A stretch of DNA of 64,000 nt from Clostridia bacterium. GTDB lineage: Bacteria; Bacillota; Clostridia; TANB77; CAG-508. Each line of letters begins with the position of its first letter. The first letter of the stretch is position 1. The notes below the pieces were generated by a model. The model was not told where the DNA came from, searched no databases, and worked only from the letters and a program-made list of their open reading frames with translations. The position numbers and the translations under genes were made by a program. The stretch covers positions 62,001 to 126,000 of the forward strand of contig JARHYK010000014.1 of the NCBI GenBank assembly GCA_029258515.1, read 5' to 3'. Shown piece by piece: positions 1 through 64,000 of the stretch.

Positions 1-1496
1 TATCAGTTACCATTACTTCAAATTTTTGCATATATTCTTGAATATCATTTGTTAAGAATTCATAAATTTTATCATCTTCTGGTAATATTAATCTTTTATT
101 TTCTTCTTCATACATAAAACCTGTTTTTCTGAATATATTTATCGCTTTAGTTTCTTCTATTTTGTTTCTTGGTGTTTTTATTTCTTCTATTTCATTTAAC
201 GGGTTAAATTCTTGTTGGTCATAGCAAAATTTTATATCTGCTGTTATATAATCATTTTTATCAACATCTAGATATATTTTTACTCCTAATTTTTTTGGTT
301 TATATTTTTCTAATTCTTCTTCTCCGTACATTTGCTAATTGTATTTTATTATTTATTTTTGGCATTATTATTGCAAAAAAGTCTTGTAAGTCTTTTTCTT
401 CTAATTCTAGGCTTGTGATATAGTTGTCTTTAAATATTTGAATAAGTCTTAATTTCGTTTGTTCAAATTCTTTTGATAATTTGTATAATTTATTTTCATA
501 TAGTATGTATTGGTATTTCCTTCCTTTTATTTTTGTTAGTTTGTATATGTCTATATTTGTTGTTATACTATACTCATCTTTTTTTGTTTTTTCTAGTTGG
601 AATTCTATTTGAGGATCTTTTTCCATAAATTCTAATGTTTCTTCTAAATAGTTATTTTCAAATTCACATATTTTCCCTTTCATTACTTCAAATAGGTCAT
701 CTATTCCACTATTTGTTATTGTTATGTTTGTTTCATTTAATTGTTTTCCATAATAGCTATTATTTGTATTTTGATTTGCATATTTTATTATTTCTGCATG
801 TTTTAGAATAAATTCTAAAAGTTCTTGGCTTTTTTCTTCAAAGTTTTCTTTCTTATGTATAAATTCTAGTTGATTTCCATATCTATATATAGTATTATTT
901 AACATTCTTTCATAGAATTCTCTTAAATTTTTTAATTTGTACATTCTTTTGTTTCCGAGTTTGAATTCTATTTTTATATTTTTTGTATATCTATCATATA
1001 TTATTTTTGGCTCTATTTTTATTTTTCCTTGTTTTTCTATTTGCTTTTCGTTTATTTCTTGTTGTAGATTTTCTAATTCCTCATTATATATGCTATTTAC
1101 TATTTGTCTAAATGTTCTATATTTTGTCTCGCTTTTTTGCTTTTTTGTGTTTGTTAAGTCTTTTTCAATGTATTCTTCAATTTGTTTTTTATTTTTGTTT
1201 TCTGTGTTTTGTAATTCTAAAACAGCTGCTAAAGAATGTTTACATACTCCATAATGTCTTTCATAGTCTTCACATGTACATGTTATGTCTTCAATTTCTC
1301 CTTTTTCTACTAAAACGTATACTTTATATTCTTCCATACCATATACTTTTGCTTTTATTTCAAAATTATTTTCATCTATATAATCTTTGTATTCTATTTC
1401 TACTTTTTGTTGTTTTTGATATTTTTTAGCCTTTTGCGTTCTTTCATATCCTGCATCTTCTGTTAAATTTTCCATAACACTTTTACTTATTTGCAT
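1..1496 (-). pseudogene. SNF2-family helicase, N-terminal part with SWIM zinc finger, frameshifted and cut by window edge
   Basis: The open frame from the ATG at 1496 (good AAAGGAG ribosome binding site) codes for 398 residues. A SWIM zinc finger CxCx9CxH is visible at C73, C75, C85 and H87, followed by the charged middle region usual in bacterial SNF2/SWIM helicases. The frame closes at 300, but the coding sequence clearly continues in another frame from about 330 to position 1: it reads LEKYKPKKLGVKIYLDVD and then DIKFCYDQQEFNP without a stop, which looks like the part that precedes the ATPase domain in this family. The shift lies near 314-330 in a run of GAA codons, so one base was gained or two lost. 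The helicase motor would be left of the window. It is either a real pseudogene or a sequencing slip. The family is known for chromatin-remodelling-like ATPases of unclear role in Firmicutes. Confidence 0.75.
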
Positions 1497-1589
1497 ATTT
1501 TTTTCTCCTTTTCTGACTTTATATTATATTATATTTTAACTTTTTTTACAAGATGTTTCATTTGTTTTTAGTAGTGTTCAAGAAAGAAA

Positions 1590-1622
1590 AGAAAAAAATA
1601 GAAGGTTTAACTTCTATTTTTT
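1590..1622 (-). terminator. Rho-independent terminator after the Spo0E-like gene
   Basis: An 11-bp perfect inverted repeat (arms 1594-1604 and 1611-1621, six-base loop) is followed on the minus strand by a T-rich run. It lies 36 bases past the stop of the Spo0E-like gene. Confidence 0.7.
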
Positions 1623-1657
1623 ACATTTGAATTTCTTTTTTGGTGCAACTTAAAAAA

Positions 1658-1819
1658 TCATGTTTTTATCTCTTCTTTGCTTTTTTTATTTACTTTATAA
1701 TATTTTGATATCAATTCATCTAATTCGACACTAAGTTTATAAATTACCGCATAATCTTCTTCATTTTCTATACTTTTATTCAGTTTATCTCTTAATTTAC
1801 AAATTTCATCATTTATCAT
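1658..1819 (-). CDS. Spo0E-like sporulation regulatory protein
   Basis: A 53-residue protein beginning MINDEICKLRDKLN, preceded by AAAGGAG eight bases before the ATG. The length and the SVELDELI segment match the Spo0E/YnzD/YisI family signature SxxxD inside two antiparallel helices. Members of the family are phosphatases that remove phosphate from Spo0A~P and so delay sporulation; the Asp of the signature is the catalytic residue. The gene stands alone, with a terminator behind it and an AT-rich leader of about 240 bases in front. Its presence suggests that the host is a spore former or descends from one. Which member of the family it corresponds to cannot be told from the sequence. Confidence 0.85.
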   Translation of the reverse strand: MINDEICKLRDKLNKSIENEEDYAVIYKLSVELDELISKYYKVNKKSKEEIKT

Positions 1820-2061
1820 TTTTCATCTCTCCTTTATTTTTTCTTTTTTCTCTTTTGTACAACTATAAATTACCATATTTTTCCTTTTTAGTCAAGTTAT
1901 TTTTATTTTTTTCGCATTTTTCGTGCGACATATCTCGACATTTTTTGACATTTATATGTAAAAAAATACGGCATAAATCATTATATATAATTTATACTCG
2001 TATTTTTACATTATTTTTATTCTTTTTTTCTTGCATTTTTCGTTTTTAAATTCACAGTTTT

Positions 2062-3348
2062 TTATTTTGCTTTTACCGTTGATAATACCATTTTATTTTC
2101 ATTAAATACTTCTTTTACGGTTTCATTTGCATATTTTAGGTCTACATTTTCTATTTGATTTATATATTCAAAACTGTTTATTCCTTTAAAGCTATCTGCC
2201 AAAAACATTCTTGCTATGTTTGCTACATCATTATATTCTTTGATATAATCTCCATAAATTGTCTTTTTTAGTCTTGTAAATTCTTCTTCATTTATTCCTT
2301 GTTCTTTTAATTTTTTTATTTCTTTTTTTAGTTCTTCATATATTTCTTCTGGATTATTTGCTTGTCCTCCTATTGTTATATGTGCATATCCTCTTGAAAA
2401 TTCATAATCCATGCTTGGCTTATCTGATATATTTCCTTTGTTATATAGTGTTTTATATAGGTTTGAACTTTCTCCTAACAAGATGTCTAATAGGATTTCT
2501 ATACATATATGTTTTTTTATTTTTTCTTCTTGACTTGCATTTTCGTTAAATGGTTTATCTTTTATTCCTATTGTGTATAGCGGTCTACTTACTTCCATAT
2601 TTTGTGTTATATATTCTTTAAGTATTTCTTCTGGTTCTTCTGGATATATTCTTTTTATTTCTCCTGTTCCTTTAATATCTAACAACCTTTTTTTTATTTC
2701 TTTTAATAGTTCTTCTGGATTAAAATCTCCACATACTACTAATGTCATGTTTGATGGGTTATAAAAAGTATTATAACATTTATATAAAGTTTCTTTTGTT
2801 ATATGACTTATACTTTCTATTGTTCCTGCTGTATCTATTCTTATTGGGTATTTGTGATACATTGCTTGTATTGCATTTAGATATACTTTCCAGTCTGGAT
2901 AATCATTGTACATCATTATTTCTTGTCCGATTATTCCTTTTTCTTTTTCTACATTTTCATCTGTGAAATATGGATTTTGTACATAGTCCATAAACTCGTC
3001 TAATGCTTCATAGAAATTGTCTGTGCATTCATATAAATATGCTGTGTGGTCATTTGTTGTATATGCATTTGCATCTACTCCTAAACTAGTTAATACATCT
3101 AGACTGTTTTTTCCTGTTCGTTGTTCAAATAGTTTGTGTTCTAAGTAGTGTGCTACTCCATCTGGTACTTTTGTTATTTGAGTTTCTCCTGGTACTATAA
3201 ATGTGCTTTCATTTGAGCCATAATTTGTTCCCCATATAATATATTTTTTTTGTATATCTTTTTTAGGTATTATCATTATTGTTAAGCCATTTTCTAATTT
3301 TTCTAGATATAGCTTTTCTTTTACTTTTGAGTTTTCTATAATTTTCAT
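2062..3348 (-). CDS. M16-family zinc peptidase, YmfH-like (catalytic partner)
   Basis: The 428-residue protein has the inverted zinc motif HxxEH as HYLEH at residues 67-71, with a further conserved Glu in the EKEKGIIGQE segment near residue 137-143. The order of an N-terminal catalytic half and a C-terminal half without the motif is that of pitrilysin/processing peptidase M16 proteins. It lies 19 bases downstream of a second M16 gene that lacks the motif, the same pairing as ymfF-ymfH of Bacillus subtilis and albF-albE in subtilosin maturation. Database naming links the Bacillus pair to EF-P aminopentanol modification, but no ymfI reductase is next to this pair, so I do not carry that role over. 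Likely a two-subunit cytoplasmic peptidase. Confidence 0.88.
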   Translation of the reverse strand: MKIIENSKVKEKLYLEKLENGLTIMIIPKKDIQKKYIIWGTNYGSNESTFIVPGETQITKVPDGVAHYLEHKLFEQRTGKNSLDVLTSLGVDANAYTTNDHTAYLYECTDNFYEALDEFMDYVQNPYFTDENVEKEKGIIGQEIMMYNDYPDWKVYLNAIQAMYHKYPIRIDTAGTIESISHITKETLYKCYNTFYNPSNMTLVVCGDFNPEELLKEIKKRLLDIKGTGEIKRIYPEEPEEILKEYITQNMEVSRPLYTIGIKDKPFNENASQEEKIKKHICIEILLDILLGESSNLYKTLYNKGNISDKPSMDYEFSRGYAHITIGGQANNPEEIYEELKKEIKKLKEQGINEEEFTRLKKTIYGDYIKEYNDVANIARMFLADSFKGINSFEYINQIENVDLKYANETVKEVFNENKMVLSTVKAK

Positions 3349-3367
3349 TTTTTTCTCCTTTCATTTT

Positions 3368-4636
3368 TTAGTCTTTTAAAAAGTATATTAAATCTATTTC
3401 TATGTTTTTAGCTACTTTTAAGATGTCTTCTTTTGTTATTTCTGATATTTTTTCTATATATTCATTTATATTTATTTTTTCAGTGTTAAATTCTTGGCCA
3501 AATAGATATACTATTTCACTTGATTGTTCATCATTTATTGTTTTTATTCCATCTATTATTCCTTTTTTTGCAATTTCAACATCTTCTTTTGTGAATTCTC
3601 CATTTTTTATTTCCTCTATTTGTTCTTTTATTAATTTTAATGCTTTTTCATAGTTTTTTATTTCTATTCCACAGCTTATGAAGATATTATTTTTTGTTCT
3701 TAAATATTTTGATCCTGCTGCATATGCTAAACTTGCTTTTTCTCTTACATTTTGAAATAGTTTTGAATTTGCACTTCCTCCTAATATACTGTTATATATC
3801 ATAACTGAATATTTCATATCTTCGTTTTTAACTGGTGCATTTAGTCCTAATATTAATTTTCCTTGTGCTACATCCATTGATTCTGTTACTATTTTTTCTT
3901 TGTTTTGTGTTTCTGTTTCTAGATTTTGATCTTTTATTTTTGTTTTTCTTGGCTCTAACTTTTTGATTTCTTCCATGTTTTCTATTGTTTCATATATTTT
4001 TTCATCTATTATCCCTGATATAAATATATCTATTTTACATTCTTGTAATAGAGCTTTATAGTAGGTGTATAGGTCTTTTTCAGTTATTTTTTCTAAATCT
4101 TTTGTATATCCATATTTAAATAGGCTATATGGTTTTCCTTTGTACATTTCTTCTGTGCATCTTTCCATTGCGTATTGAGCTTTGTTGTCTATTTTTCCTT
4201 CTATTAATTGTTTTAGGTTGTTTTTTTCTTGGTTTAGATATTCTTTTGAAAATTGTCCATTTTCTAGGTATGGATTGAAAATTATTTCAAATAGTTTGTT
4301 TATTGTTTGTTTTAGCATATTTTCGTTTTCTTTTGGTAAAAAGTTATCATTTATACTTTCCATATAGAATTTTAATATTTGATTGTCTCCTTTTTTATCT
4401 ATTCCACAATTAAATGATGCTCCATACATATCTTCTAAGTTTTTACTAATTTCTTCTTGTGTTGGCATATTCTTAGTTCCTCTTCTTAATATTGCTGGTA
4501 TTAGTGCATTTTTTGTTACGTTTTCTTTATTTAAGCTTGTTGTTAAAAATACTGCTATTAAATTTGTTTTAAATTTACTTGTATTTATTAAATGAAGGTT
4601 TATTCCTTCTTTTATTTCTTTTTCTTGATATTTCAT
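3368..4636 (-). CDS. M16-family peptidase homologue without zinc motif, YmfF-like
   Basis: This 422-residue protein has the M16 fold pattern: the N-terminal NALIPAILRRGTKNMPT segment sits where the active members have HxxEH, and a GGSANSKLFQNVREKASLAY segment matches the C-terminal half of M16 proteins. The zinc-binding HxxEH is absent, so it is probably the non-catalytic partner of the HYLEH protein encoded immediately downstream. The ATG at 4636 follows an AGGAGG-type site. Pairs of active and inactive M16 chains form one chamber in this family, so a heterodimer is the simplest reading. Substrate unknown. Confidence 0.85.
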   Translation of the reverse strand: MKYQEKEIKEGINLHLINTSKFKTNLIAVFLTTSLNKENVTKNALIPAILRRGTKNMPTQEEISKNLEDMYGASFNCGIDKKGDNQILKFYMESINDNFLPKENENMLKQTINKLFEIIFNPYLENGQFSKEYLNQEKNNLKQLIEGKIDNKAQYAMERCTEEMYKGKPYSLFKYGYTKDLEKITEKDLYTYYKALLQECKIDIFISGIIDEKIYETIENMEEIKKLEPRKTKIKDQNLETETQNKEKIVTESMDVAQGKLILGLNAPVKNEDMKYSVMIYNSILGGSANSKLFQNVREKASLAYAAGSKYLRTKNNIFISCGIEIKNYEKALKLIKEQIEEIKNGEFTKEDVEIAKKGIIDGIKTINDEQSSEIVYLFGQEFNTEKININEYIEKISEITKEDILKVAKNIEIDLIYFLKD

Positions 4637-4694
4637 GCTATTTTCCTCCTATATTTTTATTTTTTGTTTTATTTTAATTTTTATTCATTTTTAA

Positions 4695-4738
4695 CGCAAA
4701 AAGAAGTATGAGTATATTTATTATACTCAATACTTCTA
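4695..4738 (-). terminator. Strong Rho-independent terminator after rpsU
   Basis: A long, nearly perfect inverted repeat between 4702 and 4737 (about 15 bp with one unpaired base) is followed on the minus strand by a run of T. It separates rpsU from the M16 pair. Confidence 0.85.
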
Positions 4739-4752
4739 CCCCTTTTTTCTTT

Positions 4753-4923
4753 CTAGAATTTTCTTTTTCTTGCTGCCTCTGATTTTTTCTTTCTTTTTAC
4801 ACTAGGTTTTTCATAATGTTCTCTTTTACGAACTTCTTGGATAACTCCATTTCTTGCGCATTGTCTTTTAAACCTTCTTAAGGCATCTTCTATATTTCCA
4901 TCATTTACTTTAATCTCTGACAT
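4753..4923 (-). CDS. rpsU: 30S ribosomal protein S21
   Basis: A 56-residue basic protein starting [20 protein letters not shown] and ending in a Lys/Arg-rich tail ([12 protein letters not shown]). Start, length and sequence match bacterial S21 of the small ribosomal subunit. GGAGGGA lies about nine bases before the ATG. It has its own consensus promoter upstream (4987-5015) and a strong terminator, so it is a single-gene unit, unlike the rpsU-yqeY or rpsU-dnaG arrangements found elsewhere. Confidence 0.95.
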
Positions 4924-4986
4924 TTATTTAATTCCCTCCTTCCGGTCATACGTTTATGTATGTGGGATAACCCTATAACAATCAAT

Positions 4987-5015
4987 ATTATACATTAAAG
5001 AAGTTTAGTTGTCAA
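4987..5015 (-). promoter_or_regulatory. Sigma-A promoter of rpsU
   Basis: On the minus strand TTGACA (5015-5010) and TATAAT (4992-4987) are separated by exactly 17 bases, both boxes perfect. Transcription would give a leader of about 55 bases. The leader contains a small hairpin (CATAC/GTATG) just before the ribosome binding site, which might serve autoregulation. Confidence 0.85.
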
Positions 5016-5095
5016 TAGAGTTTGATGGCTTTATGATGTTTTTTTGTTTTTTTTGCTACTATTTAATATTTTTTATTGAAAATCTGCTTTATTGT

Positions 5096-5476
5096 CTATT
5101 TAGTGTTTTTCCATAATTTATGTAAGTTACAAAATGCATATACTGATTCTACTTCATCATCTTCACATATTGCAAAACATATTTCTGGTTTATCATTTGG
5201 TTTTAGTTCTTTTATTTGTTTTCCTTCTTTTGTTTGTATTGAAATCCATTCTATATAGTGTTCTTCTTTCATCGGATGTTCAGTTTCTCCCACTTTCACA
5301 GTAACTTTATTTCCTTCTACCTTATAAATTGGAATATGTTTTTCTTTTGCTGCATCAACTATCCCTGGTTCCATTTCTTCCATTTTTTCTTCGCAGCACA
5401 TTATAGGTAATTTTGTATCTTTTACTTTCTCAATTATATTTCCACATTTATTACAAACAAAAAATTTTTGTTTCAT
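5096..5476 (-). CDS. Desulfoferrodoxin-type superoxide reductase
   Basis: The protein is 126 residues from the ATG at 5476, chosen because GAGGAGGT lies six bases before it; an upstream in-frame ATG at 5491 is inside the ribosome binding site region and unlikely. The N-terminal desulforedoxin domain has C8, C11, C27 and C28 for a rubredoxin-like iron. The C-terminal domain has H47, H67, H73, C116 and H119, the Fe(His)4Cys site that reduces superoxide to peroxide without making oxygen. It is therefore a two-iron class enzyme. It ends the thyA-to-DnaJ-like gene run. It points to an anaerobic host. Confidence 0.92.
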   Translation of the reverse strand: MKQKFFVCNKCGNIIEKVKDTKLPIMCCEEKMEEMEPGIVDAAKEKHIPIYKVEGNKVTVKVGETEHPMKEEHYIEWISIQTKEGKQIKELKPNDKPEICFAICEDDEVESVYAFCNLHKLWKNTK

Positions 5477-5522
5477 AATATACCTCCTCATTTTTTATTG
5501 TACTTTTTACTTTTTTAATATT

Positions 5523-6062
5523 TTAAAATTCAAAAAGAGAAATATGATTTATTTTTAAAATTATTGTGACTAATAAGACTATTATTATTGTTAGTATAAG
5601 TGCTATTATGTCTTTTTTTAAGCTTTCTTTAGTTTCATCTCTTTTTTCTTTATTATAATATAATTCTTTTATGGTATCTATTATACAATATATTAGTTTT
5701 TTCTTTGGTTTGTTTGTTTTATTTGTATTTATGTCTTTGCCATATGAAAAGTTAGTTTTATTTATATTTGATTTATAATTTACTCCTGTTTCTGTATTAT
5801 ATGCTTTTTCTCCATATTTTTTCTTGTATTTAGCTTGTCTTTCTTTTTCTAATTCTATATCATATTGTTTTCTTAAAAACTCATCTGATAAAATTTCATA
5901 TGCCTCATTTATTTCTTTTAATTTTTTTTCTAATTCCTCTTTTTGTAATTTATCTTCTTGTAAGTCTGGATGATATTTTTTTACTAATACTTTATATATT
6001 TTTTCTATAACCTCTTTTGTTGCCTTTTCATTAACTTGTAATATTTCATAATAATTTTTCAT
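5523..6062 (-). CDS. J-domain protein with C-terminal membrane segment
   Basis: Residues 1-70 form a J domain with the HPD motif at 31-33 and the FLRKQYD ending typical of DnaJ helix IV. There is no Gly/Phe region, zinc-finger domain or substrate-binding domain, so it is not DnaJ itself. The middle is Lys/Asn-rich linker and residues about 148-172 form one strongly hydrophobic segment, so the J domain is probably tethered to the membrane facing the cytoplasm, where it would recruit DnaK. It lies 19 bases after mutS2. Partner and role unknown. Confidence 0.82.
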
Positions 6063-6081
6063 TTTTTCATTTTTTCCTCTT

Positions 6082-8445
6082 TTATTTTATTTCAACAACT
6101 GTAACTCCCATTTCTCCTTCTCCAAATGTTCCTACTCTAAATGATTTTACGTGTGGGTGTTTTTTTAGGTAGTTTTGAATTCCTATCCTTAATTTTCCTG
6201 TTCCTTTTCCGTGGATTATTCTTACTGTTGATAGTTTTGCTAAACTACTATCATCTAAAAACTTATCTACTAAAAATATTGCTTCATCTACATTTAATCC
6301 TATAACATTTAATTGAGTTGTTGCTGTTTGTGATTTTTGGAAAGATTTCATACTTACTATTCCATTATTTTTTGCTTTTTTATTTTCTTTTTTTATTATT
6401 TTTAGTTTGTTTATTGGAACATTCATTTTTATACTTCCAAATTGTACTTGTACTTGGTTATCTTTTGATACTTTTGATATTACAGTACCTTCTTGATTTA
6501 CGTTTTCATACCATACAATGGTATTTATTTTAATATCTTCTATACTATTTTCAATTTGTTTTTTTGTTTCTTCTTTTTCTGTTTTGGTTATTTCTTTTAT
6601 ATCTTTATTTAATCTATTTCTTAATTCATTTGCTTTTTTGCTTTCATTTTTATTTATTTCTTGCATAGATTTTATAATTTGATTTGCTTCTTCTTTTGCT
6701 TCTAGTAATATATTTCTTCCTTGAATTTTTGCATTTTGTATTATGTTTTTTTCTTCTTCTAGTTTTTTTAGATTTTTTGTTTCTAATTCTTGTTTTAATT
6801 TTTCTATTTCTTCTAGCTCTTTTGATATTTTTTCTTTTTTAATTTCTATTTCTTTTTTGTCATTATATATATTTTTTATCAATTTTTCAAAATCTATATC
6901 TTCTTTTCCAATTCTTTGGCTTGCTTTTTTTAATATTTCTTCAGTTAGTCCTAGTTTTTTACTTATTGCAAATGCATTACTTTTTCCAGGTACTCCTATT
7001 AATAGATGATATGTTGGTGTTAGGGTTTCTACATCAAAGTCCACTGATGCATTTTCAAATCCTTTGGTTACTAGTGCATATTTTTTTAGTTCTTCATAAT
7101 GTGAAGTCGCTATTGTCAATGCTCCTTTTTGCTTTAGGTTTTCTAATATGCTTATTGCTAATGCTTGTCCTTCTATTGGATCTGTTCCTGAGCCTAGTTC
7201 ATCAACTAGTATTAATGAATTTTCATCTGCTCTATTTACAATATCTACAATGTGTGTCATATGTGCTGAGAATGTACTTAGAGAATCTGCTATACTTTGG
7301 TCATCCCCTATATCTGCAAATATATTTTCAAATACATAAATTGATGATGTATTTTTAGCTGGAATATTTAGTCCACTACACGCCATTGCTACTAAAAGTC
7401 CTACTGTTTTTAGTGTTACTGTTTTTCCTCCTGTATTTGGTCCTGTTATTATTAGTGTTTGATAGTCTTTTCCTATTTTTATTGTAGTTGGTACTACTTT
7501 TTTTGTATCTATTAGCGGATGTTTTGCTTCTTCTAAAATAATATATTTTTCATTATTTATTTTCGGCATTTTTCCATTAATATTTCTAGAATATTTAGCT
7601 TTTGCAAATATAAAGTCTAACTTGCTTAAATTCTCTAGATTTTTTTCTAGTTCCGTTATATATGGATAGAAAAGTTTTGTTAGGTTTTGTAGTATTTTTT
7701 CTATTTCTATATTTTCTTCTATTTTTAATTGATTTATTTTATTATTTAATTCAAATATTGAAATTGGTTCTATGAATATTGTTGATCCTGAACTTGATAT
7801 ATCATGTATAAATCCTTTTATTTGTCCTCTATATTCTTCTTTTACTGGTATTACATATCTGTCATTTCTTATTGTTACTATACTTTCTTGTATATATTTT
7901 GAATATTTACTTGAATGCACTAGGTTGTTTAATTTTTGCTTTATATCTTGTTCTGTATTTTTTTTATTTCTTCTTATTGTTGATAAGTTCTTAGATGCAT
8001 TGTCTTCTACCATATTTTCACTGTTTATACTTTTCATTATTTTTGAAGTTATGTCTTTATTTATATATAGTTCTGAAAATATTGTTTCTAATATAGGATA
8101 GTCAGATGGGTTTATATATTCTTGATAAAAATATGTTTTCCATTCTTCTGCATTTTTTAATATGTTGCTTAAATTTAGAAGTGATTTTATTGGTAATGTT
8201 CCATAATTTTTTAGATTTTTTATTGAAATTACGCTTTCCTCATCTTCGTATTCTATTTTAGGTGGCATACTGCTTCTATATATTATATTTACTGCTTCAT
8301 TTGTTTCTTGTAACTTTTTTATCACTTCTTCTTTTTTAGTGCATGGCCTTAAATTTTTTATCAATTCTTTCGCTTTAGTGGTTTTGCAATATTTAGATAG
8401 TTCTTCTAATATTTTTTTGTATTCTAATTTTTCTAAGTAATCCAT
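6082..8445 (-). CDS. mutS2: MutS2 endonuclease/ATPase
   Basis: The 787-residue length is normal for MutS2. The clamp-like region occupies the first 300 residues, Walker A GPNTGGKT is at 335-342, Walker B with the DELGSGTDP segment is near 415-425, a Lys/Glu coiled coil covers about 510-630, and a C-terminal Smr nuclease domain (710-787) carries HGKGTGKLR. MutS2 lacks the mismatch-recognition domain. It suppresses recombination by cutting branched DNA and, in Bacillus, also acts on collided ribosomes through the Smr domain. It starts 16 bases after the dCMP deaminase gene, so it probably shares its mRNA. Confidence 0.95.
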
Positions 8446-8461
8446 CTTGTTCCTTCCTTTT

Positions 8462-8959
8462 TTATATTTCTATATGTATATCCCTTTTCTCATCAAGTTT
8501 TATTTTTTCGTATTTTACTCCACATTCATCAAATAGTCTTCTTGATGCTATGTTATTTTCTGATGTTGCATATTTATCTGATAAATATATTACTTCTTTT
8601 ATTCCTGATTGTATTATTATTTTTGCACATTCATTACATGGAAATAAATCTACATATATTTTAGCATTTTCTAAATCTTTTCTATTTCCTCTAAAATTTA
8701 CTATTGCATTTAGTTCTGCGTGACATACATATGGGTATTTTGTATCTAGATTTTCCCCTTCTCTTCCCCAAGGAAAGTTATCATCATCAAATCCGTTTGG
8801 TGCTCCGTTATATCCTATTGATAGTATTCTGTTATCTTTACTTACTATACATGCTCCTACTTGTGTTGATGGATCTTTGCTTCTCATTCCTGATAGTTTA
8901 GCAAGTGTCATAAAGTATTCATCCCATGTTAAATAATCTTTTCTTTTTTCTGTTTTCAT
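8462..8959 (-). CDS. dCMP deaminase (ComEB family)
   Basis: The 165-residue protein has the zinc site HAE at 80-82 with the catalytic Glu, and PCNEC at 107-111 with both zinc cysteines, and the substrate loop [10 protein letters not shown] take the ATG at 8959 because AAAGGAG is placed eight bases ahead; a TTG frame start at 8980 is within that region. The enzyme makes dUMP from dCMP, feeding thymidylate synthase encoded two genes upstream. The thyA-dfrA-dCMP deaminase order forms a compact dTMP synthesis set. Confidence 0.93.
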
Positions 8960-9024
8960 AGTTATTACTCCTTTTTTCAATATTTTCTAATTATATATGA
9001 AGATAAAGGGATAGATTTATCCCC

Positions 9025-9513
9025 TTATTTTCTTCTTTCATATATTACATAACTATATGTTATACCATCTTTAGTTGGCTCTTGTTTTTCTCTTGATGTT
9101 TCTTTCCATATTTCTTTATTTATTTTTGGGAAGAATGTGTCTCCTTCATAATCTTTATCTACTTCTGTTACATACATTTTTTGCACATATGGCATAAGTA
9201 GATTATATATCATTGCTCCTCCTATTACAAAATATTCTTCTTCACTTTCAATGTATTCTTGAATTTGTAATAGTGATCTTGCCATTTCTACATTTTCGTC
9301 TTTTATGTTATAATCTGGATTTCTACTAAATACTACATGTTTTCTGTTTGGTAATATTCCTCCTAATGATTCAAATGTTTTTCTTCCCATTATTATTGTA
9401 TGACCTGTTGTTAAATTTTTGAATCTTTTTAGGTCTTCTGGTATGTGCCATAAAAGTTTATTATCCTTTCCTATTATATTATTTTTTGCTTTTGCTACTA
9501 TTATACTTAACAT
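9025..9513 (-). CDS. dfrA: Dihydrofolate reductase
   Basis: The 162 residues show the family pattern in order: AKAKNNIIGKDNKLLWHIPEDL-type start with the Trp and acidic active-site residue, GRKTFESLGG for NADPH binding, and YFVIGGAMIYN near residue 95. It regenerates tetrahydrofolate from the dihydrofolate that thymidylate synthase produces; thyA ends 26 bases upstream. Normal length, no oddities. Confidence 0.95.
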   Translation of the reverse strand: MLSIIVAKAKNNIIGKDNKLLWHIPEDLKRFKNLTTGHTIIMGRKTFESLGGILPNRKHVVFSRNPDYNIKDENVEMARSLLQIQEYIESEEEYFVIGGAMIYNLLMPYVQKMYVTEVDKDYEGDTFFPKINKEIWKETSREKQEPTKDGITYSYVIYERRK

Positions 9514-9539
9514 TTTTTATACACCTCTTTTTATATTTT

Positions 9540-10397
9540 CTAAATTGCTACTGGAATTTTTCCTATTTTTACTTCTTTATTATAGTCATATCCTTCTATT
9601 TCGAAATCTTCTACTTTAAAGTCATAGAAGTTTTTAGTTGGATTTTTTATTATTAGTTTTGGAGTTACTTCTTGTGGTTTTGCTTCTAGTAGTTTTTCTA
9701 CTAGTTCTATATGTCTATCATATATATGGCAGTCACCTATATTATGTGTTAATGTTCCTACTTCTAAGTTTGACACTTGTGCGAACATACATTGTAAAGC
9801 TGCATATTGCATTACGTTCCATCCATTTGCAGTTAACATATCTTGTGATCTTTGATTTAATATTAGATGCAACTTATTTTCTTTTACTAACCATTGTGTT
9901 CCATATGCACATGGTTCTAAATTCATATCTTTTAGCTCTTCATGGTTAAATAAGTTTGTCATTATTCTTCTACTTGATGGATCATTTTTTAGTAGATATA
10001 AGACATAATCTACTTGGTCCATTTTTTTGATTCCTTCTTTTGTTTTGAAATCATATTTTTTTCCTAGTTGATATCCATATGATTTTCCTATTGTTCCATC
10101 TTCTCCTGCCCATTGATCCCAGATGTGTGAATTTAATTTATTTACATCATTTGATTTTTTTTGCCATATCCATAATATTTCATCAATTGCATTTTTTATT
10201 GTTTTTGTATTATTTCTTAGTGTTATCATTGGAAATTCTTTTCCTACATCATATTTGTTTTGTACTCCTACAATTGATATATAGTTTGCTTCTTCTCCAT
10301 CTTGCCATCTTGTTCTTACATTTGTTCCTTTTGATGAATATCCATTTTTTATTATTTCTTTACATGTTTTTATAAATTGTTCGTCTGCTTGTGTCAT
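9540..10397 (-). CDS. thyA: Thymidylate synthase
   Basis: From the ATG at 10397, which follows AAAGGAGG, the protein has 285 residues. The catalytic Cys is C163 in LEPCAYGTQW, preceded by the SSRR phosphate-binding arginines (142-145) and followed by the NQRSQD segment with its dUMP-contacting residues and GDCHIYDRH. The frame stays open upstream to 10439 but without a second ribosome binding site. The loop around the active Cys (CAYGTQW, NGWNVMQYA) differs from the Escherichia coli enzyme (CHxxFQF, PFNIASYA) and is closer to the divergent ThyA group seen in Firmicutes and phages. First gene of the dTMP set. Confidence 0.92.
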   Translation of the reverse strand: MTQADEQFIKTCKEIIKNGYSSKGTNVRTRWQDGEEANYISIVGVQNKYDVGKEFPMITLRNNTKTIKNAIDEILWIWQKKSNDVNKLNSHIWDQWAGEDGTIGKSYGYQLGKKYDFKTKEGIKKMDQVDYVLYLLKNDPSSRRIMTNLFNHEELKDMNLEPCAYGTQWLVKENKLHLILNQRSQDMLTANGWNVMQYAALQCMFAQVSNLEVGTLTHNIGDCHIYDRHIELVEKLLEAKPQEVTPKLIIKNPTKNFYDFKVEDFEIEGYDYNKEVKIGKIPVAI

Positions 10398-10651
10398 TTT
10401 AGTTCCTCCTTTATTACTTTTACAATTAGAGTATACCATATAATTTTTTTATTTTCTATACTTTTATTTCTAAAATTTCATGTTTTATTTTGCTTTTTTT
10501 ACTTTTTATATACAAATTTCCACATTTTATTCACTTATGTTTATACCACCTTTTACTACTAATATTTTAATATGTTTTTTGTTTGATAGTAATAAATTTC
10601 TTAACTTTTTAGTTTTTTGTAAATCCGCTATGATGAGATATTTGGCTTTTA

Positions 10652-11533
10652 TTAAAAATCCCAATTTGGTACATATTCTTCTTCGTGTTCACCTAATTCT
10701 TGTATATATCCATTTTTTAATTCTAGCTTGTCTATATATTTTACTATTTCGTTCCATTCTTGATTATTTAATTTTCTATTTATCTTTTTATCTTCTTTTG
10801 CTTTATATGTAGGAAAATATTGTGCCATTATGCTTATATATGTATCCTTAGATAGGTTTTCTTTTATCCATTTTAAAACTAGTTTTGAATTCAAAATATG
10901 GTTTGGCAATACTAGATGTCTTATTATCAGCCCCTTTTCCATTATTCCTTTATTATTTATTACCGTTTTTCCTACTTGTCTTTGCATTTCTTTTATTGAT
11001 TTTCGTGCTATATCAAAGTATTTTGTTACATTTGAAAGTTCTTCTCCTAGTTTATTACTTGCATATTTTAGGTCTGGAATATATATATCTATATATCCTT
11101 CTAACATTTTTAGTGTTTCTATATTTTCATAGCTATTTGTGTTATATACTATTGGTATTGTCAGTCCTTCTTCTTTGGCTAATTTTAACGCTTCAATTAT
11201 TTGTGGTACATAAGTTGTTGGTGTTACTAGGTTTATATTTTCTGCTTTTTTTGATTGCAATTCTAAAAAAATTTCAGCTAGTTTTTTTACTTCTATTTCT
11301 TTTCCTTTTCCTAATTGACTTATTTCATAATTTTGGCAGAATTTACAGTTTAGATTACAATTTGAAAAAAACACTGCTCCTGAACCATTTTTTCCACTTA
11401 TACATGGTTCTTCATAGTTATATATTGAATAATTTGCTATTTTTATTTTATTAGTTGATTTACATCTCCCTATTTTTCCTTGTTCTCTATTTATTTTACA
11501 ATTGTGTGGACATAGTGTGCATTTTTCTAACAT
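10652..11533 (-). CDS. Radical SAM enzyme related to pyruvate formate-lyase activating enzymes
   Basis: The 293-residue protein has the radical SAM cluster CNLNCKFC (C59, C63, C66) and, ahead of it, the cysteine set C5, C8, C12, C24 that marks the PflA-like COG1313 group. The sequence has the TPTTYVPQI and YNTNSYE segments usual for the SAM-binding barrel. Target protein is unknown: no glycyl radical enzyme is in the window. It stands alone between a terminator and the thyA promoter region. Confidence 0.85.
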   Translation of the reverse strand: MLEKCTLCPHNCKINREQGKIGRCKSTNKIKIANYSIYNYEEPCISGKNGSGAVFFSNCNLNCKFCQNYEISQLGKGKEIEVKKLAEIFLELQSKKAENINLVTPTTYVPQIIEALKLAKEEGLTIPIVYNTNSYENIETLKMLEGYIDIYIPDLKYASNKLGEELSNVTKYFDIARKSIKEMQRQVGKTVINNKGIMEKGLIIRHLVLPNHILNSKLVLKWIKENLSKDTYISIMAQYFPTYKAKEDKKINRKLNNQEWNEIVKYIDKLELKNGYIQELGEHEEEYVPNWDF

Positions 11534-11550
11534 TTTTTACTCCTATCTAA

Positions 11551-11590
11551 TTAAAAAATGTCCAAAAGCTTTTCTATTGGACATTTTTAC
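11551..11590 (-). terminator. Terminator overlapping the end of the lipoprotein-like gene
   Basis: A 12-bp perfect inverted repeat (11554-11565 with 11577-11588) ends in a T run on the minus strand. Its upstream arm includes the last codons and the TAG of the gene ending at 11574. Confidence 0.75.
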
Positions 11591-12251
11591 ATATTATTCC
11601 ATTAGATGTCTTTTCTAATTGGATAGTTTTTTTATTGAATTTTTCTATATTATTTTTTACTTCTTCTATTATTTTTTGGTTTTCTTCAGTGTTTTTAACT
11701 TTTGAAATTTCTTCTTCTTTTGTATTTTTTATACTAATTTCATATTCTTCTTTTCCCATTGTTTCTTCTGTATAATCTTCTAAATATTCTACTATTTCTA
11801 CTTTATATCCTTTTTTTTCTTTTTCTATTTTATTTATAAAGAATGTATCGTTTAGGTTATCTAGTTCTGTGCTTATCGGCTCATAGCTATTTGTTTCTTG
11901 ATTTAATATAAATATATCTTTTTGGTCCTTTTGATATTCTTTTTCTAATTTGTCTCCAAATATTTCTTTTCCTTTTTTATTTATTTCTTCTATTGTTAGT
12001 AGATCGTAGTTATCTATATTTTTTTTGACTACTTCCCATATCCACTTTTCTGGTGCTTCGTTTATTGTATTAAATTTGGGTAATGCATCTTTTGTTACTT
12101 CTTTCCACATATATATTGTTGATATGTATTTTTCTATTTTTTCTATTTCTTCTATTGTTAGTTCTTGTTTTTGTTGGTTAGTTTTTGTGTAGAAAAATAG
12201 GGTTAAGAATATTAGTAGTAAGATACATATAGTAATAATTAACTTTTTCAA
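11574..12251 (-). CDS. Membrane-anchored or secreted protein of unknown function
   Basis: The 225-residue protein starts MKK followed by a hydrophobic stretch to about residue 22, then a very acidic, Lys/Glu-rich extracytoplasmic part. There is no Cys after the hydrophobic stretch, so it is a signal anchor rather than a clear lipoprotein. I see no recognisable domain. It follows ftsZ by 37 bases with a ribosome binding site, so it may be cotranscribed with ftsZ. Confidence 0.6.
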   Translation of the reverse strand: MKKLIITICILLLIFLTLFFYTKTNQQKQELTIEEIEKIEKYISTIYMWKEVTKDALPKFNTINEAPEKWIWEVVKKNIDNYDLLTIEEINKKGKEIFGDKLEKEYQKDQKDIFILNQETNSYEPISTELDNLNDTFFINKIEKEKKGYKVEIVEYLEDYTEETMGKEEYEISIKNTKEEEISKVKNTEENQKIIEEVKNNIEKFNKKTIQLEKTSNGIICKNVQ

Positions 12252-12288
12252 TATTTTATCATCTCTTTCTTTATTGAATATTTTTTAA

Positions 12289-13257
12289 TTATTTTACTAA
12301 AACTTTTTCTTCTACTCCTGTTGCTATTAATGTTACTGATACTTCATCATCCATAGTGTTATCTATTACTGTTCCAAATATTACATTTGCATTTTCGTCT
12401 ATTTGGTCATTTATTATTCCAATGGCACTATTTATTTCTAGTAAACTTAATTTGTCATTTCCTTTAATATTGAATATTACGCCTTTTGCTCCTTTTATTT
12501 TGCTTTCTGTTAATGGATTTTCTATTGCTTGTCTTACTGCTTCTTCTACTTTCATTTCTCCTTTTGCTTTTCCTATTCCCATATATGCATTCCCTCTATA
12601 TCTTACTGTTGTTGCTATATCTGCAAAGTCGATATTTACTTCTCCTATTGTTGTTAGTAAATCTGTTATCCCTGTTATTGCTTGTTCTAATACTTTATCT
12701 GCTACTTGGAATGCTGAATTTAATGTTATTTTTGTATCTGCTAGTTTTAATAGTTTGTCATTTAGTATTACTATTAAATCATCTACATTGTTTTTTAATT
12801 TTTCTGCTCCGTTTTCTGCTCTTAGTTTTCTTGCTTTTCCTTCAAACATGAATGGTTTTGTTGCAACTCCTATTGTTAAAATTCCCATTTCTTTTGCAAT
12901 TTCTGCTACTACTGGTGCCGCTCCTGTTCCTGTTCCTCCGCCCATTCCAGCTACTATAAATACTAGGTCTGTTCCTCTTAATATGTCTTTTATATCTTCT
13001 TTATTTTCTATTGCTGCTCTTTCTCCTACATTTTCATTTGCTCCTGCTCCTAGTCCTTTTGTTGTTTGAATTCCTATTTGTAATGTATTTCTTGTTTTGG
13101 CTCTTTTTAGTATTCCTGTTTCTGTATTTATTAGGTAATATGATACTCCTTTTATATTATCTTCTATCATTCTATTTACTGCATTGTTTCCTGCTCCACC
13201 TACTCCTATTACTTTTATTCTTGGTGTGTTTGATATTTCTTGTGTTTGGTTATACAT
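12289..13257 (-). CDS. ftsZ: FtsZ-type tubulin GTPase without C-terminal tail
   Basis: The 322 residues hold the whole FtsZ core: the GGAGNNAVNRM loop at 20-30, the tubulin signature GGGTGTGAAP at 106-115 and the T7 synergy loop NIDFADI at 209-215 with its catalytic Asp. The protein ends at VEEKVLVK, right where the globular domain ends. The flexible linker and the conserved C-terminal peptide that binds FtsA, SepF and ZipA in ordinary FtsZ proteins (usually 350-400 residues) are missing; the stop codon is followed by no further coding frame. The gene stands outside a division cluster (no ftsA, ftsQ, murein genes). It may be a second FtsZ or a lineage variant. GGAGG lies seven bases before the ATG. 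Confidence 0.92.
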   Translation of the reverse strand: MYNQTQEISNTPRIKVIGVGGAGNNAVNRMIEDNIKGVSYYLINTETGILKRAKTRNTLQIGIQTTKGLGAGANENVGERAAIENKEDIKDILRGTDLVFIVAGMGGGTGTGAAPVVAEIAKEMGILTIGVATKPFMFEGKARKLRAENGAEKLKNNVDDLIVILNDKLLKLADTKITLNSAFQVADKVLEQAITGITDLLTTIGEVNIDFADIATTVRYRGNAYMGIGKAKGEMKVEEAVRQAIENPLTESKIKGAKGVIFNIKGNDKLSLLEINSAIGIINDQIDENANVIFGTVIDNTMDDEVSVTLIATGVEEKVLVK

Positions 13258-13561
13258 TTTTTCCTCCTAATTGATATCTTTTTTCTTTTTTCTTTTTCTA
13301 TATTTTTATCACATTTTTTCTTTATTTTCAAGAGATTAGTTTGTATTTTGATTATTTTTATTGTTAATTGTTCTATCTGTTAAACTTGTTTTATTTATTA
13401 AATGATTTCTTTAATTTTATTTTGTAATTGTTTAATTATATTTTTTCTTTTCGCTAACTATGATAATATGCGCTTTGATAGTTTGAATTTTTATGATAAA
13501 AAATTAGATGTAAATTCAATTATTTACATCTACCAAGATATTTAATTTCTTTGTAATTGAT
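13258..13561. other. Intergenic stretch with one terminator
   Basis: Apart from the hairpin at 13505-13532 and an AT-rich region that should carry the ftsZ promoter, I see nothing. No open frame with a ribosome binding site on either strand. Confidence 0.5.
13505..13532 (-). terminator. Terminator after the pentapeptide-repeat gene
   Basis: An 11-bp perfect inverted repeat with a five- to six-base loop, 30 bases beyond the stop at 13562. On the minus strand the stem is followed by a T-rich run. Confidence 0.65.
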
Positions 13562-14200
13562 TTATTTTACTTTTACGCCTAGCAGGTATAGTAAATCTAT
13601 TGCTTGAAACTCATTTATTATTGCTCCTTTTATATCTTCAATAGATACTGCTATTCCTTGAATTGTACTAGTTGATAAATCAATTCCATTTAAACTAGTC
13701 TTAAAAAATTGTACTTCAGTTAAATCTGCTTCTTTAAATAGGATATTTTTTATTTTATTTTCTTGAAAGTTAGCATTTCTTAACAATGTATTTTTAAATA
13801 TTAGATTTTTCATATTATTAATTGCTAAATTAGCATAAATCATATTTGTTTCTATGAAACTTACATCAGATAATCCACTTTCAATAAAATTGCAACCTGT
13901 CAATTTGCAATTATCAAATTTGCATCTTATTAAGCTACAATTATTAAAAGTTGTATTAGAAAAATTGCAATTATTAAACTCTACATCTATAAAAGTATTT
14001 TTTTCTAAATTACTCCCTATAATTTCTATATTGTTTATTATTGCTTTTCTAATTGTGATCTTATTAAGTTCAATATCTTCTTTTTTATAGTTATCAATAG
14101 TTATATTTTCTATCTCATCATCTTTTTCAAATTCTTCTAATAAATTATCTATTTTTCTTAAATTGTTTAATAATATTTTGTGCTGTTTTGATATGTTCAT
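13562..14200 (-). CDS. Pentapeptide-repeat protein
   Basis: The 212 residues contain many tandem five-residue units of the A(N/D)LxX and (N/S)xFxx kind from about residue 50 to 185, for example NCNFSNTTFNNCSLIRCKF, which would fold as a right-handed quadrilateral beta helix. The first 40 residues are charged and helical. Some relatives (Qnr, MfpA) protect DNA gyrase, but most have no known function and nothing here points to one. The gene has a GGAGC site before the ATG and its own terminator. Confidence 0.82.
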   Translation of the reverse strand: MNISKQHKILLNNLRKIDNLLEEFEKDDEIENITIDNYKKEDIELNKITIRKAIINNIEIIGSNLEKNTFIDVEFNNCNFSNTTFNNCSLIRCKFDNCKLTGCNFIESGLSDVSFIETNMIYANLAINNMKNLIFKNTLLRNANFQENKIKNILFKEADLTEVQFFKTSLNGIDLSTSTIQGIAVSIEDIKGAIINEFQAIDLLYLLGVKVK

Positions 14201-14479
14201 TTTTTGCTCCTATTTTTACAAATTACTATTTTATGGTTAAATAATAACATAACAGTGATTAATTATCAACTAATATTTGTTCTTTTATAACGTGCTTATT
14301 TTAAAATTTATTTATGTTTATTTTTCAATAGTGTTAATTAAATTGCCAAAATATTCTAGTAATTTATTTAACTTAGCTTTTTTCTTATTTATACTTGCTT
14401 TATTCTATATTTACTTTTATTTGTTTATCATTATTATATTATGATGTATATGATAGTTGTTTATGATTAATGGAAATAT

Positions 14480-14749
14480 AAAAAACATAGAAACACTTTT
14501 TGGGCATTTAGTGTTTCTATGTTTTTATGTTGTGGTTCATTTACAGGGTTACATTTAATCTTTTGGGTTTTTGTGTGACTTAATTGTGACTTAATATAGT
14601 GGTCATAATTATTGGATCAAATGTAAATCACATGCATCAGTCATAATTTTATTTAAGCATGTGCTCCATATTTAATTTTTATACTATATTTATAAAATTA
14701 AATTAAATATGGTCGAACCTACCCTTTTTGAGTCAAATATTAACTCAAC
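14480..14749 (-). ncRNA. Unidentified structured non-coding RNA of about 270 nt
   Basis: A promoter with perfect TTGACA and TATAAT boxes and a 17-base spacer (14784-14756, minus strand) and a strong terminator (14482-14525) frame a stretch with no protein gene. Between them the minus-strand RNA can form at least four stems: TTGAGT/ACTCAA near its 5' end; a 13-bp stem with arms about 14670-14683 and 14697-14711; CACATGC/GCATGTG; and a 12-bp stem TTACATTTGATC/GATTAAATGTAA with one G-U pair. A further GGTTC/GAACC pairing could close the domain, and a direct repeat of TTAAGTCACA lies in a loop. It is not tmRNA, SRP RNA or RNase P RNA by sequence. 6S RNA or the raiA-type RNA of Clostridia are possible identities that I cannot confirm. 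Confidence 0.6.
14482..14526 (-). terminator. Terminator of the structured RNA
   Basis: A 16-bp inverted repeat with a 14-base loop, T run on the minus strand. It is placed exactly where the RNA transcript should end. Confidence 0.85.
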
Positions 14750-14755
14750 AATTTA

Positions 14756-14784
14756 ATTATATTATATAATAGTATTTTTGTCAA
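14756..14784 (-). promoter_or_regulatory. Sigma-A promoter of the structured RNA
   Basis: On the minus strand TTGACA (14784-14779), 17-base spacer, TATAAT (14761-14756). Both boxes match the consensus perfectly, as expected for a highly expressed RNA gene. Confidence 0.85.
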
Positions 14785-14888
14785 CATAAAATGTATTTTT
14801 TGTAATATCCATATTTAAATTTACTATTTATTAGCTATTTTCAAAAAGTCTTAATTTTTTTATAAATATAAATCTTAATATAACAAAA

Positions 14889-14911
14889 AAACTGTGAGTT
14901 ATTCACAGTTT
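14889..14911 (-). terminator. Terminator after tRNA-Tyr
   Basis: A stem of AACTGTGA paired with its complement around a four-base loop, directly after the CCA of the tRNA, followed by T residues on the minus strand. Confidence 0.75.
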
Positions 14912-14913
14912 AA

Positions 14914-14999
14914 TGGTGGGTAGAGATGGATTCGAACCATCGTACTCGTATGAGAACAGATTTACAGTCTGCCGCCTTTAGCCACTCGGCCACCTACCC
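14914..14999 (-). tRNA. tRNA-Tyr (anticodon GTA), CCA encoded
   Basis: 86 bases with a seven-pair acceptor stem (GGGTAGG with TCTACCC), D arm GGCCGAGTGGCTAAAGGC, anticodon loop CTGTAAA with GTA, a long variable arm as in all tyrosine tRNAs, T arm GATGG-TTCGAAT-CCATC, discriminator A and encoded CCA. Confidence 0.97.
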
Positions 15000-15074
15000 A
15001 TTATTAAATTAGAGCATCTTTTCAAATGCTTATTTATTATACTATTTAAGATGCTCCTTGTCAATACTTTTTTG

Positions 15075-15848
15075 TTATTTTTTTATATATTTAATAAATT
15101 CTATGTTGCTGTTTTTACTTCTTTCTACCATACAATTATATATTTTGTCTCTTAAGTTTTTTTGTTTTTCTTTTTTAGTTAGTCCTTCATCCGCAAAAAA
15201 TGGTCCGTCTATATATGTAACTATTTTTATTTTATCCTTGTTTTTTCCATACTCTTGATATGTATTTGTCATACAAAATGCTGGTGTTTCCAAGTTTATT
15301 GGATATTTGAATGATACATCTTTAAATGGTCTTATTTTTGTGTAATATGGCCATATGTGCGCTTCTGGATATATTGTTATTGATGATTTCTTTTTTATTT
15401 TTTCTTCTATAGCTTCTAAAAAGTTTTTCATTGCTTCTTTATTAGCTGGCACTGGCAATGCTCCACATAGTTCTACAAAATTTTGCATGTATTTCATTGA
15501 TACATTTTCTGGATTTACTATAAAGAAGTTTCTTTTAGGATAGTTTCCTAAACTTGGTATAAATGTGTCAGCAAATACTTGTGTATGATTTACATATATG
15601 AAATAACCTTGGTCTTTATATTTTTTTAATTTGTCTTTGCCTATATATTTTATTCTAAATTTGATTTTTGAATATAGTATTTTTATTGGCATTGTAAATA
15701 TATTTTGTACTAGGTATGATGATATATTCCAGATTGGATTTTTATGAAGATACTTATATTTTCCGTCTATTATTCTAGGCTTTATCTTAGCTGTTGAAAA
15801 TTCATCATTTAGTTCATCTTCATAATATATTACTTTTCTATTTTCCAT
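15075..15848 (-). CDS. PlsC-like acyltransferase (second of pair)
   Basis: The 257-residue protein carries the glycerolipid acyltransferase motif NHxxxxD as NHTQVFAD (H88, D94), the later block FIVNPENVSMKYM and IYPEAHIWP in place of FPEGTRS. I use the ATG at 15848; a GTG in frame nine bases upstream is possible and neither has a strong ribosome binding site, so it probably depends on translation of the previous gene, which it overlaps by 11 bases. The histidine-aspartate pair moves an acyl chain from acyl-ACP, acyl-CoA or acyl-phosphate to a hydroxyl. Because EGTRS is degenerate and the partner genes are glycosyltransferases, the acceptor may be a glycolipid rather than lysophosphatidate. 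Confidence 0.82.
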   Translation of the reverse strand: MENRKVIYYEDELNDEFSTAKIKPRIIDGKYKYLHKNPIWNISSYLVQNIFTMPIKILYSKIKFRIKYIGKDKLKKYKDQGYFIYVNHTQVFADTFIPSLGNYPKRNFFIVNPENVSMKYMQNFVELCGALPVPANKEAMKNFLEAIEEKIKKKSSITIYPEAHIWPYYTKIRPFKDVSFKYPINLETPAFCMTNTYQEYGKNKDKIKIVTYIDGPFFADEGLTKKEKQKNLRDKIYNCMVERSKNSNIEFIKYIKK

Positions 15849-16713
15849 CTTCAACACATTCTTTCTTTTCAGTTGTATATTCTAATGGAATTTTATAAAA
15901 ATCTTCATATATTTCTTTCCATATCTGATAATTTTTTTCTTTCATTATTTCAGTATTTTCTTTAATCTTTAGATCTTCGTTAGGATATATTGGTTCTTTT
16001 ATATGTACTGTATATTCTTGTATTGGAAAACCATCTTCTCCTATTTTGTCACTATCTTCCATTGTTATGAATATTGGAATAACTGGTACTAAGTTTCTTG
16101 ATGCTATTCTATATGCTCCATTTTTTAGTGGCTTTGGCTTCCTATAGTTCCACCATAAGCTTTGTTCTGGATATATTAGTATAAAATCTCCTCTTTGCAA
16201 TATTTTGTCTACTGCATGCATGAATTCTACCATTGTTCTTTTATTTGAACTAAGTGGTAACGTATCAGAGTTTCTAAATAAGAACCCATAAAATCCTGGA
16301 AAATTTGTGTAATTTCCTTCTCTTATTACTTTAAATAATGTTTTATTTTTGTCTTGTTTTGCCATTCTAAATATTGTTTCTATTGTGAATACATCGAATG
16401 GATTAAAATGGTTACATGTTAATATTGCTCCACTTTTTATTTTTTCTAAGTTTTCTAGTCCTTTTACTTCTTTTATTATCAATTTATTATCTTTTAATAT
16501 TTTATCTAAAAACTTTTTTCCCATTTTATTTGCAACTTTTGCTTTTAGTTTACTTTTGCTTTTTGTTTTTAAATAATCTACATTTTCTGGTAATAGTTCT
16601 ATTGTTGGTGGATCATTTTCTGGATCCTGATCAAATCTTCCTTCTTTTTCAAATCGTTTTATTTTTTCTAATATTTCCACTCTGTCTTGTGCAAGTTTTA
16701 TATCTTTTTCCAT
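15838..16713 (-). CDS. PlsC-like acyltransferase (first of pair)
   Basis: A 291-residue protein with an N-terminal charged extension of about 60 residues and the acyltransferase motif NHFNPFD (H102, D107), then FRNSDTLPL and IYPEQSLWW as the third block. It shares the family with the next gene but the two are not close copies. It starts six bases after the GT8 gene, with AGGTG as a weak ribosome binding site. Located at the cytoplasmic membrane face in this family. Probably acylates a glycolipid made by the neighbouring enzymes; this is inferred from context only. Confidence 0.82.
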   Translation of the reverse strand: MEKDIKLAQDRVEILEKIKRFEKEGRFDQDPENDPPTIELLPENVDYLKTKSKSKLKAKVANKMGKKFLDKILKDNKLIIKEVKGLENLEKIKSGAILTCNHFNPFDVFTIETIFRMAKQDKNKTLFKVIREGNYTNFPGFYGFLFRNSDTLPLSSNKRTMVEFMHAVDKILQRGDFILIYPEQSLWWNYRKPKPLKNGAYRIASRNLVPVIPIFITMEDSDKIGEDGFPIQEYTVHIKEPIYPNEDLKIKENTEIMKEKNYQIWKEIYEDFYKIPLEYTTEKKECVEDGK

Positions 16714-16719
16714 TTGGTT

Positions 16720-17652
16720 TCACCTATTTTTTCTATCATCGCCTACACAATCTGCTTCTAATTGTGCAAGTTTTATAAGATTATTACTATCATTAATTTC
16801 TTTTTCTTGTTTTTCTTTTGTATGATTTTTTCTTATTTCTTGAATATCTGTTTTATATTCTGTTTTATTTGCATATTCCCAAAATTCTTCTTCATACAAT
16901 ATTCCATCAAAGTGCCATGGTTTTGATGTCAATGTATAATGTATTATATTTATGTCTTCTCTTTTTACTGTTTCTCCTCCAATTGGCATTTTATTCCATG
17001 TTTTGTCTATTAATTTAACATTTCCTTTACAAATTCTATTTAGATAATCTTCATCTTGTACTAGTGCGTATTTTACTGTTCCTAATAAATATATGAATTT
17101 TTCTTGGAATTTTGTTTTTCTAAGTTCTTTTAGATTCATTACAAGAACTCCTGCATTAAAGTAGTTTGTTGATTGTGCAACTCCTATTACTTTTTCTACA
17201 TAGTCTTTAAATACTTTTTGGCTTTGTATTACTTCGTCTGTTACTGCTCCTAGTAAATTGTCTTCGATATCTATGTTATATAAGTTTGCTATATCTGATT
17301 TTATTACTATGTCGCTATCTAAATATAGTGCTTTATCATATTCTGGATATAATTCTGCTATAAATAATCTATAATATGTTGTTTTTGAGTAATAATCCCT
17401 TGTATGTAATTTATCTTTTATTGTTTCTAAATATTCATTTAAGTCTACAAATTCTATAGTTATATTTTCTCTTTTATATTTACTTATCTTTATTCTATTT
17501 TCTTCTGTTATATTTGTATATAAAATTCTTATTTCATAATTGTTTTCTATGTTAGATTTTTCTACTAACGATTGTAATGCTACTGCTAAAAATGGCACAT
17601 ATGCATCGTCTACTGCAAAAAATATTGGTATCATTTCTTTGTTCTTATTCAT
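16720..17652 (-). CDS. Family GT8 glycosyltransferase
   Basis: The 310 residues begin with IPIFFAVDDAYVPFLAVAL, the nucleotide-sugar-binding start of GT8 enzymes, have the DxD metal site as LYLDSDIV (D112, D114), and end the fold with HYTLTSKPW, the HxxxxxKPW block near residue 240. A Lys/Glu-rich tail of about 55 residues follows. GT8 enzymes are retaining transferases that use UDP-glucose or UDP-galactose. The start at 17652 overlaps the previous gene by eight bases and has GTAGGAG upstream. Confidence 0.88.
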   Translation of the reverse strand: MNKNKEMIPIFFAVDDAYVPFLAVALQSLVEKSNIENNYEIRILYTNITEENRIKISKYKRENITIEFVDLNEYLETIKDKLHTRDYYSKTTYYRLFIAELYPEYDKALYLDSDIVIKSDIANLYNIDIEDNLLGAVTDEVIQSQKVFKDYVEKVIGVAQSTNYFNAGVLVMNLKELRKTKFQEKFIYLLGTVKYALVQDEDYLNRICKGNVKLIDKTWNKMPIGGETVKREDINIIHYTLTSKPWHFDGILYEEEFWEYANKTEYKTDIQEIRKNHTKEKQEKEINDSNNLIKLAQLEADCVGDDRKNR

Positions 17653-18487
17653 TTATCATTTCTCCTACTCTATTTTTATATTGTTCTTTCCATTTTAAAT
17701 ATTCTTCTAAATCTTTATCAAATGTATAACATTTTAATTCTTTATGTATTTCATCTATTTGCCATTGTTTAAAGTTTTCTGTATGTGGGTATGGTAACAA
17801 CATTAATCTTTTGCAAAAATGTACAATTACTGAATCTTCTTTTTTAAAGCTTCCTTGCTCATTATATATTCTTGGTAATAATTTTTTATTTGTCGTTGCT
17901 CTATATATTGCATCTTGGTCTGCAAATAACATTTTTTTTGTTCTTATAAGCTCTCTTGCTTTTTCTAATAGTTTTGTTTCTTTTATTTTTTTCATATTTA
18001 GCAATAGCATTCCTGCGTTTATGTAATCTGATTTTAATAGTTTCGAACCATATTTTTCTTTTACTGCTCCATATTCATATTCTTCAATGTCTATATTATA
18101 TAATTTTGATATATCTTTTTGTGCCATCATATCTATATCTAAATATAATATTTTATTTGGAATTTCTGGTACTAAGTCTGCTAGTAATCTTAATAATGTA
18201 TATGGTGTACAATACGCATTTTCGTTTTTACATTTTCCAAATTCTTGTTCATATAATTCTGTAACATCTATTTTTATTACTTCATTTTCTTCTTTTTTTG
18301 TTTTTACTATTTTATTTAAAAATTGTATTTGTTCATCTGTTATTGACGTATATTCTGATTTTATTCTTGTTAATTCCATTGTGAATATGTAACATTTAAT
18401 AGTTTCTTTTGTTTTATTTGTTATAGAAATCAGTTCCGTCATTGCTCCATCAAATACTTTTTCATTTCCGCATAATAATATGTTCAT
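17645..18487 (-). CDS. GT8-like glycosyltransferase, divergent
   Basis: From the ATG at 18487 (AGGGGAAG upstream) the protein has 280 residues. The N-terminal MNILLCGNEKVFDGAM and the LYLDIDMM segment with DxD (D117, D119) place it in GT8, and AGMLLLNMKKI is the usual acceptor-side block. The final HxxxxxKPW block is not conserved: the corresponding place reads HFCKRLMLLPYP, so donor binding may differ or activity may be lost. It overlaps the next GT8 gene. An in-frame extension to 18538 has no ribosome binding site. Confidence 0.78.
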   Translation of the reverse strand: MNILLCGNEKVFDGAMTELISITNKTKETIKCYIFTMELTRIKSEYTSITDEQIQFLNKIVKTKKEENEVIKIDVTELYEQEFGKCKNENAYCTPYTLLRLLADLVPEIPNKILYLDIDMMAQKDISKLYNIDIEEYEYGAVKEKYGSKLLKSDYINAGMLLLNMKKIKETKLLEKARELIRTKKMLFADQDAIYRATTNKKLLPRIYNEQGSFKKEDSVIVHFCKRLMLLPYPHTENFKQWQIDEIHKELKCYTFDKDLEEYLKWKEQYKNRVGEMINE

Positions 18488-18573
18488 TTTATCTTCCCCT
18501 ATTACTTTATAACTTTTGTTATAACATTCATTTTGCATTATACATTATTTTTTTATTTTTTTCAACTATTTTT

Positions 18574-19602
18574 TTAATATTCTATTTCATCTTTGTTTTC
18601 ATCTTTATGTTTAATGCTACTTATAAATGCTACTATTGAGCTAATAAATACTAGTAAATAAAAATTCACTCCTCTATTTAGTACCATTGCGCCATTAATC
18701 ATATTTTTCGGAAATACGTTACTAAATATAGCTATAAAGCCTCCTTCACTTACACCTACTGCTCCTGGTGATGGTATTCCTGATACTGTTGCATATAATA
18801 CTGCTTGCATTGCTATTAGTTCCCATATATTATTTTGATTTAATCCTAATGCTCTATATACCCAATATGCTGTACTAAAATAAAATAGGTATTGAATATA
18901 TGTTGTTAGTAATATTTTTATAATTAATCTTATATTTTCTTTTATATATTTTGCGCTTCCTTGGTATTTATTTAATTCTTTTTCTATTTTTTGTTGTTTT
19001 TCTTCTAAATTTTTAATTCTAAAAAACTTTAATATTTTTATTGTTATTTTTATTATTCCGTTTGTCATTCTTTTTGAAAATATTGATATTAGTAATATTA
19101 TTAATGCTGTTATGTTTAATAATATTCCAAATATAAAAAATCCTATTATTCTACTATCTAAGTTTTTATAATTCACTAAAAATCCTATTATTGCTGTTGT
19201 TATTGTTACTATTTGCATACAACTTAAATTTATCAGTAGTGCTAGTGTTGAATGTGCTACTGGTATTTTATCTTTATACATATAGTATATTTGCATTGCT
19301 TGTCCTCCACTTGCTGCTGGTGTTATTGCACTAAAGAAAAATCCTATTAATGAATATTTGATGTTTTTTAAGAAGTTTGTTTTTTCTTTTAATATTTTTA
19401 ATGTTCTTTTAATATTAATTGCTTCACATAGTATATACATTCCCATGCTTAATATAGCTATCATAATAAAGCTTTTTTTGGTTGTTTTTAGTACTTCGAA
19501 TATTTCTGTTATATCTTGGTCTTTTAATATAAGTACAAATGTTAATATTATTAGTAATAAAAATATCATTAAATTTCTTATTGTCTTTTGATTTTTTTTC
19601 AT
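18574..19602 (-). CDS. Flippase-like integral membrane protein (MprF N-domain/UPF0104 family)
   Basis: The 342-residue protein has about eight hydrophobic segments, an Arg/Lys-rich cytoplasmic loop near residue 60, and the blocks ITPAASGGQAMQIYYM and GIPSPGAVGVSEGGFIA that characterise the lysyl-phosphatidylglycerol synthetase N-terminal (flippase) family. There is no C-terminal aminoacyl transferase domain. In the family this part moves lipids across the membrane. It is the first gene of the cluster with two glycosyltransferases and two acyltransferases, so it may export the glycolipid they make. Confidence 0.85.
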   Translation of the reverse strand: MKKNQKTIRNLMIFLLLIILTFVLILKDQDITEIFEVLKTTKKSFIMIAILSMGMYILCEAINIKRTLKILKEKTNFLKNIKYSLIGFFFSAITPAASGGQAMQIYYMYKDKIPVAHSTLALLINLSCMQIVTITTAIIGFLVNYKNLDSRIIGFFIFGILLNITALIILLISIFSKRMTNGIIKITIKILKFFRIKNLEEKQQKIEKELNKYQGSAKYIKENIRLIIKILLTTYIQYLFYFSTAYWVYRALGLNQNNIWELIAMQAVLYATVSGIPSPGAVGVSEGGFIAIFSNVFPKNMINGAMVLNRGVNFYLLVFISSIVAFISSIKHKDENKDEIEY

Positions 19603-19640
19603 TTAATATCATTCCTTATTTTTCTTTTTATATTAAAAAA

Positions 19641-19676
19641 AGACTATCCTTTCTTTAGTTTTTAAGGTATAGTCTC
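19641..19676 (-). terminator. Terminator between the tRNA and the flippase-like gene
   Basis: A stem of AGACTAT with an additional CCTT/AAGG block and an A/T-rich loop, followed on the minus strand by seven T. It ends the tRNA transcript. Confidence 0.8.
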
Positions 19677-19682
19677 ATTTTA

Positions 19683-19759
19683 TGGTGCTCCCTCAAGGAT
19701 TCGAACCTTGGACCCACCGGTTATGAGCCGGTTGCTCTGACCAACTGAGCTAAGGGAGC
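19683..19759 (-). tRNA. tRNA with anticodon CAT (Met elongator or Ile2), CCA encoded
   Basis: 77 bases: acceptor GCTCCCT with AGGGAGC, D arm AGCTCAGTTGGTCAGAGC, anticodon loop CTCATAA, T arm CAAGG-TTCGAAT-CCTTG, A and CCA. The CAT anticodon fits elongator Met or the isoleucine tRNA whose C34 is changed to lysidine; sequence alone does not decide. The first pair G-C and the absence of three G-C pairs in the anticodon stem exclude initiator tRNA. Confidence 0.93.
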
Positions 19760-20255
19760 TTATTTGCTTAATACGAATTAAAGTATACATTATTTTTTTA
19801 TAATTGTCAATACATTTTTTTGCTTTTTTTGTTTTTTGTTATTTGTTTTTTATTTTATATGGTTATTTTAGTGATATTTATCATCTTAATTGCTTTGTTT
19901 TAATTATTTTTTATCAAATATTTTTATTTACAATCTCCGTTTTTTTAGCAATACTATTACCATTTAAATTTATACTAGCAATTGTTTCATCTTTTGATTT
20001 CCATATAACACTTTTATTTTTTGTTTTATTTTAATGGTTAATTGTTCTTCTTTATATGTTTTTATATCAGTTGCTAAAATACTAGGTAGTTTTTGGTTAA
20101 AAGTACTGAATCCAAAAATTGGTCATTTTTATTAGGTACTAGGCAAACTAAAAGGAATGAGTTCTTTATTGTACAGAACTCATTCCTTTTAGTTTGCCTT
20201 TCATCCTTTTGTTATATAATAATCTATATATTCTATTATATTTTTTCATAAAAGA
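19760..20255. other. Gene-free stretch with a long perfect inverted repeat
   Basis: AT-rich sequence without a supported gene. Its one feature is the 25-bp inverted repeat at 20141-20199. The rest should hold the promoter of the tRNA. Confidence 0.5.
20141..20199. repeat. 25-bp perfect inverted repeat with 9-base loop
   Basis: Arms 20141-20165 and 20175-20199 are exact reverse complements. The stem lacks the T run right at its base that a standard terminator has (next bases are TTCATCC), although it lies downstream of the minus-strand gene that ends at 20256. It is longer than ordinary terminators here and begins AGGCAAAC; it could be a terminator or a miniature mobile repeat. Confidence 0.75.
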
Positions 20256-20429
20256 TTAATCCTTGTTGTCACTATTTTTACTTAATATATGTTTAAAATT
20301 TTTTTGTTTTTCCTCTAATGCTAATTGTTTATTATAACTTTTTATATAATTCTTTGCTTTATCAATTTGATCTTTTGAAAATCCTTTTGACTCTAAAATC
20401 GGAACTAATAAAATAAGTCCTGATTTCAT
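20256..20429 (-). CDS. Small protein of unknown function, coupled to upstream gene
   Basis: A 57-residue protein starting MKSGLILLVPILESKGF and ending in a charged helix. Its ATG overlaps the stop of the upstream gene as ATGA, so translation is probably coupled and both frames are likely real. No family recognised. Confidence 0.5.
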   Translation of the reverse strand: MKSGLILLVPILESKGFSKDQIDKAKNYIKSYNKQLALEEKQKNFKHILSKNSDNKD

Positions 20430-20945
20430 TTCTTTTTTATAGGTAGATGTCTAGGTGATTGACTATATTCATAAATTTTTCCTTTTTTATCTTCTAAATA
20501 AATTTTTTCTCCTTTTTTATTTTTATATAAAGTAATCGAATTTTGCCAAGGTATCACTCCCATTTTATCAACTTCATTATTATTTAAATAATCTATCTCT
20601 AAAATTTTCTTCAATTGTTCCAAGACAAAATCAGTATCCTGTTTTTTAGAGCTTTTAACATACAAACAATTTTCTTCATGAAAATTATCTCCTGTTTGAT
20701 TTCTCAATTCATTGGTTGGATTTAACAAATCTTTTAAATCTCTTAAAAATTGCTTATCAGATTCTGATAATATCACCTCTCTGCCTTCAAACTTTACTTG
20801 TTCTTCTGACACCATTAATCCATAATATATACCGTTCAATCATTTTATTATTCGGTAGAGATAAAAATGCTAATTTTTTTAACTTTTCATCTTTAGTTGT
20901 TTTTGCTATTCTTATAACTTCTTTTAAATATTCTATATCATTCAT
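20426..20945 (-). pseudogene. Unknown gene, probably frameshifted near its 5' end
   Basis: The 3' part (20426-20839) is an open frame of about 137 residues (from a TTG or from an ATG at about 20815) that ends ...RHLPIKKK and contains EGREVILSESDKQFLRDL. It lacks a ribosome binding site. Just upstream, in another frame, an ATG at 20945 opens a 53-residue frame (MNDIEYLKEVIRIAKTTKDE) that runs into it. The two together look like one protein with a frameshift near 20830. No domain recognised. The coding strand, low G+C and neighbourhood of an IS30 relic suggest accessory DNA. Confidence 0.45.
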
Positions 20946-21059
20946 TTCTATGATAGAGAATCATATTTCATGCTTTATAACAGGAGAAAATATGGATTTA
21001 AAATAAAATTATAAATTCCACTTTATTATGCCTATAAGTTTCTTAATATTCGTTGGTAT

Positions 21060-21410
21060 TTCTTTAATTTAACATAGCTCTTAGACAATTATCTATTCGT
21101 TCTTCTTTTTTTATATAGTTTCTTCTGAGATTACCTTTATATTGATTTCTTTTGGTATAAATTTTATTAATCTATTCACATTTTCATTATTTCTATGCTC
21201 TCTTGATCTATAGAAATGAGCATAATACACTTCTGCTATTTGCTTTTTCTTCTTCCAACATGTAATTTTTTAATACCTTCTATTTTTTGAAATTCTTCCG
21301 TTATTTAATGTTGCAGTTTTAAATTTACTATAAATTTATTTTTTCTATTTTTTCTTTATTTTATCTAATGCTTTACCACATTTTCTGCTTTTGATTTCTA
21401 TTTTTGCATT
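21060..21410 (-). pseudogene. IS30-family transposase relic
   Basis: Minus-strand translation gives FKTATLNNG, a stop, then VYYAHFYRSREHRNNENVN followed by RLIKFIPKEINI, and a last piece in another frame ending RIDNCLRAMLN. This matches the C-terminal DDE part of IS30 transposases (TxDNGxEF, YYxHPYxSWERGxNEN, GLIRxFxPKG). The second catalytic Asp has become Asn, and stops and shifts break the frame, so it is dead. Confidence 0.75.
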
Positions 21411-21539
21411 TTTTATTTTTCTTTTAGTTATATAATATTATTTTGTAGGAATGAAATTTGTCGAAATTTGTATATAAAATAGATTTTTTGTCAATATTTA
21501 TGAAATTTTTATGGAAATTTATTGAAATTTATGGATTTG

Positions 21540-21569
21540 TTGACATTTATATCCAAATCGTTGTATAAT
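21540..21569 (+). promoter_or_regulatory. Sigma-A promoter of the GGDEF gene
   Basis: TTGACA (21540-21545), 18-base spacer, TATAAT (21564-21569), both perfect. A perfect TGTCGAA heptamer, the 0A-box sequence, lies about 75 bases upstream at 21459-21465. Confidence 0.75.
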
Positions 21570-21633
21570 AGATATACACAGTAAAAAACACACATTAATA
21601 TTATTTTATTATATAATTATATGGAGTAGAGAT

Positions 21634-23271
21634 ATGAATTCTAAAATGTTATCTATAAAAATAAATTCATTTAAAAAAATATTAGATTTTTCATTTGACT
21701 CAAGCTATAAAGAGCAAAATGTTTTATCTAAGCAATATTTTTTTAATGTTTTATTTAAAAAATATATGAAAGATATAACAACTAACGGTTGTGTTGTATT
21801 TGCTGATTTTGATAAACTTAACCATATTAATAAAACATATGGATTTGAAAAAGGTTCTGAAATCATGTTTGAATCTATTAAGGTTATTAGATCTATTTTT
21901 CCTGCATCAACGAAAATCTCAAGGATTGCTGGTGATGAATTTGCTTTTATTATGGAAGATTACAATTTAAAAGATGCAAATAATTATATAAAATTGATAA
22001 ATCCAACTTTAGCAAATAAAAGAAATGAGATATTTGGAGGTATCGCTCCTAATAACTTTCAGATAAGTATTACTTGTGCTGGAAGTGAGTTTGGACAAAC
22101 AAATAATTTTTATGCAGCATATAAATCAGCTGAAGAATATGTTAGTTTAATGAAAGCTACCTCTCATAATGCTTCTATCTCTGGTATTTCTAATTCAATA
22201 CCGCAACTTGTTTCTTCTATAACTAGTGGGTTACAGGATTTTTTTGATAGTTTACGATTTGATCCTACACATAATACTCAAAAAGATAGTGAACCTATTT
22301 TTGCAAATATATTAGACTCTATTTTTCAATCAACTATGGTAACTACAGATACTATCGATGCATCTTTACAAGATAGTCCTCTATTTTGCAAAATTCAAAA
22401 TAATCCAATTTCATTAGAAGATGTTAAAATTATTGATAATCTGCTTCAATCCTCTAAATATGATATGATGTCTAACTCTAGAAATCTAGTATTAACTGAA
22501 GATTCTATACATGAATTAGGAAATATACAATATTCTTCCATTTCTCAGCTATTAGATATTCTTATAAGGCATCCTATCACTAATGAGTTGTCTAAAGAAG
22601 CTTTTAAAAAGTATATTAGTGAAAACTTGTCATATCCAATTAATATCGTTTTATTTTCATCAACTTTATTAAAGCCTTCAAATACTTTAAAAGGACATGT
22701 ACAAACAGACATTGATATTCATCAAATTTCTACCTTGTTGCACAATCATTTAGCTTCTTATTATAAATTCAACGATAGTCCGTACTTTTCTTTTATTAAT
22801 TTATCACCTATTTTATCTAATTTTTTAATTAGTTTAAACGCTTCAGATACATTACTAGTTTGCCCTGCAAATACACCAATTTCTCTTGAATTAACTGAAG
22901 CGATCACTAATAATATTAATTGTAGTAATAGAATTTTGAAATTAGTATATGGCGAGCCTACTGTAATTAATTCTCACGAAGAATTAATGAATTATATTAA
23001 TTCTTTTTCTCAACTTGCATCTATAAAAGACAAAAAGGATAAATTTAAGCTTGAATTTATACATTCATCTGATTGTATCGAATTATTAAAATTGCATTTA
23101 GATAAATCCTTTCAAATATATTGTAATAATCTAGGTGACCAGTGTAATTCTCCTGAGAATTTAAATAAGCTAAAAGAACTTATTCTTTATAGTTTTAAAG
23201 CTCTTGTTAATAAAAAAGATAAAATATATAAAAATATTAATAAGAAAGATTCTGAAGAAATCATTAAATAA
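21634..23271 (+). CDS. GGDEF-domain protein with degenerate second half
   Basis: Of 545 residues, 45-175 form a GGDEF domain: FADFDKLNHIN carries the metal-binding aspartates (D58, D60) and RIAGDEFAF the signature as AGDEF (99-103). The first Gly to Ala change is found in active diguanylate cyclases too, so activity is possible. The RxxD inhibitory site is absent. Around residue 312 HPITNELSKEAFKKYI resembles the DxLTGLxNRxxF entry of a second GGDEF domain, and the rest to 470 would be a degenerate copy without signature. No membrane segment or sensor domain is seen; residues 176-300 are unassigned. It is one of the few plus-strand genes, with its own promoter and a strong terminator. It may set c-di-GMP levels or act as a nucleotide-binding regulator. 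Confidence 0.75.
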   Translation: MNSKMLSIKINSFKKILDFSFDSSYKEQNVLSKQYFFNVLFKKYMKDITTNGCVVFADFDKLNHINKTYGFEKGSEIMFESIKVIRSIFPASTKISRIAGDEFAFIMEDYNLKDANNYIKLINPTLANKRNEIFGGIAPNNFQISITCAGSEFGQTNNFYAAYKSAEEYVSLMKATSHNASISGISNSIPQLVSSITSGLQDFFDSLRFDPTHNTQKDSEPIFANILDSIFQSTMVTTDTIDASLQDSPLFCKIQNNPISLEDVKIIDNLLQSSKYDMMSNSRNLVLTEDSIHELGNIQYSSISQLLDILIRHPITNELSKEAFKKYISENLSYPINIVLFSSTLLKPSNTLKGHVQTDIDIHQISTLLHNHLASYYKFNDSPYFSFINLSPILSNFLISLNASDTLLVCPANTPISLELTEAITNNINCSNRILKLVYGEPTVINSHEELMNYINSFSQLASIKDKKDKFKLEFIHSSDCIELLKLHLDKSFQIYCNNLGDQCNSPENLNKLKELILYSFKALVNKKDKIYKNINKKDSEEIIK

Positions 23272-23301
23272 TGTTGCAATATATATGTTGTAATATAATT
23301 T

Positions 23302-23370
23302 AAAACTAAAATAACCATTATCATCATTACTTATTTCTAAAATGATGATAATGGTTATTTTAGTTTTTCT
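23302..23370. terminator. Very strong, bidirectional terminator
   Basis: A 27-bp perfect inverted repeat (23302-23328 with 23341-23367) has a 12-base loop and T runs on both sides. It lies 30 bases after the GGDEF gene. Confidence 0.85.
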
Positions 23371-23614
23371 TATAACATTTTTTGTTATAAGTAGCTTTAG
23401 AAAGCTACAAAAGTTATTTTACAATATTTTTTTAGCTTTTTTATTATCATATACTTGTTCATTTTTTAATACTTTATCAAATTATTACCCATACCTAAAA
23501 ATGTTACAACTTTTATAGCTATAACGAGATTAAGTACTTGGTTGTGGTGGCAAGACTTAGGCTTGTGGCATTTTGGGCTATTAGCATTGTGATATAAAAA
23601 AAGAAACATATTTT
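23370..23614. other. Gene-free stretch with two adjacent short hairpins
   Basis: CTTATAAC paired with GTTATAAG (23369-23391) is directly followed by GTAGCTT paired with AAGCTAC (about 23390-23409). The remainder to 23614 contains a relatively G-rich patch (23540-23595) that is not a recognisable gene. I cannot assign it. Confidence 0.4.
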
Positions 23615-23615
23615 G

Positions 23616-23660
23616 TAAAAACATAGAATATTATCAAAAGATAATATTCTATGTTTTTTA
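23616..23660 (-). terminator. Terminator after the first DUF2207 gene
   Basis: An 18-bp inverted repeat with AAAA loop, then T run on the minus strand; 27 bases past the stop at 23687. Confidence 0.8.
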
Positions 23661-23686
23661 TTTAGTTTATTTCATATAATTTAGAA

Positions 23687-25966
23687 TTAGAAACGGCTCC
23701 ATCCGCCGCCTCCACCGCCAGAGCCTCCTGAGGATGAACCTCCTCCAAAACCTCCTCCTGATGAATAACTACTACTGTTACTACCAGTTGAATAACTTTC
23801 TAGTGTAGAATTTAATTTTGCATTATTCATTAATCTATCCATTGTTTTTTCTAAGTGTCCTATATTTTTATATTGCATATATTCATATGCAATTGGTTGT
23901 AATTCATCTATAACTTCATAGTCTACTAGAGTCATTTTCAATTTTCTTAAAACTTTTTCTGAGCAACCTAAAGTAGCAGCTGTTACAAAATATCTTTCCC
24001 ATAATATAATTTCAGGTAATTCTTTTGTTTCAAATCTTCCAAAATCTTTTAAAAATCTCTTATGTGCTAACCATTTAGAATATTCAAGTCTACCTTTTTT
24101 TGTTCTCTCCTTATCACTAGATATTATTCGATAAAAAGCAAAACTTAATATTGTAGTTACAATATAGTAATTTAATGTACTTATATATCCATTTTCATTT
24201 ATGAAAAATCCTAAAATAAAACTGATTAATGTAATTATGATAATTAATTTTTTTAATATTTTATTACATTTGGCGTCTTTTTTAAAATATTCTTTTTCCT
24301 TAATTTCTTTTTCTATATTTTTTTCAAATTTTTCAAAATATTTTATTAAATTCTTTGAATAATTTTTATTTGTTCCATAATTTTTCAATTCGTTTAAAGA
24401 GCATTTGTTATCTTTAGCAATTAATTTAAATAATGTTTCTATAACTGTTTTTTCTACCCTAGTTCTTTGAGTATGTTTTTTTGGCAACACAAAAATAATA
24501 TCATCTTCCATATCACTGTTTTTCTCTAATAATATTTTTTTCTTTGAAATTAAATCTAAAATTGTTACTAGAAATGTTTTTGCCGTAACTTTTTTATTTA
24601 TTAAGTAATCTATTATATAGGCATTATCATCGCTAGGAAAATCACGATAATATTTTATATTATAGCTTTTTCTTTCAATAATTATTTTTATTACAACTAA
24701 TCCAGAAATTATTCCTAAAATACTATATAAAATTAAAACGATTTTTAATATATTTTGTTTATTAGAAAGTTTTCTTGCATTTAATTGATTTTGTAAATCA
24801 TCAACTTTTTCATGGTATTTAGTTTTAGCTTCTTCATCAAATCCTTCATCGATTTTTTTCCTTATACTATTAATTTCAGATTGAGAAATATTTCCATATT
24901 TTATCATAAAGTTATAGTTCCATTCAACGGATTCTTTCCACTCTTGATTAACTTTTTCTTTTACATTAACTAATGTTTTTTTATATTTTTGTTTTAATTC
25001 ATCATTCCATGTTAATTCTTCTAACAATTTATTTGCATCATTGTATAAAAAGATATAATACTTTTCTTGTAATTCAATAAATGTTTTACTTAATCGATTT
25101 TCTATATTTATTCTTTTTGTTTCTTCAGCTGCAGTATTAGGGTTAGCCATTGCGTTTTCATATTGTATTATATATTCTTTTCCATTAACATTTGATGTTT
25201 TTTTAGCGTGTGGAACTAAGTTTTTATCAAACATAATTCTTAATGTTTCAAATTTATATGGAGCAATATTTGTATCTTTCAATGATAGGGTTTTATAGTC
25301 ATCTATACTACATCTTCCAGTAGCTGGTCCATGAGACCACACCATTACATTTCTGTCTTCTTGTGGCAAATGTACTCTCGCTTGATAATCTAAAATCATT
25401 TCAGAAGATATATTTTCTGCAAAGCACCAATATAATTCAGCAACATCATTATGTACTACAACAGCGTCTTGTATTGTATATTCTAAACATAAAACTTTTT
25501 CTTTTTTTGATGGACAGTATATTGAAACTTCTGAATTAGAACTGTTATTTGTAACAGTATAAACACCATATTTACCTTTAGATGCACTCTTAACTTTCTT
25601 AAATTCTTTTTCGTTCTTCCCTATATCTTGGATAGAATTAAAATTAGATTGAGAAATATCATATACCTTTATATCAGAAACTTTTGTTGCATCATAAATA
25701 TCTGTATCTCCTGAAAAATTACTATATGTTCCTGTAAATGGATAAGAATAATTGTCTTTAAATTTAATTTCTCTATTTGCGCCATTATATTTTCCATTAA
25801 GCCACATAGCTTCTTTTACTGTTATAGACCCATCTTCATTAATTGTTATGTCTTGATATAATAATTTTTGATTTTGTGTTTCTTTAGATGATGCACATAC
25901 TTTATTTCCCAAAAACAATATAATTATTATACAAAAAGATATTAATAAAAATCTATATTTTTTCAT
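23687..25966 (-). CDS. DUF2207-domain membrane protein with Gly/Ser-rich tail
   Basis: The start ATG at 25966 follows GGGGG; a frame extension to 25978 is not needed. Of 759 residues the first 26 are a signal peptide (ending around CASS), about 30-370 form the extracytoplasmic DUF2207 domain, a membrane segment follows near 405-425, then a cytoplasmic part with two more hydrophobic segments at about 610-650, and the last 30 residues are almost only Gly and Ser before WSRF. This is the layout of COG4907 proteins, of unknown function. A second, smaller member is encoded at 29358-31211. The presence of two members near an ECF sigma pair hints at an envelope role. Confidence 0.82.
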   Translation of the reverse strand: MKKYRFLLISFCIIIILFLGNKVCASSKETQNQKLLYQDITINEDGSITVKEAMWLNGKYNGANREIKFKDNYSYPFTGTYSNFSGDTDIYDATKVSDIKVYDISQSNFNSIQDIGKNEKEFKKVKSASKGKYGVYTVTNNSSNSEVSIYCPSKKEKVLCLEYTIQDAVVVHNDVAELYWCFAENISSEMILDYQARVHLPQEDRNVMVWSHGPATGRCSIDDYKTLSLKDTNIAPYKFETLRIMFDKNLVPHAKKTSNVNGKEYIIQYENAMANPNTAAEETKRINIENRLSKTFIELQEKYYIFLYNDANKLLEELTWNDELKQKYKKTLVNVKEKVNQEWKESVEWNYNFMIKYGNISQSEINSIRKKIDEGFDEEAKTKYHEKVDDLQNQLNARKLSNKQNILKIVLILYSILGIISGLVVIKIIIERKSYNIKYYRDFPSDDNAYIIDYLINKKVTAKTFLVTILDLISKKKILLEKNSDMEDDIIFVLPKKHTQRTRVEKTVIETLFKLIAKDNKCSLNELKNYGTNKNYSKNLIKYFEKFEKNIEKEIKEKEYFKKDAKCNKILKKLIIIITLISFILGFFINENGYISTLNYYIVTTILSFAFYRIISSDKERTKKGRLEYSKWLAHKRFLKDFGRFETKELPEIILWERYFVTAATLGCSEKVLRKLKMTLVDYEVIDELQPIAYEYMQYKNIGHLEKTMDRLMNNAKLNSTLESYSTGSNSSSYSSGGGFGGGSSSGGSGGGGGGWSRF

Positions 25967-26305
25967 AACGTCCCCCATTTTTTTATAATATATATCATAT
26001 TATATCATATATAATCTTTTTGTCTTGTAAAATTTACAAATTATCTGAATTTTTTTATTCGTTTATTTTTTATTTTGCCTATCCATATATCATAATCCCT
26101 AATATAGCTATACTTTTAAACTTTTTTCTTGCTTTTATTTTATTTATTAATTGTTGCAATTATTTTTAATTTATTCTTAATATAGTTTTCATTCTAGTTC
26201 TTATAATTTCTATTTTAGTTCTAATAATATCAAAATAGTAATTCTAGAATAAACATTAAAATTATAAAAATCGCTATAGCCTTTATACTTCTAGTAATTA
26301 AGTAT

Positions 26306-26353
26306 TGGTTTCGAAGGTAGGAATCGAACTTATGGCCTTTTAGGTATGAGCAC
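26306..26353 (-). repeat. Decayed tRNA 3' half, probable att scar A
   Basis: Minus-strand sequence runs from TGCTCATACC through GGCC, a T-arm core GTTCGATTCC and ends ACCA. It looks like the anticodon-to-CCA half of a CAT-anticodon tRNA, but stems are mispaired and no 5' half is present. Such halves are left by integrases that insert in the 3' end of tRNA genes. A possible integrase C-terminus is 115 bases away on the same strand. Confidence 0.55.
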
Positions 26354-26468
26354 TGTAAAACGTGTTTTTGAATTTTTATGAAGTTTAAAGTTTTTGTTGA
26401 TATTATGCTATTTACATAGGTTTTGTTTTAAAAACATTTGTGTATTTTGTTTGGGCTTTTTTGAGCAT

Positions 26469-26500
26469 TTATTTTCCAACTTTCCCCACATTTTGGAGCA
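26469..26500 (-). pseudogene. Possible last codons of a tyrosine integrase
   Basis: The minus strand reads LQNVGKVGK and a stop. Many phage and ICE integrases of Firmicutes end with NVGK-type tails next to their tRNA att site. Only this short tail remains, so the call rests mostly on the position beside scar A. Confidence 0.3.
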
Positions 26501-26606
26501 TAGCTGTTTTCATTTGAGATTTTGCAATTTATAAATGTTTTTGAATATAAAAAATTAGTAGATAAAAATATTATCTACTAATTTTTATTCTTATATTAAT
26601 ATAACT

Positions 26607-27764
26607 TTATTTTTTCAAGTTAATAATAATTTGATCATTATTTATAGTTGTTAGTACTACCTTTAATTTGTTTGTAGCATCAAATTTTGTTAAAGTAAAC
26701 GTTTCCCATTTATGCAATTTTCCGTCAGTATTGAAACTATAGCCTCCATCTGATGATGAACTTTGTGCTGGATAAAATCTTTCTCCATTTTCATTTTCTA
26801 CATAAGATTCTTCTTGTTTTATTAATTGACTTGATAAAACGCTCTTTTTTCTAGCTTCTTCCATTTTCGCATGTTCTACTCCATAATCCCCCCAATACAT
26901 GCTCATTTGAAAATTCGTTCCTGTTTCATATACTTCGGCTATAATAGAATCCATATAAACATTATTATTATTACAACTTGTCACTTTATACATAGATGAT
27001 TCTCTATTTAAAAATTTAGTAGGAACTGCTATTGTATTATCCCAATTTCCGGTTACATTATAGTTTTTATCATTTCCTTCCATTTGGATTGTTTTAAAAG
27101 CTAGATAAATATTTTTGCTTTTTGGAAATTTTATGTCACTAGCAGATATATTACATGTCAAAATCAATGCATTTTTATCAGCACTATAAATAAAAATTGA
27201 AGAAGATGTATTTGTAGTTATATTTTTAATAGATTCATAATCCGTAGAAATTCCCTTTTCTTTGCAAAATTCTTTTGAAACCTCACTATTTGCACTATAT
27301 AAAATATTATTATTGTCATCTGTAATAATCATATCTGGAATTTTTACTTTTGTAATTCCTGTTACATCAATATTTTCATCAAAATTAATCAATAAATTTA
27401 AATCTAAAGTATAGTCATCCATTATCATTTCTGTAATTCTTGTCTCTGTATTGTCAGATTTAGAAAAAGTGGTTGGTTCTTGATATACATATTCATTTTC
27501 TATTGCTGTACTAACACCACTATTATCATTGAATAAATTTTTAACAATTTTCGAAATATCTTTTGCAAAAACTACACCCGTAGTAATTGTTATTAAAGAA
27601 ACAGAAGCAACGGCAATTTTTCTAAAATCATAAAAATTGAATACTCTTCTTTTGTTTTTTTCTAATTTAATTTCTGAAATACCTTTTTTTATTTTAAAAG
27701 GAACCTCATCGTTTTCTTTAAAATATTTATAAATTTTTTCCTCAAAATTATTTGTTTGATTCAT
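26607..27764 (-). CDS. Anti-sigma factor-like membrane protein (DUF4179)
   Basis: 385 residues: a charged cytoplasmic N-terminus of about 46 residues, one membrane segment (AVASVSLITITTGVVFA, about 50-67), then a large extracytoplasmic part rich in beta strands, the DUF4179 layout. Its start overlaps the end of the ECF sigma gene by 17 bases, so it is very likely the cognate anti-sigma factor that holds the sigma factor at the membrane until a signal arrives. Signal unknown. Confidence 0.82.
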   Translation of the reverse strand: MNQTNNFEEKIYKYFKENDEVPFKIKKGISEIKLEKNKRRVFNFYDFRKIAVASVSLITITTGVVFAKDISKIVKNLFNDNSGVSTAIENEYVYQEPTTFSKSDNTETRITEMIMDDYTLDLNLLINFDENIDVTGITKVKIPDMIITDDNNNILYSANSEVSKEFCKEKGISTDYESIKNITTNTSSSIFIYSADKNALILTCNISASDIKFPKSKNIYLAFKTIQMEGNDKNYNVTGNWDNTIAVPTKFLNRESSMYKVTSCNNNNVYMDSIIAEVYETGTNFQMSMYWGDYGVEHAKMEEARKKSVLSSQLIKQEESYVENENGERFYPAQSSSSDGGYSFNTDGKLHKWETFTLTKFDATNKLKVVLTTINNDQIIINLKK

Positions 27765-28290
27765 ATAAATTTACCTCCTCGTATAATTTTTTTAACTTAT
27801 TTGTTCCTCTGGTTAACCTACTTTTTACAGTATTAACACTAATATTTAATATCTTGGCAATTTGGCTACAAGAAAATTGACTGTTATAATGTAGAGTGAT
27901 AATTATACGTTCATTATAATTTAATGTATTTATGAGATTTTCGAAATTAATTTTGTCATTGATTTTTTGTATAGAATTATCGTAAGAATAAAAACTACTA
28001 TTTTTGACAATTCGATTAAAAATCTCATAGTTCTTTTTATTGGAATTATAGATTTTATTACACTCATTGATAAGAATCCTAATCATCCAAGTTTTAAAAA
28101 ATTCTAAATTCTTTATTTTTTTTGAATTTTTGTATGTATATATCATAGTATTTTGAATTGCATCCATTATATCATCATCACTTCTTAATCTTGTTTTTGC
28201 TATTCTATACAAATCATTTTCTATGCTTTGAACCAATTGTTTAAAAGCTTCTTCATCGCCATTTTGAATTTTCCTGATTAGTTCTTCCAA
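27748..28290 (-). CDS. ECF (extracytoplasmic function) RNA polymerase sigma factor
   Basis: The likely start is TTG at 28290, six bases after AAAGGAGG; an in-frame TTG at 28308 is upstream of that site. The 180 residues show region 2 (DEEAFKQLV, then DDIMDAIQNTMIYTYKN) and region 4 with the helix-turn-helix SQIAKILNISVNTVKSRL. No region 3, as in all ECF factors. Cotranscribed and overlapping with its probable anti-sigma partner. Confidence 0.88.
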   Translation of the reverse strand: MEELIRKIQNGDEEAFKQLVQSIENDLYRIAKTRLRSDDDIMDAIQNTMIYTYKNSKKIKNLEFFKTWMIRILINECNKIYNSNKKNYEIFNRIVKNSSFYSYDNSIQKINDKINFENLINTLNYNERIIITLHYNSQFSCSQIAKILNISVNTVKSRLTRGTNKLKKLYEEVNLYESNK

Positions 28291-28308
28291 AATTTTTCCT
28301 CCTTTCAA

Positions 28309-28905
28309 TGTTTTTATATATAATAGATAAAAGTTTTATTAAATTTGGGTGCAAAAAATATTTATTTAACAATAAATTAATATAACTGATTTATTATATT
28401 TTTATCTATTAATACTTCTAAATTTCCTAATATTCTTACTTCAAAATAAATATCCTTTATATAATTTCTTAATATACTTTTAGAAATAAATAATTTCTTC
28501 AAGAATATTTCTAAGAATATATATTTAACTAATTTTATTATTTTTTTAAAATATTAAAGTATATTATTAGTTAAATTTTTATACCTAACTCTTACGTCTA
28601 TATGAGTAATAAACCACAAATTCATAGTTTGTGGTTTATTTGTAAATTATATATCAACTATAAATTACTAGCCTAAATAATATTTTCTCAACATATTGAT
28701 TTTATTTATTTATCAAGTATCATTTAAGCATTCTTTACAAGCTATACTTCTTTTTCTACCGTTACCATCTTTAATATATATCCAATATTCTTAAATTCAC
28801 TTTTTTTATAGGCTATCTATATTACACATCGTATTATATCAAAAAAAGATATTATTAGTCTTATTTCTAATAATATCTTTTTAATATTTTCACTATTAAA
28901 TATGT
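28309..28905. other. Gene-free stretch with two terminator hairpins
   Basis: About 600 AT-rich bases. A 13-bp inverted repeat lies at 28608-28640 and another at 28844-28882. No supported gene; the ECF operon promoter should lie at 28310-28400, but I see no clear boxes. Confidence 0.45.
28844..28884 (-). terminator. Terminator after the PH-domain gene
   Basis: A 14-bp inverted repeat with an 8-base loop, ending in T residues on the minus strand, 22 bases after the stop at 28906. Confidence 0.7.
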
Positions 28906-29295
28906 CTATAAAACATATTTTGATATCAATGAATTTATCATCTTAATATTTACATCTGATTTAAAATCAAATTGCAATATATGCCCATTACTAAAAGTAA
29001 TTATTAATTCACTATCTATATCTAATAGTCCTGCTGTTTCAATTCCGTAATACTGAATTCTAGAATATGGATAAGAAAAATAAGCAATTTTTTTACCAGT
29101 TAATCCCTTTACATTTATTACGAAAATTCTATTAGTAGTAAAAACAACTTGATCTCTTACTGTTTTAAATGCACACATCATTTTTTCTCCTTCTACTAAT
29201 AAACTTTCTACTTCTGGACGTACTTCTTTTATCTCCATAGATTTAAGATTTAAAAAATTAGAATCCATGTTAATTCCTGTTGAAATATTCGGCAT
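28906..29295 (-). CDS. PH-domain protein (bacterial PH, DUF1696-like)
   Basis: The 129 residues match the bacterial PH pattern: LVEGEKMMCAFKTVRDQVVF, FTTNRIFVINVKGLTGKK, FSYPYSRIQYYGIETAG and LDIDSELIITFSNG, then a C-terminal helix. Function in bacteria is mostly unknown. It lies 62 bases after the second DUF2207 gene, on the same strand. No signal peptide, so cytoplasmic. Confidence 0.82.
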   Translation of the reverse strand: MPNISTGINMDSNFLNLKSMEIKEVRPEVESLLVEGEKMMCAFKTVRDQVVFTTNRIFVINVKGLTGKKIAYFSYPYSRIQYYGIETAGLLDIDSELIITFSNGHILQFDFKSDVNIKMINSLISKYVL

Positions 29296-29357
29296 AATAA
29301 AATCCCCCTTTATATTTTAAATTATTATATCCTATTTATATAATCAACTCCATATAT

Positions 29358-31211
29358 TTAGCGACCTCCACCGCCACCGGCCTCCTCCGTCCGGCCTCCG
29401 CCGCCACCAGAAAATCCTCCTCCGCTTCCACTTCCTGAAGATAATGCAGATGAAAATGAAGAGTTTATACTTCTTCCCAAAGATGAATAAAAATTCATAT
29501 TTGTCATTACATATAATGTTGAATATGTATTTATTTTATCATTATCATTTATTTCTGGATAAATGACTTTTAGCTGTTTTAAAACTTTTTTAGATATTCC
29601 AAACGCTGTTGCAAATACTAAATAGTGTTCCCACACTGTTAATGATGGTGCTTCTTTATCTTTCAATAATGAAAATTTCTCCATATATTTTTTAAATGCT
29701 TTCCATTTTTCTTGTTCATCGACTCCTTTTTGTTTTAAAACATTTATTTTTATAGAAACTAGATATGATAAAATCATATTTATAATCAAAAGTATTAATA
29801 TAGTAGAATTAAAAATATTAATTGCAAAAATTGACATCCAAAAATAAATTGATATCCTTGATTGATATTTTGCCTTTTTATTTTTTGCTTCTATATCAAT
29901 TTTTTCCGTTTTTGCTAAATCATTTTCTACTAATTTATGAAGATTATCACTTAATTCTTCTGCCTTTGTTGGGTAATCTTTTATATACTGCTCTATTTTT
30001 TTTATTGGAATAGTATCTTTTCCTCTTCCTGAATTTTTTATAAAATTAAATATCACTTTTTCATCTTCTGGAAGATTAGAAGGATTTTTATCTAATACTT
30101 TTATTATAGCTTCATCTTTTCCCTTTTTACCAGTTTCCATTGATATTTCTATTACCTTTTTTAGACTTAAACTTAAAATTGTTGCTGAAAAAATCTTTCC
30201 TATGTTACTATTAAAGTTTGAAAATCTATTTTTTAATATGTATATTGCTTTTGCAGGTGTTGCATCCTCATAAGGTAATTCTCTGTAATATTCAAATTTC
30301 ATTGTTGGTTTTATATTTTTAGTTTTTACCAATATACTTATACTTTTAATAATTTTAATTATTAAAATGATAATTATGATAACTTCTATTATTTTTCTTA
30401 TTATATTAAGTATTTTTTCATTTTTTCTTTGTTTATTTGCTTTTTCTGCCCAAACACTTTCTTCTTTTATTATACTATTTAATTTATCAGTATCATACGT
30501 TCTTGATGATATCTCTATCATATTTGTAGGCATAGCAACTCTTACTTCTAAATAGTTTCCTCTATTATACTTATCAATAGAAAACTCTACTTTATTATTT
30601 TCTGTTGCATAGATTGTTCCATTCAAGGTTTTTATATGCCCCCAAACCTTTATGTCCTCTTTTGAATTAGCATTAGTTGGTAATATTATTGTTCCGTTTA
30701 TTTTGTCTGCATTAATCTTAAAATCATCTCCAAGGAACTGCCAATACAATTCTGCACAATCATTATATTTTGCTATTGCCCCTCTAACTGTATATTCTAT
30801 TTTATATTTTCGCTTTTCTCTACTATTATCTAATCCTACTCCCCATGCAATTTCAAAAAGATTTTCTTTATTTTTAAGTGCATAATATGAATCTTTTGTC
30901 ACATGATACATTTCTGTATGTATTTTTCTTAAATTTTTAGATTGATTGTTAGTTATATCTGTTACTCTTACATTTCTTATATCAGTATACTTATTTTTGT
31001 CTTCTTTAAAAGTCTTAAATAATGTATTTGTATTTGATATATCTATATCCCAAATTTCTGTTACTTGCATGTCCCCACTTGAGTCTATCTTAGCTTCAAA
31101 ATCTAAGTTGTCCAGATGTTGAGCAGCTCTACTTACTTTTGTTCCAAGCAATAAAAATAAAACTACAAACATTATTATTAATATTACTTTTTTAAAATAT
31201 TTTTGTTTCAT
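29358..31211 (-). CDS. DUF2207-domain membrane protein, shorter paralogue
   Basis: 617 residues: signal peptide to about residue 29 (ending SRA), DUF2207 ectodomain to about 250, a membrane segment near 270-290, cytoplasmic region with a further pair of membrane segments at about 455-490, and a Gly/Ser-rich end with GGGFSGGGGG. Ribosome binding site GGGGG before the ATG. Same layout as the gene at 23687-25966; the ectodomains have similar blocks (AELYWQFLGDD here, AELYWCFAENI there). The glycine tail is encoded by a GC-rich patch, unusual for this DNA. Confidence 0.82.
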   Translation of the reverse strand: MKQKYFKKVILIIMFVVLFLLLGTKVSRAAQHLDNLDFEAKIDSSGDMQVTEIWDIDISNTNTLFKTFKEDKNKYTDIRNVRVTDITNNQSKNLRKIHTEMYHVTKDSYYALKNKENLFEIAWGVGLDNSREKRKYKIEYTVRGAIAKYNDCAELYWQFLGDDFKINADKINGTIILPTNANSKEDIKVWGHIKTLNGTIYATENNKVEFSIDKYNRGNYLEVRVAMPTNMIEISSRTYDTDKLNSIIKEESVWAEKANKQRKNEKILNIIRKIIEVIIIIILIIKIIKSISILVKTKNIKPTMKFEYYRELPYEDATPAKAIYILKNRFSNFNSNIGKIFSATILSLSLKKVIEISMETGKKGKDEAIIKVLDKNPSNLPEDEKVIFNFIKNSGRGKDTIPIKKIEQYIKDYPTKAEELSDNLHKLVENDLAKTEKIDIEAKNKKAKYQSRISIYFWMSIFAINIFNSTILILLIINMILSYLVSIKINVLKQKGVDEQEKWKAFKKYMEKFSLLKDKEAPSLTVWEHYLVFATAFGISKKVLKQLKVIYPEINDNDKINTYSTLYVMTNMNFYSSLGRSINSSFSSALSSGSGSGGGFSGGGGGRTEEAGGGGGR

Positions 31212-31329
31212 TTATTTCCCCCTTTTTTCTTTTATTATATCATAAACTTTTTATTTGTAACAGATTTTTTTATTTATATTTTAACAATTATGAAAATGTA
31301 AAATATTAGGTATAGGTTTACAATATATA

Positions 31330-31529
31330 TGTCACACCAAGATAAAAAATAAAAGTGAGAAATACCTCCATATATAAAATGTTTTTAACGACAAAAACTT
31401 TTATATATGGAGGTATTTCTCATGAATAGTATAACACAAAATATCAAATTTAAGCAATCCGTTATTAAATATTCTTATAAAAATGGAGTTACAGCAGCTA
31501 CTTTACAGTATGTAGGTTAGTCAATCATA
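31330..31529 (+). mobile_element. IS481-like element, 5' fragment with hairpin-sequestered start
   Basis: TGTCACACC at 31330 is like the ends of the complete element next to it. A 23-bp perfect inverted repeat (31357-31379 with 31399-31421) follows, whose downstream arm contains the GGAGG ribosome binding site; the anti-site CCTCC is in the upstream arm. The ATG at 31422 directly follows and opens 32 codons (MNSITQNIKFKQSVIKYSYK) related to the transposase N-terminus encoded at 32530, then a TAG. The fragment is cut by the second element at 31530. Confidence 0.65.
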
Positions 31530-32626
31530 TGTCACACTTTTTTGAAAATATATAGTTTGAACACTCTATATTGTTGTAAGTGATTCTCCTTGACTTTTAT
31601 ATTTTTTTATGAACTCATTGGGACTAAGCTACCCTAATGCCCTTATTGGATAAATATTATATTCTTTCCTCCATCCAGCTCCTCGATTTCTTAAATCTTC
31701 TAAACTGCAAAATACCTTATTATAATAAAATATTTCTTAATTTTTTCTATGACTTCTTTCCACCCTTCCATTTTGCTTTGGTGTATGTGGTTTTATCTCT
31801 TTATACTCTAATCTTAATTCTTCTAATGTATTCTCAAATTTTGTTTTTTATTTTTCAAAAAAGCTTGCCAACTTAATCTATTTGTAAATTCAAATCCATT
31901 ATATGTTTGTATTGTTTTTATTTCAAATGGAAAATATCTCACTAATCTTCTTGCAAATTCACTTGATGCATAAGTATCATGTGCGTTCGTAAACCATGTA
32001 TATCTTAATCTTGAACACTCATCTATTGCTGTATATTGATAAAACTTTTCTCCCATTTCTTGCAATTCCGGACTCATACATTTTTTTGGAACATATTTTA
32101 CATCTCCATCTGCTTTTTATCCTGTATATTCCCCTGTTATCCATTTGTTTGGTTCGCTTGCTTTTTTCTTGCTTGGTGTCTTCTTATATATACCCATTCT
32201 TTGCATCACATGGTATAATCCTTGAATTGTTCTTGTATATCCTGCTCTTCTTAATTTTACCCATAATACTACTAATCCTGTATCTTTATTGTTTGCTTTA
32301 TAGTTTTTTATTAATTTTATTTCTTCTGCTGTATGTTGATTTGGATATGAATGTAGTCGTCTCGACTTATCCTTTAGACTTTCTAATGTCCCATCATATC
32401 TTTTTCTCCACCTATATATTGTTCTTTTACATTCACAAAATTTAACCGCTGCCTTTGTTAGTCCATATTTATATGAAAATTTTACTACAGACTCTTTATA
32501 TTTTAATTTAGATATAATATTATTACCCATAAGAGAGCACCTCCGATATGTTTATTTTTTTGTCACTTAAACATTATCATTTTTAGTGCTCTCTTTCAAT
32601 ATTTTATTTTCAATTTACATGTGACA
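31530..32626 (-). mobile_element. IS481-family insertion sequence, inactive
   Basis: Terminal inverted repeats of the form TGTCACAn6TTGAAAA start at 31530 and, on the other strand, at 32626, giving 1,097 bp. The transposase inside is a pseudogene. It lies directly against a fragment of a related element. A 10-bp inverted repeat (32531-32540 with 32586-32595) surrounds the ribosome binding site region of the transposase gene. Confidence 0.75.
31566..32530 (-). pseudogene. IS481-family transposase, interrupted
   Basis: The minus strand from the ATG at 32530 gives a helix-turn-helix part (GLTKAAVKFCECKRTIYRW), then the first DDE block (GEKFYQYTAIDECSRLRY), QTYNGFEFTN and, in another frame, HTPKQNGRVERSHRK. 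Defects: an in-frame TAA at about 32115, a one-base shift near 31855, later stops, and Tyr in place of the second catalytic Asp (QTDNG expected). It cannot work. Confidence 0.8.
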
Positions 32627-32717
32627 TATTTATTTTAAGCTTATAGTCTTTTTTTACTACTCTTTTTTATATGTACTTTTTTTACTATTTTCTAATTTTA
32701 TTATAAATGCTTTAAAA

Positions 32718-32747
32718 TTGACTACACTAAGTAAAAAATGATATAAT
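32718..32747 (+). promoter_or_regulatory. Promoter of the small membrane protein gene
   Basis: TTGACT (32718-32723), 18-base spacer, TATAAT (32742-32747), 35 bases before the start codon. Confidence 0.65.
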
Positions 32748-32782
32748 TAAAATATATTTTTAAAGATAGGGGTGTATTTATT

Positions 32783-32959
32783 ATGTTTTGGGTAATTATA
32801 ATAATCATTGTTGGCGTATTTTTTATCTTTGATCTTTATAAATGGTTTAGTAAGAATATAGATGAAACAGGAGAAAACTTAGGTCTGTCTAAAGATCAAA
32901 CTAATTCATTATTAAATCTATGGGCATTATTCAATATTGGAAAAGGCAAGGAAAAATAA
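32783..32959 (+). CDS. Small membrane protein, 58 residues
   Basis: Begins MFWVIIIIIVGVFFIFDLYK, one membrane segment, then a polar part with SKDQTNSLLNLWALFNIGKG. A ribosome binding site (AGGGGTG) lies about ten bases before the ATG and a promoter upstream, so it is probably expressed. It is on the plus strand between a dead IS and scar B. No family recognised. Confidence 0.55.
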   Translation: MFWVIIIIIVGVFFIFDLYKWFSKNIDETGENLGLSKDQTNSLLNLWALFNIGKGKEK

Positions 32960-33195
32960 ATATTGCTAACATATTTGAGACTAACTATTAAAAGTCAATA
33001 GATTTCTTGAAAATATTTTATTAAATTATTTTTATAAAAACACATGATTAATAAGCCTTCAAAAAAGACCTTAACTATTGCTAAAGTCTTGATATTTCAA
33101 TATTAAATTAATTATTATTAATATCCTGTTTTTACCATTTATGAAATATCTTTTAATGTTTTTTAGTAGTCATAAATGAATTTTTGATAGATATA

Positions 33196-33232
33196 AAAAA
33201 ACCACTGTAATATGCTTAAACAGTGGTTTTTT
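33196..33232. terminator. Hairpin terminator near scar B
   Basis: A 13-bp inverted repeat around CCACTGT with an 11-base loop and T run downstream on the plus strand and A run upstream. It lies beside the tRNA scar. Confidence 0.6.
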
Positions 33233-33234
33233 AG

Positions 33235-33280
33235 TGGTTGTAGCAGTAAAATTTGAACTATCGGCCTTTGGGTTATGAGC
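33235..33280 (-). repeat. Decayed tRNA 3' half, probable att scar B
   Basis: On the minus strand GCTCATAACCC, GGCC, then GTTCAAAT and a final ACCA, the anticodon-to-CCA half of a CAT-anticodon tRNA with broken stems. It matches scar A (26306-26353) in order and strand and differs in several positions. A possible integrase tail follows 110 bases away. Confidence 0.55.
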
Positions 33281-33389
33281 GTTTTCGATACACTTTTTGA
33301 ATTTTATTGATTAGTTGTGTTTTAGTTGGTATTTCAAGTATTACAGCGATTTTATTTAATGATTTTTTATGCTATTTTTTGTTGATTTT

Positions 33390-33425
33390 TTACGTTTTTG
33401 TCCCCAGACTGTCCCCAAGGTTTTG
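33390..33425 (-). pseudogene. Possible last codons of a tyrosine integrase
   Basis: The minus strand reads NLGDSLGTKT and a stop, or in another frame KPWGQSGDKN; both resemble the WGQxGDK/LGDSLGTK tails of integrases next to tRNA att sites. The remainder of the gene is absent. Confidence 0.3.
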
Positions 33426-33572
33426 AAATCCTTGTGGCTCTAGGTCTAAAAAATCGACTTCGGTACCTTTTTTTGTCAAAAATATTATACACATTATGTT
33501 ATATTTCTACTGGCATTACAATGGTTTTAAGCTTTTATATTCAATTATATTACAATATATGGAGGATTTAAT

Positions 33573-33857
33573 ATGAGTAATTTAAGAGAAGTTAAAAACG
33601 ATATTTTACAAGAATGGATGCTTTTTAGAGATGAAGAAATATCTACATTATCTTGTCCAGAAGATAAAAAACATTTTATTAATTTAGATGAAATAAAAGA
33701 AAAAATTTTAAGTAATGTTCCTAAAAATAAAAAATATTTTGTTAATAAGCAACTTGAAATTCTTGATAATAATTTTATTGATTATATTTCTTATTGGAAT
33801 GAAAAATATTATAGAAATGGTTTCTGTGATGGTGTTGAATTGACAAAACATTTTTAA
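33573..33857 (+). CDS. Hypothetical protein, 94 residues
   Basis: Has GGAGG seven bases before its ATG. The sequence is charged with a helical C-terminus (YWNEKYYRNGFCDGVELTKH). No family recognised with confidence. It is followed by half of a terminator, the other half of which lies beyond the IS3 element at 35107. Confidence 0.55.
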   Translation: MSNLREVKNDILQEWMLFRDEEISTLSCPEDKKHFINLDEIKEKILSNVPKNKKYFVNKQLEILDNNFIDYISYWNEKYYRNGFCDGVELTKHF

Positions 33858-33870
33858 AATAAAAAAGCCT
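33858..33870. terminator. Terminator, left arm, separated from its right arm by an IS
   Basis: AAATAAAAAAGCCT at 33857-33870 is the exact reverse complement of AGGCTTTTTTATTT at 35111-35124. Without the IS and one copy of its target duplication these would form a 14-bp stem with the loop TAAT, a bidirectional terminator between the genes ending at 33857 and 35119. Confidence 0.8.
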
Positions 33871-33873
33871 TAA

Positions 33874-35106
33874 TGAAGTGAACCCCAAAAATTCAAAATA
33901 AAAAAAGAGCTATAAAGAAGAAGTAGAAACTTTCTACTTCTTCTTGTTTTTTAATCTTTTTGTATTATAAAATTCTATCCAATCTTCAACTAACACTATA
34001 TATTCTTGTAAAGATGTGATATTATTATTATACAAAGTTTCTTTCTTTAATATACCATGGAAAGATTCCATAGGTGAATCATCTATTGGTGTACCTTTTC
34101 GGGACATTGAAATTTGTATACCATTTGACTCACATATAGCTTTGTATTCAAAAGATGTATATTGAAAGCCTTGATCACTATGAATGATTAGGCCTTGTAC
34201 ATCTTTTCTTTTACCTAAAGCTTCATTTAATGTATCTATTACTAATTTATTATTATTAAATTTAGATATCTGATATGCAACTACTTTTCTATCATATAAA
34301 TCCAATATAGTTGATAAATAAGCTCGTTTTTGCTTAAATATTAAATATGTTATATCAGTTACCCATATTTTATTTGACTTATCTACATTAAATTTTCTAT
34401 TTACTAAATTGGGTTTTATATTTTCTTCTATTCTTTTATATGAATTTTTCTGTTTTTTTCTGTTTTTTTCGTGCATATTTAGGTTTTATTCCATATTTTT
34501 CCATTATTCTTAAGACTTTTTTATGGTTAAATATTACACCATATTTAATCATTAAACCTTCTGTAATCCTACGATAACCATATGTACCTTTTGATTCATC
34601 AAATATTTCTTTTATTATCAAATAATCATAATAATCTTTATCTTCAGAATTTCTATATTTATAATATGTTCTTTTGGATATTTCTAAAACGGTACACATA
34701 TTTGAAAGTTTATACTTATCAATATATAAATTGATAAATGTTACTTTTTGTTGCGTTGTGCCTTTAGGAAGGTTTAGTATTTTTTTAGTATTTCATATTT
34801 TTCTTTATAGTCTATTTATTCCTCTATTTTAGGTCTGCCTTTCTTTTGATTATTTAAATGACCTTGTCTTTTGAATGTATATATCATATTTTCTATTGAT
34901 TTATGTGATATATTATATTCTTTTGCTAAACTTCTAGAAGAACCTCATCCATCAAAATATTTTTTTACTATTTCTTGTTTTAATTCAGAAGAATATTTAT
35001 TATATTTTTGCCCTTTATTAGCCATAAAAAATAGCACCTCCTTTCGTTGGTACTATTTTATCAAAAAACTCTTTATTTTCAAGTGAACAAAATGGGGTTC
35101 ACTTCA
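33874..35106 (-). mobile_element. IS3-family (IS150-like) insertion sequence with 3-bp target duplication
   Basis: Both ends start TGAAGTGAACCCCA (33874 plus strand, 35106 minus strand). TAA is duplicated directly outside (33871-33873 and 35107-35109), the 3-bp duplication known for this family. Length 1,233 bp. It was inserted in the loop of a transcription terminator. Confidence 0.88.
33934..35025 (-). pseudogene. IS3-family transposase orfA/orfB, broken
   Basis: orfA starts at ATG 35025 (MANKGQKYNKYSSELKQEIV, helix-turn-helix) but has an in-frame TGA in FDGxGSSRSL and further stops. orfB from about 34699 has the HTH_21 part (STYGYRRIT-like GTYGYRRITEG) and then, after a frameshift at 34440-34476 inside a duplicated CTGTTTTTT run, the DDE integrase core: WVTDITYL, IHSDQGFQY and DSPMESFHGILKKE with all three acidic residues. 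The catalytic part is intact but cannot be made as one protein with orfA. Confidence 0.85.
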
Positions 35107-35118
35107 TAATAGGCTTTT

Positions 35119-38100
35119 TTATTTTTTTAATAATATATTTTTATTCAAATCCATTAATGTTGTTATTCTAGTATCTATTTCAAAAACATCCTTACTTACA
35201 AGTGCATTTTCTACTATAAATAAATATTTCACTTCCCATCTTCTATCCGAAAGATGATATTCAATTTTAATATCATCAATATGCTCCTTTATCCAGTCTA
35301 CTCTTCTCATATGCTTATTATAAAAACTTTTATTATTTGAAACATCAAACATTTTCTTATATTCATTATATATCTCATAAAAATTTTTCGATAATTCAAA
35401 GTTCTTTGTTTCAATAACATTAATTATTCCTTTATTCTCTGATATACATAAAACATCAATATCTCCCAAATCATTATTAGCATTATCAACTATTCTTTTT
35501 TTATTTATTTTTTTTACATTTTTATCAAGAATAAATTCTTTATATGAAGCTATTCGATTATAAACCAAATCATTAAAATCCTGCCCTTTTATTTTCTCTA
35601 TTTTAGAAATATATCGTTTCATTTCATTACTTTTAGCTTGAAACTTACATGAACTAATCAAACTATATAAAAATCCAACTGAATTTGATAAAATTCTATA
35701 CCCATATATTATTTTTTCACCATAGATAATTAATGGTTTCCTTGTTATAGATAACTCTCTATTAAATCTCCATGGATAAACATCTTCTTTTCTATATGGT
35801 ATTGGTGGTTCCAAATAATTTTCTCTTTCTTGTAAAGATATTTTATCTAATATATCTAATATTATTGTTTTTTCAATTTTATTTTTTAATTCATTTATTA
35901 AGAAATTTATATTAATTTCAGTTATATTATTTAAAAATTTATTATTTTTAGATGAATATTCTAACAAATATATTACTACTTCAATATAGTCCTTTAATTC
36001 AAATCCAAATTCCTCTTTAAAGGCCTTTTCAAAGCTTAATTCATTCTTTATTGTTTTAGTTTCATATTTTTCCAATTCTTTTATTTTTTCTTTTCCTTCA
36101 GCAGTCATTTTGTCTTCTCTTGCTTTGAACATGGAAATACTTGCTTTATCTATTATTTCATGATCAAACCCTATTCTATTTGATTTTAATAATTCGACTG
36201 GTGAATTCATCATATGATAATGAACTAAATCACCAACATATGCCCATTCTATAATTTCCGAAGCCATGGCCAACATATATTCAATTTCGTAATAACTTAT
36301 ATCTTTATTTCCTGTAACTTTTAATGAACTTTCTAATTCTATTAAAAATTTTAATGCTACAGAAATTTTATTCAATTCATTAAAATTCTTCTTTATATCC
36401 AATTCATGTTCAGGATAGCATTCAATATCGTTTGAATAATATTTTTTTCTTATATGCAAATTAGAAATTATTTTTTCAAACTCTAAATATAAATAATTTA
36501 GTAATTTATTTTTATCAAATTTTTCTATTCTCTTTAATAACTCTAAATATAACTCTTCAACTACTTTGTTTATTATTTGATCATCATTTATTATTCCATA
36601 TTTAATTTCTAATTTTCTTATTAAATAACTTCCTATATTGTCTAAGATTATATTTTCATCTGAATGAGAAATTTGAAGTTGATCTTTATCTTTAATCGGA
36701 ACCATATATGGTTCTTCAGCAGAATCAATTGAAATTGTTTTTTTCTTATATTGATTTTCAAATATTTTATTTATTTTTATCTCATCAATCTCATACTTTA
36801 ATATTTTTAAAATATATTTAATAAATTCTTTTTCTCTTGAATTATCAAAATAATTAAAATATTGCAATAGCTCGGGTGTCAATAATATAATTATTTCATT
36901 ATCTTTTTCTTCATAATTTAATAATTCTTCTATACTTTTTGATATTTCTTTTTTAAATAAAAAGTCATCATATTTATTAAAAGTTTTTATTCTTATAATA
37001 TGTTTTCCAACTTTATCTTCAAAAAATTGTGACATTTGATTAAACCAATACATTATAATATCTATAAACGTTTTATAAATACTATATAAATTTGAATTTT
37101 TTATTTCATCTGAAATACACCATAAAATAAAATTATTATTTTCATAAACTTGATTCATAATCTTACTTATAAATAATTCTGGACAAAAAAACACATTTTT
37201 ATCATCTTTTATTACCTCTATTTTACTTTTTTCATTAATTTCACATAAATGTTTTTCCTGTTTATTATATGCTTTTAAAATATAATCTGCACTATATTCA
37301 CCAATACAAAACAAATATATATCTTTTAAATCAACTGTATCATCTAAATAGAAGGAATAATCTTTATTCACATATAATGCTATCATATTAAGTTCACTAA
37401 AACTATTTTTTTCATAATCTTTTAATCTTTGCCTAGCAATTAAATATCTTTGTAAAAACATATTTTCTTTTGTTTCATTTATAGAAATTGTTTCAATTTC
37501 ATATGGTGCTAATATTAAAAAATCATTCATTATACATTTTTTAAGTGAATAATACATATCTCTACCAATTGTTATTGGAGTTATAACTACAATTATTTTA
37601 TCTTTATTCACTTTTTTATTTAATAATATATTTTTTATATATTCTATCCTATTGCCAATAAACTCTTTATTTAAATTACTTTTATATTTTTTATTTTCTT
37701 TAAATTTTTCTCCATTATCAAATATTATAATATTAAGAATAATACCGTCTATGTCATTAAAATATAAGCTTTCTACATAATTCTCATTAATTATTAATTC
37801 TATATCAAATTTTTGAGGATCAATATACATATTACCCATTCTAGCAAAAAATTTATTTATTTCCATATATGAAAAGTTATTATATTCATTTACTATATTA
37901 ATACTTTCACTATCTAATGTATCTTTTATTATTTTTTTCATTAATAAACTTATTATTGAGGTAGCATCTAATAAAATATATTCATTATTAAATACTAAAA
38001 ATGGTTTATCATAAAATATTTGATTATCAAAATTCAATATTTCTTTTTCTTTTACATCTCCAAAATCACATTGTAATTCTTCTATAAAATCAGCAAATTC

Positions 38101-38733
38101 TAAATTTATATATTTTTTAGGGAATTTAATATATTCTTTATATTCTGCTAAAACGCTAGAATTGGGGATATATATATCTAAATCTTTATCATATGACTTT
38201 AATTTTTTTAAATCTATTTTGGTTTTTTTATATATTTTTTCTGATACATCTAATAATCCAATAATTATTTTATTTAATTTGTTATATAAATTATTTTCAA
38301 TTTTATTTCTACTTAAATAAAATACCTTTAATAAATTATTAAAATCTAATGTTGATATTGAATTTGTTCCCATAAATAAATGATAATTATTATAATATAA
38401 AACTGGTAAAACAAATGGAAATTCTGGTGGATCAACCATTTCTATTCTTTGTAAATTTGAAAATTCATTAACAATTTTTTTAAACTTTCCATAACTCATT
38501 ATATTTGAAAAATTTAATTCTTCTTTTGGAATAGAAAGTGCTGTACTAATCATAGCTTGAAAAATAACAAATTTACTTTGATTCTCAGGGAATAACATTA
38601 ACACTGAAATATTTTCTAAAAAATCTATCATATTATATTTTTTTAATTCTTCTCTAATAATATTTATCTGACTTCTATCTTTATCTTGAAAATTTTCTTT
38701 TGTATCTAACATATATTTCAAATAATCATCCAT
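35119..38733 (-). CDS. Large protein (1,204 residues) with C-terminal PD-(D/E)XK-like nuclease motif
   Basis: No family recognised over most of its length. Near the C-terminus GDIDVLCI (D1091, D1093) is followed by NVIETKN with E1108 and K1110, the D-x(n)-ExK pattern of PD-(D/E)XK nucleases of restriction type, inside the region about 1,040-1,204. The N-terminal 1,000 residues are mainly helical, Asn/Lys/Ile-rich, without Walker motifs or membrane segments. It is the last gene of the defence island. The intergenic sequence in front of it repeats that in front of the 971-residue gene at 51966-54881. Likely a nuclease effector of a defence system. Confidence 0.6.
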   Translation of the reverse strand: MDDYLKYMLDTKENFQDKDRSQINIIREELKKYNMIDFLENISVLMLFPENQSKFVIFQAMISTALSIPKEELNFSNIMSYGKFKKIVNEFSNLQRIEMVDPPEFPFVLPVLYYNNYHLFMGTNSISTLDFNNLLKVFYLSRNKIENNLYNKLNKIIIGLLDVSEKIYKKTKIDLKKLKSYDKDLDIYIPNSSVLAEYKEYIKFPKKYINLEFADFIEELQCDFGDVKEKEILNFDNQIFYDKPFLVFNNEYILLDATSIISLLMKKIIKDTLDSESINIVNEYNNFSYMEINKFFARMGNMYIDPQKFDIELIINENYVESLYFNDIDGIILNIIIFDNGEKFKENKKYKSNLNKEFIGNRIEYIKNILLNKKVNKDKIIVVITPITIGRDMYYSLKKCIMNDFLILAPYEIETISINETKENMFLQRYLIARQRLKDYEKNSFSELNMIALYVNKDYSFYLDDTVDLKDIYLFCIGEYSADYILKAYNKQEKHLCEINEKSKIEVIKDDKNVFFCPELFISKIMNQVYENNNFILWCISDEIKNSNLYSIYKTFIDIIMYWFNQMSQFFEDKVGKHIIRIKTFNKYDDFLFKKEISKSIEELLNYEEKDNEIIILLTPELLQYFNYFDNSREKEFIKYILKILKYEIDEIKINKIFENQYKKKTISIDSAEEPYMVPIKDKDQLQISHSDENIILDNIGSYLIRKLEIKYGIINDDQIINKVVEELYLELLKRIEKFDKNKLLNYLYLEFEKIISNLHIRKKYYSNDIECYPEHELDIKKNFNELNKISVALKFLIELESSLKVTGNKDISYYEIEYMLAMASEIIEWAYVGDLVHYHMMNSPVELLKSNRIGFDHEIIDKASISMFKAREDKMTAEGKEKIKELEKYETKTIKNELSFEKAFKEEFGFELKDYIEVVIYLLEYSSKNNKFLNNITEININFLINELKNKIEKTIILDILDKISLQERENYLEPPIPYRKEDVYPWRFNRELSITRKPLIIYGEKIIYGYRILSNSVGFLYSLISSCKFQAKSNEMKRYISKIEKIKGQDFNDLVYNRIASYKEFILDKNVKKINKKRIVDNANNDLGDIDVLCISENKGIINVIETKNFELSKNFYEIYNEYKKMFDVSNNKSFYNKHMRRVDWIKEHIDDIKIEYHLSDRRWEVKYLFIVENALVSKDVFEIDTRITTLMDLNKNILLKK

Positions 38734-38797
38734 TTTAATCTATACCTTCTTTATTTTAATACTTAATTATTATATTATCATAAAATTACTAATAATC

Positions 38798-38872
38798 TTG
38801 TCGAATTTTGTAATAATATATCAAAAAAGCAAAATATTCTTATCTGTTAACAAAAATACCTTGCTTTCTTTA
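38798..38872 (-). repeat. Terminator module copy A, shared with 54958-55032
   Basis: A 39-base block beginning TTGTCGAATTTTGTAATAAT matches copy B in 38 positions. With the flanking sequence it forms on the minus strand a hairpin AAAGCAAG...TTTTGCTTT and T run, which terminates the Fic gene. The block contains the heptamer TGTCGAA (38799-38805). Confidence 0.75.
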
Positions 38873-38991
38873 ATGTATTATTTAATTTATTTTTTAAATT
38901 TCATATTTTATGACTTATACCACATTTCTTAATTTTGTCGTATATTTGTAAAATTAATCTTTAGATTTATAAACTATTAACTTAAATAATA

Positions 38992-40050
38992 TTATTTATT
39001 TACTATCCATTCGCCGTTTTTTTTGCTATTTTTTCGTTCTATTAAACCTTTTTCTTTCATTTCAGACATATAACTTTTAATTGTCCTTAAAGATTTATTT
39101 ATTCTATGTGCAATTTCTTCTTGTGTTATTTTTGGATTTTCTTTTAATATATTTATTATAGCTTGTTCTTCTAACGTGTAATTATTGCACTTTAAATCAT
39201 AAGTTTTTTCACTTTTAATATTATCTATATGTGTATATCTATTCTTTAATTCAAATTTTGAATTTGTAAGTAAATTATATAAAAATCTCTCTAGAAATAT
39301 TGTATTTTCAAATATATTTTTTTCAAAATTTTTATAATTAGCTCTTACTAATGCGTTTCTAAAATACCATGAATTTTCTGCAAATACTTCATCATTTATA
39401 TTAAATCCAAATGTTCTTAAATATTTAATCATATATACTGCTGTTGTTCTTGTATTACCTTCACAAAATGGATGTACTTGCCATATATTTGATATGAATT
39501 TGCATAAATGTTTTATAGATTCATCCAAATTTAAATCTTTATACGAAAAATCCTTCTCTTGATTAAAATCATAATCTAATGTTTCTTTAATTGTATCAAA
39601 TGATGCATATATTACTGTATCTCCATTTAAAATCCATTCTTTTTTTGTAAAATTGTAATCTCTATATACTCCAGCACCATCAAATATATCTTTAAACAAT
39701 CTTTTATGAATATTTAATAATTCCATTGGTGAAAAATTAAAAGTTTTTTCACTTAATATTTCTGCTATTCTTACTGATACTTTATCTGCTTCTTCATTTT
39801 CTGCTTCAAAATTTTTTCTACTTCCTTGAGCTTCATAATATTCATCTATTCTTGTCTTAACTTCTTTAATATCTATATTTCCTTCAATATGCTCTTTAGC
39901 TGTTTTAATTAAGTATTTTGATGGTTTTAACCCATCAACATCTTGAAGACCTATTGCAGTCTCCCATGTTCTAGTTTTCTCTACTTTACTTTGTTCACCT
40001 TGTTTAATATATTCTGATAATTCTAAATTCCAATCTTCTTTTTTATTCAT
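38992..40050 (-). CDS. Fic-domain protein with C-terminal helix-turn-helix
   Basis: 352 residues. The Fic active motif is complete, HPFCEGNTR (H193 to R201), so it should be able to transfer AMP (or another nucleotide part) to a target hydroxyl. The beta-hairpin flap precedes it, with GAGVYRDYNF near 126. The N-terminal 70 residues (TAKEHIEGNIDIKEVKTRI) recall a VbhA-type antitoxin helix, but I cannot place the inhibitory S/TxxxE motif. Residues about 290-350 form a winged helix-turn-helix (ITQEEIAHRINKSLRTIKSY), suggesting self-regulation through the operator at 40103-40150. AGGAGG before the ATG. Confidence 0.88.
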   Translation of the reverse strand: MNKKEDWNLELSEYIKQGEQSKVEKTRTWETAIGLQDVDGLKPSKYLIKTAKEHIEGNIDIKEVKTRIDEYYEAQGSRKNFEAENEEADKVSVRIAEILSEKTFNFSPMELLNIHKRLFKDIFDGAGVYRDYNFTKKEWILNGDTVIYASFDTIKETLDYDFNQEKDFSYKDLNLDESIKHLCKFISNIWQVHPFCEGNTRTTAVYMIKYLRTFGFNINDEVFAENSWYFRNALVRANYKNFEKNIFENTIFLERFLYNLLTNSKFELKNRYTHIDNIKSEKTYDLKCNNYTLEEQAIINILKENPKITQEEIAHRINKSLRTIKSYMSEMKEKGLIERKNSKKNGEWIVNK

Positions 40051-40072
40051 TAGAAATACCTCCTACACATAT

Positions 40073-40101
40073 ATTATATCAGTTATTAAGTATAATATCA
40101 A
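40073..40101 (-). promoter_or_regulatory. Promoter of the Fic-HTH gene
   Basis: On the minus strand TTGATA (40101-40096), 17-base spacer, TATAAT (40078-40073), 23 bases before the start codon. Confidence 0.7.
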
Positions 40102-40102
40102 T

Positions 40103-40151
40103 GTTTAAAGTGCAGTTTTTGCACTTTAAATTCTAAAAATTGCACTTTAAT
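40103..40151. promoter_or_regulatory. Probable operator: three AAAGTGCA half-sites
   Basis: An inverted repeat, TTTAAAGTGCA and TGCACTTTAAA around a five-base centre (40104-40130), is followed by a third copy TTGCACTTTAA at 40140-40150. The sites lie directly upstream of the -35 box of the Fic gene, where the HTH part of the Fic protein could bind. Confidence 0.65.
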
Positions 40152-40462
40152 TTTATTGTTATATTATTTTATCTTTTTCCTATTTTCATAGTATCTCTTT
40201 TCTTTTTATTTATATATATTAGATTATCTTATATCCAAAAAATATAGATATATTAGTTTTACTTATAATAATATTTTTAAAAAATTATTGTCTTATAACT
40301 TCCATATCTTCGCCCAATACTTTTATTGTTCTCAAAACATAAGTTCCTGAACATTATATAATTCCGTCTTTAGTTGATCCATATATAAGATTGTCGAAAA
40401 TACATACATTGGTTATTTATTGCTATTTTATATCATTATTTATATATGTTCTAAAATTCATT
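40151..40462. other. Gene-free stretch with a possible gene relic
   Basis: No intact gene. The minus strand around 40290-40400 has a short readable stretch, IYGSTKDGII, stop, CSGTYVLRTIKVLGEDMEVI, that may be left from a lost gene; I cannot name it. TGTCGAA occurs at 40392-40398. Confidence 0.3.
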
Positions 40463-42469
40463 TTAAGCTTTAATTATTTTATTATTTATATTATTTAATA
40501 TATCTCTTATCTCTTTAAAGCCTTCATTTTTCTTAAATTTATTATATTCATTTTCATCTGTTACAATTTCAATAATTCTTTCAAAATTTTTTGCTTTATT
40601 TTTTATTTCATTATCTAAATAGTCTTCTAATTCCCCTTTACTTAATATGTAAAAATTATTATCATATTGTTTTTCTATAAATTTTTTTATACTGTTTTCT
40701 TCTTCTAAAGTTAAACATTCTTTCTTTTTTAAAAATCTAACTTCATACTCTGCATAACTATCTTTTAATATTTTAAAATTACGTTTATTATGTATATTTA
40801 TATAATTTGATATTGCTTTCAACAATTCTAAACAACTGTAACTCTTATTTTTCTTAATTAAATCTTTATTTTGTTTTTCCTTATCAGTATTAAAAAAAGA
40901 TTTCATCTCACTAAAATCAAATAAATTATCATAATCTCCTATAAAAAAATATTGAACTCCAATTTTTTCTAATATCTCTGAAAAATTTTTATAATTTGCT
41001 TTTCCATTTATATTGACAAATTCAATTTCTTCTTCATTATCAAATTCTGATTTATATATTTTTCTAAGTAAAATTTCATCCGTAATTCCTTCAACTAATA
41101 TTACTGCTTTTGCAAAGAATATTTTTTCATTATTAGTTTCATTTATTACTTTTAATTTTTTTCTGTTATCCTTATTATTTTCTTTTAAAAAATCATTTAT
41201 TTTTATACATTTACTTTCACCTTCTTTTTTATATATTCTAAATATATTATTTAATAAACTATAATTTATAAATGATGTTGAATGAGTTACAAACATTATT
41301 TGTACATTCTTATCTTGAGTTTCTTCTTTTAAAATTTGTACTAATTTCTTTTGCCAACTTGGATGTAAATGTAATTCAGGTTCATCTATTATTACAATTC
41401 CATCTTGAAACTTTTCCATAAATAATCCAAAAATAAAATTAATTATTTCTCTTTCTCCACTACTTATTGTATCAATTTCCATTTTTAACCCATCTTTTAT
41501 TAAATAAAATTGATATGTATTATTATTTGGTTCTATACATTCTATTTCTATATCATAATTAAATTTTTTAAAATATTGTTTCATTTTTACATATTCAGGA
41601 AGATTATAAAATTTTTGATAACCTCCTTCTTCTTGTATATATTTTCTATGTAAAAGCCCATATTTTTTTGTTGCTAGCATTATATATGTACTATTATTTC
41701 CAATGGAATAAGCTAAACTGGACATATTTGCAATAGTCTGTGTATTTATGTAACTTTGATTTTGAAAATCTGATATTCCGACAATTGTTGTTTCTTTAGC
41801 ATTATTTCTATATGCCTCAAAAAAAGTAAATGGGGTTTTAACATTATGATTAACTTCAATTAAATTAAGGATATTACTCATTAAACTAAAATATTTCATA
41901 TATTTGAAAAGTTTTAATTCAGGATTTTCTATTTTCCATATTCCATTTTGTTCAATTATTTTTATTGCTATTTCTTTCCCTATTTTTAAATCTTTTTTCT
42001 GTACATCAAAAAATTCAACTATCTCTTCTTTACTTACACTGTATGGATCATCCATAAAAGAAATATTATCAATCATATTTGTTAAAAAATTATTAATTTC
42101 ATTTTTATATCTTTTTATTTCATTTAAATTATCTATATCTATTTTTTCGAATTTAATTTTAAATTCTATATTACTCTTTTCCTTCTCTTTTTGTTTATGT
42201 TTTTTTAAGAAAAAATTTTCAGATGAATTGTATAATGGATTTTTTTCTCTAATTGAATATTTTGCATATCCAATTCTATCCATTCCAAAGCTTCTATTTA
42301 TTTCAAAATTTTTAAAACAATATTTTTTCAATGTATATATTACTATATTTATTAAGTTGGATTTTCCTGTTCCATTTGCTCCTACAAAAATATTTAAATC
42401 ATTATTAAATTTTATTGTTTCGTCAATATAACTTAACACATTTTCAATATGTATTTCTTTTATCTTCAT
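40463..42469 (-). CDS. OLD-family ATPase with TOPRIM nuclease domain
   Basis: 668 residues. The N-terminal ABC-type ATPase has Walker A GANGTGKS at 30-37, a signature-like TISSGEREIINF and Walker B IVIIDEPELHLHP. The C-terminal half has TOPRIM blocks: AVILVEGITDE with the catalytic Glu, and FIGDYDNL with DxD. OLD and Gabija GajA proteins share this layout; they cut or nick DNA under control of nucleotide levels. No UvrD-like GajB follows it directly, though a NERD-SF1 helicase lies 2.7 kb upstream in the same direction. Ribosome binding site AAGGAG. Confidence 0.85.
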   Translation of the reverse strand: MKIKEIHIENVLSYIDETIKFNNDLNIFVGANGTGKSNLINIVIYTLKKYCFKNFEINRSFGMDRIGYAKYSIREKNPLYNSSENFFLKKHKQKEKEKSNIEFKIKFEKIDIDNLNEIKRYKNEINNFLTNMIDNISFMDDPYSVSKEEIVEFFDVQKKDLKIGKEIAIKIIEQNGIWKIENPELKLFKYMKYFSLMSNILNLIEVNHNVKTPFTFFEAYRNNAKETTIVGISDFQNQSYINTQTIANMSSLAYSIGNNSTYIMLATKKYGLLHRKYIQEEGGYQKFYNLPEYVKMKQYFKKFNYDIEIECIEPNNNTYQFYLIKDGLKMEIDTISSGEREIINFIFGLFMEKFQDGIVIIDEPELHLHPSWQKKLVQILKEETQDKNVQIMFVTHSTSFINYSLLNNIFRIYKKEGESKCIKINDFLKENNKDNRKKLKVINETNNEKIFFAKAVILVEGITDEILLRKIYKSEFDNEEEIEFVNINGKANYKNFSEILEKIGVQYFFIGDYDNLFDFSEMKSFFNTDKEKQNKDLIKKNKSYSCLELLKAISNYINIHNKRNFKILKDSYAEYEVRFLKKKECLTLEEENSIKKFIEKQYDNNFYILSKGELEDYLDNEIKNKAKNFERIIEIVTDENEYNKFKKNEGFKEIRDILNNINNKIIKA

Positions 42470-42625
42470 ATTTTTTTCTCCTTAAATAATATTATTATAC
42501 TAATTAACCTCTTTAAATTAAAATTTCTATCAGATTTTTTAACAATATATCTCTTTTACCGACTTAAATAAACAATTTAATTTTCTTATATATTTGTAAA
42601 CTAATATTCTACCAACTTTAAATTA

Positions 42626-43347
42626 TTATCCTAAAAAATATTTAACTTTTTCAATATATTGCTCTTGTGCATTTAAACACGTATCAATTAAATAACCTTT
42701 TTCTTTATTAGATTGATATTCATTTAAACCTCTATAATAAAATAATTTATCTTTATCTAATATAATAAATGGTACAATATTATATTTAAGCATTCTTTAA
42801 ATGCTATCCTTCTTCCGACTCTGCCATTACCATCTTGAAATGGATGTATCTTTTCAAATCTTGCATGAAATTCAATTATTTCTTTTATTGTTACTTTTTC
42901 TAATGAATTATACTAATCCATTAATTTTTGTATATCTCTTTCCATATTTTTAGGCAATGTTGTTTTCATATTTCGGACTTCATTAGCTAACTCCTTATAT
43001 TCTCCAACATTAAATCAATCTCTTCTACTATCAGATGTTCCTTCTTTTAATATTTTATGAAATTCTTTAATCATATCATCTGTTAAATCTTCATCTACAA
43101 TATCCAACATATAATCAACTAATTTAAAATGGTTTACAGTTTTAAATATACCATCTACCTTTATAGCAGTTTGTCCTTCTACTAATATACTATTTAATTC
43201 ATAAATATATCTAACCTGTTCTTCTGTTAATTCATTACCTTCTATTTTATTTGAATTATACGCAAAACTTACTTGTGTATAATGATATAAGTTACCTTTT
43301 AATTTCATTTCTTTTTGTTCTCTTAAATTTTCTAAAATATTATTCAT
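42626..43347 (-). pseudogene. Fic-family gene, broken copy 1
   Basis: The frame from 43347 codes for a Fic N-terminus (FAYNSNKIEGNELTEEQV) up to a TGA at 43017 where the parallel copy has a Trp codon. After that the frame reads on to a TAG (also a Trp position), then HPFQDGNGRVGRR, the full Fic motif, then a one-base deletion near 42795, and ends GYLIDTCLNAQEQYIEKVKYFLG. Thus three defects in an otherwise recognisable gene. It is a tandem relative of 44452-45168. Confidence 0.82.
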
Positions 43348-44414
43348 TTAACCTCTTTTTTTCTTTATCATTACAAAAAAATCTTCTTTTGATAATTTTT
43401 TTAAATTTTTTTTAATATCTTTAAAATTCCCATGTAACAAATTACATCTATAATCATATATTAGTCCTATTTCTTTTTTTGAGAAACTCTTATTTACATA
43501 TCTATAACATTCCTCTATATTATATTCTATCTGTTTACATATACTAAAATCATTTTCTTTTGGTTTATGAACTATGAAAAATTCAATTAATGAAATATAT
43601 AGTAGTATTTTATTTCTTACATCTAAATAGTAAAAATTAAATCTACTTAATAAAAACATAAATATTTGTTCATCTTTAATATCAATACTTTTTATATTAT
43701 TTAAAACACTTATTATTTCTCTATCTCTAACACCACTATTTAAAGTTTGTAAATTCAATATGTTTTTTCTCTCCGTATTAAGCCTATTTATTTTAAATCC
43801 AAAATACTCTTCCTGTTTAAAATTTATTGTATTTAGCAAATTAAAATATTGATAAATAAAATCATCTATTTTGCCTAACCAATTTACGTCTTCATCATCA
43901 ATTTTTTCATAGTTTTCTATGCTTTTAGATATTATATGTCTATCTTCCAATTCAATTATTATACTGTCTTTTAAATATCCTACTATGATACTATTAATTA
44001 TTTTTTCTTTATTGTCTTCTATATTTATTTTATTATTTTTTATTTCTTTATAAACAATATCAATTATTTTCTCAACTTCATCGATTTTATTATATGAATC
44101 TATATCAAAACAAATTGGGACTGAAGTATCATATTGCATTATATCTCGTATATATGTTTCTTTTAATTTTCTATATACATGTTCTTCTTTTAATTTCTCT
44201 ATATCCTCTACATAATCTAAAAATTTTCAATGTCATTAATTAACCCTTGTTTTAATATATCAATTTCCATATCATTTATATTTCTAATTTTTATTTTATA
44301 TTTTTCAGAGACATATATATCCTTATCGATATGATATTTATAAGGCATTAAATATCTACTATTCAAAACATCAATTATTTCTTCTTTCTTGTATTTTTTA
44401 TAAAATGGTTGCAT
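43348..44414 (-). pseudogene. HEPN-type protein gene, frameshifted
   Basis: An upstream frame of 65 residues (44217-44414, MQPFYKKYKKEEIIDVLNSR) and a downstream one of 263 residues (43348-44139) join into one protein of about 355 residues if one T is added to the T5 run near 44221: the missing link reads LDYVEDIEKLKEEHVYRKLK. Near the C-terminus YDYRCNLLHGNF (R231, H236 of the long frame) matches the RxxxxH motif of HEPN ribonucleases. HEPN domains act as RNases in abortive infection systems and toxin-antitoxin pairs. Placed between the two Fic copies. A run-length sequencing error is possible, in which case the gene is intact. Confidence 0.6.
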
Positions 44415-44451
44415 ATTTTTACCTACCCTTTTGCTTATTATTAAAATATTA

Positions 44452-45168
44452 TTAAATTTTTATATATACAAATTTTGTTCATTTAAACAAGTATCAACTA
44501 AATATCCTTTTTCTCTATTAGATTGATATTTTTTAACCCTCTATAATAAAAAACTTTATCTTTATCTAATATAATAAATGATACAATATCATATTTCAAG
44601 CATTCTTTAAACGCTATCATCTTCATACTCTACCATTGTCATCTTGAAATGGATGTATCTTTTCAAATCTTGAATGAAATTCAATTATTTCTTTTATTGT
44701 TATTTTTTATAATGAATTGTACCAATCCATTAATTTTTGCATATCTTTTCCCACATTTTTAAGCATAGTTGTTTTCATACTTCCAACTTCATTAGCAAAT
44801 TTCTTATATTCTGCTACATTAAGCCAATTTTTTCTACTATCTGATTGTTCCTTCTTTTAATATTTTATAAAATTTTTTATTATTTCTTCTATTAAATCTT
44901 CATCTGCAATATCTAACATATAATCAACTAATTTAAAATGATTTACAGTTTCAAATATATCATCTACTTTTATAACAGTTTGTCATTATACTAATATATT
45001 GTTTAGTTCATATATATTTCTAATTTGTTCTTCTGTTAGTTCATTACCTTCTATTTTATTTGAATTATACGCAAAACTTACTTGTGTATATTGATATAAG
45101 CTTCCTTTTAATTTCATTTCTTTTTGTTCTTTTAAAATTTTAAACATATTCATTTTAATATTCATCAT
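44452..45168 (-). pseudogene. Fic-family gene, broken copy 2
   Basis: Same gene type as copy 1, with near-identical N-terminus (KEMKLKGSLYQYTQVSFAYN). The frame from 45168 stops at about 44986; later codons read DSRKNWLNVA and LMDWYNSL, which keep the Trp residues lost in copy 1, but the Fic motif region has further changes (near 44640, HPFQDDNG-like). It starts 14 bases inside the end of the NERD-helicase gene. Confidence 0.75.
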
Positions 45169-46879
45169 TAATATTTATATATCTAGCATTAAATAAAGTA
45201 GTAAAAGATTTATAAGGATTTTTTCCTTTTCTTACGCCTAATCTCTCTTCTAATATGCAACATTCTTCTTTAGTTAAATTAGCTATTATATTAAGTTTAT
45301 ATTTTGCTCTAGATGCTCCTACATACAATAATTGTTCTAATTCTTCTTTTAATAAGCTTTTATCAATATCCACTAAAATTACAGCATCAGCCTCTAATCC
45401 TTTATATTTTCTACAAGTAGTAAAAGGATATTTTTTACCATTATACAAATATTTTCCTTCTGAACATTCATCCTTAAATATACTATTTTCTTCAGTTTTA
45501 CAAGTTAATATTTGTATACTTTCATATTTATTTTCTAATAATTTATCTATCAAATAATTAAGTATATGTATATTTTCATTTATTTCTGTTGCATAATACA
45601 TTTCAGCTTGTTCTCCTATTACAGCACCATCATACATTTTAGGTGTTTTATTATTACCTAAAAACCTTAAAGAAGTTCTTGCAATATTTATTGTGTTTCT
45701 ACAATTTTTATATAATGTCAATTTACAATCAGCCTCTGATATATAACTCGGAATTTGTGTAGATTGAATCATTTGATTTTTATCATAAAACATATAAAAT
45801 GTTCCATTAACGCTTTCATTATCCACTACATTTGCTTTTAATAGATCTACAATTTCTTCCTCTTCAATATTACATTTACCAAAATCTTGTCCTTCATCAA
45901 TAATTATATGCTTGTATGGAAATGTTTTATTATCATACATTTTAATTAAAGTTTCATTTAATGCTTCATAATTAGGCTTTGATAAATTAGTCATTTTACA
46001 TGCTAATCCATCTATAGTCATAAAATCAACATTTTCGTAATAATAGTTTTCCTTTAAATATTCTTTTAAATAAAAATTATAGCAAAGGAATAATACTTTT
46101 TCATTTTTAAGCGAATGTCTTCTCGCTTTTTCTAAAGCCATTACAGTTTTTCCAGTTCCAGCCATCCCATTTATTATAGCATTATCTTGTTCTTCTAAAT
46201 AATTTAATAAAGCCACTTGTTCATTTAACATTTTTTTAAAAACTTGCTTTTTATGGTTTAACTTTATTTCAGCAATTGAAATCATATTAAAACTTGGTGC
46301 TAAAACTCTATCTAATAATATTTTAGTCTCATTTCTATCAAGTTTTGTTTCTATTAAATTAGGCAATTGAATAGAAAAAATTTTAGATATATCTTCTTCA
46401 ATATTATCTATTGATTCACTAGTTAATATTATATTTTTGTCTGCTTCAGAAGGCAAATTTATTTCCATTAGCCATTCTTTTGAAATAGAAGGAAACCAAA
46501 CCGCATGTAGTAATTTACATTTTTTCAAAATATATTCTAATCCATTACTCTTTATATAATTACTTAATTTCCATTTATTATTACTAGCTTGATGAAATGG
46601 GCCATCATGGCTCATTACAATATCACTTCCGTATTTCCATTTTTCTTCTTCATATTTAACATTTCCTGCTTTGGCTTCAATACACAAAATTCCTTTTTTA
46701 GGATTAAATATTACAAAATCAGTTTCACTTTCATAAATTCTATCTTTAACAACATTAACTATTTTAAATGAATGAAAAACATAATATTCATCAGATAATT
46801 GTGATAATGCATCAAACATTAAATCTTCTTTACTATTTTTAGAAAACTCTTTGGGTTTATCTGGATACATTATAGCCAT
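45155..46879 (-). CDS. NERD-domain SF1 helicase
   Basis: 574 residues. Residues about 10-110 are a NERD nuclease domain: the SETDFVIFNPKKGILCIEAK block shows the D...ExK catalytic pattern. The SF1 helicase follows: INGMAGTGKTVMALEK (Walker A, about 235-250), IIIDEGQDF (Walker B, about 330), QILTCKTEENS, and the C-terminal YVGASRAKYKLNI motif VI. It starts 3 bases after the DUF1998 helicase gene with AGAGGTG as ribosome binding site, so the two are cotranscribed and translated together. A nuclease-helicase for DNA processing in a defence complex. Confidence 0.85.
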   Translation of the reverse strand: MAIMYPDKPKEFSKNSKEDLMFDALSQLSDEYYVFHSFKIVNVVKDRIYESETDFVIFNPKKGILCIEAKAGNVKYEEEKWKYGSDIVMSHDGPFHQASNNKWKLSNYIKSNGLEYILKKCKLLHAVWFPSISKEWLMEINLPSEADKNIILTSESIDNIEEDISKIFSIQLPNLIETKLDRNETKILLDRVLAPSFNMISIAEIKLNHKKQVFKKMLNEQVALLNYLEEQDNAIINGMAGTGKTVMALEKARRHSLKNEKVLFLCYNFYLKEYLKENYYYENVDFMTIDGLACKMTNLSKPNYEALNETLIKMYDNKTFPYKHIIIDEGQDFGKCNIEEEEIVDLLKANVVDNESVNGTFYMFYDKNQMIQSTQIPSYISEADCKLTLYKNCRNTINIARTSLRFLGNNKTPKMYDGAVIGEQAEMYYATEINENIHILNYLIDKLLENKYESIQILTCKTEENSIFKDECSEGKYLYNGKKYPFTTCRKYKGLEADAVILVDIDKSLLKEELEQLLYVGASRAKYKLNIIANLTKEECCILEERLGVRKGKNPYKSFTTLFNARYININDEY

Positions 46880-46882
46880 ATT

Positions 46883-49800
46883 TTACACCTCTATCAATTT
46901 CAAAAATTCATCTATATCAAATTCATCTTTTGTACAAAAGCATTTCCAACCAGTTTTTTTTGCTTTTTTATAATCCTCATAATTACTTTCCAAGAAAAGC
47001 ATTACTTTATTATTTTTCCATAATTCATTTGCCATAAATTCTTCTTTTGTCTCTTTATTTATTAACACCTCATTATAAATAGGTTTATTAATCTCAATAT
47101 TTTTAGATTTTCTTATAATTTTATCTACTATCATTGCTTCTTCGTCATTACAATCTTCTAATAAATTTGTCCAAATTTCATTAACAGAATTTGCATCTTG
47201 GTAACTTCCAATATTTTTTAAAATCAAATCAATTCCTTTCATGCAATCTGTTTTCTCCTCTATACACTTTGAATTATCTAGCTCTATTTCATCCATTTCT
47301 TTAATTATTTCATTGTTTATAGAAAATTTTTCATAAAATTCGATTGCATATATTCTTTTTAACATTTCATGCTGCCTTTGATTATAATAATTACATAAGC
47401 AACTATAACACGCTGTATTTTTTTCTTCTCCACCACATGTACAACTATTAACAACATATTTACCATATTTTAGCATCTTTATAAATACTTCCGTATCTTC
47501 TAATTTTCTAACATATCCAGCACCACCAGGAGTATTATCAAATAATATACATCCGAAATTTCCCATTGGTGTACTATTATCTCTATACCATTGTATACAA
47601 CCAGATAATTCTTTTCTATCTATGTTCAATGCTCTACTAAGTCCTTCTAATAAAGAATATAAAATAGTCCATGCTCTATCAGGTTGTCTCATTTCTATAT
47701 CTCTAAACTTTAAAAAAATAACATCAGTTTGAAATTCATGTCCTAATGTATATTTATATAAAATACCATTGCATTCATGACCACTTGGTGTTTTATGTTT
47801 ATATTGTTCCGTATTTCCTGAAAACTTATCACTAATCATTCCGTACCCACAATTTTTACATATATAAAAATCAGATTTATTTAATACTGCAAGCGAATCC
47901 ATATTACTATTTCCTATTGATATTCTTTGACATCCAAGGTTATAATTTTTATAACTAATATTATTGTCATTACCAATATAAGCTATTTGCCCTCTATATG
48001 TTTTTTCTGGTTTATTTAGTCCTACATCTTTAGGTCCTTCTGTATCTAATACAAATCCAAATTTTGGTATTATATATTTATCTAATCTAGAATTAACTTT
48101 ATTTCCACACTGTCTACATTCTTTAATTGGTTCAGTTATTGATTGTATTGTTAATGTTGCACATTCTGGGCATTCATAGTAATAATACTCTGGCCATTCG
48201 TAACCAGCAATTTTTTTAATATATCTACTCTTGTATAATTTTCCATCTGCCACCACTTCAGATTCAGGTGCATATTCTGATATTGCTGAAATCAAATCTC
48301 TACTTAAATTAATATTTCCAGTATTACTATTTTTGTATGAAGGTTCTTGTAATTCAACTGAATCAACAGGGAAACCATATTTAGGAATTATATTATTTTT
48401 TGATAAAAATTCTATTATTCTTTGATCCCTCAAAGTATCAATAGACCTTTTTATCCAATCTGTTGGCTTATTATCTTTAAATCTTCTTTCTTTTTCATTA
48501 TTTAATTCAATTATCATTTTATTATATTTATTAATAGCTATATCTGCTATGCCATTCATTTTATCTGGAGCAAATAATTTTTCAACCCATTTAAATGAAT
48601 TAATTCCAAATTTTGAATGTAATTCATTTGGCACAACACTAATTAAGTATTTTCTTAAATCTTCTGGATGACTCTCTAAATATTTATTTAATTTTTCAAA
48701 TCCATTATTATCAATGAATTTTCCAATATTATCCATATACATATTTATATTATTTTTCCAAAAAAATGAAAAAGCTGACGCTAAAATATGTCTTAAAACA
48801 ATTTTCTCATTTTTAATATTTAATACTGGTGGTACAATAGACCCCTCTATCATATCAACTGGATTTTTAAAATAATTTAAATCATGTGAACTATTTGGAC
48901 AAAATGTGACAGCATATGCTGCTGATTTTAAACTACGTCCTGCCCTACCTGCTCTCTGTACATAATTAGCTGGAGAAGGTGGCATGTTTCTCATTAATAC
49001 AGTTTCCAGTGTTCCAACATCAACTCCCATTTCAAATGTAGTAGAGCAACTCAAAACATTTATATCTTTCTCTTTGAATTTTTTTTGATATTCATATGCT
49101 TTATCACTTGACAATTGTGCAGTATGTTCTTTAACTACCATTGGAGAAATATTTAATTTTCTATATAAATTATAATAATGGTTTTCTTTCAATTTATCTT
49201 TATATTCATATTCTACTAATTTTCCATTACATCTAGGATTATTGCATATTTCTTTTACATTATAAGCAGATATATTTTTACACTCTTTACAAATATATAA
49301 TTTATCTACTTTTTTAACTTTAATATTTTCAATATTTAATTGATATGGTTTTTTATTATTTCTAAATTCAACTTGTTGAATATAATTATTTTTTATAAAA
49401 TTATTCCATATAGATAATAATAATTTTCTGGCTTTCATTTCATCATTATTTAAAATCTTTTTTAAATATTTCAATCTTTTATTAGTTTTACCATCTTCTG
49501 GAATCCAAGATTCAATAGTATTTATTTTTTCTGTTTTACATTCATATCCTTTTTGAAAACCAGAGAATGTAAATCGTCCCACTTCTTCATCAGTAAAAAC
49601 CATTCCTGTTTTTATTGCTGCATCTTTCATAAAAGAAATTGTTAATTCTTTACAGATATCATTAACTTCTTCTTTAGATAATTCTAATTGAGGAATCGGT
49701 GGCATATCAAAATCTATTTCAAATTTCAAAAAACCATTTCTTAACAATGAATTTTTAGCTTTATAATTTGATATTTCAAGCAATATTTGTATCCAAGCTT

Positions 49801-51962
49801 CTTTTTGTAAAGTATTTTCGCTTGCATTTGGAATTACATTATATTTTTTAAATTTATCTGCTAAAATTCTTGCAAATTGATCAAGACACATACCATTATC
49901 AAACTCTTTTTCATTTTCAGTTAAAATTTCATACATAATTCTTTTAACCAATGTATTTCTATATGTTCTTTCTAGATATGATGCAAAAAAAGCAGCAGTT
50001 TGTCTTCCATCTGAAAAAGCCAAAAATTGTTTAGATATTTTTTTGCTTTCATCTTTTTCAATCTTATAATTCCCAAAAAATTCATCTTCAACGACTTCAA
50101 TTTTCTTATGCATTTCAACACTTGGTAATTCATTATATAGTGCTGTAGAAATTACTGCTGTAGCAGCTTCACTTCCTAAATAATATGGTCTTAATATAGT
50201 AGTTTTACTATTTGTACTATGACAGCATGGACATTTATGTAGAACTTTTGCTTTTTCTTTAACCTTAATTATTTTATTTATATATTTACTTCCATGACCA
50301 CATTGCAATCCATTAACCGAAGACGCCTTTTTTATCTCTCCACATTTAGCACATATTTGATAAGTATTCTCATCCTCATTATCCTCATCATCTGGATCAT
50401 AATCACCGCTAATCAAATAAACCTCTGGACTATATTCATCATTAAATTTAGATTTTTGTACTAAATGACCATCTTCAACTTGACCAGTAATAAACAAGGC
50501 ATTGCAATTACTGCAATATGAAACCTCATATACTTTATATCCAATATCACTCTCATCATATTTATTTTCTTTATATGTTTCCATTTTATTTATAAATAGC
50601 TTTTCTAAAGGTTTTAATGTAACAAAGATACCCTCTATTCCTCTAAAGAACATGTGATATTTAGCCTCAAACAATTTTTCATCATTCTTCACAGCGTTAG
50701 AAGCTACTGCAATAAAATCTGTAAAATCATCAACAGAAATATTTAATTCGTTGGCAACCATGTTTAAACTCTTTACTTGTTTATATAAAGCTTTTCTTAC
50801 TTTATAATAAAACTTATCATGTAAGACCAAATTATAAATCATTTCTTCATTTGTTTTTCCAATTAAATTATTAGATTCTAACTTTTCTTTAATTTCATTA
50901 TCTTTATTATCTCTAATTAGCTCTGCTAAATTATTATATAATTCAAAAGAAACTTCATTTAAATTTTCTGTAGTTGTATTAGGATTAGTATATGCTCTTA
51001 TAATAGAAGAATCATTAAATCTTGAATCACACAATGATTCTGCAAAATTAATAATCTCATTATTTGATTTTTCATTACCCAAAGTTGCACTAGTTAAAAT
51101 GTATTGTAAATCTTCTCTTTTTAACATAGCTTTAACTCTTTTTAGTAGTGTAGCAACTTCTATTCCATTTGCTCCACTATACGAATGTGCTTCATCCAAA
51201 ACTATATATTTCCATTTATCTGAATATTCAGATCCTAGAATAATATTATCACCTGGTCTTAATAAGATATATTCTAACATAGCATAATTCGTAATTAATA
51301 TATTAGGGGGGGTTATTCTCATTTGTTCCCTACTTATTATTTCATTTTTTCTCCAAGGATATTTATCATCTTCTATTTCAGAATATATTCTTTCTGCATC
51401 TTTTTGCTTTTCTTTTGTTTCTCCTGTGAATCTTCCAAAAGTAATAGCTTCATCCAAATCCATATCATATAATATTTCTCTTATTCTTCTAATTTGATCA
51501 TTAACTAAAGCATTCATTGGATATATTATTAAAGTTCTTACACCAGGCCCCAAAGTTCCTTTTTCTTTTTCTTCTAATAATTCATTTATTACTGGAATTA
51601 AAAAAGATTCTGTTTTTCCTGATCCTGTTCCGAGTTGTAACAATTAAGTTTTGTCCATTTTTGGCTTTTCTTATAGCTTCTTCTTGATGTTTATATAAAT
51701 TTCTATCATTAGGATGAAACTTTTTTAATTTCATCATTTCTTTAGATAAAATTCCTTCTTGAGCTAATTTCTCGATTTTTTCTCCTTTTTTATACGGATC
51801 CGACATACTTATATACGGTCCATCTGCTATTGCTTTTTTCTTTTCCAATTCTTTTTTTAATTGTTCATTATATTTTTCATTATTTGTATTAAATCTAGTT
51901 AATAAATATCTTCTATAAAATTCAGTTATTTTTCTTGAACTTTCTGATGGTCTAAAAATCAT
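46883..51962 (-). pseudogene. DEAD/DEAH helicase with DUF1998, broken by a one-base insertion in Walker A
   Basis: From the ATG at 51962 the frame gives 110 normal residues ending LYKHQEEAIRKAKNGQ (Q motif) and NLIVTT, then continues out of frame to a stop at 51582. In the other frame GTGSGKTESFLIP follows at once and runs 1,580 residues. One extra C at about 51631 explains it. The whole protein would have about 1,690 residues: Walker A TGTGSGKT, DEAHSYSG, motif VI YVQRAGRAGRS, a zinc-Cys region (CPCCHS, CGEIKKA), and a C-terminal DUF1998 with NTPGGAGY and CTCGG...CYSCLCNYY. DruE of Druantia, DrmA/DrmB of DISARM and MrfA share these parts. If the insertion is real the helicase is dead unless read by frameshifting. 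Confidence 0.8.
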
Positions 51963-51965
51963 ATT

Positions 51966-54881
51966 TTATCTCCTCCTATGTTTTATTTCTGCTTCATATT
52001 GAGTAATTCCTTTTTCTAAACTTATTACATTATTTGACGTTAATACTTCTAATATCTTATTATCATTTTCTACGATCTTATTACTTTTTTTATTGTAATA
52101 TAATTCATACCATTCTTCATCTAATTTTGAATAATTTTCTAAAGAAAATATAATTTTATTTTCTTTTAACTTCTTAATGTCCATAATTCTAACATTTCCA
52201 ATATATCTTTTACTTTTTTCTGATAAATCATTTAAATTATTATATTTTGCATAATATTCATACTCATATAATTTTCCAATAAAATTTTTTTCATCATCTA
52301 TTGATTCAACTTCTATTTTATACTTAAAATTTTTATTAATTTCTAGTAAAGTATCGTTAAACTTAATTTCTTCAATCAATAATTTATTTCCTATTATATT
52401 AATATAATTATAGTTATTTTTATCTGATACATAACTTATTATTCCTTGTTTTCTTCTCGGTAGTGTTATCACATTTCTATTTAATCCAAATTTATCATTT
52501 TCTTCTATTGTTGGAATTATATTATAATACACTTCTCGTTTAATTTCTGGTAAATAATTTATTCCTGGTTTTAATTCTTCATGAACTACTATATGCTTAT
52601 GTGAAATGTATTCATCAATTGAATAAAAAATTTTAACTCCTTCCTCTTCTTTAAATTCAACATTAAAGCATGGTATATTATTATAATATTCAAATTCAAA
52701 ATATGGACTAATTCTTATACTTTTTTTAACTTTGAATATTTCTAACCATCTTGCTCTATTATCTGTATATTTAATATACAAACAATTCCACTGATTATCA
52801 CTACTTTTAATATCAGAAATTAATGATGTAATATTTATTCTATAAAAATTTTCTTTTATTTCTTCTCCCCATACTATTTTATTAAAATCTATATTGCTAT
52901 AAATACCTAATTTTTGAGCTCCTGGAAATTTTATATATAATAATTGTTCCAGTTTGCTATACCAAATTTCATCAAATTTTCCATATTTAAGATTTTTCTC
53001 AGAAAATCCATATAACATCATTTTTATTGGAACTTCTATATAAAATGTTTTTTCAGATAAATTTAATTTAGCATTAATTAATTTATAATTACTATCAAGA
53101 TCTATTTCATAATAGTAGTTATTTCTATAATCATTTATATATACAAGTTTGCATTCATTATCAATTATTTTTAAATCTAAACCTTCTGTTTTCATAGTTA
53201 ATTTTGCTATTTCTTCATCAATATATCTGGGTTTATCAAACAAAAAATATACATGACATAATAACAAATAATTTGCTATCTTTTTGTTGCTTTCACCTGC
53301 TAAATTTAATTCAACATTATAGTATCCTGTCTTTAATTCAAGTATTCTATTTAAATCTGCCGAAACTATTATTTGAGAATTATTTATTGGTGATTCATAT
53401 ATTGCTATACTACTATTTTTCTCAACAGAATAATTTTTATTATTTATCTGAATTGTTGCACCTTCAATTTTACTTTTATCCAACTCAAAAGATATTATTG
53501 GATGTGATCTAGCAGCTATTATTTTATTTTTCTTTTCATCATACGCATTAAAAAAGTTTATTTTATAATCATATATTGGTTCTTTTGAGAATTCACCAAT
53601 ATTTGTTAACGGTTTACTATCGACATAACAAATAGAATTTTCATCAATATCTAACTTATATTGAATCCATTCATCAAACTTTTCTTTATTAATTAGAATC
53701 TTTTCTTTATCAGAAAAATCGACATTTATATCTTTTTTTACTAATAGATAATTTGTTCCGTTTTCCAATCTACTTGTCCTAATATTTTGACTATTAAAAA
53801 TAACATATCTACTTTCTGGTATAATAGTTATATTATTATCTAATGATGCTATCTCTACTTTTATCTCATCAAATGGATATCCTATTGGATATCTCAATTC
53901 TTCTGAAATATAAGTTCCCATATTTGTGCTAACTTCTAATTCTTTTTGCCTTGAAGTTCCATTAATTGTTATTTTTGCAAAAACCTTGCCATCACATTCT
54001 GTCTTTCTATATCTTCTTTTGGGAATAACTAAAGTAAATGGTGTCCTTATATATTTACTTGTATTAATTGTTAAATATGGTTTATAACTATGAAACTTTC
54101 GCTCACTTTTATTTCTACTTGTGATTTTTTTCTGATTTTCTTCTTTTTCAATCCATTTAATATAAATTTGTGAAAATCTATTATCTAAATCTTCAGGTAA
54201 TATACCATCATAAAATTTCTCATCTATAATTTTAAGTGAAGGATAAAATAGCTGATATAATATATCTCCTGAAGATTGTGCTATTACTTCTCTAGTAGAT
54301 TTAAGTAATTTATATGACTTTTTAGTTTGATTATTATCACTTGAATAAATTGTATCTATATTTTGTTTTATCGTTTTTTTTATATAATCCGATAAATCTT
54401 GTAAGGTTTCTTCAACTCCTTGTGTTATATCCCTAAACAAATTTTTTTCATAATAATCATTTAAGAAATCGTAGTACCCTTCCATATAATTATTAGTAAC
54501 AAATGCATGAGCCTTTATATTTTCTACGTATCTCATCGTACCATTAGGATTTTTTTCAAGTTCAAATAATTTATATTTTCTAATAGTTTCTATAAAAATT
54601 TTCCCTAATATTCCTTGCCTCTGTGGAGAAATATCATCAATATTTAATTTATCTTTAAGTATCTCCCAATACTTTCCATCCTGATAATCATTTATTGCTA
54701 CCTGTACTAATGCAGTTGATAAAACTAAATCTGGTCCTATTACAAGATATTTTTCATTCAAATTTATAATACTCTTAGCATAATCTATAATTTCTTTTAT
54801 TTCTCTATCAGATAATGGAATTTGTCCAATCAAATAACATTCATTTTCTTTAATTTTATTTAGCAACTCGTTATTATTCAT
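51966..54881 (-). CDS. Large protein (971 residues) of unknown function, partner of the DUF1998 helicase
   Basis: The stop at 51966 is 3 bases before the helicase start, so the two form one translational unit. The N-terminal 200 residues are helical (segments YWEILKDKLNIDDISPQRQG, FVTNNYMEGYYDFLNDYY). From about 270 on the protein is almost all beta strands, Asn/Tyr/Ile-rich, with basic RRYRK and a final KHRRR; no signal peptide, no Walker motif, no nuclease motif that I can find. I do not recognise it. DruH of type III Druantia is a large protein without known domains paired with a DUF1998 helicase, so that comparison should be made. AGGGGGC precedes the ATG. Confidence 0.7.
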   Translation of the reverse strand: MNNNELLNKIKENECYLIGQIPLSDREIKEIIDYAKSIINLNEKYLVIGPDLVLSTALVQVAINDYQDGKYWEILKDKLNIDDISPQRQGILGKIFIETIRKYKLFELEKNPNGTMRYVENIKAHAFVTNNYMEGYYDFLNDYYEKNLFRDITQGVEETLQDLSDYIKKTIKQNIDTIYSSDNNQTKKSYKLLKSTREVIAQSSGDILYQLFYPSLKIIDEKFYDGILPEDLDNRFSQIYIKWIEKEENQKKITSRNKSERKFHSYKPYLTINTSKYIRTPFTLVIPKRRYRKTECDGKVFAKITINGTSRQKELEVSTNMGTYISEELRYPIGYPFDEIKVEIASLDNNITIIPESRYVIFNSQNIRTSRLENGTNYLLVKKDINVDFSDKEKILINKEKFDEWIQYKLDIDENSICYVDSKPLTNIGEFSKEPIYDYKINFFNAYDEKKNKIIAARSHPIISFELDKSKIEGATIQINNKNYSVEKNSSIAIYESPINNSQIIVSADLNRILELKTGYYNVELNLAGESNKKIANYLLLCHVYFLFDKPRYIDEEIAKLTMKTEGLDLKIIDNECKLVYINDYRNNYYYEIDLDSNYKLINAKLNLSEKTFYIEVPIKMMLYGFSEKNLKYGKFDEIWYSKLEQLLYIKFPGAQKLGIYSNIDFNKIVWGEEIKENFYRINITSLISDIKSSDNQWNCLYIKYTDNRARWLEIFKVKKSIRISPYFEFEYYNNIPCFNVEFKEEEGVKIFYSIDEYISHKHIVVHEELKPGINYLPEIKREVYYNIIPTIEENDKFGLNRNVITLPRRKQGIISYVSDKNNYNYINIIGNKLLIEEIKFNDTLLEINKNFKYKIEVESIDDEKNFIGKLYEYEYYAKYNNLNDLSEKSKRYIGNVRIMDIKKLKENKIIFSLENYSKLDEEWYELYYNKKSNKIVENDNKILEVLTSNNVISLEKGITQYEAEIKHRRR

Positions 54882-54957
54882 AATCGCCCCCTAATTATAT
54901 CAATATTTATGAGTTTTTATTATTTCTTATAATATTATCACTATTTTTATAAATATT

Positions 54958-55032
54958 TTGTCGAATTTTGTAATAATTTATCAAAAAAGCAAAATAATTC
55001 TGTAATGTTCACATTATTATCTTGCTTTCTTT
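54958..55032 (-). repeat. Terminator module copy B, shared with 38798-38872
   Basis: Matches copy A in 38 of 39 bases at its start and forms the same AAAGCAAG...TTTTGCTTT hairpin with T run on the minus strand, ending the GmrSD-like gene. The heptamer TGTCGAA is at 54959-54965. Confidence 0.75.
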
Positions 55033-55061
55033 AGCTTATTTAATTATTTTAATAAAATTTA

Positions 55062-57188
55062 TTATTCGCCTCTTTCAGCATTTTCCAATGATTGCTTTAT
55101 TAATCCAATTATATAATCAATATCTGCATCATTTCTAATTTTAATTTGAACATGTCCTGTTCCCCAACTTCCTACATTTGAAATATCTTCACAAATATTT
55201 CTTTCATCCAAGATGTTATCATAAGGAATATCTAATAATAAATTAATTGACCATTTATATATTATAATCTCTGCAAAATTGCTATATTCATATTTATAAG
55301 CAACATAATATTTAGTATACACTCTTTCAATATTATCATTTAATGCTAGAATTCTTTTATCTAATTCTTCATATTTTTCTTTTATTTCTTTTCTCATTTC
55401 TGGATAATGATCCATATTATCATATTTTATCTTTTCAGCTTTTATATTGTTTTTATATTTTTTAAGGATTTCTTTTGGTAATTCACATTTTTTCCAAATC
55501 TTAACTGCATCTTCTGCAAGTCTTTTACTTCTTGAAGTAATCTCATTAATATCCCATTTTGAACACATTGCAATATCATCACTTAATCTATAATTACTAT
55601 ATTTAATTCCTCCAGGTACACTCATTTTATCTTCAAAAGAATCATCCTGCATTTTAGAATTATATGGCCTATTTGAAAAAGTTAAATTCCCTACTGTATG
55701 TACATATTTTTTCTGTAATTCTTGCCAATTTTCTCCTAATATGTCTCTCCAACATTGTTTTAGATTTTTACCTTCTGGCAAAACATGCTCTATAGTTATA
55801 TCTTTATTTTCAAAACTCATTTTATCTTTATCATGAGCATAGTTTTCTAGTTTGATTAAAGTATAATTTCTTAATCTTCCATTATATACATCTTTTTCAA
55901 TAAATGATTTTTTAAATTCTTCATCCTCTGGAAATTCTTTATAATCCTCTAATAAGATTAATGCTGCAAATACACTTTCTTTATAATTTTCCTTTTCAAT
56001 ATTATCTCCCAATAAAGCAAATGTCTTATTTAATGAGTTTGTAGGAATACTACATACGTATCTTCTATATACATATGAATTTACTGCTTTTACTATTTCT
56101 ATAAAGTCTTCTTTAGAAAGATTTATTGTTTTATCTTCTGTTGCTTCTTCATAATCATTATACACTTGAATTAAGAATGGATTGGCAACTTCTACTCTTT
56201 GCATTTTTAATTCTTTCCATAATTCATTTAATTCAACATCTTGGTCATTACATCTATATATTCTTGCATAATATTTAGCATATTTTCTTAAATCTTCTAA
56301 TGCTTCTTCTTTACTCTTTCCACTATCTTCATAATATGATTTATATTCTTCATATCCTGAATCAAGTCTTATTGTTGTTCTTCTTTATTTAATCATTAAA
56401 TAATCTCTAATGAAATAATCAAATTTTTCTTTATATGCTTCAACACCAAAATCTAATTCTATTGGTCTCCAATATTTTTTATAAACTTCTTCTTGTTCTT
56501 TAAAATTTAAATCTAATAATAAATAATTTCTTAATAAATCACCTTGTGTAAGTTTTAATCCAGTTGAATTCATACTTTCAAATATTAATTGTGGATTATC
56601 AGAATCAGAACTTAAACCAATATACACTAAATCTAATTTCTGTAATCCTATATATGCACATTTTAATATTTCTTCATCGCCTTCTAGTAATGACATAAAT
56701 AAATTAAAAGCGTCCATTACAGGTTTTGATGCATTTTTCAATTCATTTTCAGTTCCATTAACTAAATCTAAATATGTTTCTTTATCTTGGTTAATAGGCA
56801 ATAATTTATATCTTTCTTCATTTTTACCATCTTCATTTATTAAATAATTTTTTCTAATAGCAACAGCTACATTTTCTTGTCCAATTTTCTCATATGTTCT
56901 TGCTATTGCAATCATTAATAAAGACAATGTTGTAATTCTTTGTTGCCCATCAATAATTATTTCTTGTTTAATTTGGCCTGGTAAATCAATTTCTTCTGTT
57001 TTAAAGCAAACAGCAGATCCTATAAAATGTCTATCAGTATTTTTTCTTTTACTTATTTTTATAATATCTTCCCACAATACTTGACATTGCTTTTCTCCCC
57101 AACTATATGTTCTTTGATATATTGGCACTATGTATTGATTAAATTGACTTTCCATTAATTTCAAAAAATTAGTTTCTTTTGCTCTCAT
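55062..57188 (-). pseudogene. GmrSD-like DUF262/DUF1524 protein, split by an in-frame stop
   Basis: The first 267 residues (56385-57188) are a DUF262 domain: VPIYQRTYSW, then IIDGQQRITTLSLLM near residue 75-95 as the ParB/Srx-like nucleotide-binding block. A single TAA at about 56385 stops it; the same frame continues (TTIRLDSGYEEYKSYYED) to the second part with the HNH-type DUF1524 near IEHVLPE and VGNLTFSNRPYNSK. The two open frames are in phase (difference 984 bases). Repaired, it would be 708 residues, normal for type IV restriction enzymes of the GmrSD group that attack modified DNA. It follows hsdR by 85 bases, as in many type I loci. Confidence 0.85.
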
Positions 57189-57273
57189 AATTTACCACCT
57201 TTATTTTAAAATAATTTCTTTTATCATATGTTAAATTTCAAATCTTAATATACTCACATTAATTAATATTTTA

Positions 57274-60200
57274 CTAATTATATTTTTCAAAATTTTCAGC
57301 TTGTTCCATTACTTTGCTAAATACTTCTGGACTATATTCTGGTGGATACCCATTCTTTATTAAACAAATCTTTATATCAAATTTAAGTTGATTTCTTACA
57401 TTTTGATTATTAATCCAATCTGCATATGAAGATTTTTCATCTATAATCTTTTTAATTTTCTTTGCTAAATTTTTACATTTATTATTAAGAATTATTCCAC
57501 CAACAAATTTATCTTCTCCATATTCAAAATTAAATTTATCTCTTAAATTTAAAAGGATATCATAAAATGCTTTTTCCTCAAAAGTCAAATCAATTTTGCG
57601 GAAACTTTTTCTATCAGCATTCATATCTTTTAAAATTCTCAATACTTGTGCTGTTGCATTTTTTATAATTTCTTCAGTTGTTTCTTCGTGTGTTACATTA
57701 GCTTCATCTTCTGTTAAATTTTTTCTACGTTCATGATATAGTTTTATTGTTTCATCTAACATTTCTTGAAACTTTTTACCAGCTAATTGATTTACTTTTT
57801 GATATTCAGCTATTTGCTTTTTTAACATTTTAACAAGCAATTCTAGTTTTGAAGCTGGCATTTTAACGTCAATAAGATTATTATAATATTCTGGACTAAA
57901 AATATCTTCTTCTCCAAAATCTAAAATACTTTCAACTTTATTATATTTTAACGCTTCTTCAACCATTTTTGATACGTTTTTATTCATTGTGTCCACATCA
58001 ACATGACTCGTTCCTGTCATTTTTCTTACAAATCCTGCTATTGCCATAAAACATTGTGCTAAAGCAGATTCTTCTTCATTTAAAACTCCTGATGGCTGTG
58101 ATATATCATAAGCTGCTCTCATCCTTCTTGTTATTTTCAAAAAATATGTTTTAAAACTAACTTTATTCGTTTTTTTACCATTATCAGATATAAGATTCAA
58201 CTCTTCACTAGAAGCAAAAACATATTCTGCCGCTTTTGAAAGAGCAATATATCTATCTGCTGGATTAGCATCTGGATTTAAAAAAGGACTTAAATCAAAT
58301 CCAATAAATAAACTTTTTAAAATTCCTAAATGTTCTCTAAAAATATTTGTTGCTTGATTTACATCATCATCTGAAGGAGCTATTGAACTATCTCCACCAT
58401 ATAACGACATAGCTTTTCTCATATTATCTCTTATTCCTATATAATCAACTATTAGCCCATATTCTTTACCTGGATATTTTCTGTTTACTCTACTTATTGT
58501 TTGAATTAATAAATGCTTTTGCAATGGTTTATCATTATACATATATGTTAATGTTGGAACATCAAATCCTGTAATCCACATATCAACAACAATAACAATT
58601 CTAAAATTAGATTTATCTTCCTTAAATGCAGAATCTAATTTTTCTGATCTCTTATCATTAGCAGTGCCTCCTAAATAATTATACATTTCTGTAGGATCAT
58701 TACTTCCAACACTTGATACCATAGCAATAAATGGCATAGGTTTTAATTTTTTTAATTCTTCTTCAGATATTTCAGTACCAGAAGGAGTTTTCTTTTCCTC
58801 AAACCATTCTGGATAATGTTCTTTAAACTTTTGCAATAAAGAATAAGCTATTGTTCTATTTGAACAAACTATCATTGCTTTTTGAATTCTATCTGGATCT
58901 TTTTCACAAGATGATACATAATGATTATGAATATCTACTGCAAGTCTATCTAATCTAGAAGGTTCACCTAATATTACATCCATTGAACTCATAGCTCTTT
59001 TACTTTTTTCAATTTCTTCAATTGACGCTCCTTCATCTGCACATATTTTATAATAATTTTCTATTTCTTCAGCTTTTCTTTCATCTAATAATACCTTCGC
59101 TATTCTTGGATGATATTTTATAGGAACAGTTAAACCATCTGCAACCGATTGATCCATAGTATATCTATCTATTTCATCACCAAACGTTTGATATGTTTCT
59201 GCTATAGGTGTCCCTGTAAATCCCACAAATGTTGCATTTGGAAAAGCTTCTCTTAATACTTTAGCATATGGTTTTGAAATCATTGCTTTCATATTTTCAT
59301 CAGCATCTTTACTAAATTGAATTTTTTTAGAATGATCTAATTGTGTTCTATGTGCTTCATCAGAAAAACAAATAATATTTGATCTGTCATTAATTAAACC
59401 AATTTTATCATCTTTCCTATCGCAAAATTTTTGAATTGTACAAATATAAAATCCACCACTTTGTCTTAATCCTAATTCTTGTCTTAAATCATTTCTACTA
59501 CTTGTAACGTTAACTTCCCCTAAATTTAGAAATTCTTTACTCTTAGTAAATAATTTAGAACTTTGCTCTTGTAATTCATTTCTATCTACTATCATTACAA
59601 TAGTTGTCGAACCCATTTCTGGAATATCTGTGCATCTTAATGATAATTGTCGAGCAAGAAAAGCCATAGTATATGTTTTACCACATCCAGTTGCTCCAAA
59701 ATATGTACCACCTTTTCCAGTTTTTTCTTTTACTGATTTAATAATACTTTCTTTTAATAATCTTGAAGCAAAAAATTGAGGATATCTACATACTATTTCA
59801 ATTTCATCCTTATCATATTCAGAATCTTGAAAATAAATATAATCCCTAAATATTTCCAAAAACCTTTTAGGCGAAAAAACACCTTTTATCATATTAATTG
59901 TTTCTTCAAAAGGTAGTGTTGACAATTTATCATCTGAATTTACTCTTCTCCATGCATAAAAATGTTCATATGGAGCTTTAACTGTACCTAAACGAGTTTT
60001 AACTCCATCAGAAATACACGCTAATGGGCAATAATGTAATAAATCAGGAATATCTCTCCAATATCTAATATTTATTTGTTCCCAAGCATCATGTATTGTA
60101 GCATTATAATCTGCAGGATTCTTTAATTCCATAATGCAAACAGGTAATCCATTTATATATAATAATACATCCGGTCTTCTATTTTCTTTTTTTCCATTAT

Positions 60201-60600
60201 TAGTATAATCTATCAAAAGTTGATTAACTACCTTATAAATATTATTCTCTAATATTTCATAATCAATTAAGTCTAATATTACTACTTCACCTGAATCTAA
60301 TTTAAATTGATATCCATCAACCATCCATTTATAAACTTTATGTAATGTTGCAAAATCTGTTTCAGCACCAACTAATTTAATATTATCAATAATCCTTTTT
60401 CTTTCTTCTTCATTTAAATATGGATACTTATTACCTAAATATTCATTTAAATCCTGTATATTTAAAACATCTCTTTTAGTTTCTCTAGGAAACTTTTTAC
60501 CATATAAATAAGTCCAGCCCTCGTTTTCTAAAAAAGAAATTAAAGCATTTTCATAATCCGATTCACAATAATGACCATTATATTCTTTAAACTCATCCAT
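57274..60600 (-). CDS. hsdR: Type I restriction enzyme, R subunit (HsdR)
   Basis: 1,108 residues. N-terminal nuclease domain with RRPDVLLYINGLPVCIMELK (D...ELK, residues about 140-162), then SF2 motor: GATGCGKTYTMAFLAR (Walker A), ICFSDEAHRTQ (DEAH), VGFTGTPI, ITGFDVPTL and QTISRVNRKYPGK (motif VI), and a long helical C-terminal domain for contact with the methylase. It translocates DNA and cuts it when the HsdS target is unmethylated. Intact. It begins three bases after hsdS. Confidence 0.95.
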   Translation of the reverse strand: MDEFKEYNGHYCESDYENALISFLENEGWTYLYGKKFPRETKRDVLNIQDLNEYLGNKYPYLNEEERKRIIDNIKLVGAETDFATLHKVYKWMVDGYQFKLDSGEVVILDLIDYEILENNIYKVVNQLLIDYTNNGKKENRRPDVLLYINGLPVCIMELKNPADYNATIHDAWEQINIRYWRDIPDLLHYCPLACISDGVKTRLGTVKAPYEHFYAWRRVNSDDKLSTLPFEETINMIKGVFSPKRFLEIFRDYIYFQDSEYDKDEIEIVCRYPQFFASRLLKESIIKSVKEKTGKGGTYFGATGCGKTYTMAFLARQLSLRCTDIPEMGSTTIVMIVDRNELQEQSSKLFTKSKEFLNLGEVNVTSSRNDLRQELGLRQSGGFYICTIQKFCDRKDDKIGLINDRSNIICFSDEAHRTQLDHSKKIQFSKDADENMKAMISKPYAKVLREAFPNATFVGFTGTPIAETYQTFGDEIDRYTMDQSVADGLTVPIKYHPRIAKVLLDERKAEEIENYYKICADEGASIEEIEKSKRAMSSMDVILGEPSRLDRLAVDIHNHYVSSCEKDPDRIQKAMIVCSNRTIAYSLLQKFKEHYPEWFEEKKTPSGTEISEEELKKLKPMPFIAMVSSVGSNDPTEMYNYLGGTANDKRSEKLDSAFKEDKSNFRIVIVVDMWITGFDVPTLTYMYNDKPLQKHLLIQTISRVNRKYPGKEYGLIVDYIGIRDNMRKAMSLYGGDSSIAPSDDDVNQATNIFREHLGILKSLFIGFDLSPFLNPDANPADRYIALSKAAEYVFASSEELNLISDNGKKTNKVSFKTYFLKITRRMRAAYDISQPSGVLNEEESALAQCFMAIAGFVRKMTGTSHVDVDTMNKNVSKMVEEALKYNKVESILDFGEEDIFSPEYYNNLIDVKMPASKLELLVKMLKKQIAEYQKVNQLAGKKFQEMLDETIKLYHERRKNLTEDEANVTHEETTEEIIKNATAQVLRILKDMNADRKSFRKIDLTFEEKAFYDILLNLRDKFNFEYGEDKFVGGIILNNKCKNLAKKIKKIIDEKSSYADWINNQNVRNQLKFDIKICLIKNGYPPEYSPEVFSKVMEQAENFEKYN

Positions 60601-60603
60601 ATA

Positions 60604-61707
60604 TTACGCCTCCTTTTGAGCTTCTTCAATAGAACCTTTAATTAAAATAGGACATATATTCTTAATTTGCTCTTTTAACTTTTCATTTATATTTTTTCTT
60701 TCCTTATAAACATTATAAATATTAACTATATTTTTTTGAATATTTATATCAACAATAGGTATCTTGACTTTAATTAAATCATCCCAAGTAAACGTTTCTC
60801 TAGCACTTCCCCACGAATGAAATCTCGCATATCTATCAAATTCCGCCCTATTTAAAAACATAATTAAATATTCAGGAAGTAAAAATTTCTCATTTGTATA
60901 AAATACTTCATTTACAGAAGTAACAACTATATCCTCGTTCGTATTATTAAAAGCATTACAAAATACTTTTTCATTATGAGTGGTTTGTACAAAACTGATT
61001 TGACGTGGTTTTACTAATTTATAATTTGATAATTCATTACGATTAACCTTTGATGTTGGTTCTCTAAATTCTTTACTAGTACTAACACCCATAACATTTT
61101 TTGTTCCATTTGGGCCATTTCTAATATCCTGCCTAATTATATAATCTCCAATTTCTGCAGAATCATTTTTTCTTCTTAAATCTTCAATATATGCATCGCA
61201 TAATAGTTTCATATCCTCAAGACCTCTATCATAACTCTTTTGATTTTCACACATAGCATTATATATATCTACATATTTTTGTTGAATTTCAATACTTGGG
61301 AGCTCTATTTCAAATTCAGACAAATTACTAATTCTAAAATAATTACGTGCAGATCCCATAGCTTCAAACCAGCATTTACGTGCAAATTCATCTCTTTTTA
61401 TGAATAAATTAAGATATTCCGTAAGTAATATATCCGTACGTGAAACGTAAAATACTTCATACAAAGAAGAACAAATAGCTTTATCCCAAAATATATTAAG
61501 CGCAATTGAATTTAATTCCATTCTAGCTGGATTAAATACAAAATCATTTTTATAATATACATTATATAAAGAAAGATCAGCTCCTTCTTGTTTAGGTAAT
61601 ATAAAACCTTCACGAGATACTCCTCTTATAGGTAAATCTTCAACTCCATCATATTTTTCTCTTCTTTGTTCTATTAATTCTCCTAATTTATATTTAATCA
61701 ATTTCAT
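60604..61707 (-). CDS. hsdS: Type I specificity subunit (HsdS)
   Basis: The ATG at 61707 follows AGGGGG; the open frame to 61734 lies inside hsdM. 367 residues with two target recognition domains, each ended by a conserved helix: first half SARNYFRISNLSEFEIELP, second half SARETFTWDDLIKVKIP, the usual internal symmetry. It determines which DNA sequence is methylated and cut. No inverted second hsdS or recombinase is nearby, so there is no sign of phase variation. Confidence 0.92.
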   Translation of the reverse strand: MKLIKYKLGELIEQRREKYDGVEDLPIRGVSREGFILPKQEGADLSLYNVYYKNDFVFNPARMELNSIALNIFWDKAICSSLYEVFYVSRTDILLTEYLNLFIKRDEFARKCWFEAMGSARNYFRISNLSEFEIELPSIEIQQKYVDIYNAMCENQKSYDRGLEDMKLLCDAYIEDLRRKNDSAEIGDYIIRQDIRNGPNGTKNVMGVSTSKEFREPTSKVNRNELSNYKLVKPRQISFVQTTHNEKVFCNAFNNTNEDIVVTSVNEVFYTNEKFLLPEYLIMFLNRAEFDRYARFHSWGSARETFTWDDLIKVKIPIVDINIQKNIVNIYNVYKERKNINEKLKEQIKNICPILIKGSIEEAQKEA

Positions 61708-63298
61708 AATTAATCCCCCTAAAAGCATCTTCAAGCATTTTTTGAGATTTTTTTTCTATTTTCATAATTTCTTTCATTTCATTTTGAATACGAGCCATCT
61801 CTTTAGAAAAATCAATATCAAGATCATGATCAATAAATTCAATATATTTACTTGGTATTAAAGTCCATCCTTTTTCTTTTATTTCATCTATATCTACACT
61901 TCTATAAAGTTCTGGAAATTCGTATTTTTCTCCATCAGTTCCTTCAGATTGCCAAATATGGTAAAAATTTGATACTTTTTTGATTTGTTCTTCATCCAAT
62001 TGAACTTTCTTTTTATTTTCACCTTTTACAGAATTGTCTGTCCAAGTTCTCAAATCCATAAATAATATTTCATTTTCTCTATTTCGTAAAGTTCTATTAT
62101 GATATATACCACCTTTTTTATTTTGATTAAGAATCCAAAGTGTAACACTTATATCTGTTGTAATAAATAATTCTCTTGGAAGTACAATAATTGCTTCTAT
62201 CTTATCCTTTTGAATTAACTTTTTACGAATTTCTAAAGTATCACTATCATTTAAAGCACCATTTGCAAGTAAAAATCCTGCAACACCATCTGTTTTTTTC
62301 AAATGCGAAAGCATATGTAATATCCATGCATAATTAGCATTACTTTCTGGAGGAATAGCATACTCTGCCCATCTTGAATCATCAGCGAGATTAGAATTAT
62401 ACCAGCCTTTCAAATTAAAAGGTGGATTAGCCATTATATAATCAAAATCTATACCTTTATGTAGATCTTTCGTAAAAGTAGATTCATAATCATTTCCTAA
62501 ATTATGACTTATTCCTCTTAAAGCTAAATTCATCTTAGCTAATCTATACGTAGCAGCCTCTTTTTCTTGGCCATAAACATTAATTTTACTAATATCTCCT
62601 TGCTTAGATTTTACTAGGTCAGCACATTGTATAAACATACCACCTGACCCACAACATGGATCATATAAAGTTCCATCATATGGTTCTATTAAAGATGCTA
62701 TTAATTTAACTACATCATGTGGTGTATAAAATTCTCCTTCTTCTTTTGTTGCATTTACAGCAAATTCTTTCAAAAAATATTCATATACACGACCTATAAG
62801 ATCTTTTTCTTCCCCAAATGTCTTATGAGATATTTTATTTACTTCATCTACTATTTTTTTAATATCATTAGCAGCTAAATTTCTTTGAGTAAATGTACCT
62901 TCAACAAAACATCCTTTCAATTGTTCGCTACTATCATTAATAACTTTCAATGCATTGTCCAGAGCAACATTTAATTGTGTTGCTGGAGTATTTATAATCT
63001 CACTCCATCTAGCCTCTTTAGGTAAATAATATGTTCCATCAGTAAAAGTGGCATCTTCAAAAAAAGCCTTTCTTATATTTTCATCATCTGGATTTAAATT
63101 TTGCTCAATCAATTTCTTCCTTAAATTCTCTATCCCATCTTCATATTTTTCTCCAATAAATCTAAGAAAAACTAAAGTTAACATCATATCTCTTTTTTCA
63201 AAAAAAGAACCAGAATTTCGAGCAGCTCTTAAATAATCTCTACAATTAAATAGAATTTTATCTAAATTTAATCTTTCTTCTTTTACTTTTTTTGCCAT
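61694..63298 (-). CDS. hsdM: Type I methyltransferase subunit (HsdM)
   Basis: 534 residues. N-terminal HsdM domain, then the N6-adenine methylase: YDPCCGSGGMFIQ (SAM-binding motif I, about 213-225) and YIMANPPFNLKGW (motif IV NPPF, about 285). C-terminal coiled part contacts HsdS. First gene of the operon; its 3' end overlaps hsdS by 14 bases. Confidence 0.95.
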   Translation of the reverse strand: MAKKVKEERLNLDKILFNCRDYLRAARNSGSFFEKRDMMLTLVFLRFIGEKYEDGIENLRKKLIEQNLNPDDENIRKAFFEDATFTDGTYYLPKEARWSEIINTPATQLNVALDNALKVINDSSEQLKGCFVEGTFTQRNLAANDIKKIVDEVNKISHKTFGEEKDLIGRVYEYFLKEFAVNATKEEGEFYTPHDVVKLIASLIEPYDGTLYDPCCGSGGMFIQCADLVKSKQGDISKINVYGQEKEAATYRLAKMNLALRGISHNLGNDYESTFTKDLHKGIDFDYIMANPPFNLKGWYNSNLADDSRWAEYAIPPESNANYAWILHMLSHLKKTDGVAGFLLANGALNDSDTLEIRKKLIQKDKIEAIIVLPRELFITTDISVTLWILNQNKKGGIYHNRTLRNRENEILFMDLRTWTDNSVKGENKKKVQLDEEQIKKVSNFYHIWQSEGTDGEKYEFPELYRSVDIDEIKEKGWTLIPSKYIEFIDHDLDIDFSKEMARIQNEMKEIMKIEKKSQKMLEDAFRGINYEID

Positions 63299-63491
63299 TT
63301 TAATATCCTCCCAAAAATTTTATAATAATATCCAATAATAATCATAATAAATATATATAATTCTTTCTTACCGTATTTAAATATAATACATATATATCAT
63401 ATATAAATTATTTTTTCAAATATTTTCCTATTTTTTGTAAATATTTGTCGAATTTTCTTGGTATAAAATTGGGATTTTTTACACAAGGAAT
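63299..63491. other. Promoter region of the type I operon
   Basis: AT-rich. TGTCGAA occurs at 63446-63452. No hairpin terminator with a convincing stem was found for the upstream relaxase-like gene. Confidence 0.4.
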
Positions 63492-64000
63492 TTATAATAT
63501 TAGCTTTTTCTTTTCATTCTGTCTAGCAAATTCTTTTATCTTTTCCTTTACTTCTATACTTTCCTTCTCAATTTTTTCACAAGTTTTAATCTCTTTTCTT
63601 AAACTTGTTATCCTATCTGAAACCTCCATTATTTCTTTAGTAACTTCATCTTTTTCTTCATCTAACTTAAGATTATATCTTTTATAATAAAGTCTATTTC
63701 TTTCATTTAAAGTTTTATTTAATTTATCTTGTTTTAGTTCTTTAATTGCTTTCCCATCTTCAATTGTTTCTATTTTGTATTTACAAGTAAATCTAATTAT
63801 TTCAGAATACATATCCATCTTCTTAACTTCAGCTCTCATTTCAGGTGTTAATTTATGTTTTTCATTATATTTAGGATATAGTTTTAATAAATATCTGTAG
63901 TAATAATAAAGTGCTATTATTCCTTTAGGTTTGTATTTCTTTTTATATTCATTTTTTCTTGAATAATATTTACATTTACTTGTTTTATAAAATACTGGTC
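63492..64000 (-). CDS. Relaxase-like mobilisation protein, C-terminal part (runs off the window)
   Basis: The frame is open from 64000 to the stop at 63492, with no need for the internal ATG at 63839. Visible residues include GIIALYYYYRYLLKLYPK, MRAEVKKMDMYSEIIRFTCK and a charged coiled C-terminus. This looks like the helical tail of relaxases from mobilisable elements of Firmicutes (LxALYxxYxYLL, EVKKLDxxSEQVRFL). The catalytic N-terminus with its His triad would be right of the window, so the identity is provisional. It suggests that the defence genes ride on an integrative mobilisable or conjugative element. Confidence 0.55.
   Translation of the reverse strand, partial: PVFYKTSKCKYYSRKNEYKKKYKPKGIIALYYYYRYLLKLYPKYNEKHKLTPEMRAEVKKMDMYSEIIRFTCKYKIETIEDGKAIKELKQDKLNKTLNERNRLYYKRYNLKLDEEKDEVTKEIMEVSDRITSLRKEIKTCEKIEKESIEVKEKIKEFARQNEKKKLIL

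Follow-up and report, generated by a model that had tools for sequence, protein, structure and literature searches.

A three-gene operon set within a bacterial defence island raises the question of whether it encodes an undescribed kind of defence system or a divergent form of a known one. The operon lies in a window of 64,000 nucleotides, the whole stretch of DNA that was analysed, from a gut bacterium of the Clostridia, CAG-508 lineage (GCA_029258515.1, contig JARHYK010000014.1, positions 62,001-126,000 of the forward strand), and the coordinates given below are those of this window. All three genes are carried on the minus strand, in the order of a gene for a 971-residue protein (51966-54881), a gene for a large SF2 helicase, and a gene for a NERD nuclease fused to an SF1 (UvrD-like) helicase of 574 residues (45155-46879). 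A preliminary description of the sequence had reported 3-base spacings between these genes, and the helicase gene is indeed separated by 3 nt from the 971-residue protein gene before its start and by 3 nt from the NERD-SF1 gene after its stop. The extent that it assigned to the module, 46883-54881, holds the first two genes and leaves the NERD gene just outside. The operon is limited to these three genes, which are flanked by a DUF262 gene and by decayed copies of a Fic-like gene.

The preliminary description proposed that the module was either of a new type or distantly Druantia-like. Because the helicase matches DruE and the 971-residue protein appears to be a distant DruH, the core of the locus is that of Druantia III rather than of a new kind of system, and only the second half of that proposal survives. 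We therefore consider it highly probable that the locus encodes a divergent form of Druantia III.

The main part of the helicase gene is an open reading frame of 1,586 codons (46883-51643) whose product has the DEAD and Helicase_C domains of a YprA-family SF2 helicase, together with an MZB/DUF1998 zinc-binding domain at residues 1329-1416 (47396-47659; Pfam PF09369, 1.7e-9). These domains agree with the large DUF1998 helicase described earlier, although that account overlooked an interruption of the reading frame that is considered below. The protein matches the PADLOC model DruE3 with an E-value of 8.1e-163, versus 1.8e-16 for DrmA, and no other family gives a stronger match. It also matches PDB entry 9tu7 (6.9e-78); the entry calls its protein a DEAD/DEAH box helicase, and from the matching papers we take this to be DruE of E. 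coli Druantia III. By sequence comparison, then, the helicase is DruE.

The identity of the 971-residue protein is less readily established. As the preliminary description held for this beta-rich protein, sequence searches do not name it: Pfam, NCBIfam and PADLOC assign it to no family, the PADLOC models for DruH fail to match it at E-values up to 0.01 or its nearer relatives at E-values up to 0.1, and blastp finds no match between it and E. coli DruH. A PADLOC analysis of the operon accordingly names DruE (DruE3) and RTasNERD-Hel, and its DruH models are silent on the remaining gene. An iterated HMM search starting from this protein gathered about 65 open reading frames from Firmicutes, actinobacteria, cyanobacteria and alphaproteobacteria, nearly all of them immediately ahead of a gene for a DruE-like helicase. 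The two genes follow one another in this order, and either abut or overlap, in about 60 diverse loci. Among 298 genomes of the genus to which the mycobacterial locus L064 belongs, 15 full-length relatives are present at 49% identity or above.

Profile-profile comparison and structural modeling nevertheless provide an assignment where the earlier account had none. Specifically, a profile of 32 relatives aligns by hhalign with a profile of eight E. coli-type DruH proteins at an E-value of 1.1e-6 (probability 91, 592 colinear columns), whereas reversed and block-shuffled controls yield E-values of 0.46-0.89 and unrelated profiles yield 0.14-0.85. The Firmicutes rows alone match proteins in the DruH position of actinobacteria (probability 97.7, E = 1.7e-12) but give no match to E. 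coli DruH (E = 0.18), and thus the link to DruH depends on the wider family and its intermediate sequences. The match is confined to the N-terminal and Ig-like regions, so that no counterpart is detected for the C-terminal part of E. coli DruH. An AlphaFold2 model (mean pLDDT 76) predicts a helical N-terminal region (residues 1-264; 54090-54881) followed, from about residue 269, by tandem Ig-like beta-sandwiches (residues 269-720; 52722-54077). The best Foldseek matches are tandem Ig/FN3 proteins, a likeness that is generically Ig-like only, and the low TM-scores are due to the arrangement of the domains. In E. coli DruH, which has been proposed to be a phage sensor, both ends are helical and the Ig-like domains lie at residues 257-748 (PMC13192584). 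On the basis of the controlled profile comparison and the modeled architecture, we identify the 971-residue protein as a distant DruH.

Druantia III has been divided by Bell et al. (PMC12458937) into III-A, the E. coli type in which DruE carries a PLD nuclease, and III-B, a distinct branch whose DruE proteins mostly have no nuclease. On our helicase tree, the window DruE groups with DruE from Firmicutes and actinobacteria, apart from E. coli-type DruE, and the mycobacterial loci L061 and L064 fall in the family of the window pair. Protection against phage has been reported for a DruH-DruE pair from Mycolicibacterium smegmatis (PMC13316683); published anti-phage activity comes from the E. coli and M. 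smegmatis pairs. Membership of the window system in III-B, whose named reference is GIH50614.1, is likely, judging from the tree grouping and the published description.

As in III-A (E. coli; 9tud, 9tu7), a DruE homologue is preceded directly by a DruH-like gene, the DruH protein combines a helical N-terminus with Ig-like domains, and the setting is a defence island. Unlike III-A, the window DruH resembles its counterpart at the profile level only and not in the C-terminal region, and DruE is about 1,700 residues long rather than the 2,107 of the E. coli protein. The window DruE also lacks the C-terminal PLD nuclease region and has instead an extension of 146 residues with a different fold, compared with 340 residues in E. 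coli DruE, and the operon includes an extra NERD-SF1 gene. The III-B and M. smegmatis pairs share with the window pair a DruH-like protein of about 900-1,450 residues, a DruE of about 1,550-1,700 residues, genes that overlap or abut, and actinobacterial members that are homologous to the window pair. Most of these pairs, however, have neither a NERD gene nor a C-terminal extension (the M. smegmatis pair was compared by description).

The third gene was correctly recognized at the outset as encoding a NERD nuclease joined to a UvrD-type SF1 helicase, and it matches the PADLOC family RTasNERD-Hel at 2.8e-62. The Pfam NERD model matches several homologues of the protein but not the window protein itself; across 13 relatives, the nuclease residues E18, D54, E68 and K70 do not vary, and neither does the Walker A motif. 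Full-length homologues are known as RTasNERD-Hel of reverse-transcriptase systems and from the C3a187 NERD+UvrD family, but there the place of DruE is taken by a reverse transcriptase or by another helicase. The preliminary description was also right that described Druantia has no NERD helicase. In the main texts of the papers searched, we found NERD together with Druantia nowhere beyond the case of TALON and a domain list.

Recurrence of the trio, named beforehand as a test of the proposal, is observed. The same gene order is present in nine further loci, giving ten in which a NERD-SF1 gene directly follows DruE (the window, L010, L035, L036, L045, L054, L105, L111, L128 and L129). The NERD gene of L105 is cut by the end of its contig, and this locus is counted among the ten but not among the nine complete loci, in which the gap between druE and the NERD gene is 0-14 nt and the order is fixed. 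Among 292 genomes of the host family, DruE is present in 5 and the NERD helicase in 7, and 4 genomes have the two side by side (Fisher p = 5.8e-7). The NERD-adjacent state of DruE corresponds to six separate changes on the helicase tree. Most III-B-like loci have no NERD gene, which indicates that this component is optional. Moreover, NERD helicases of the same family occur without DruE in L132 and L133, and in L131 (2112-7437), which also lacks DruE, one overlaps the end of a gene for a 1,212-residue SF2 helicase similar to DpdF/C3a193. The presence of similar NERD helicases beside other helicases or away from DruE marks the gene as a movable partner.

What distinguishes the DruE proteins that have this partner is an addition at the C-terminus. 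Every NERD-adjacent DruE has about 114-185 extra residues after the conserved core, located in the window at 46886-47347. An extension of 60 residues or more is present in 10 of 10 NERD-adjacent loci and in 7 of 49 without NERD (p = 3e-7, a value that ignores kinship). With a cut-off of 100 residues, extension and NERD gene change together in all six independent pairs on the tree (sign test p = 0.03). The NERD nuclease-SF1 helicase is thus linked to a single architectural variant of DruE, a relationship that went unnoticed in the preliminary description, as did the optional nature of the third gene. Seven loci have the extension but no NERD gene. Among these, L049 (9668-18260) encodes a DruE with a 273-residue extension that is followed after 13 nt by a gene for an 861-residue UvrD helicase in place of the NERD gene, perhaps an analogous SF1 partner, and in L070 an extended DruE is followed by an IS110 transposase. 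A profile of the extension also matches several actinobacterial DruE proteins that have no NERD gene.

The structural model of the extension, with pLDDT above 90, has the alpha-beta-beta-beta-alpha-beta core of restriction nucleases, and no catalytic residues are recognisable in it. Foldseek returns no significant match, the best being the Vsr-like PvuRts1I at E = 0.2, and the proposed nuclease-like fold is based on topology.

Locus L045 is informative about this relationship. Its DruE core is 46-47% identical to those of L128 and L129 versus 35% to that of the window, whereas its extension is 35% identical to that of the window versus 16-21% to those of L128 and L129. Similarly, its NERD protein is 57% identical to the window protein versus 35% to those of L128 and L129. 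A core nearest to one group, and an extension and NERD gene nearest to another, argue that the latter two have been exchanged together between DruE backbones.

We regard a divergent, III-B-like Druantia III system with an accessory third component as the best explanation of the operon, and as a probable one. The DruH-like protein would act as the infection sensor, its Ig-like domains probably binding a phage protein, while DruE, as a YprA-family helicase, would engage phage replication intermediates that contain single-stranded DNA. The inactive nuclease-like extension of DruE might then dock the NERD nuclease-helicase, which would cut or unwind phage DNA. Such a step could replace the C-terminal PLD nuclease that is present in E. 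coli-type DruE and absent from the window DruE. Docking through the extension is a step about which we are slightly more doubtful than convinced. Because the extension is encoded beside the NERD gene, a single crossover could transfer both and so link them without any physical docking, which is the main alternative. More tentative still is the proposal of a three-component Druantia subtype in which the extension acts as a plug for an exchangeable NERD protein, and in which tail and NERD gene move as a cassette between type III backbones. If they do move in this way, the effector nuclease would be modular.

Alternatively, the operon might consist of two independent units lying side by side, namely a two-gene Druantia III-B system and a NERD-SF1 helicase acting on its own, whose gene simply has a preference for inserting behind druE. 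The occurrence of NERD helicases beside the DpdF/C3a193-type helicase or without DruE, the knowledge of the NERD-Hel family in PADLOC from reverse-transcriptase systems, and the absence of NERD from most DruE loci all agree with this arrangement. It is unlikely, however, given the short gaps and fixed order in the nine complete loci, the covariation of NERD with the DruE extension, and their joint exchange in L045. A categorically new system, in which a protein unrelated to DruH has recruited a DruE-like helicase, would explain why family libraries and blastp fail on the 971-residue protein; the profile-profile match with its clean controls, and the architecture and gene position shared with DruH, make it very improbable. 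Least credible of all is a variant of TALON or DISARM. TALON does pair an ARMADA-like YprA helicase with a NERD nuclease (PMC12458937), but it requires TPR-CSD and TBP genes, and its helicase, of the ARMADA-like branch, has an RNase H-like C-terminus; neither these genes nor such a C-terminus was found among the neighbours scanned. DISARM, which the preliminary description had already set aside with good reason, is disfavoured by the far stronger match to DruE than to DrmA (8e-163 versus 1.8e-16) and because neither a PLD gene nor DrmB adjoins the locus. The methylase near the trio is part of a complete type I restriction system. ARMADA type II (PMC12458937) was also considered and rejected. 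Its YprA-family helicase has a Vsr-like C-terminal domain and its operon includes a UvrD/GajB-like SF1 helicase. That operon, however, further encodes a BrxHII-like helicase and a PglX-like methylase, and the domain attached to the SF1 helicase is RelE-like where the window protein has NERD.

A separate question is whether the divergent Druantia III system still functions in this genome. The N-terminal piece of druE is severed by a frame shift and occupies an open reading frame of 126 codons (51582-51962), of which residues 5-110 match PADLOC DruE models with E-values of about 1e-11. This frame overlaps the 1,586-codon frame in a different phase, and the shift falls at the 5′ edge of, or within, the Walker A codons (GTGSGKTE; 51608-51631). 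L010, a locus from a different genus of the host family, has the whole trio, with 63, 78 and 78% identity to the window genes, and its druE is one intact frame of 1,694 codons, which implies that the window gene is either mutated or mis-assembled. A programmed frame shift was rejected because there is no conserved slip site and the relatives are uninterrupted. With druE broken in its ATP-binding motif, this copy of the system is probably non-functional, provided that the break does not stem from faulty assembly. It is somewhat probable that the operon is the dead remnant of a Druantia-like system in a decaying island, as an in-frame TAA interrupts the neighbouring DUF262/DUF1524 gene and the nearby duplicated Fic gene copies are decayed. 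The DruH-like and NERD frames, on the other hand, are open and full length, and the interruption of druE is seen in a draft assembly of 38 contigs. Barring errors in this draft, the island looks partly dead.

Our understanding of Druantia III is only now emerging, and current detection models, which fail to recognise DruH partners other than those of the E. coli type, leave many such systems undercounted. The DruH-DruE core is already known as Druantia III, and the new part of this system is the NERD third gene with the DruE domain that covaries with it. NERD as a partner fits the published remark that many DruE proteins of the III-B branch are without an intrinsic nuclease (PMC12458937). That a C-terminal domain of DruE and the gene for a nuclease-helicase are exchanged together offers a concrete, testable idea of effector swapping in helicase-based defence.

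Other genes of the island, likewise on the minus strand unless noted, are also of interest. The DUF262/DUF1524 gene (55062-57188) is GmrSD-like (PADLOC Orf5/HEC-06), has a PDC-S18-like C-terminus, and is open for about 700 codons apart from its one TAA. Further upstream of the trio is the complete type I restriction-modification system (HsdR, HsdS and HsdM; 57274-63298). On the other side, the two decayed Fic-like copies (42632-43347 and 44442-45149) are 82-92% alike, are spaced by 1,809 nt, and flank an open reading frame of 263 codons of no known family. Beyond these are an OLD-family AAA-TOPRIM nuclease (40463-42469; PADLOC Old, 1e-36) and a 1,204-residue protein (35119-38733) that has no Pfam family above threshold and whose C-terminal third matches PADLOC Upx (2.6e-21). 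A Fic-HTH gene (38992-40050, strand not given; PDC-S72, 9e-125) adjoins the gene for the latter protein.

Relatives of the trio were also sought on mobile elements. A tblastn search found none in plasmids, and scans of viral contigs with the alignment of the 971-residue family and with E. coli DruH gave no match. Separately, weak matches in L008/L012 and L009/L013, which lie beside no helicase gene, were discounted as chance similarity. The single weak tblastn match in phages proved to be a druH-like/druE pair. In Ruminococcus phage NatCom_28274 (L014, 11776-19199), a DruH-like/DruE pair without NERD lies between endolysin and replication genes, and its DruE is nearly identical to that of L087, a locus from a metagenome-assembled genome. 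Two other viral contigs encode DruE-like helicases of more distant branches, one with a NERD helicase directly downstream (L020, 6001-13781) and the other with a NERD helicase directly upstream (L029, 672-7532).
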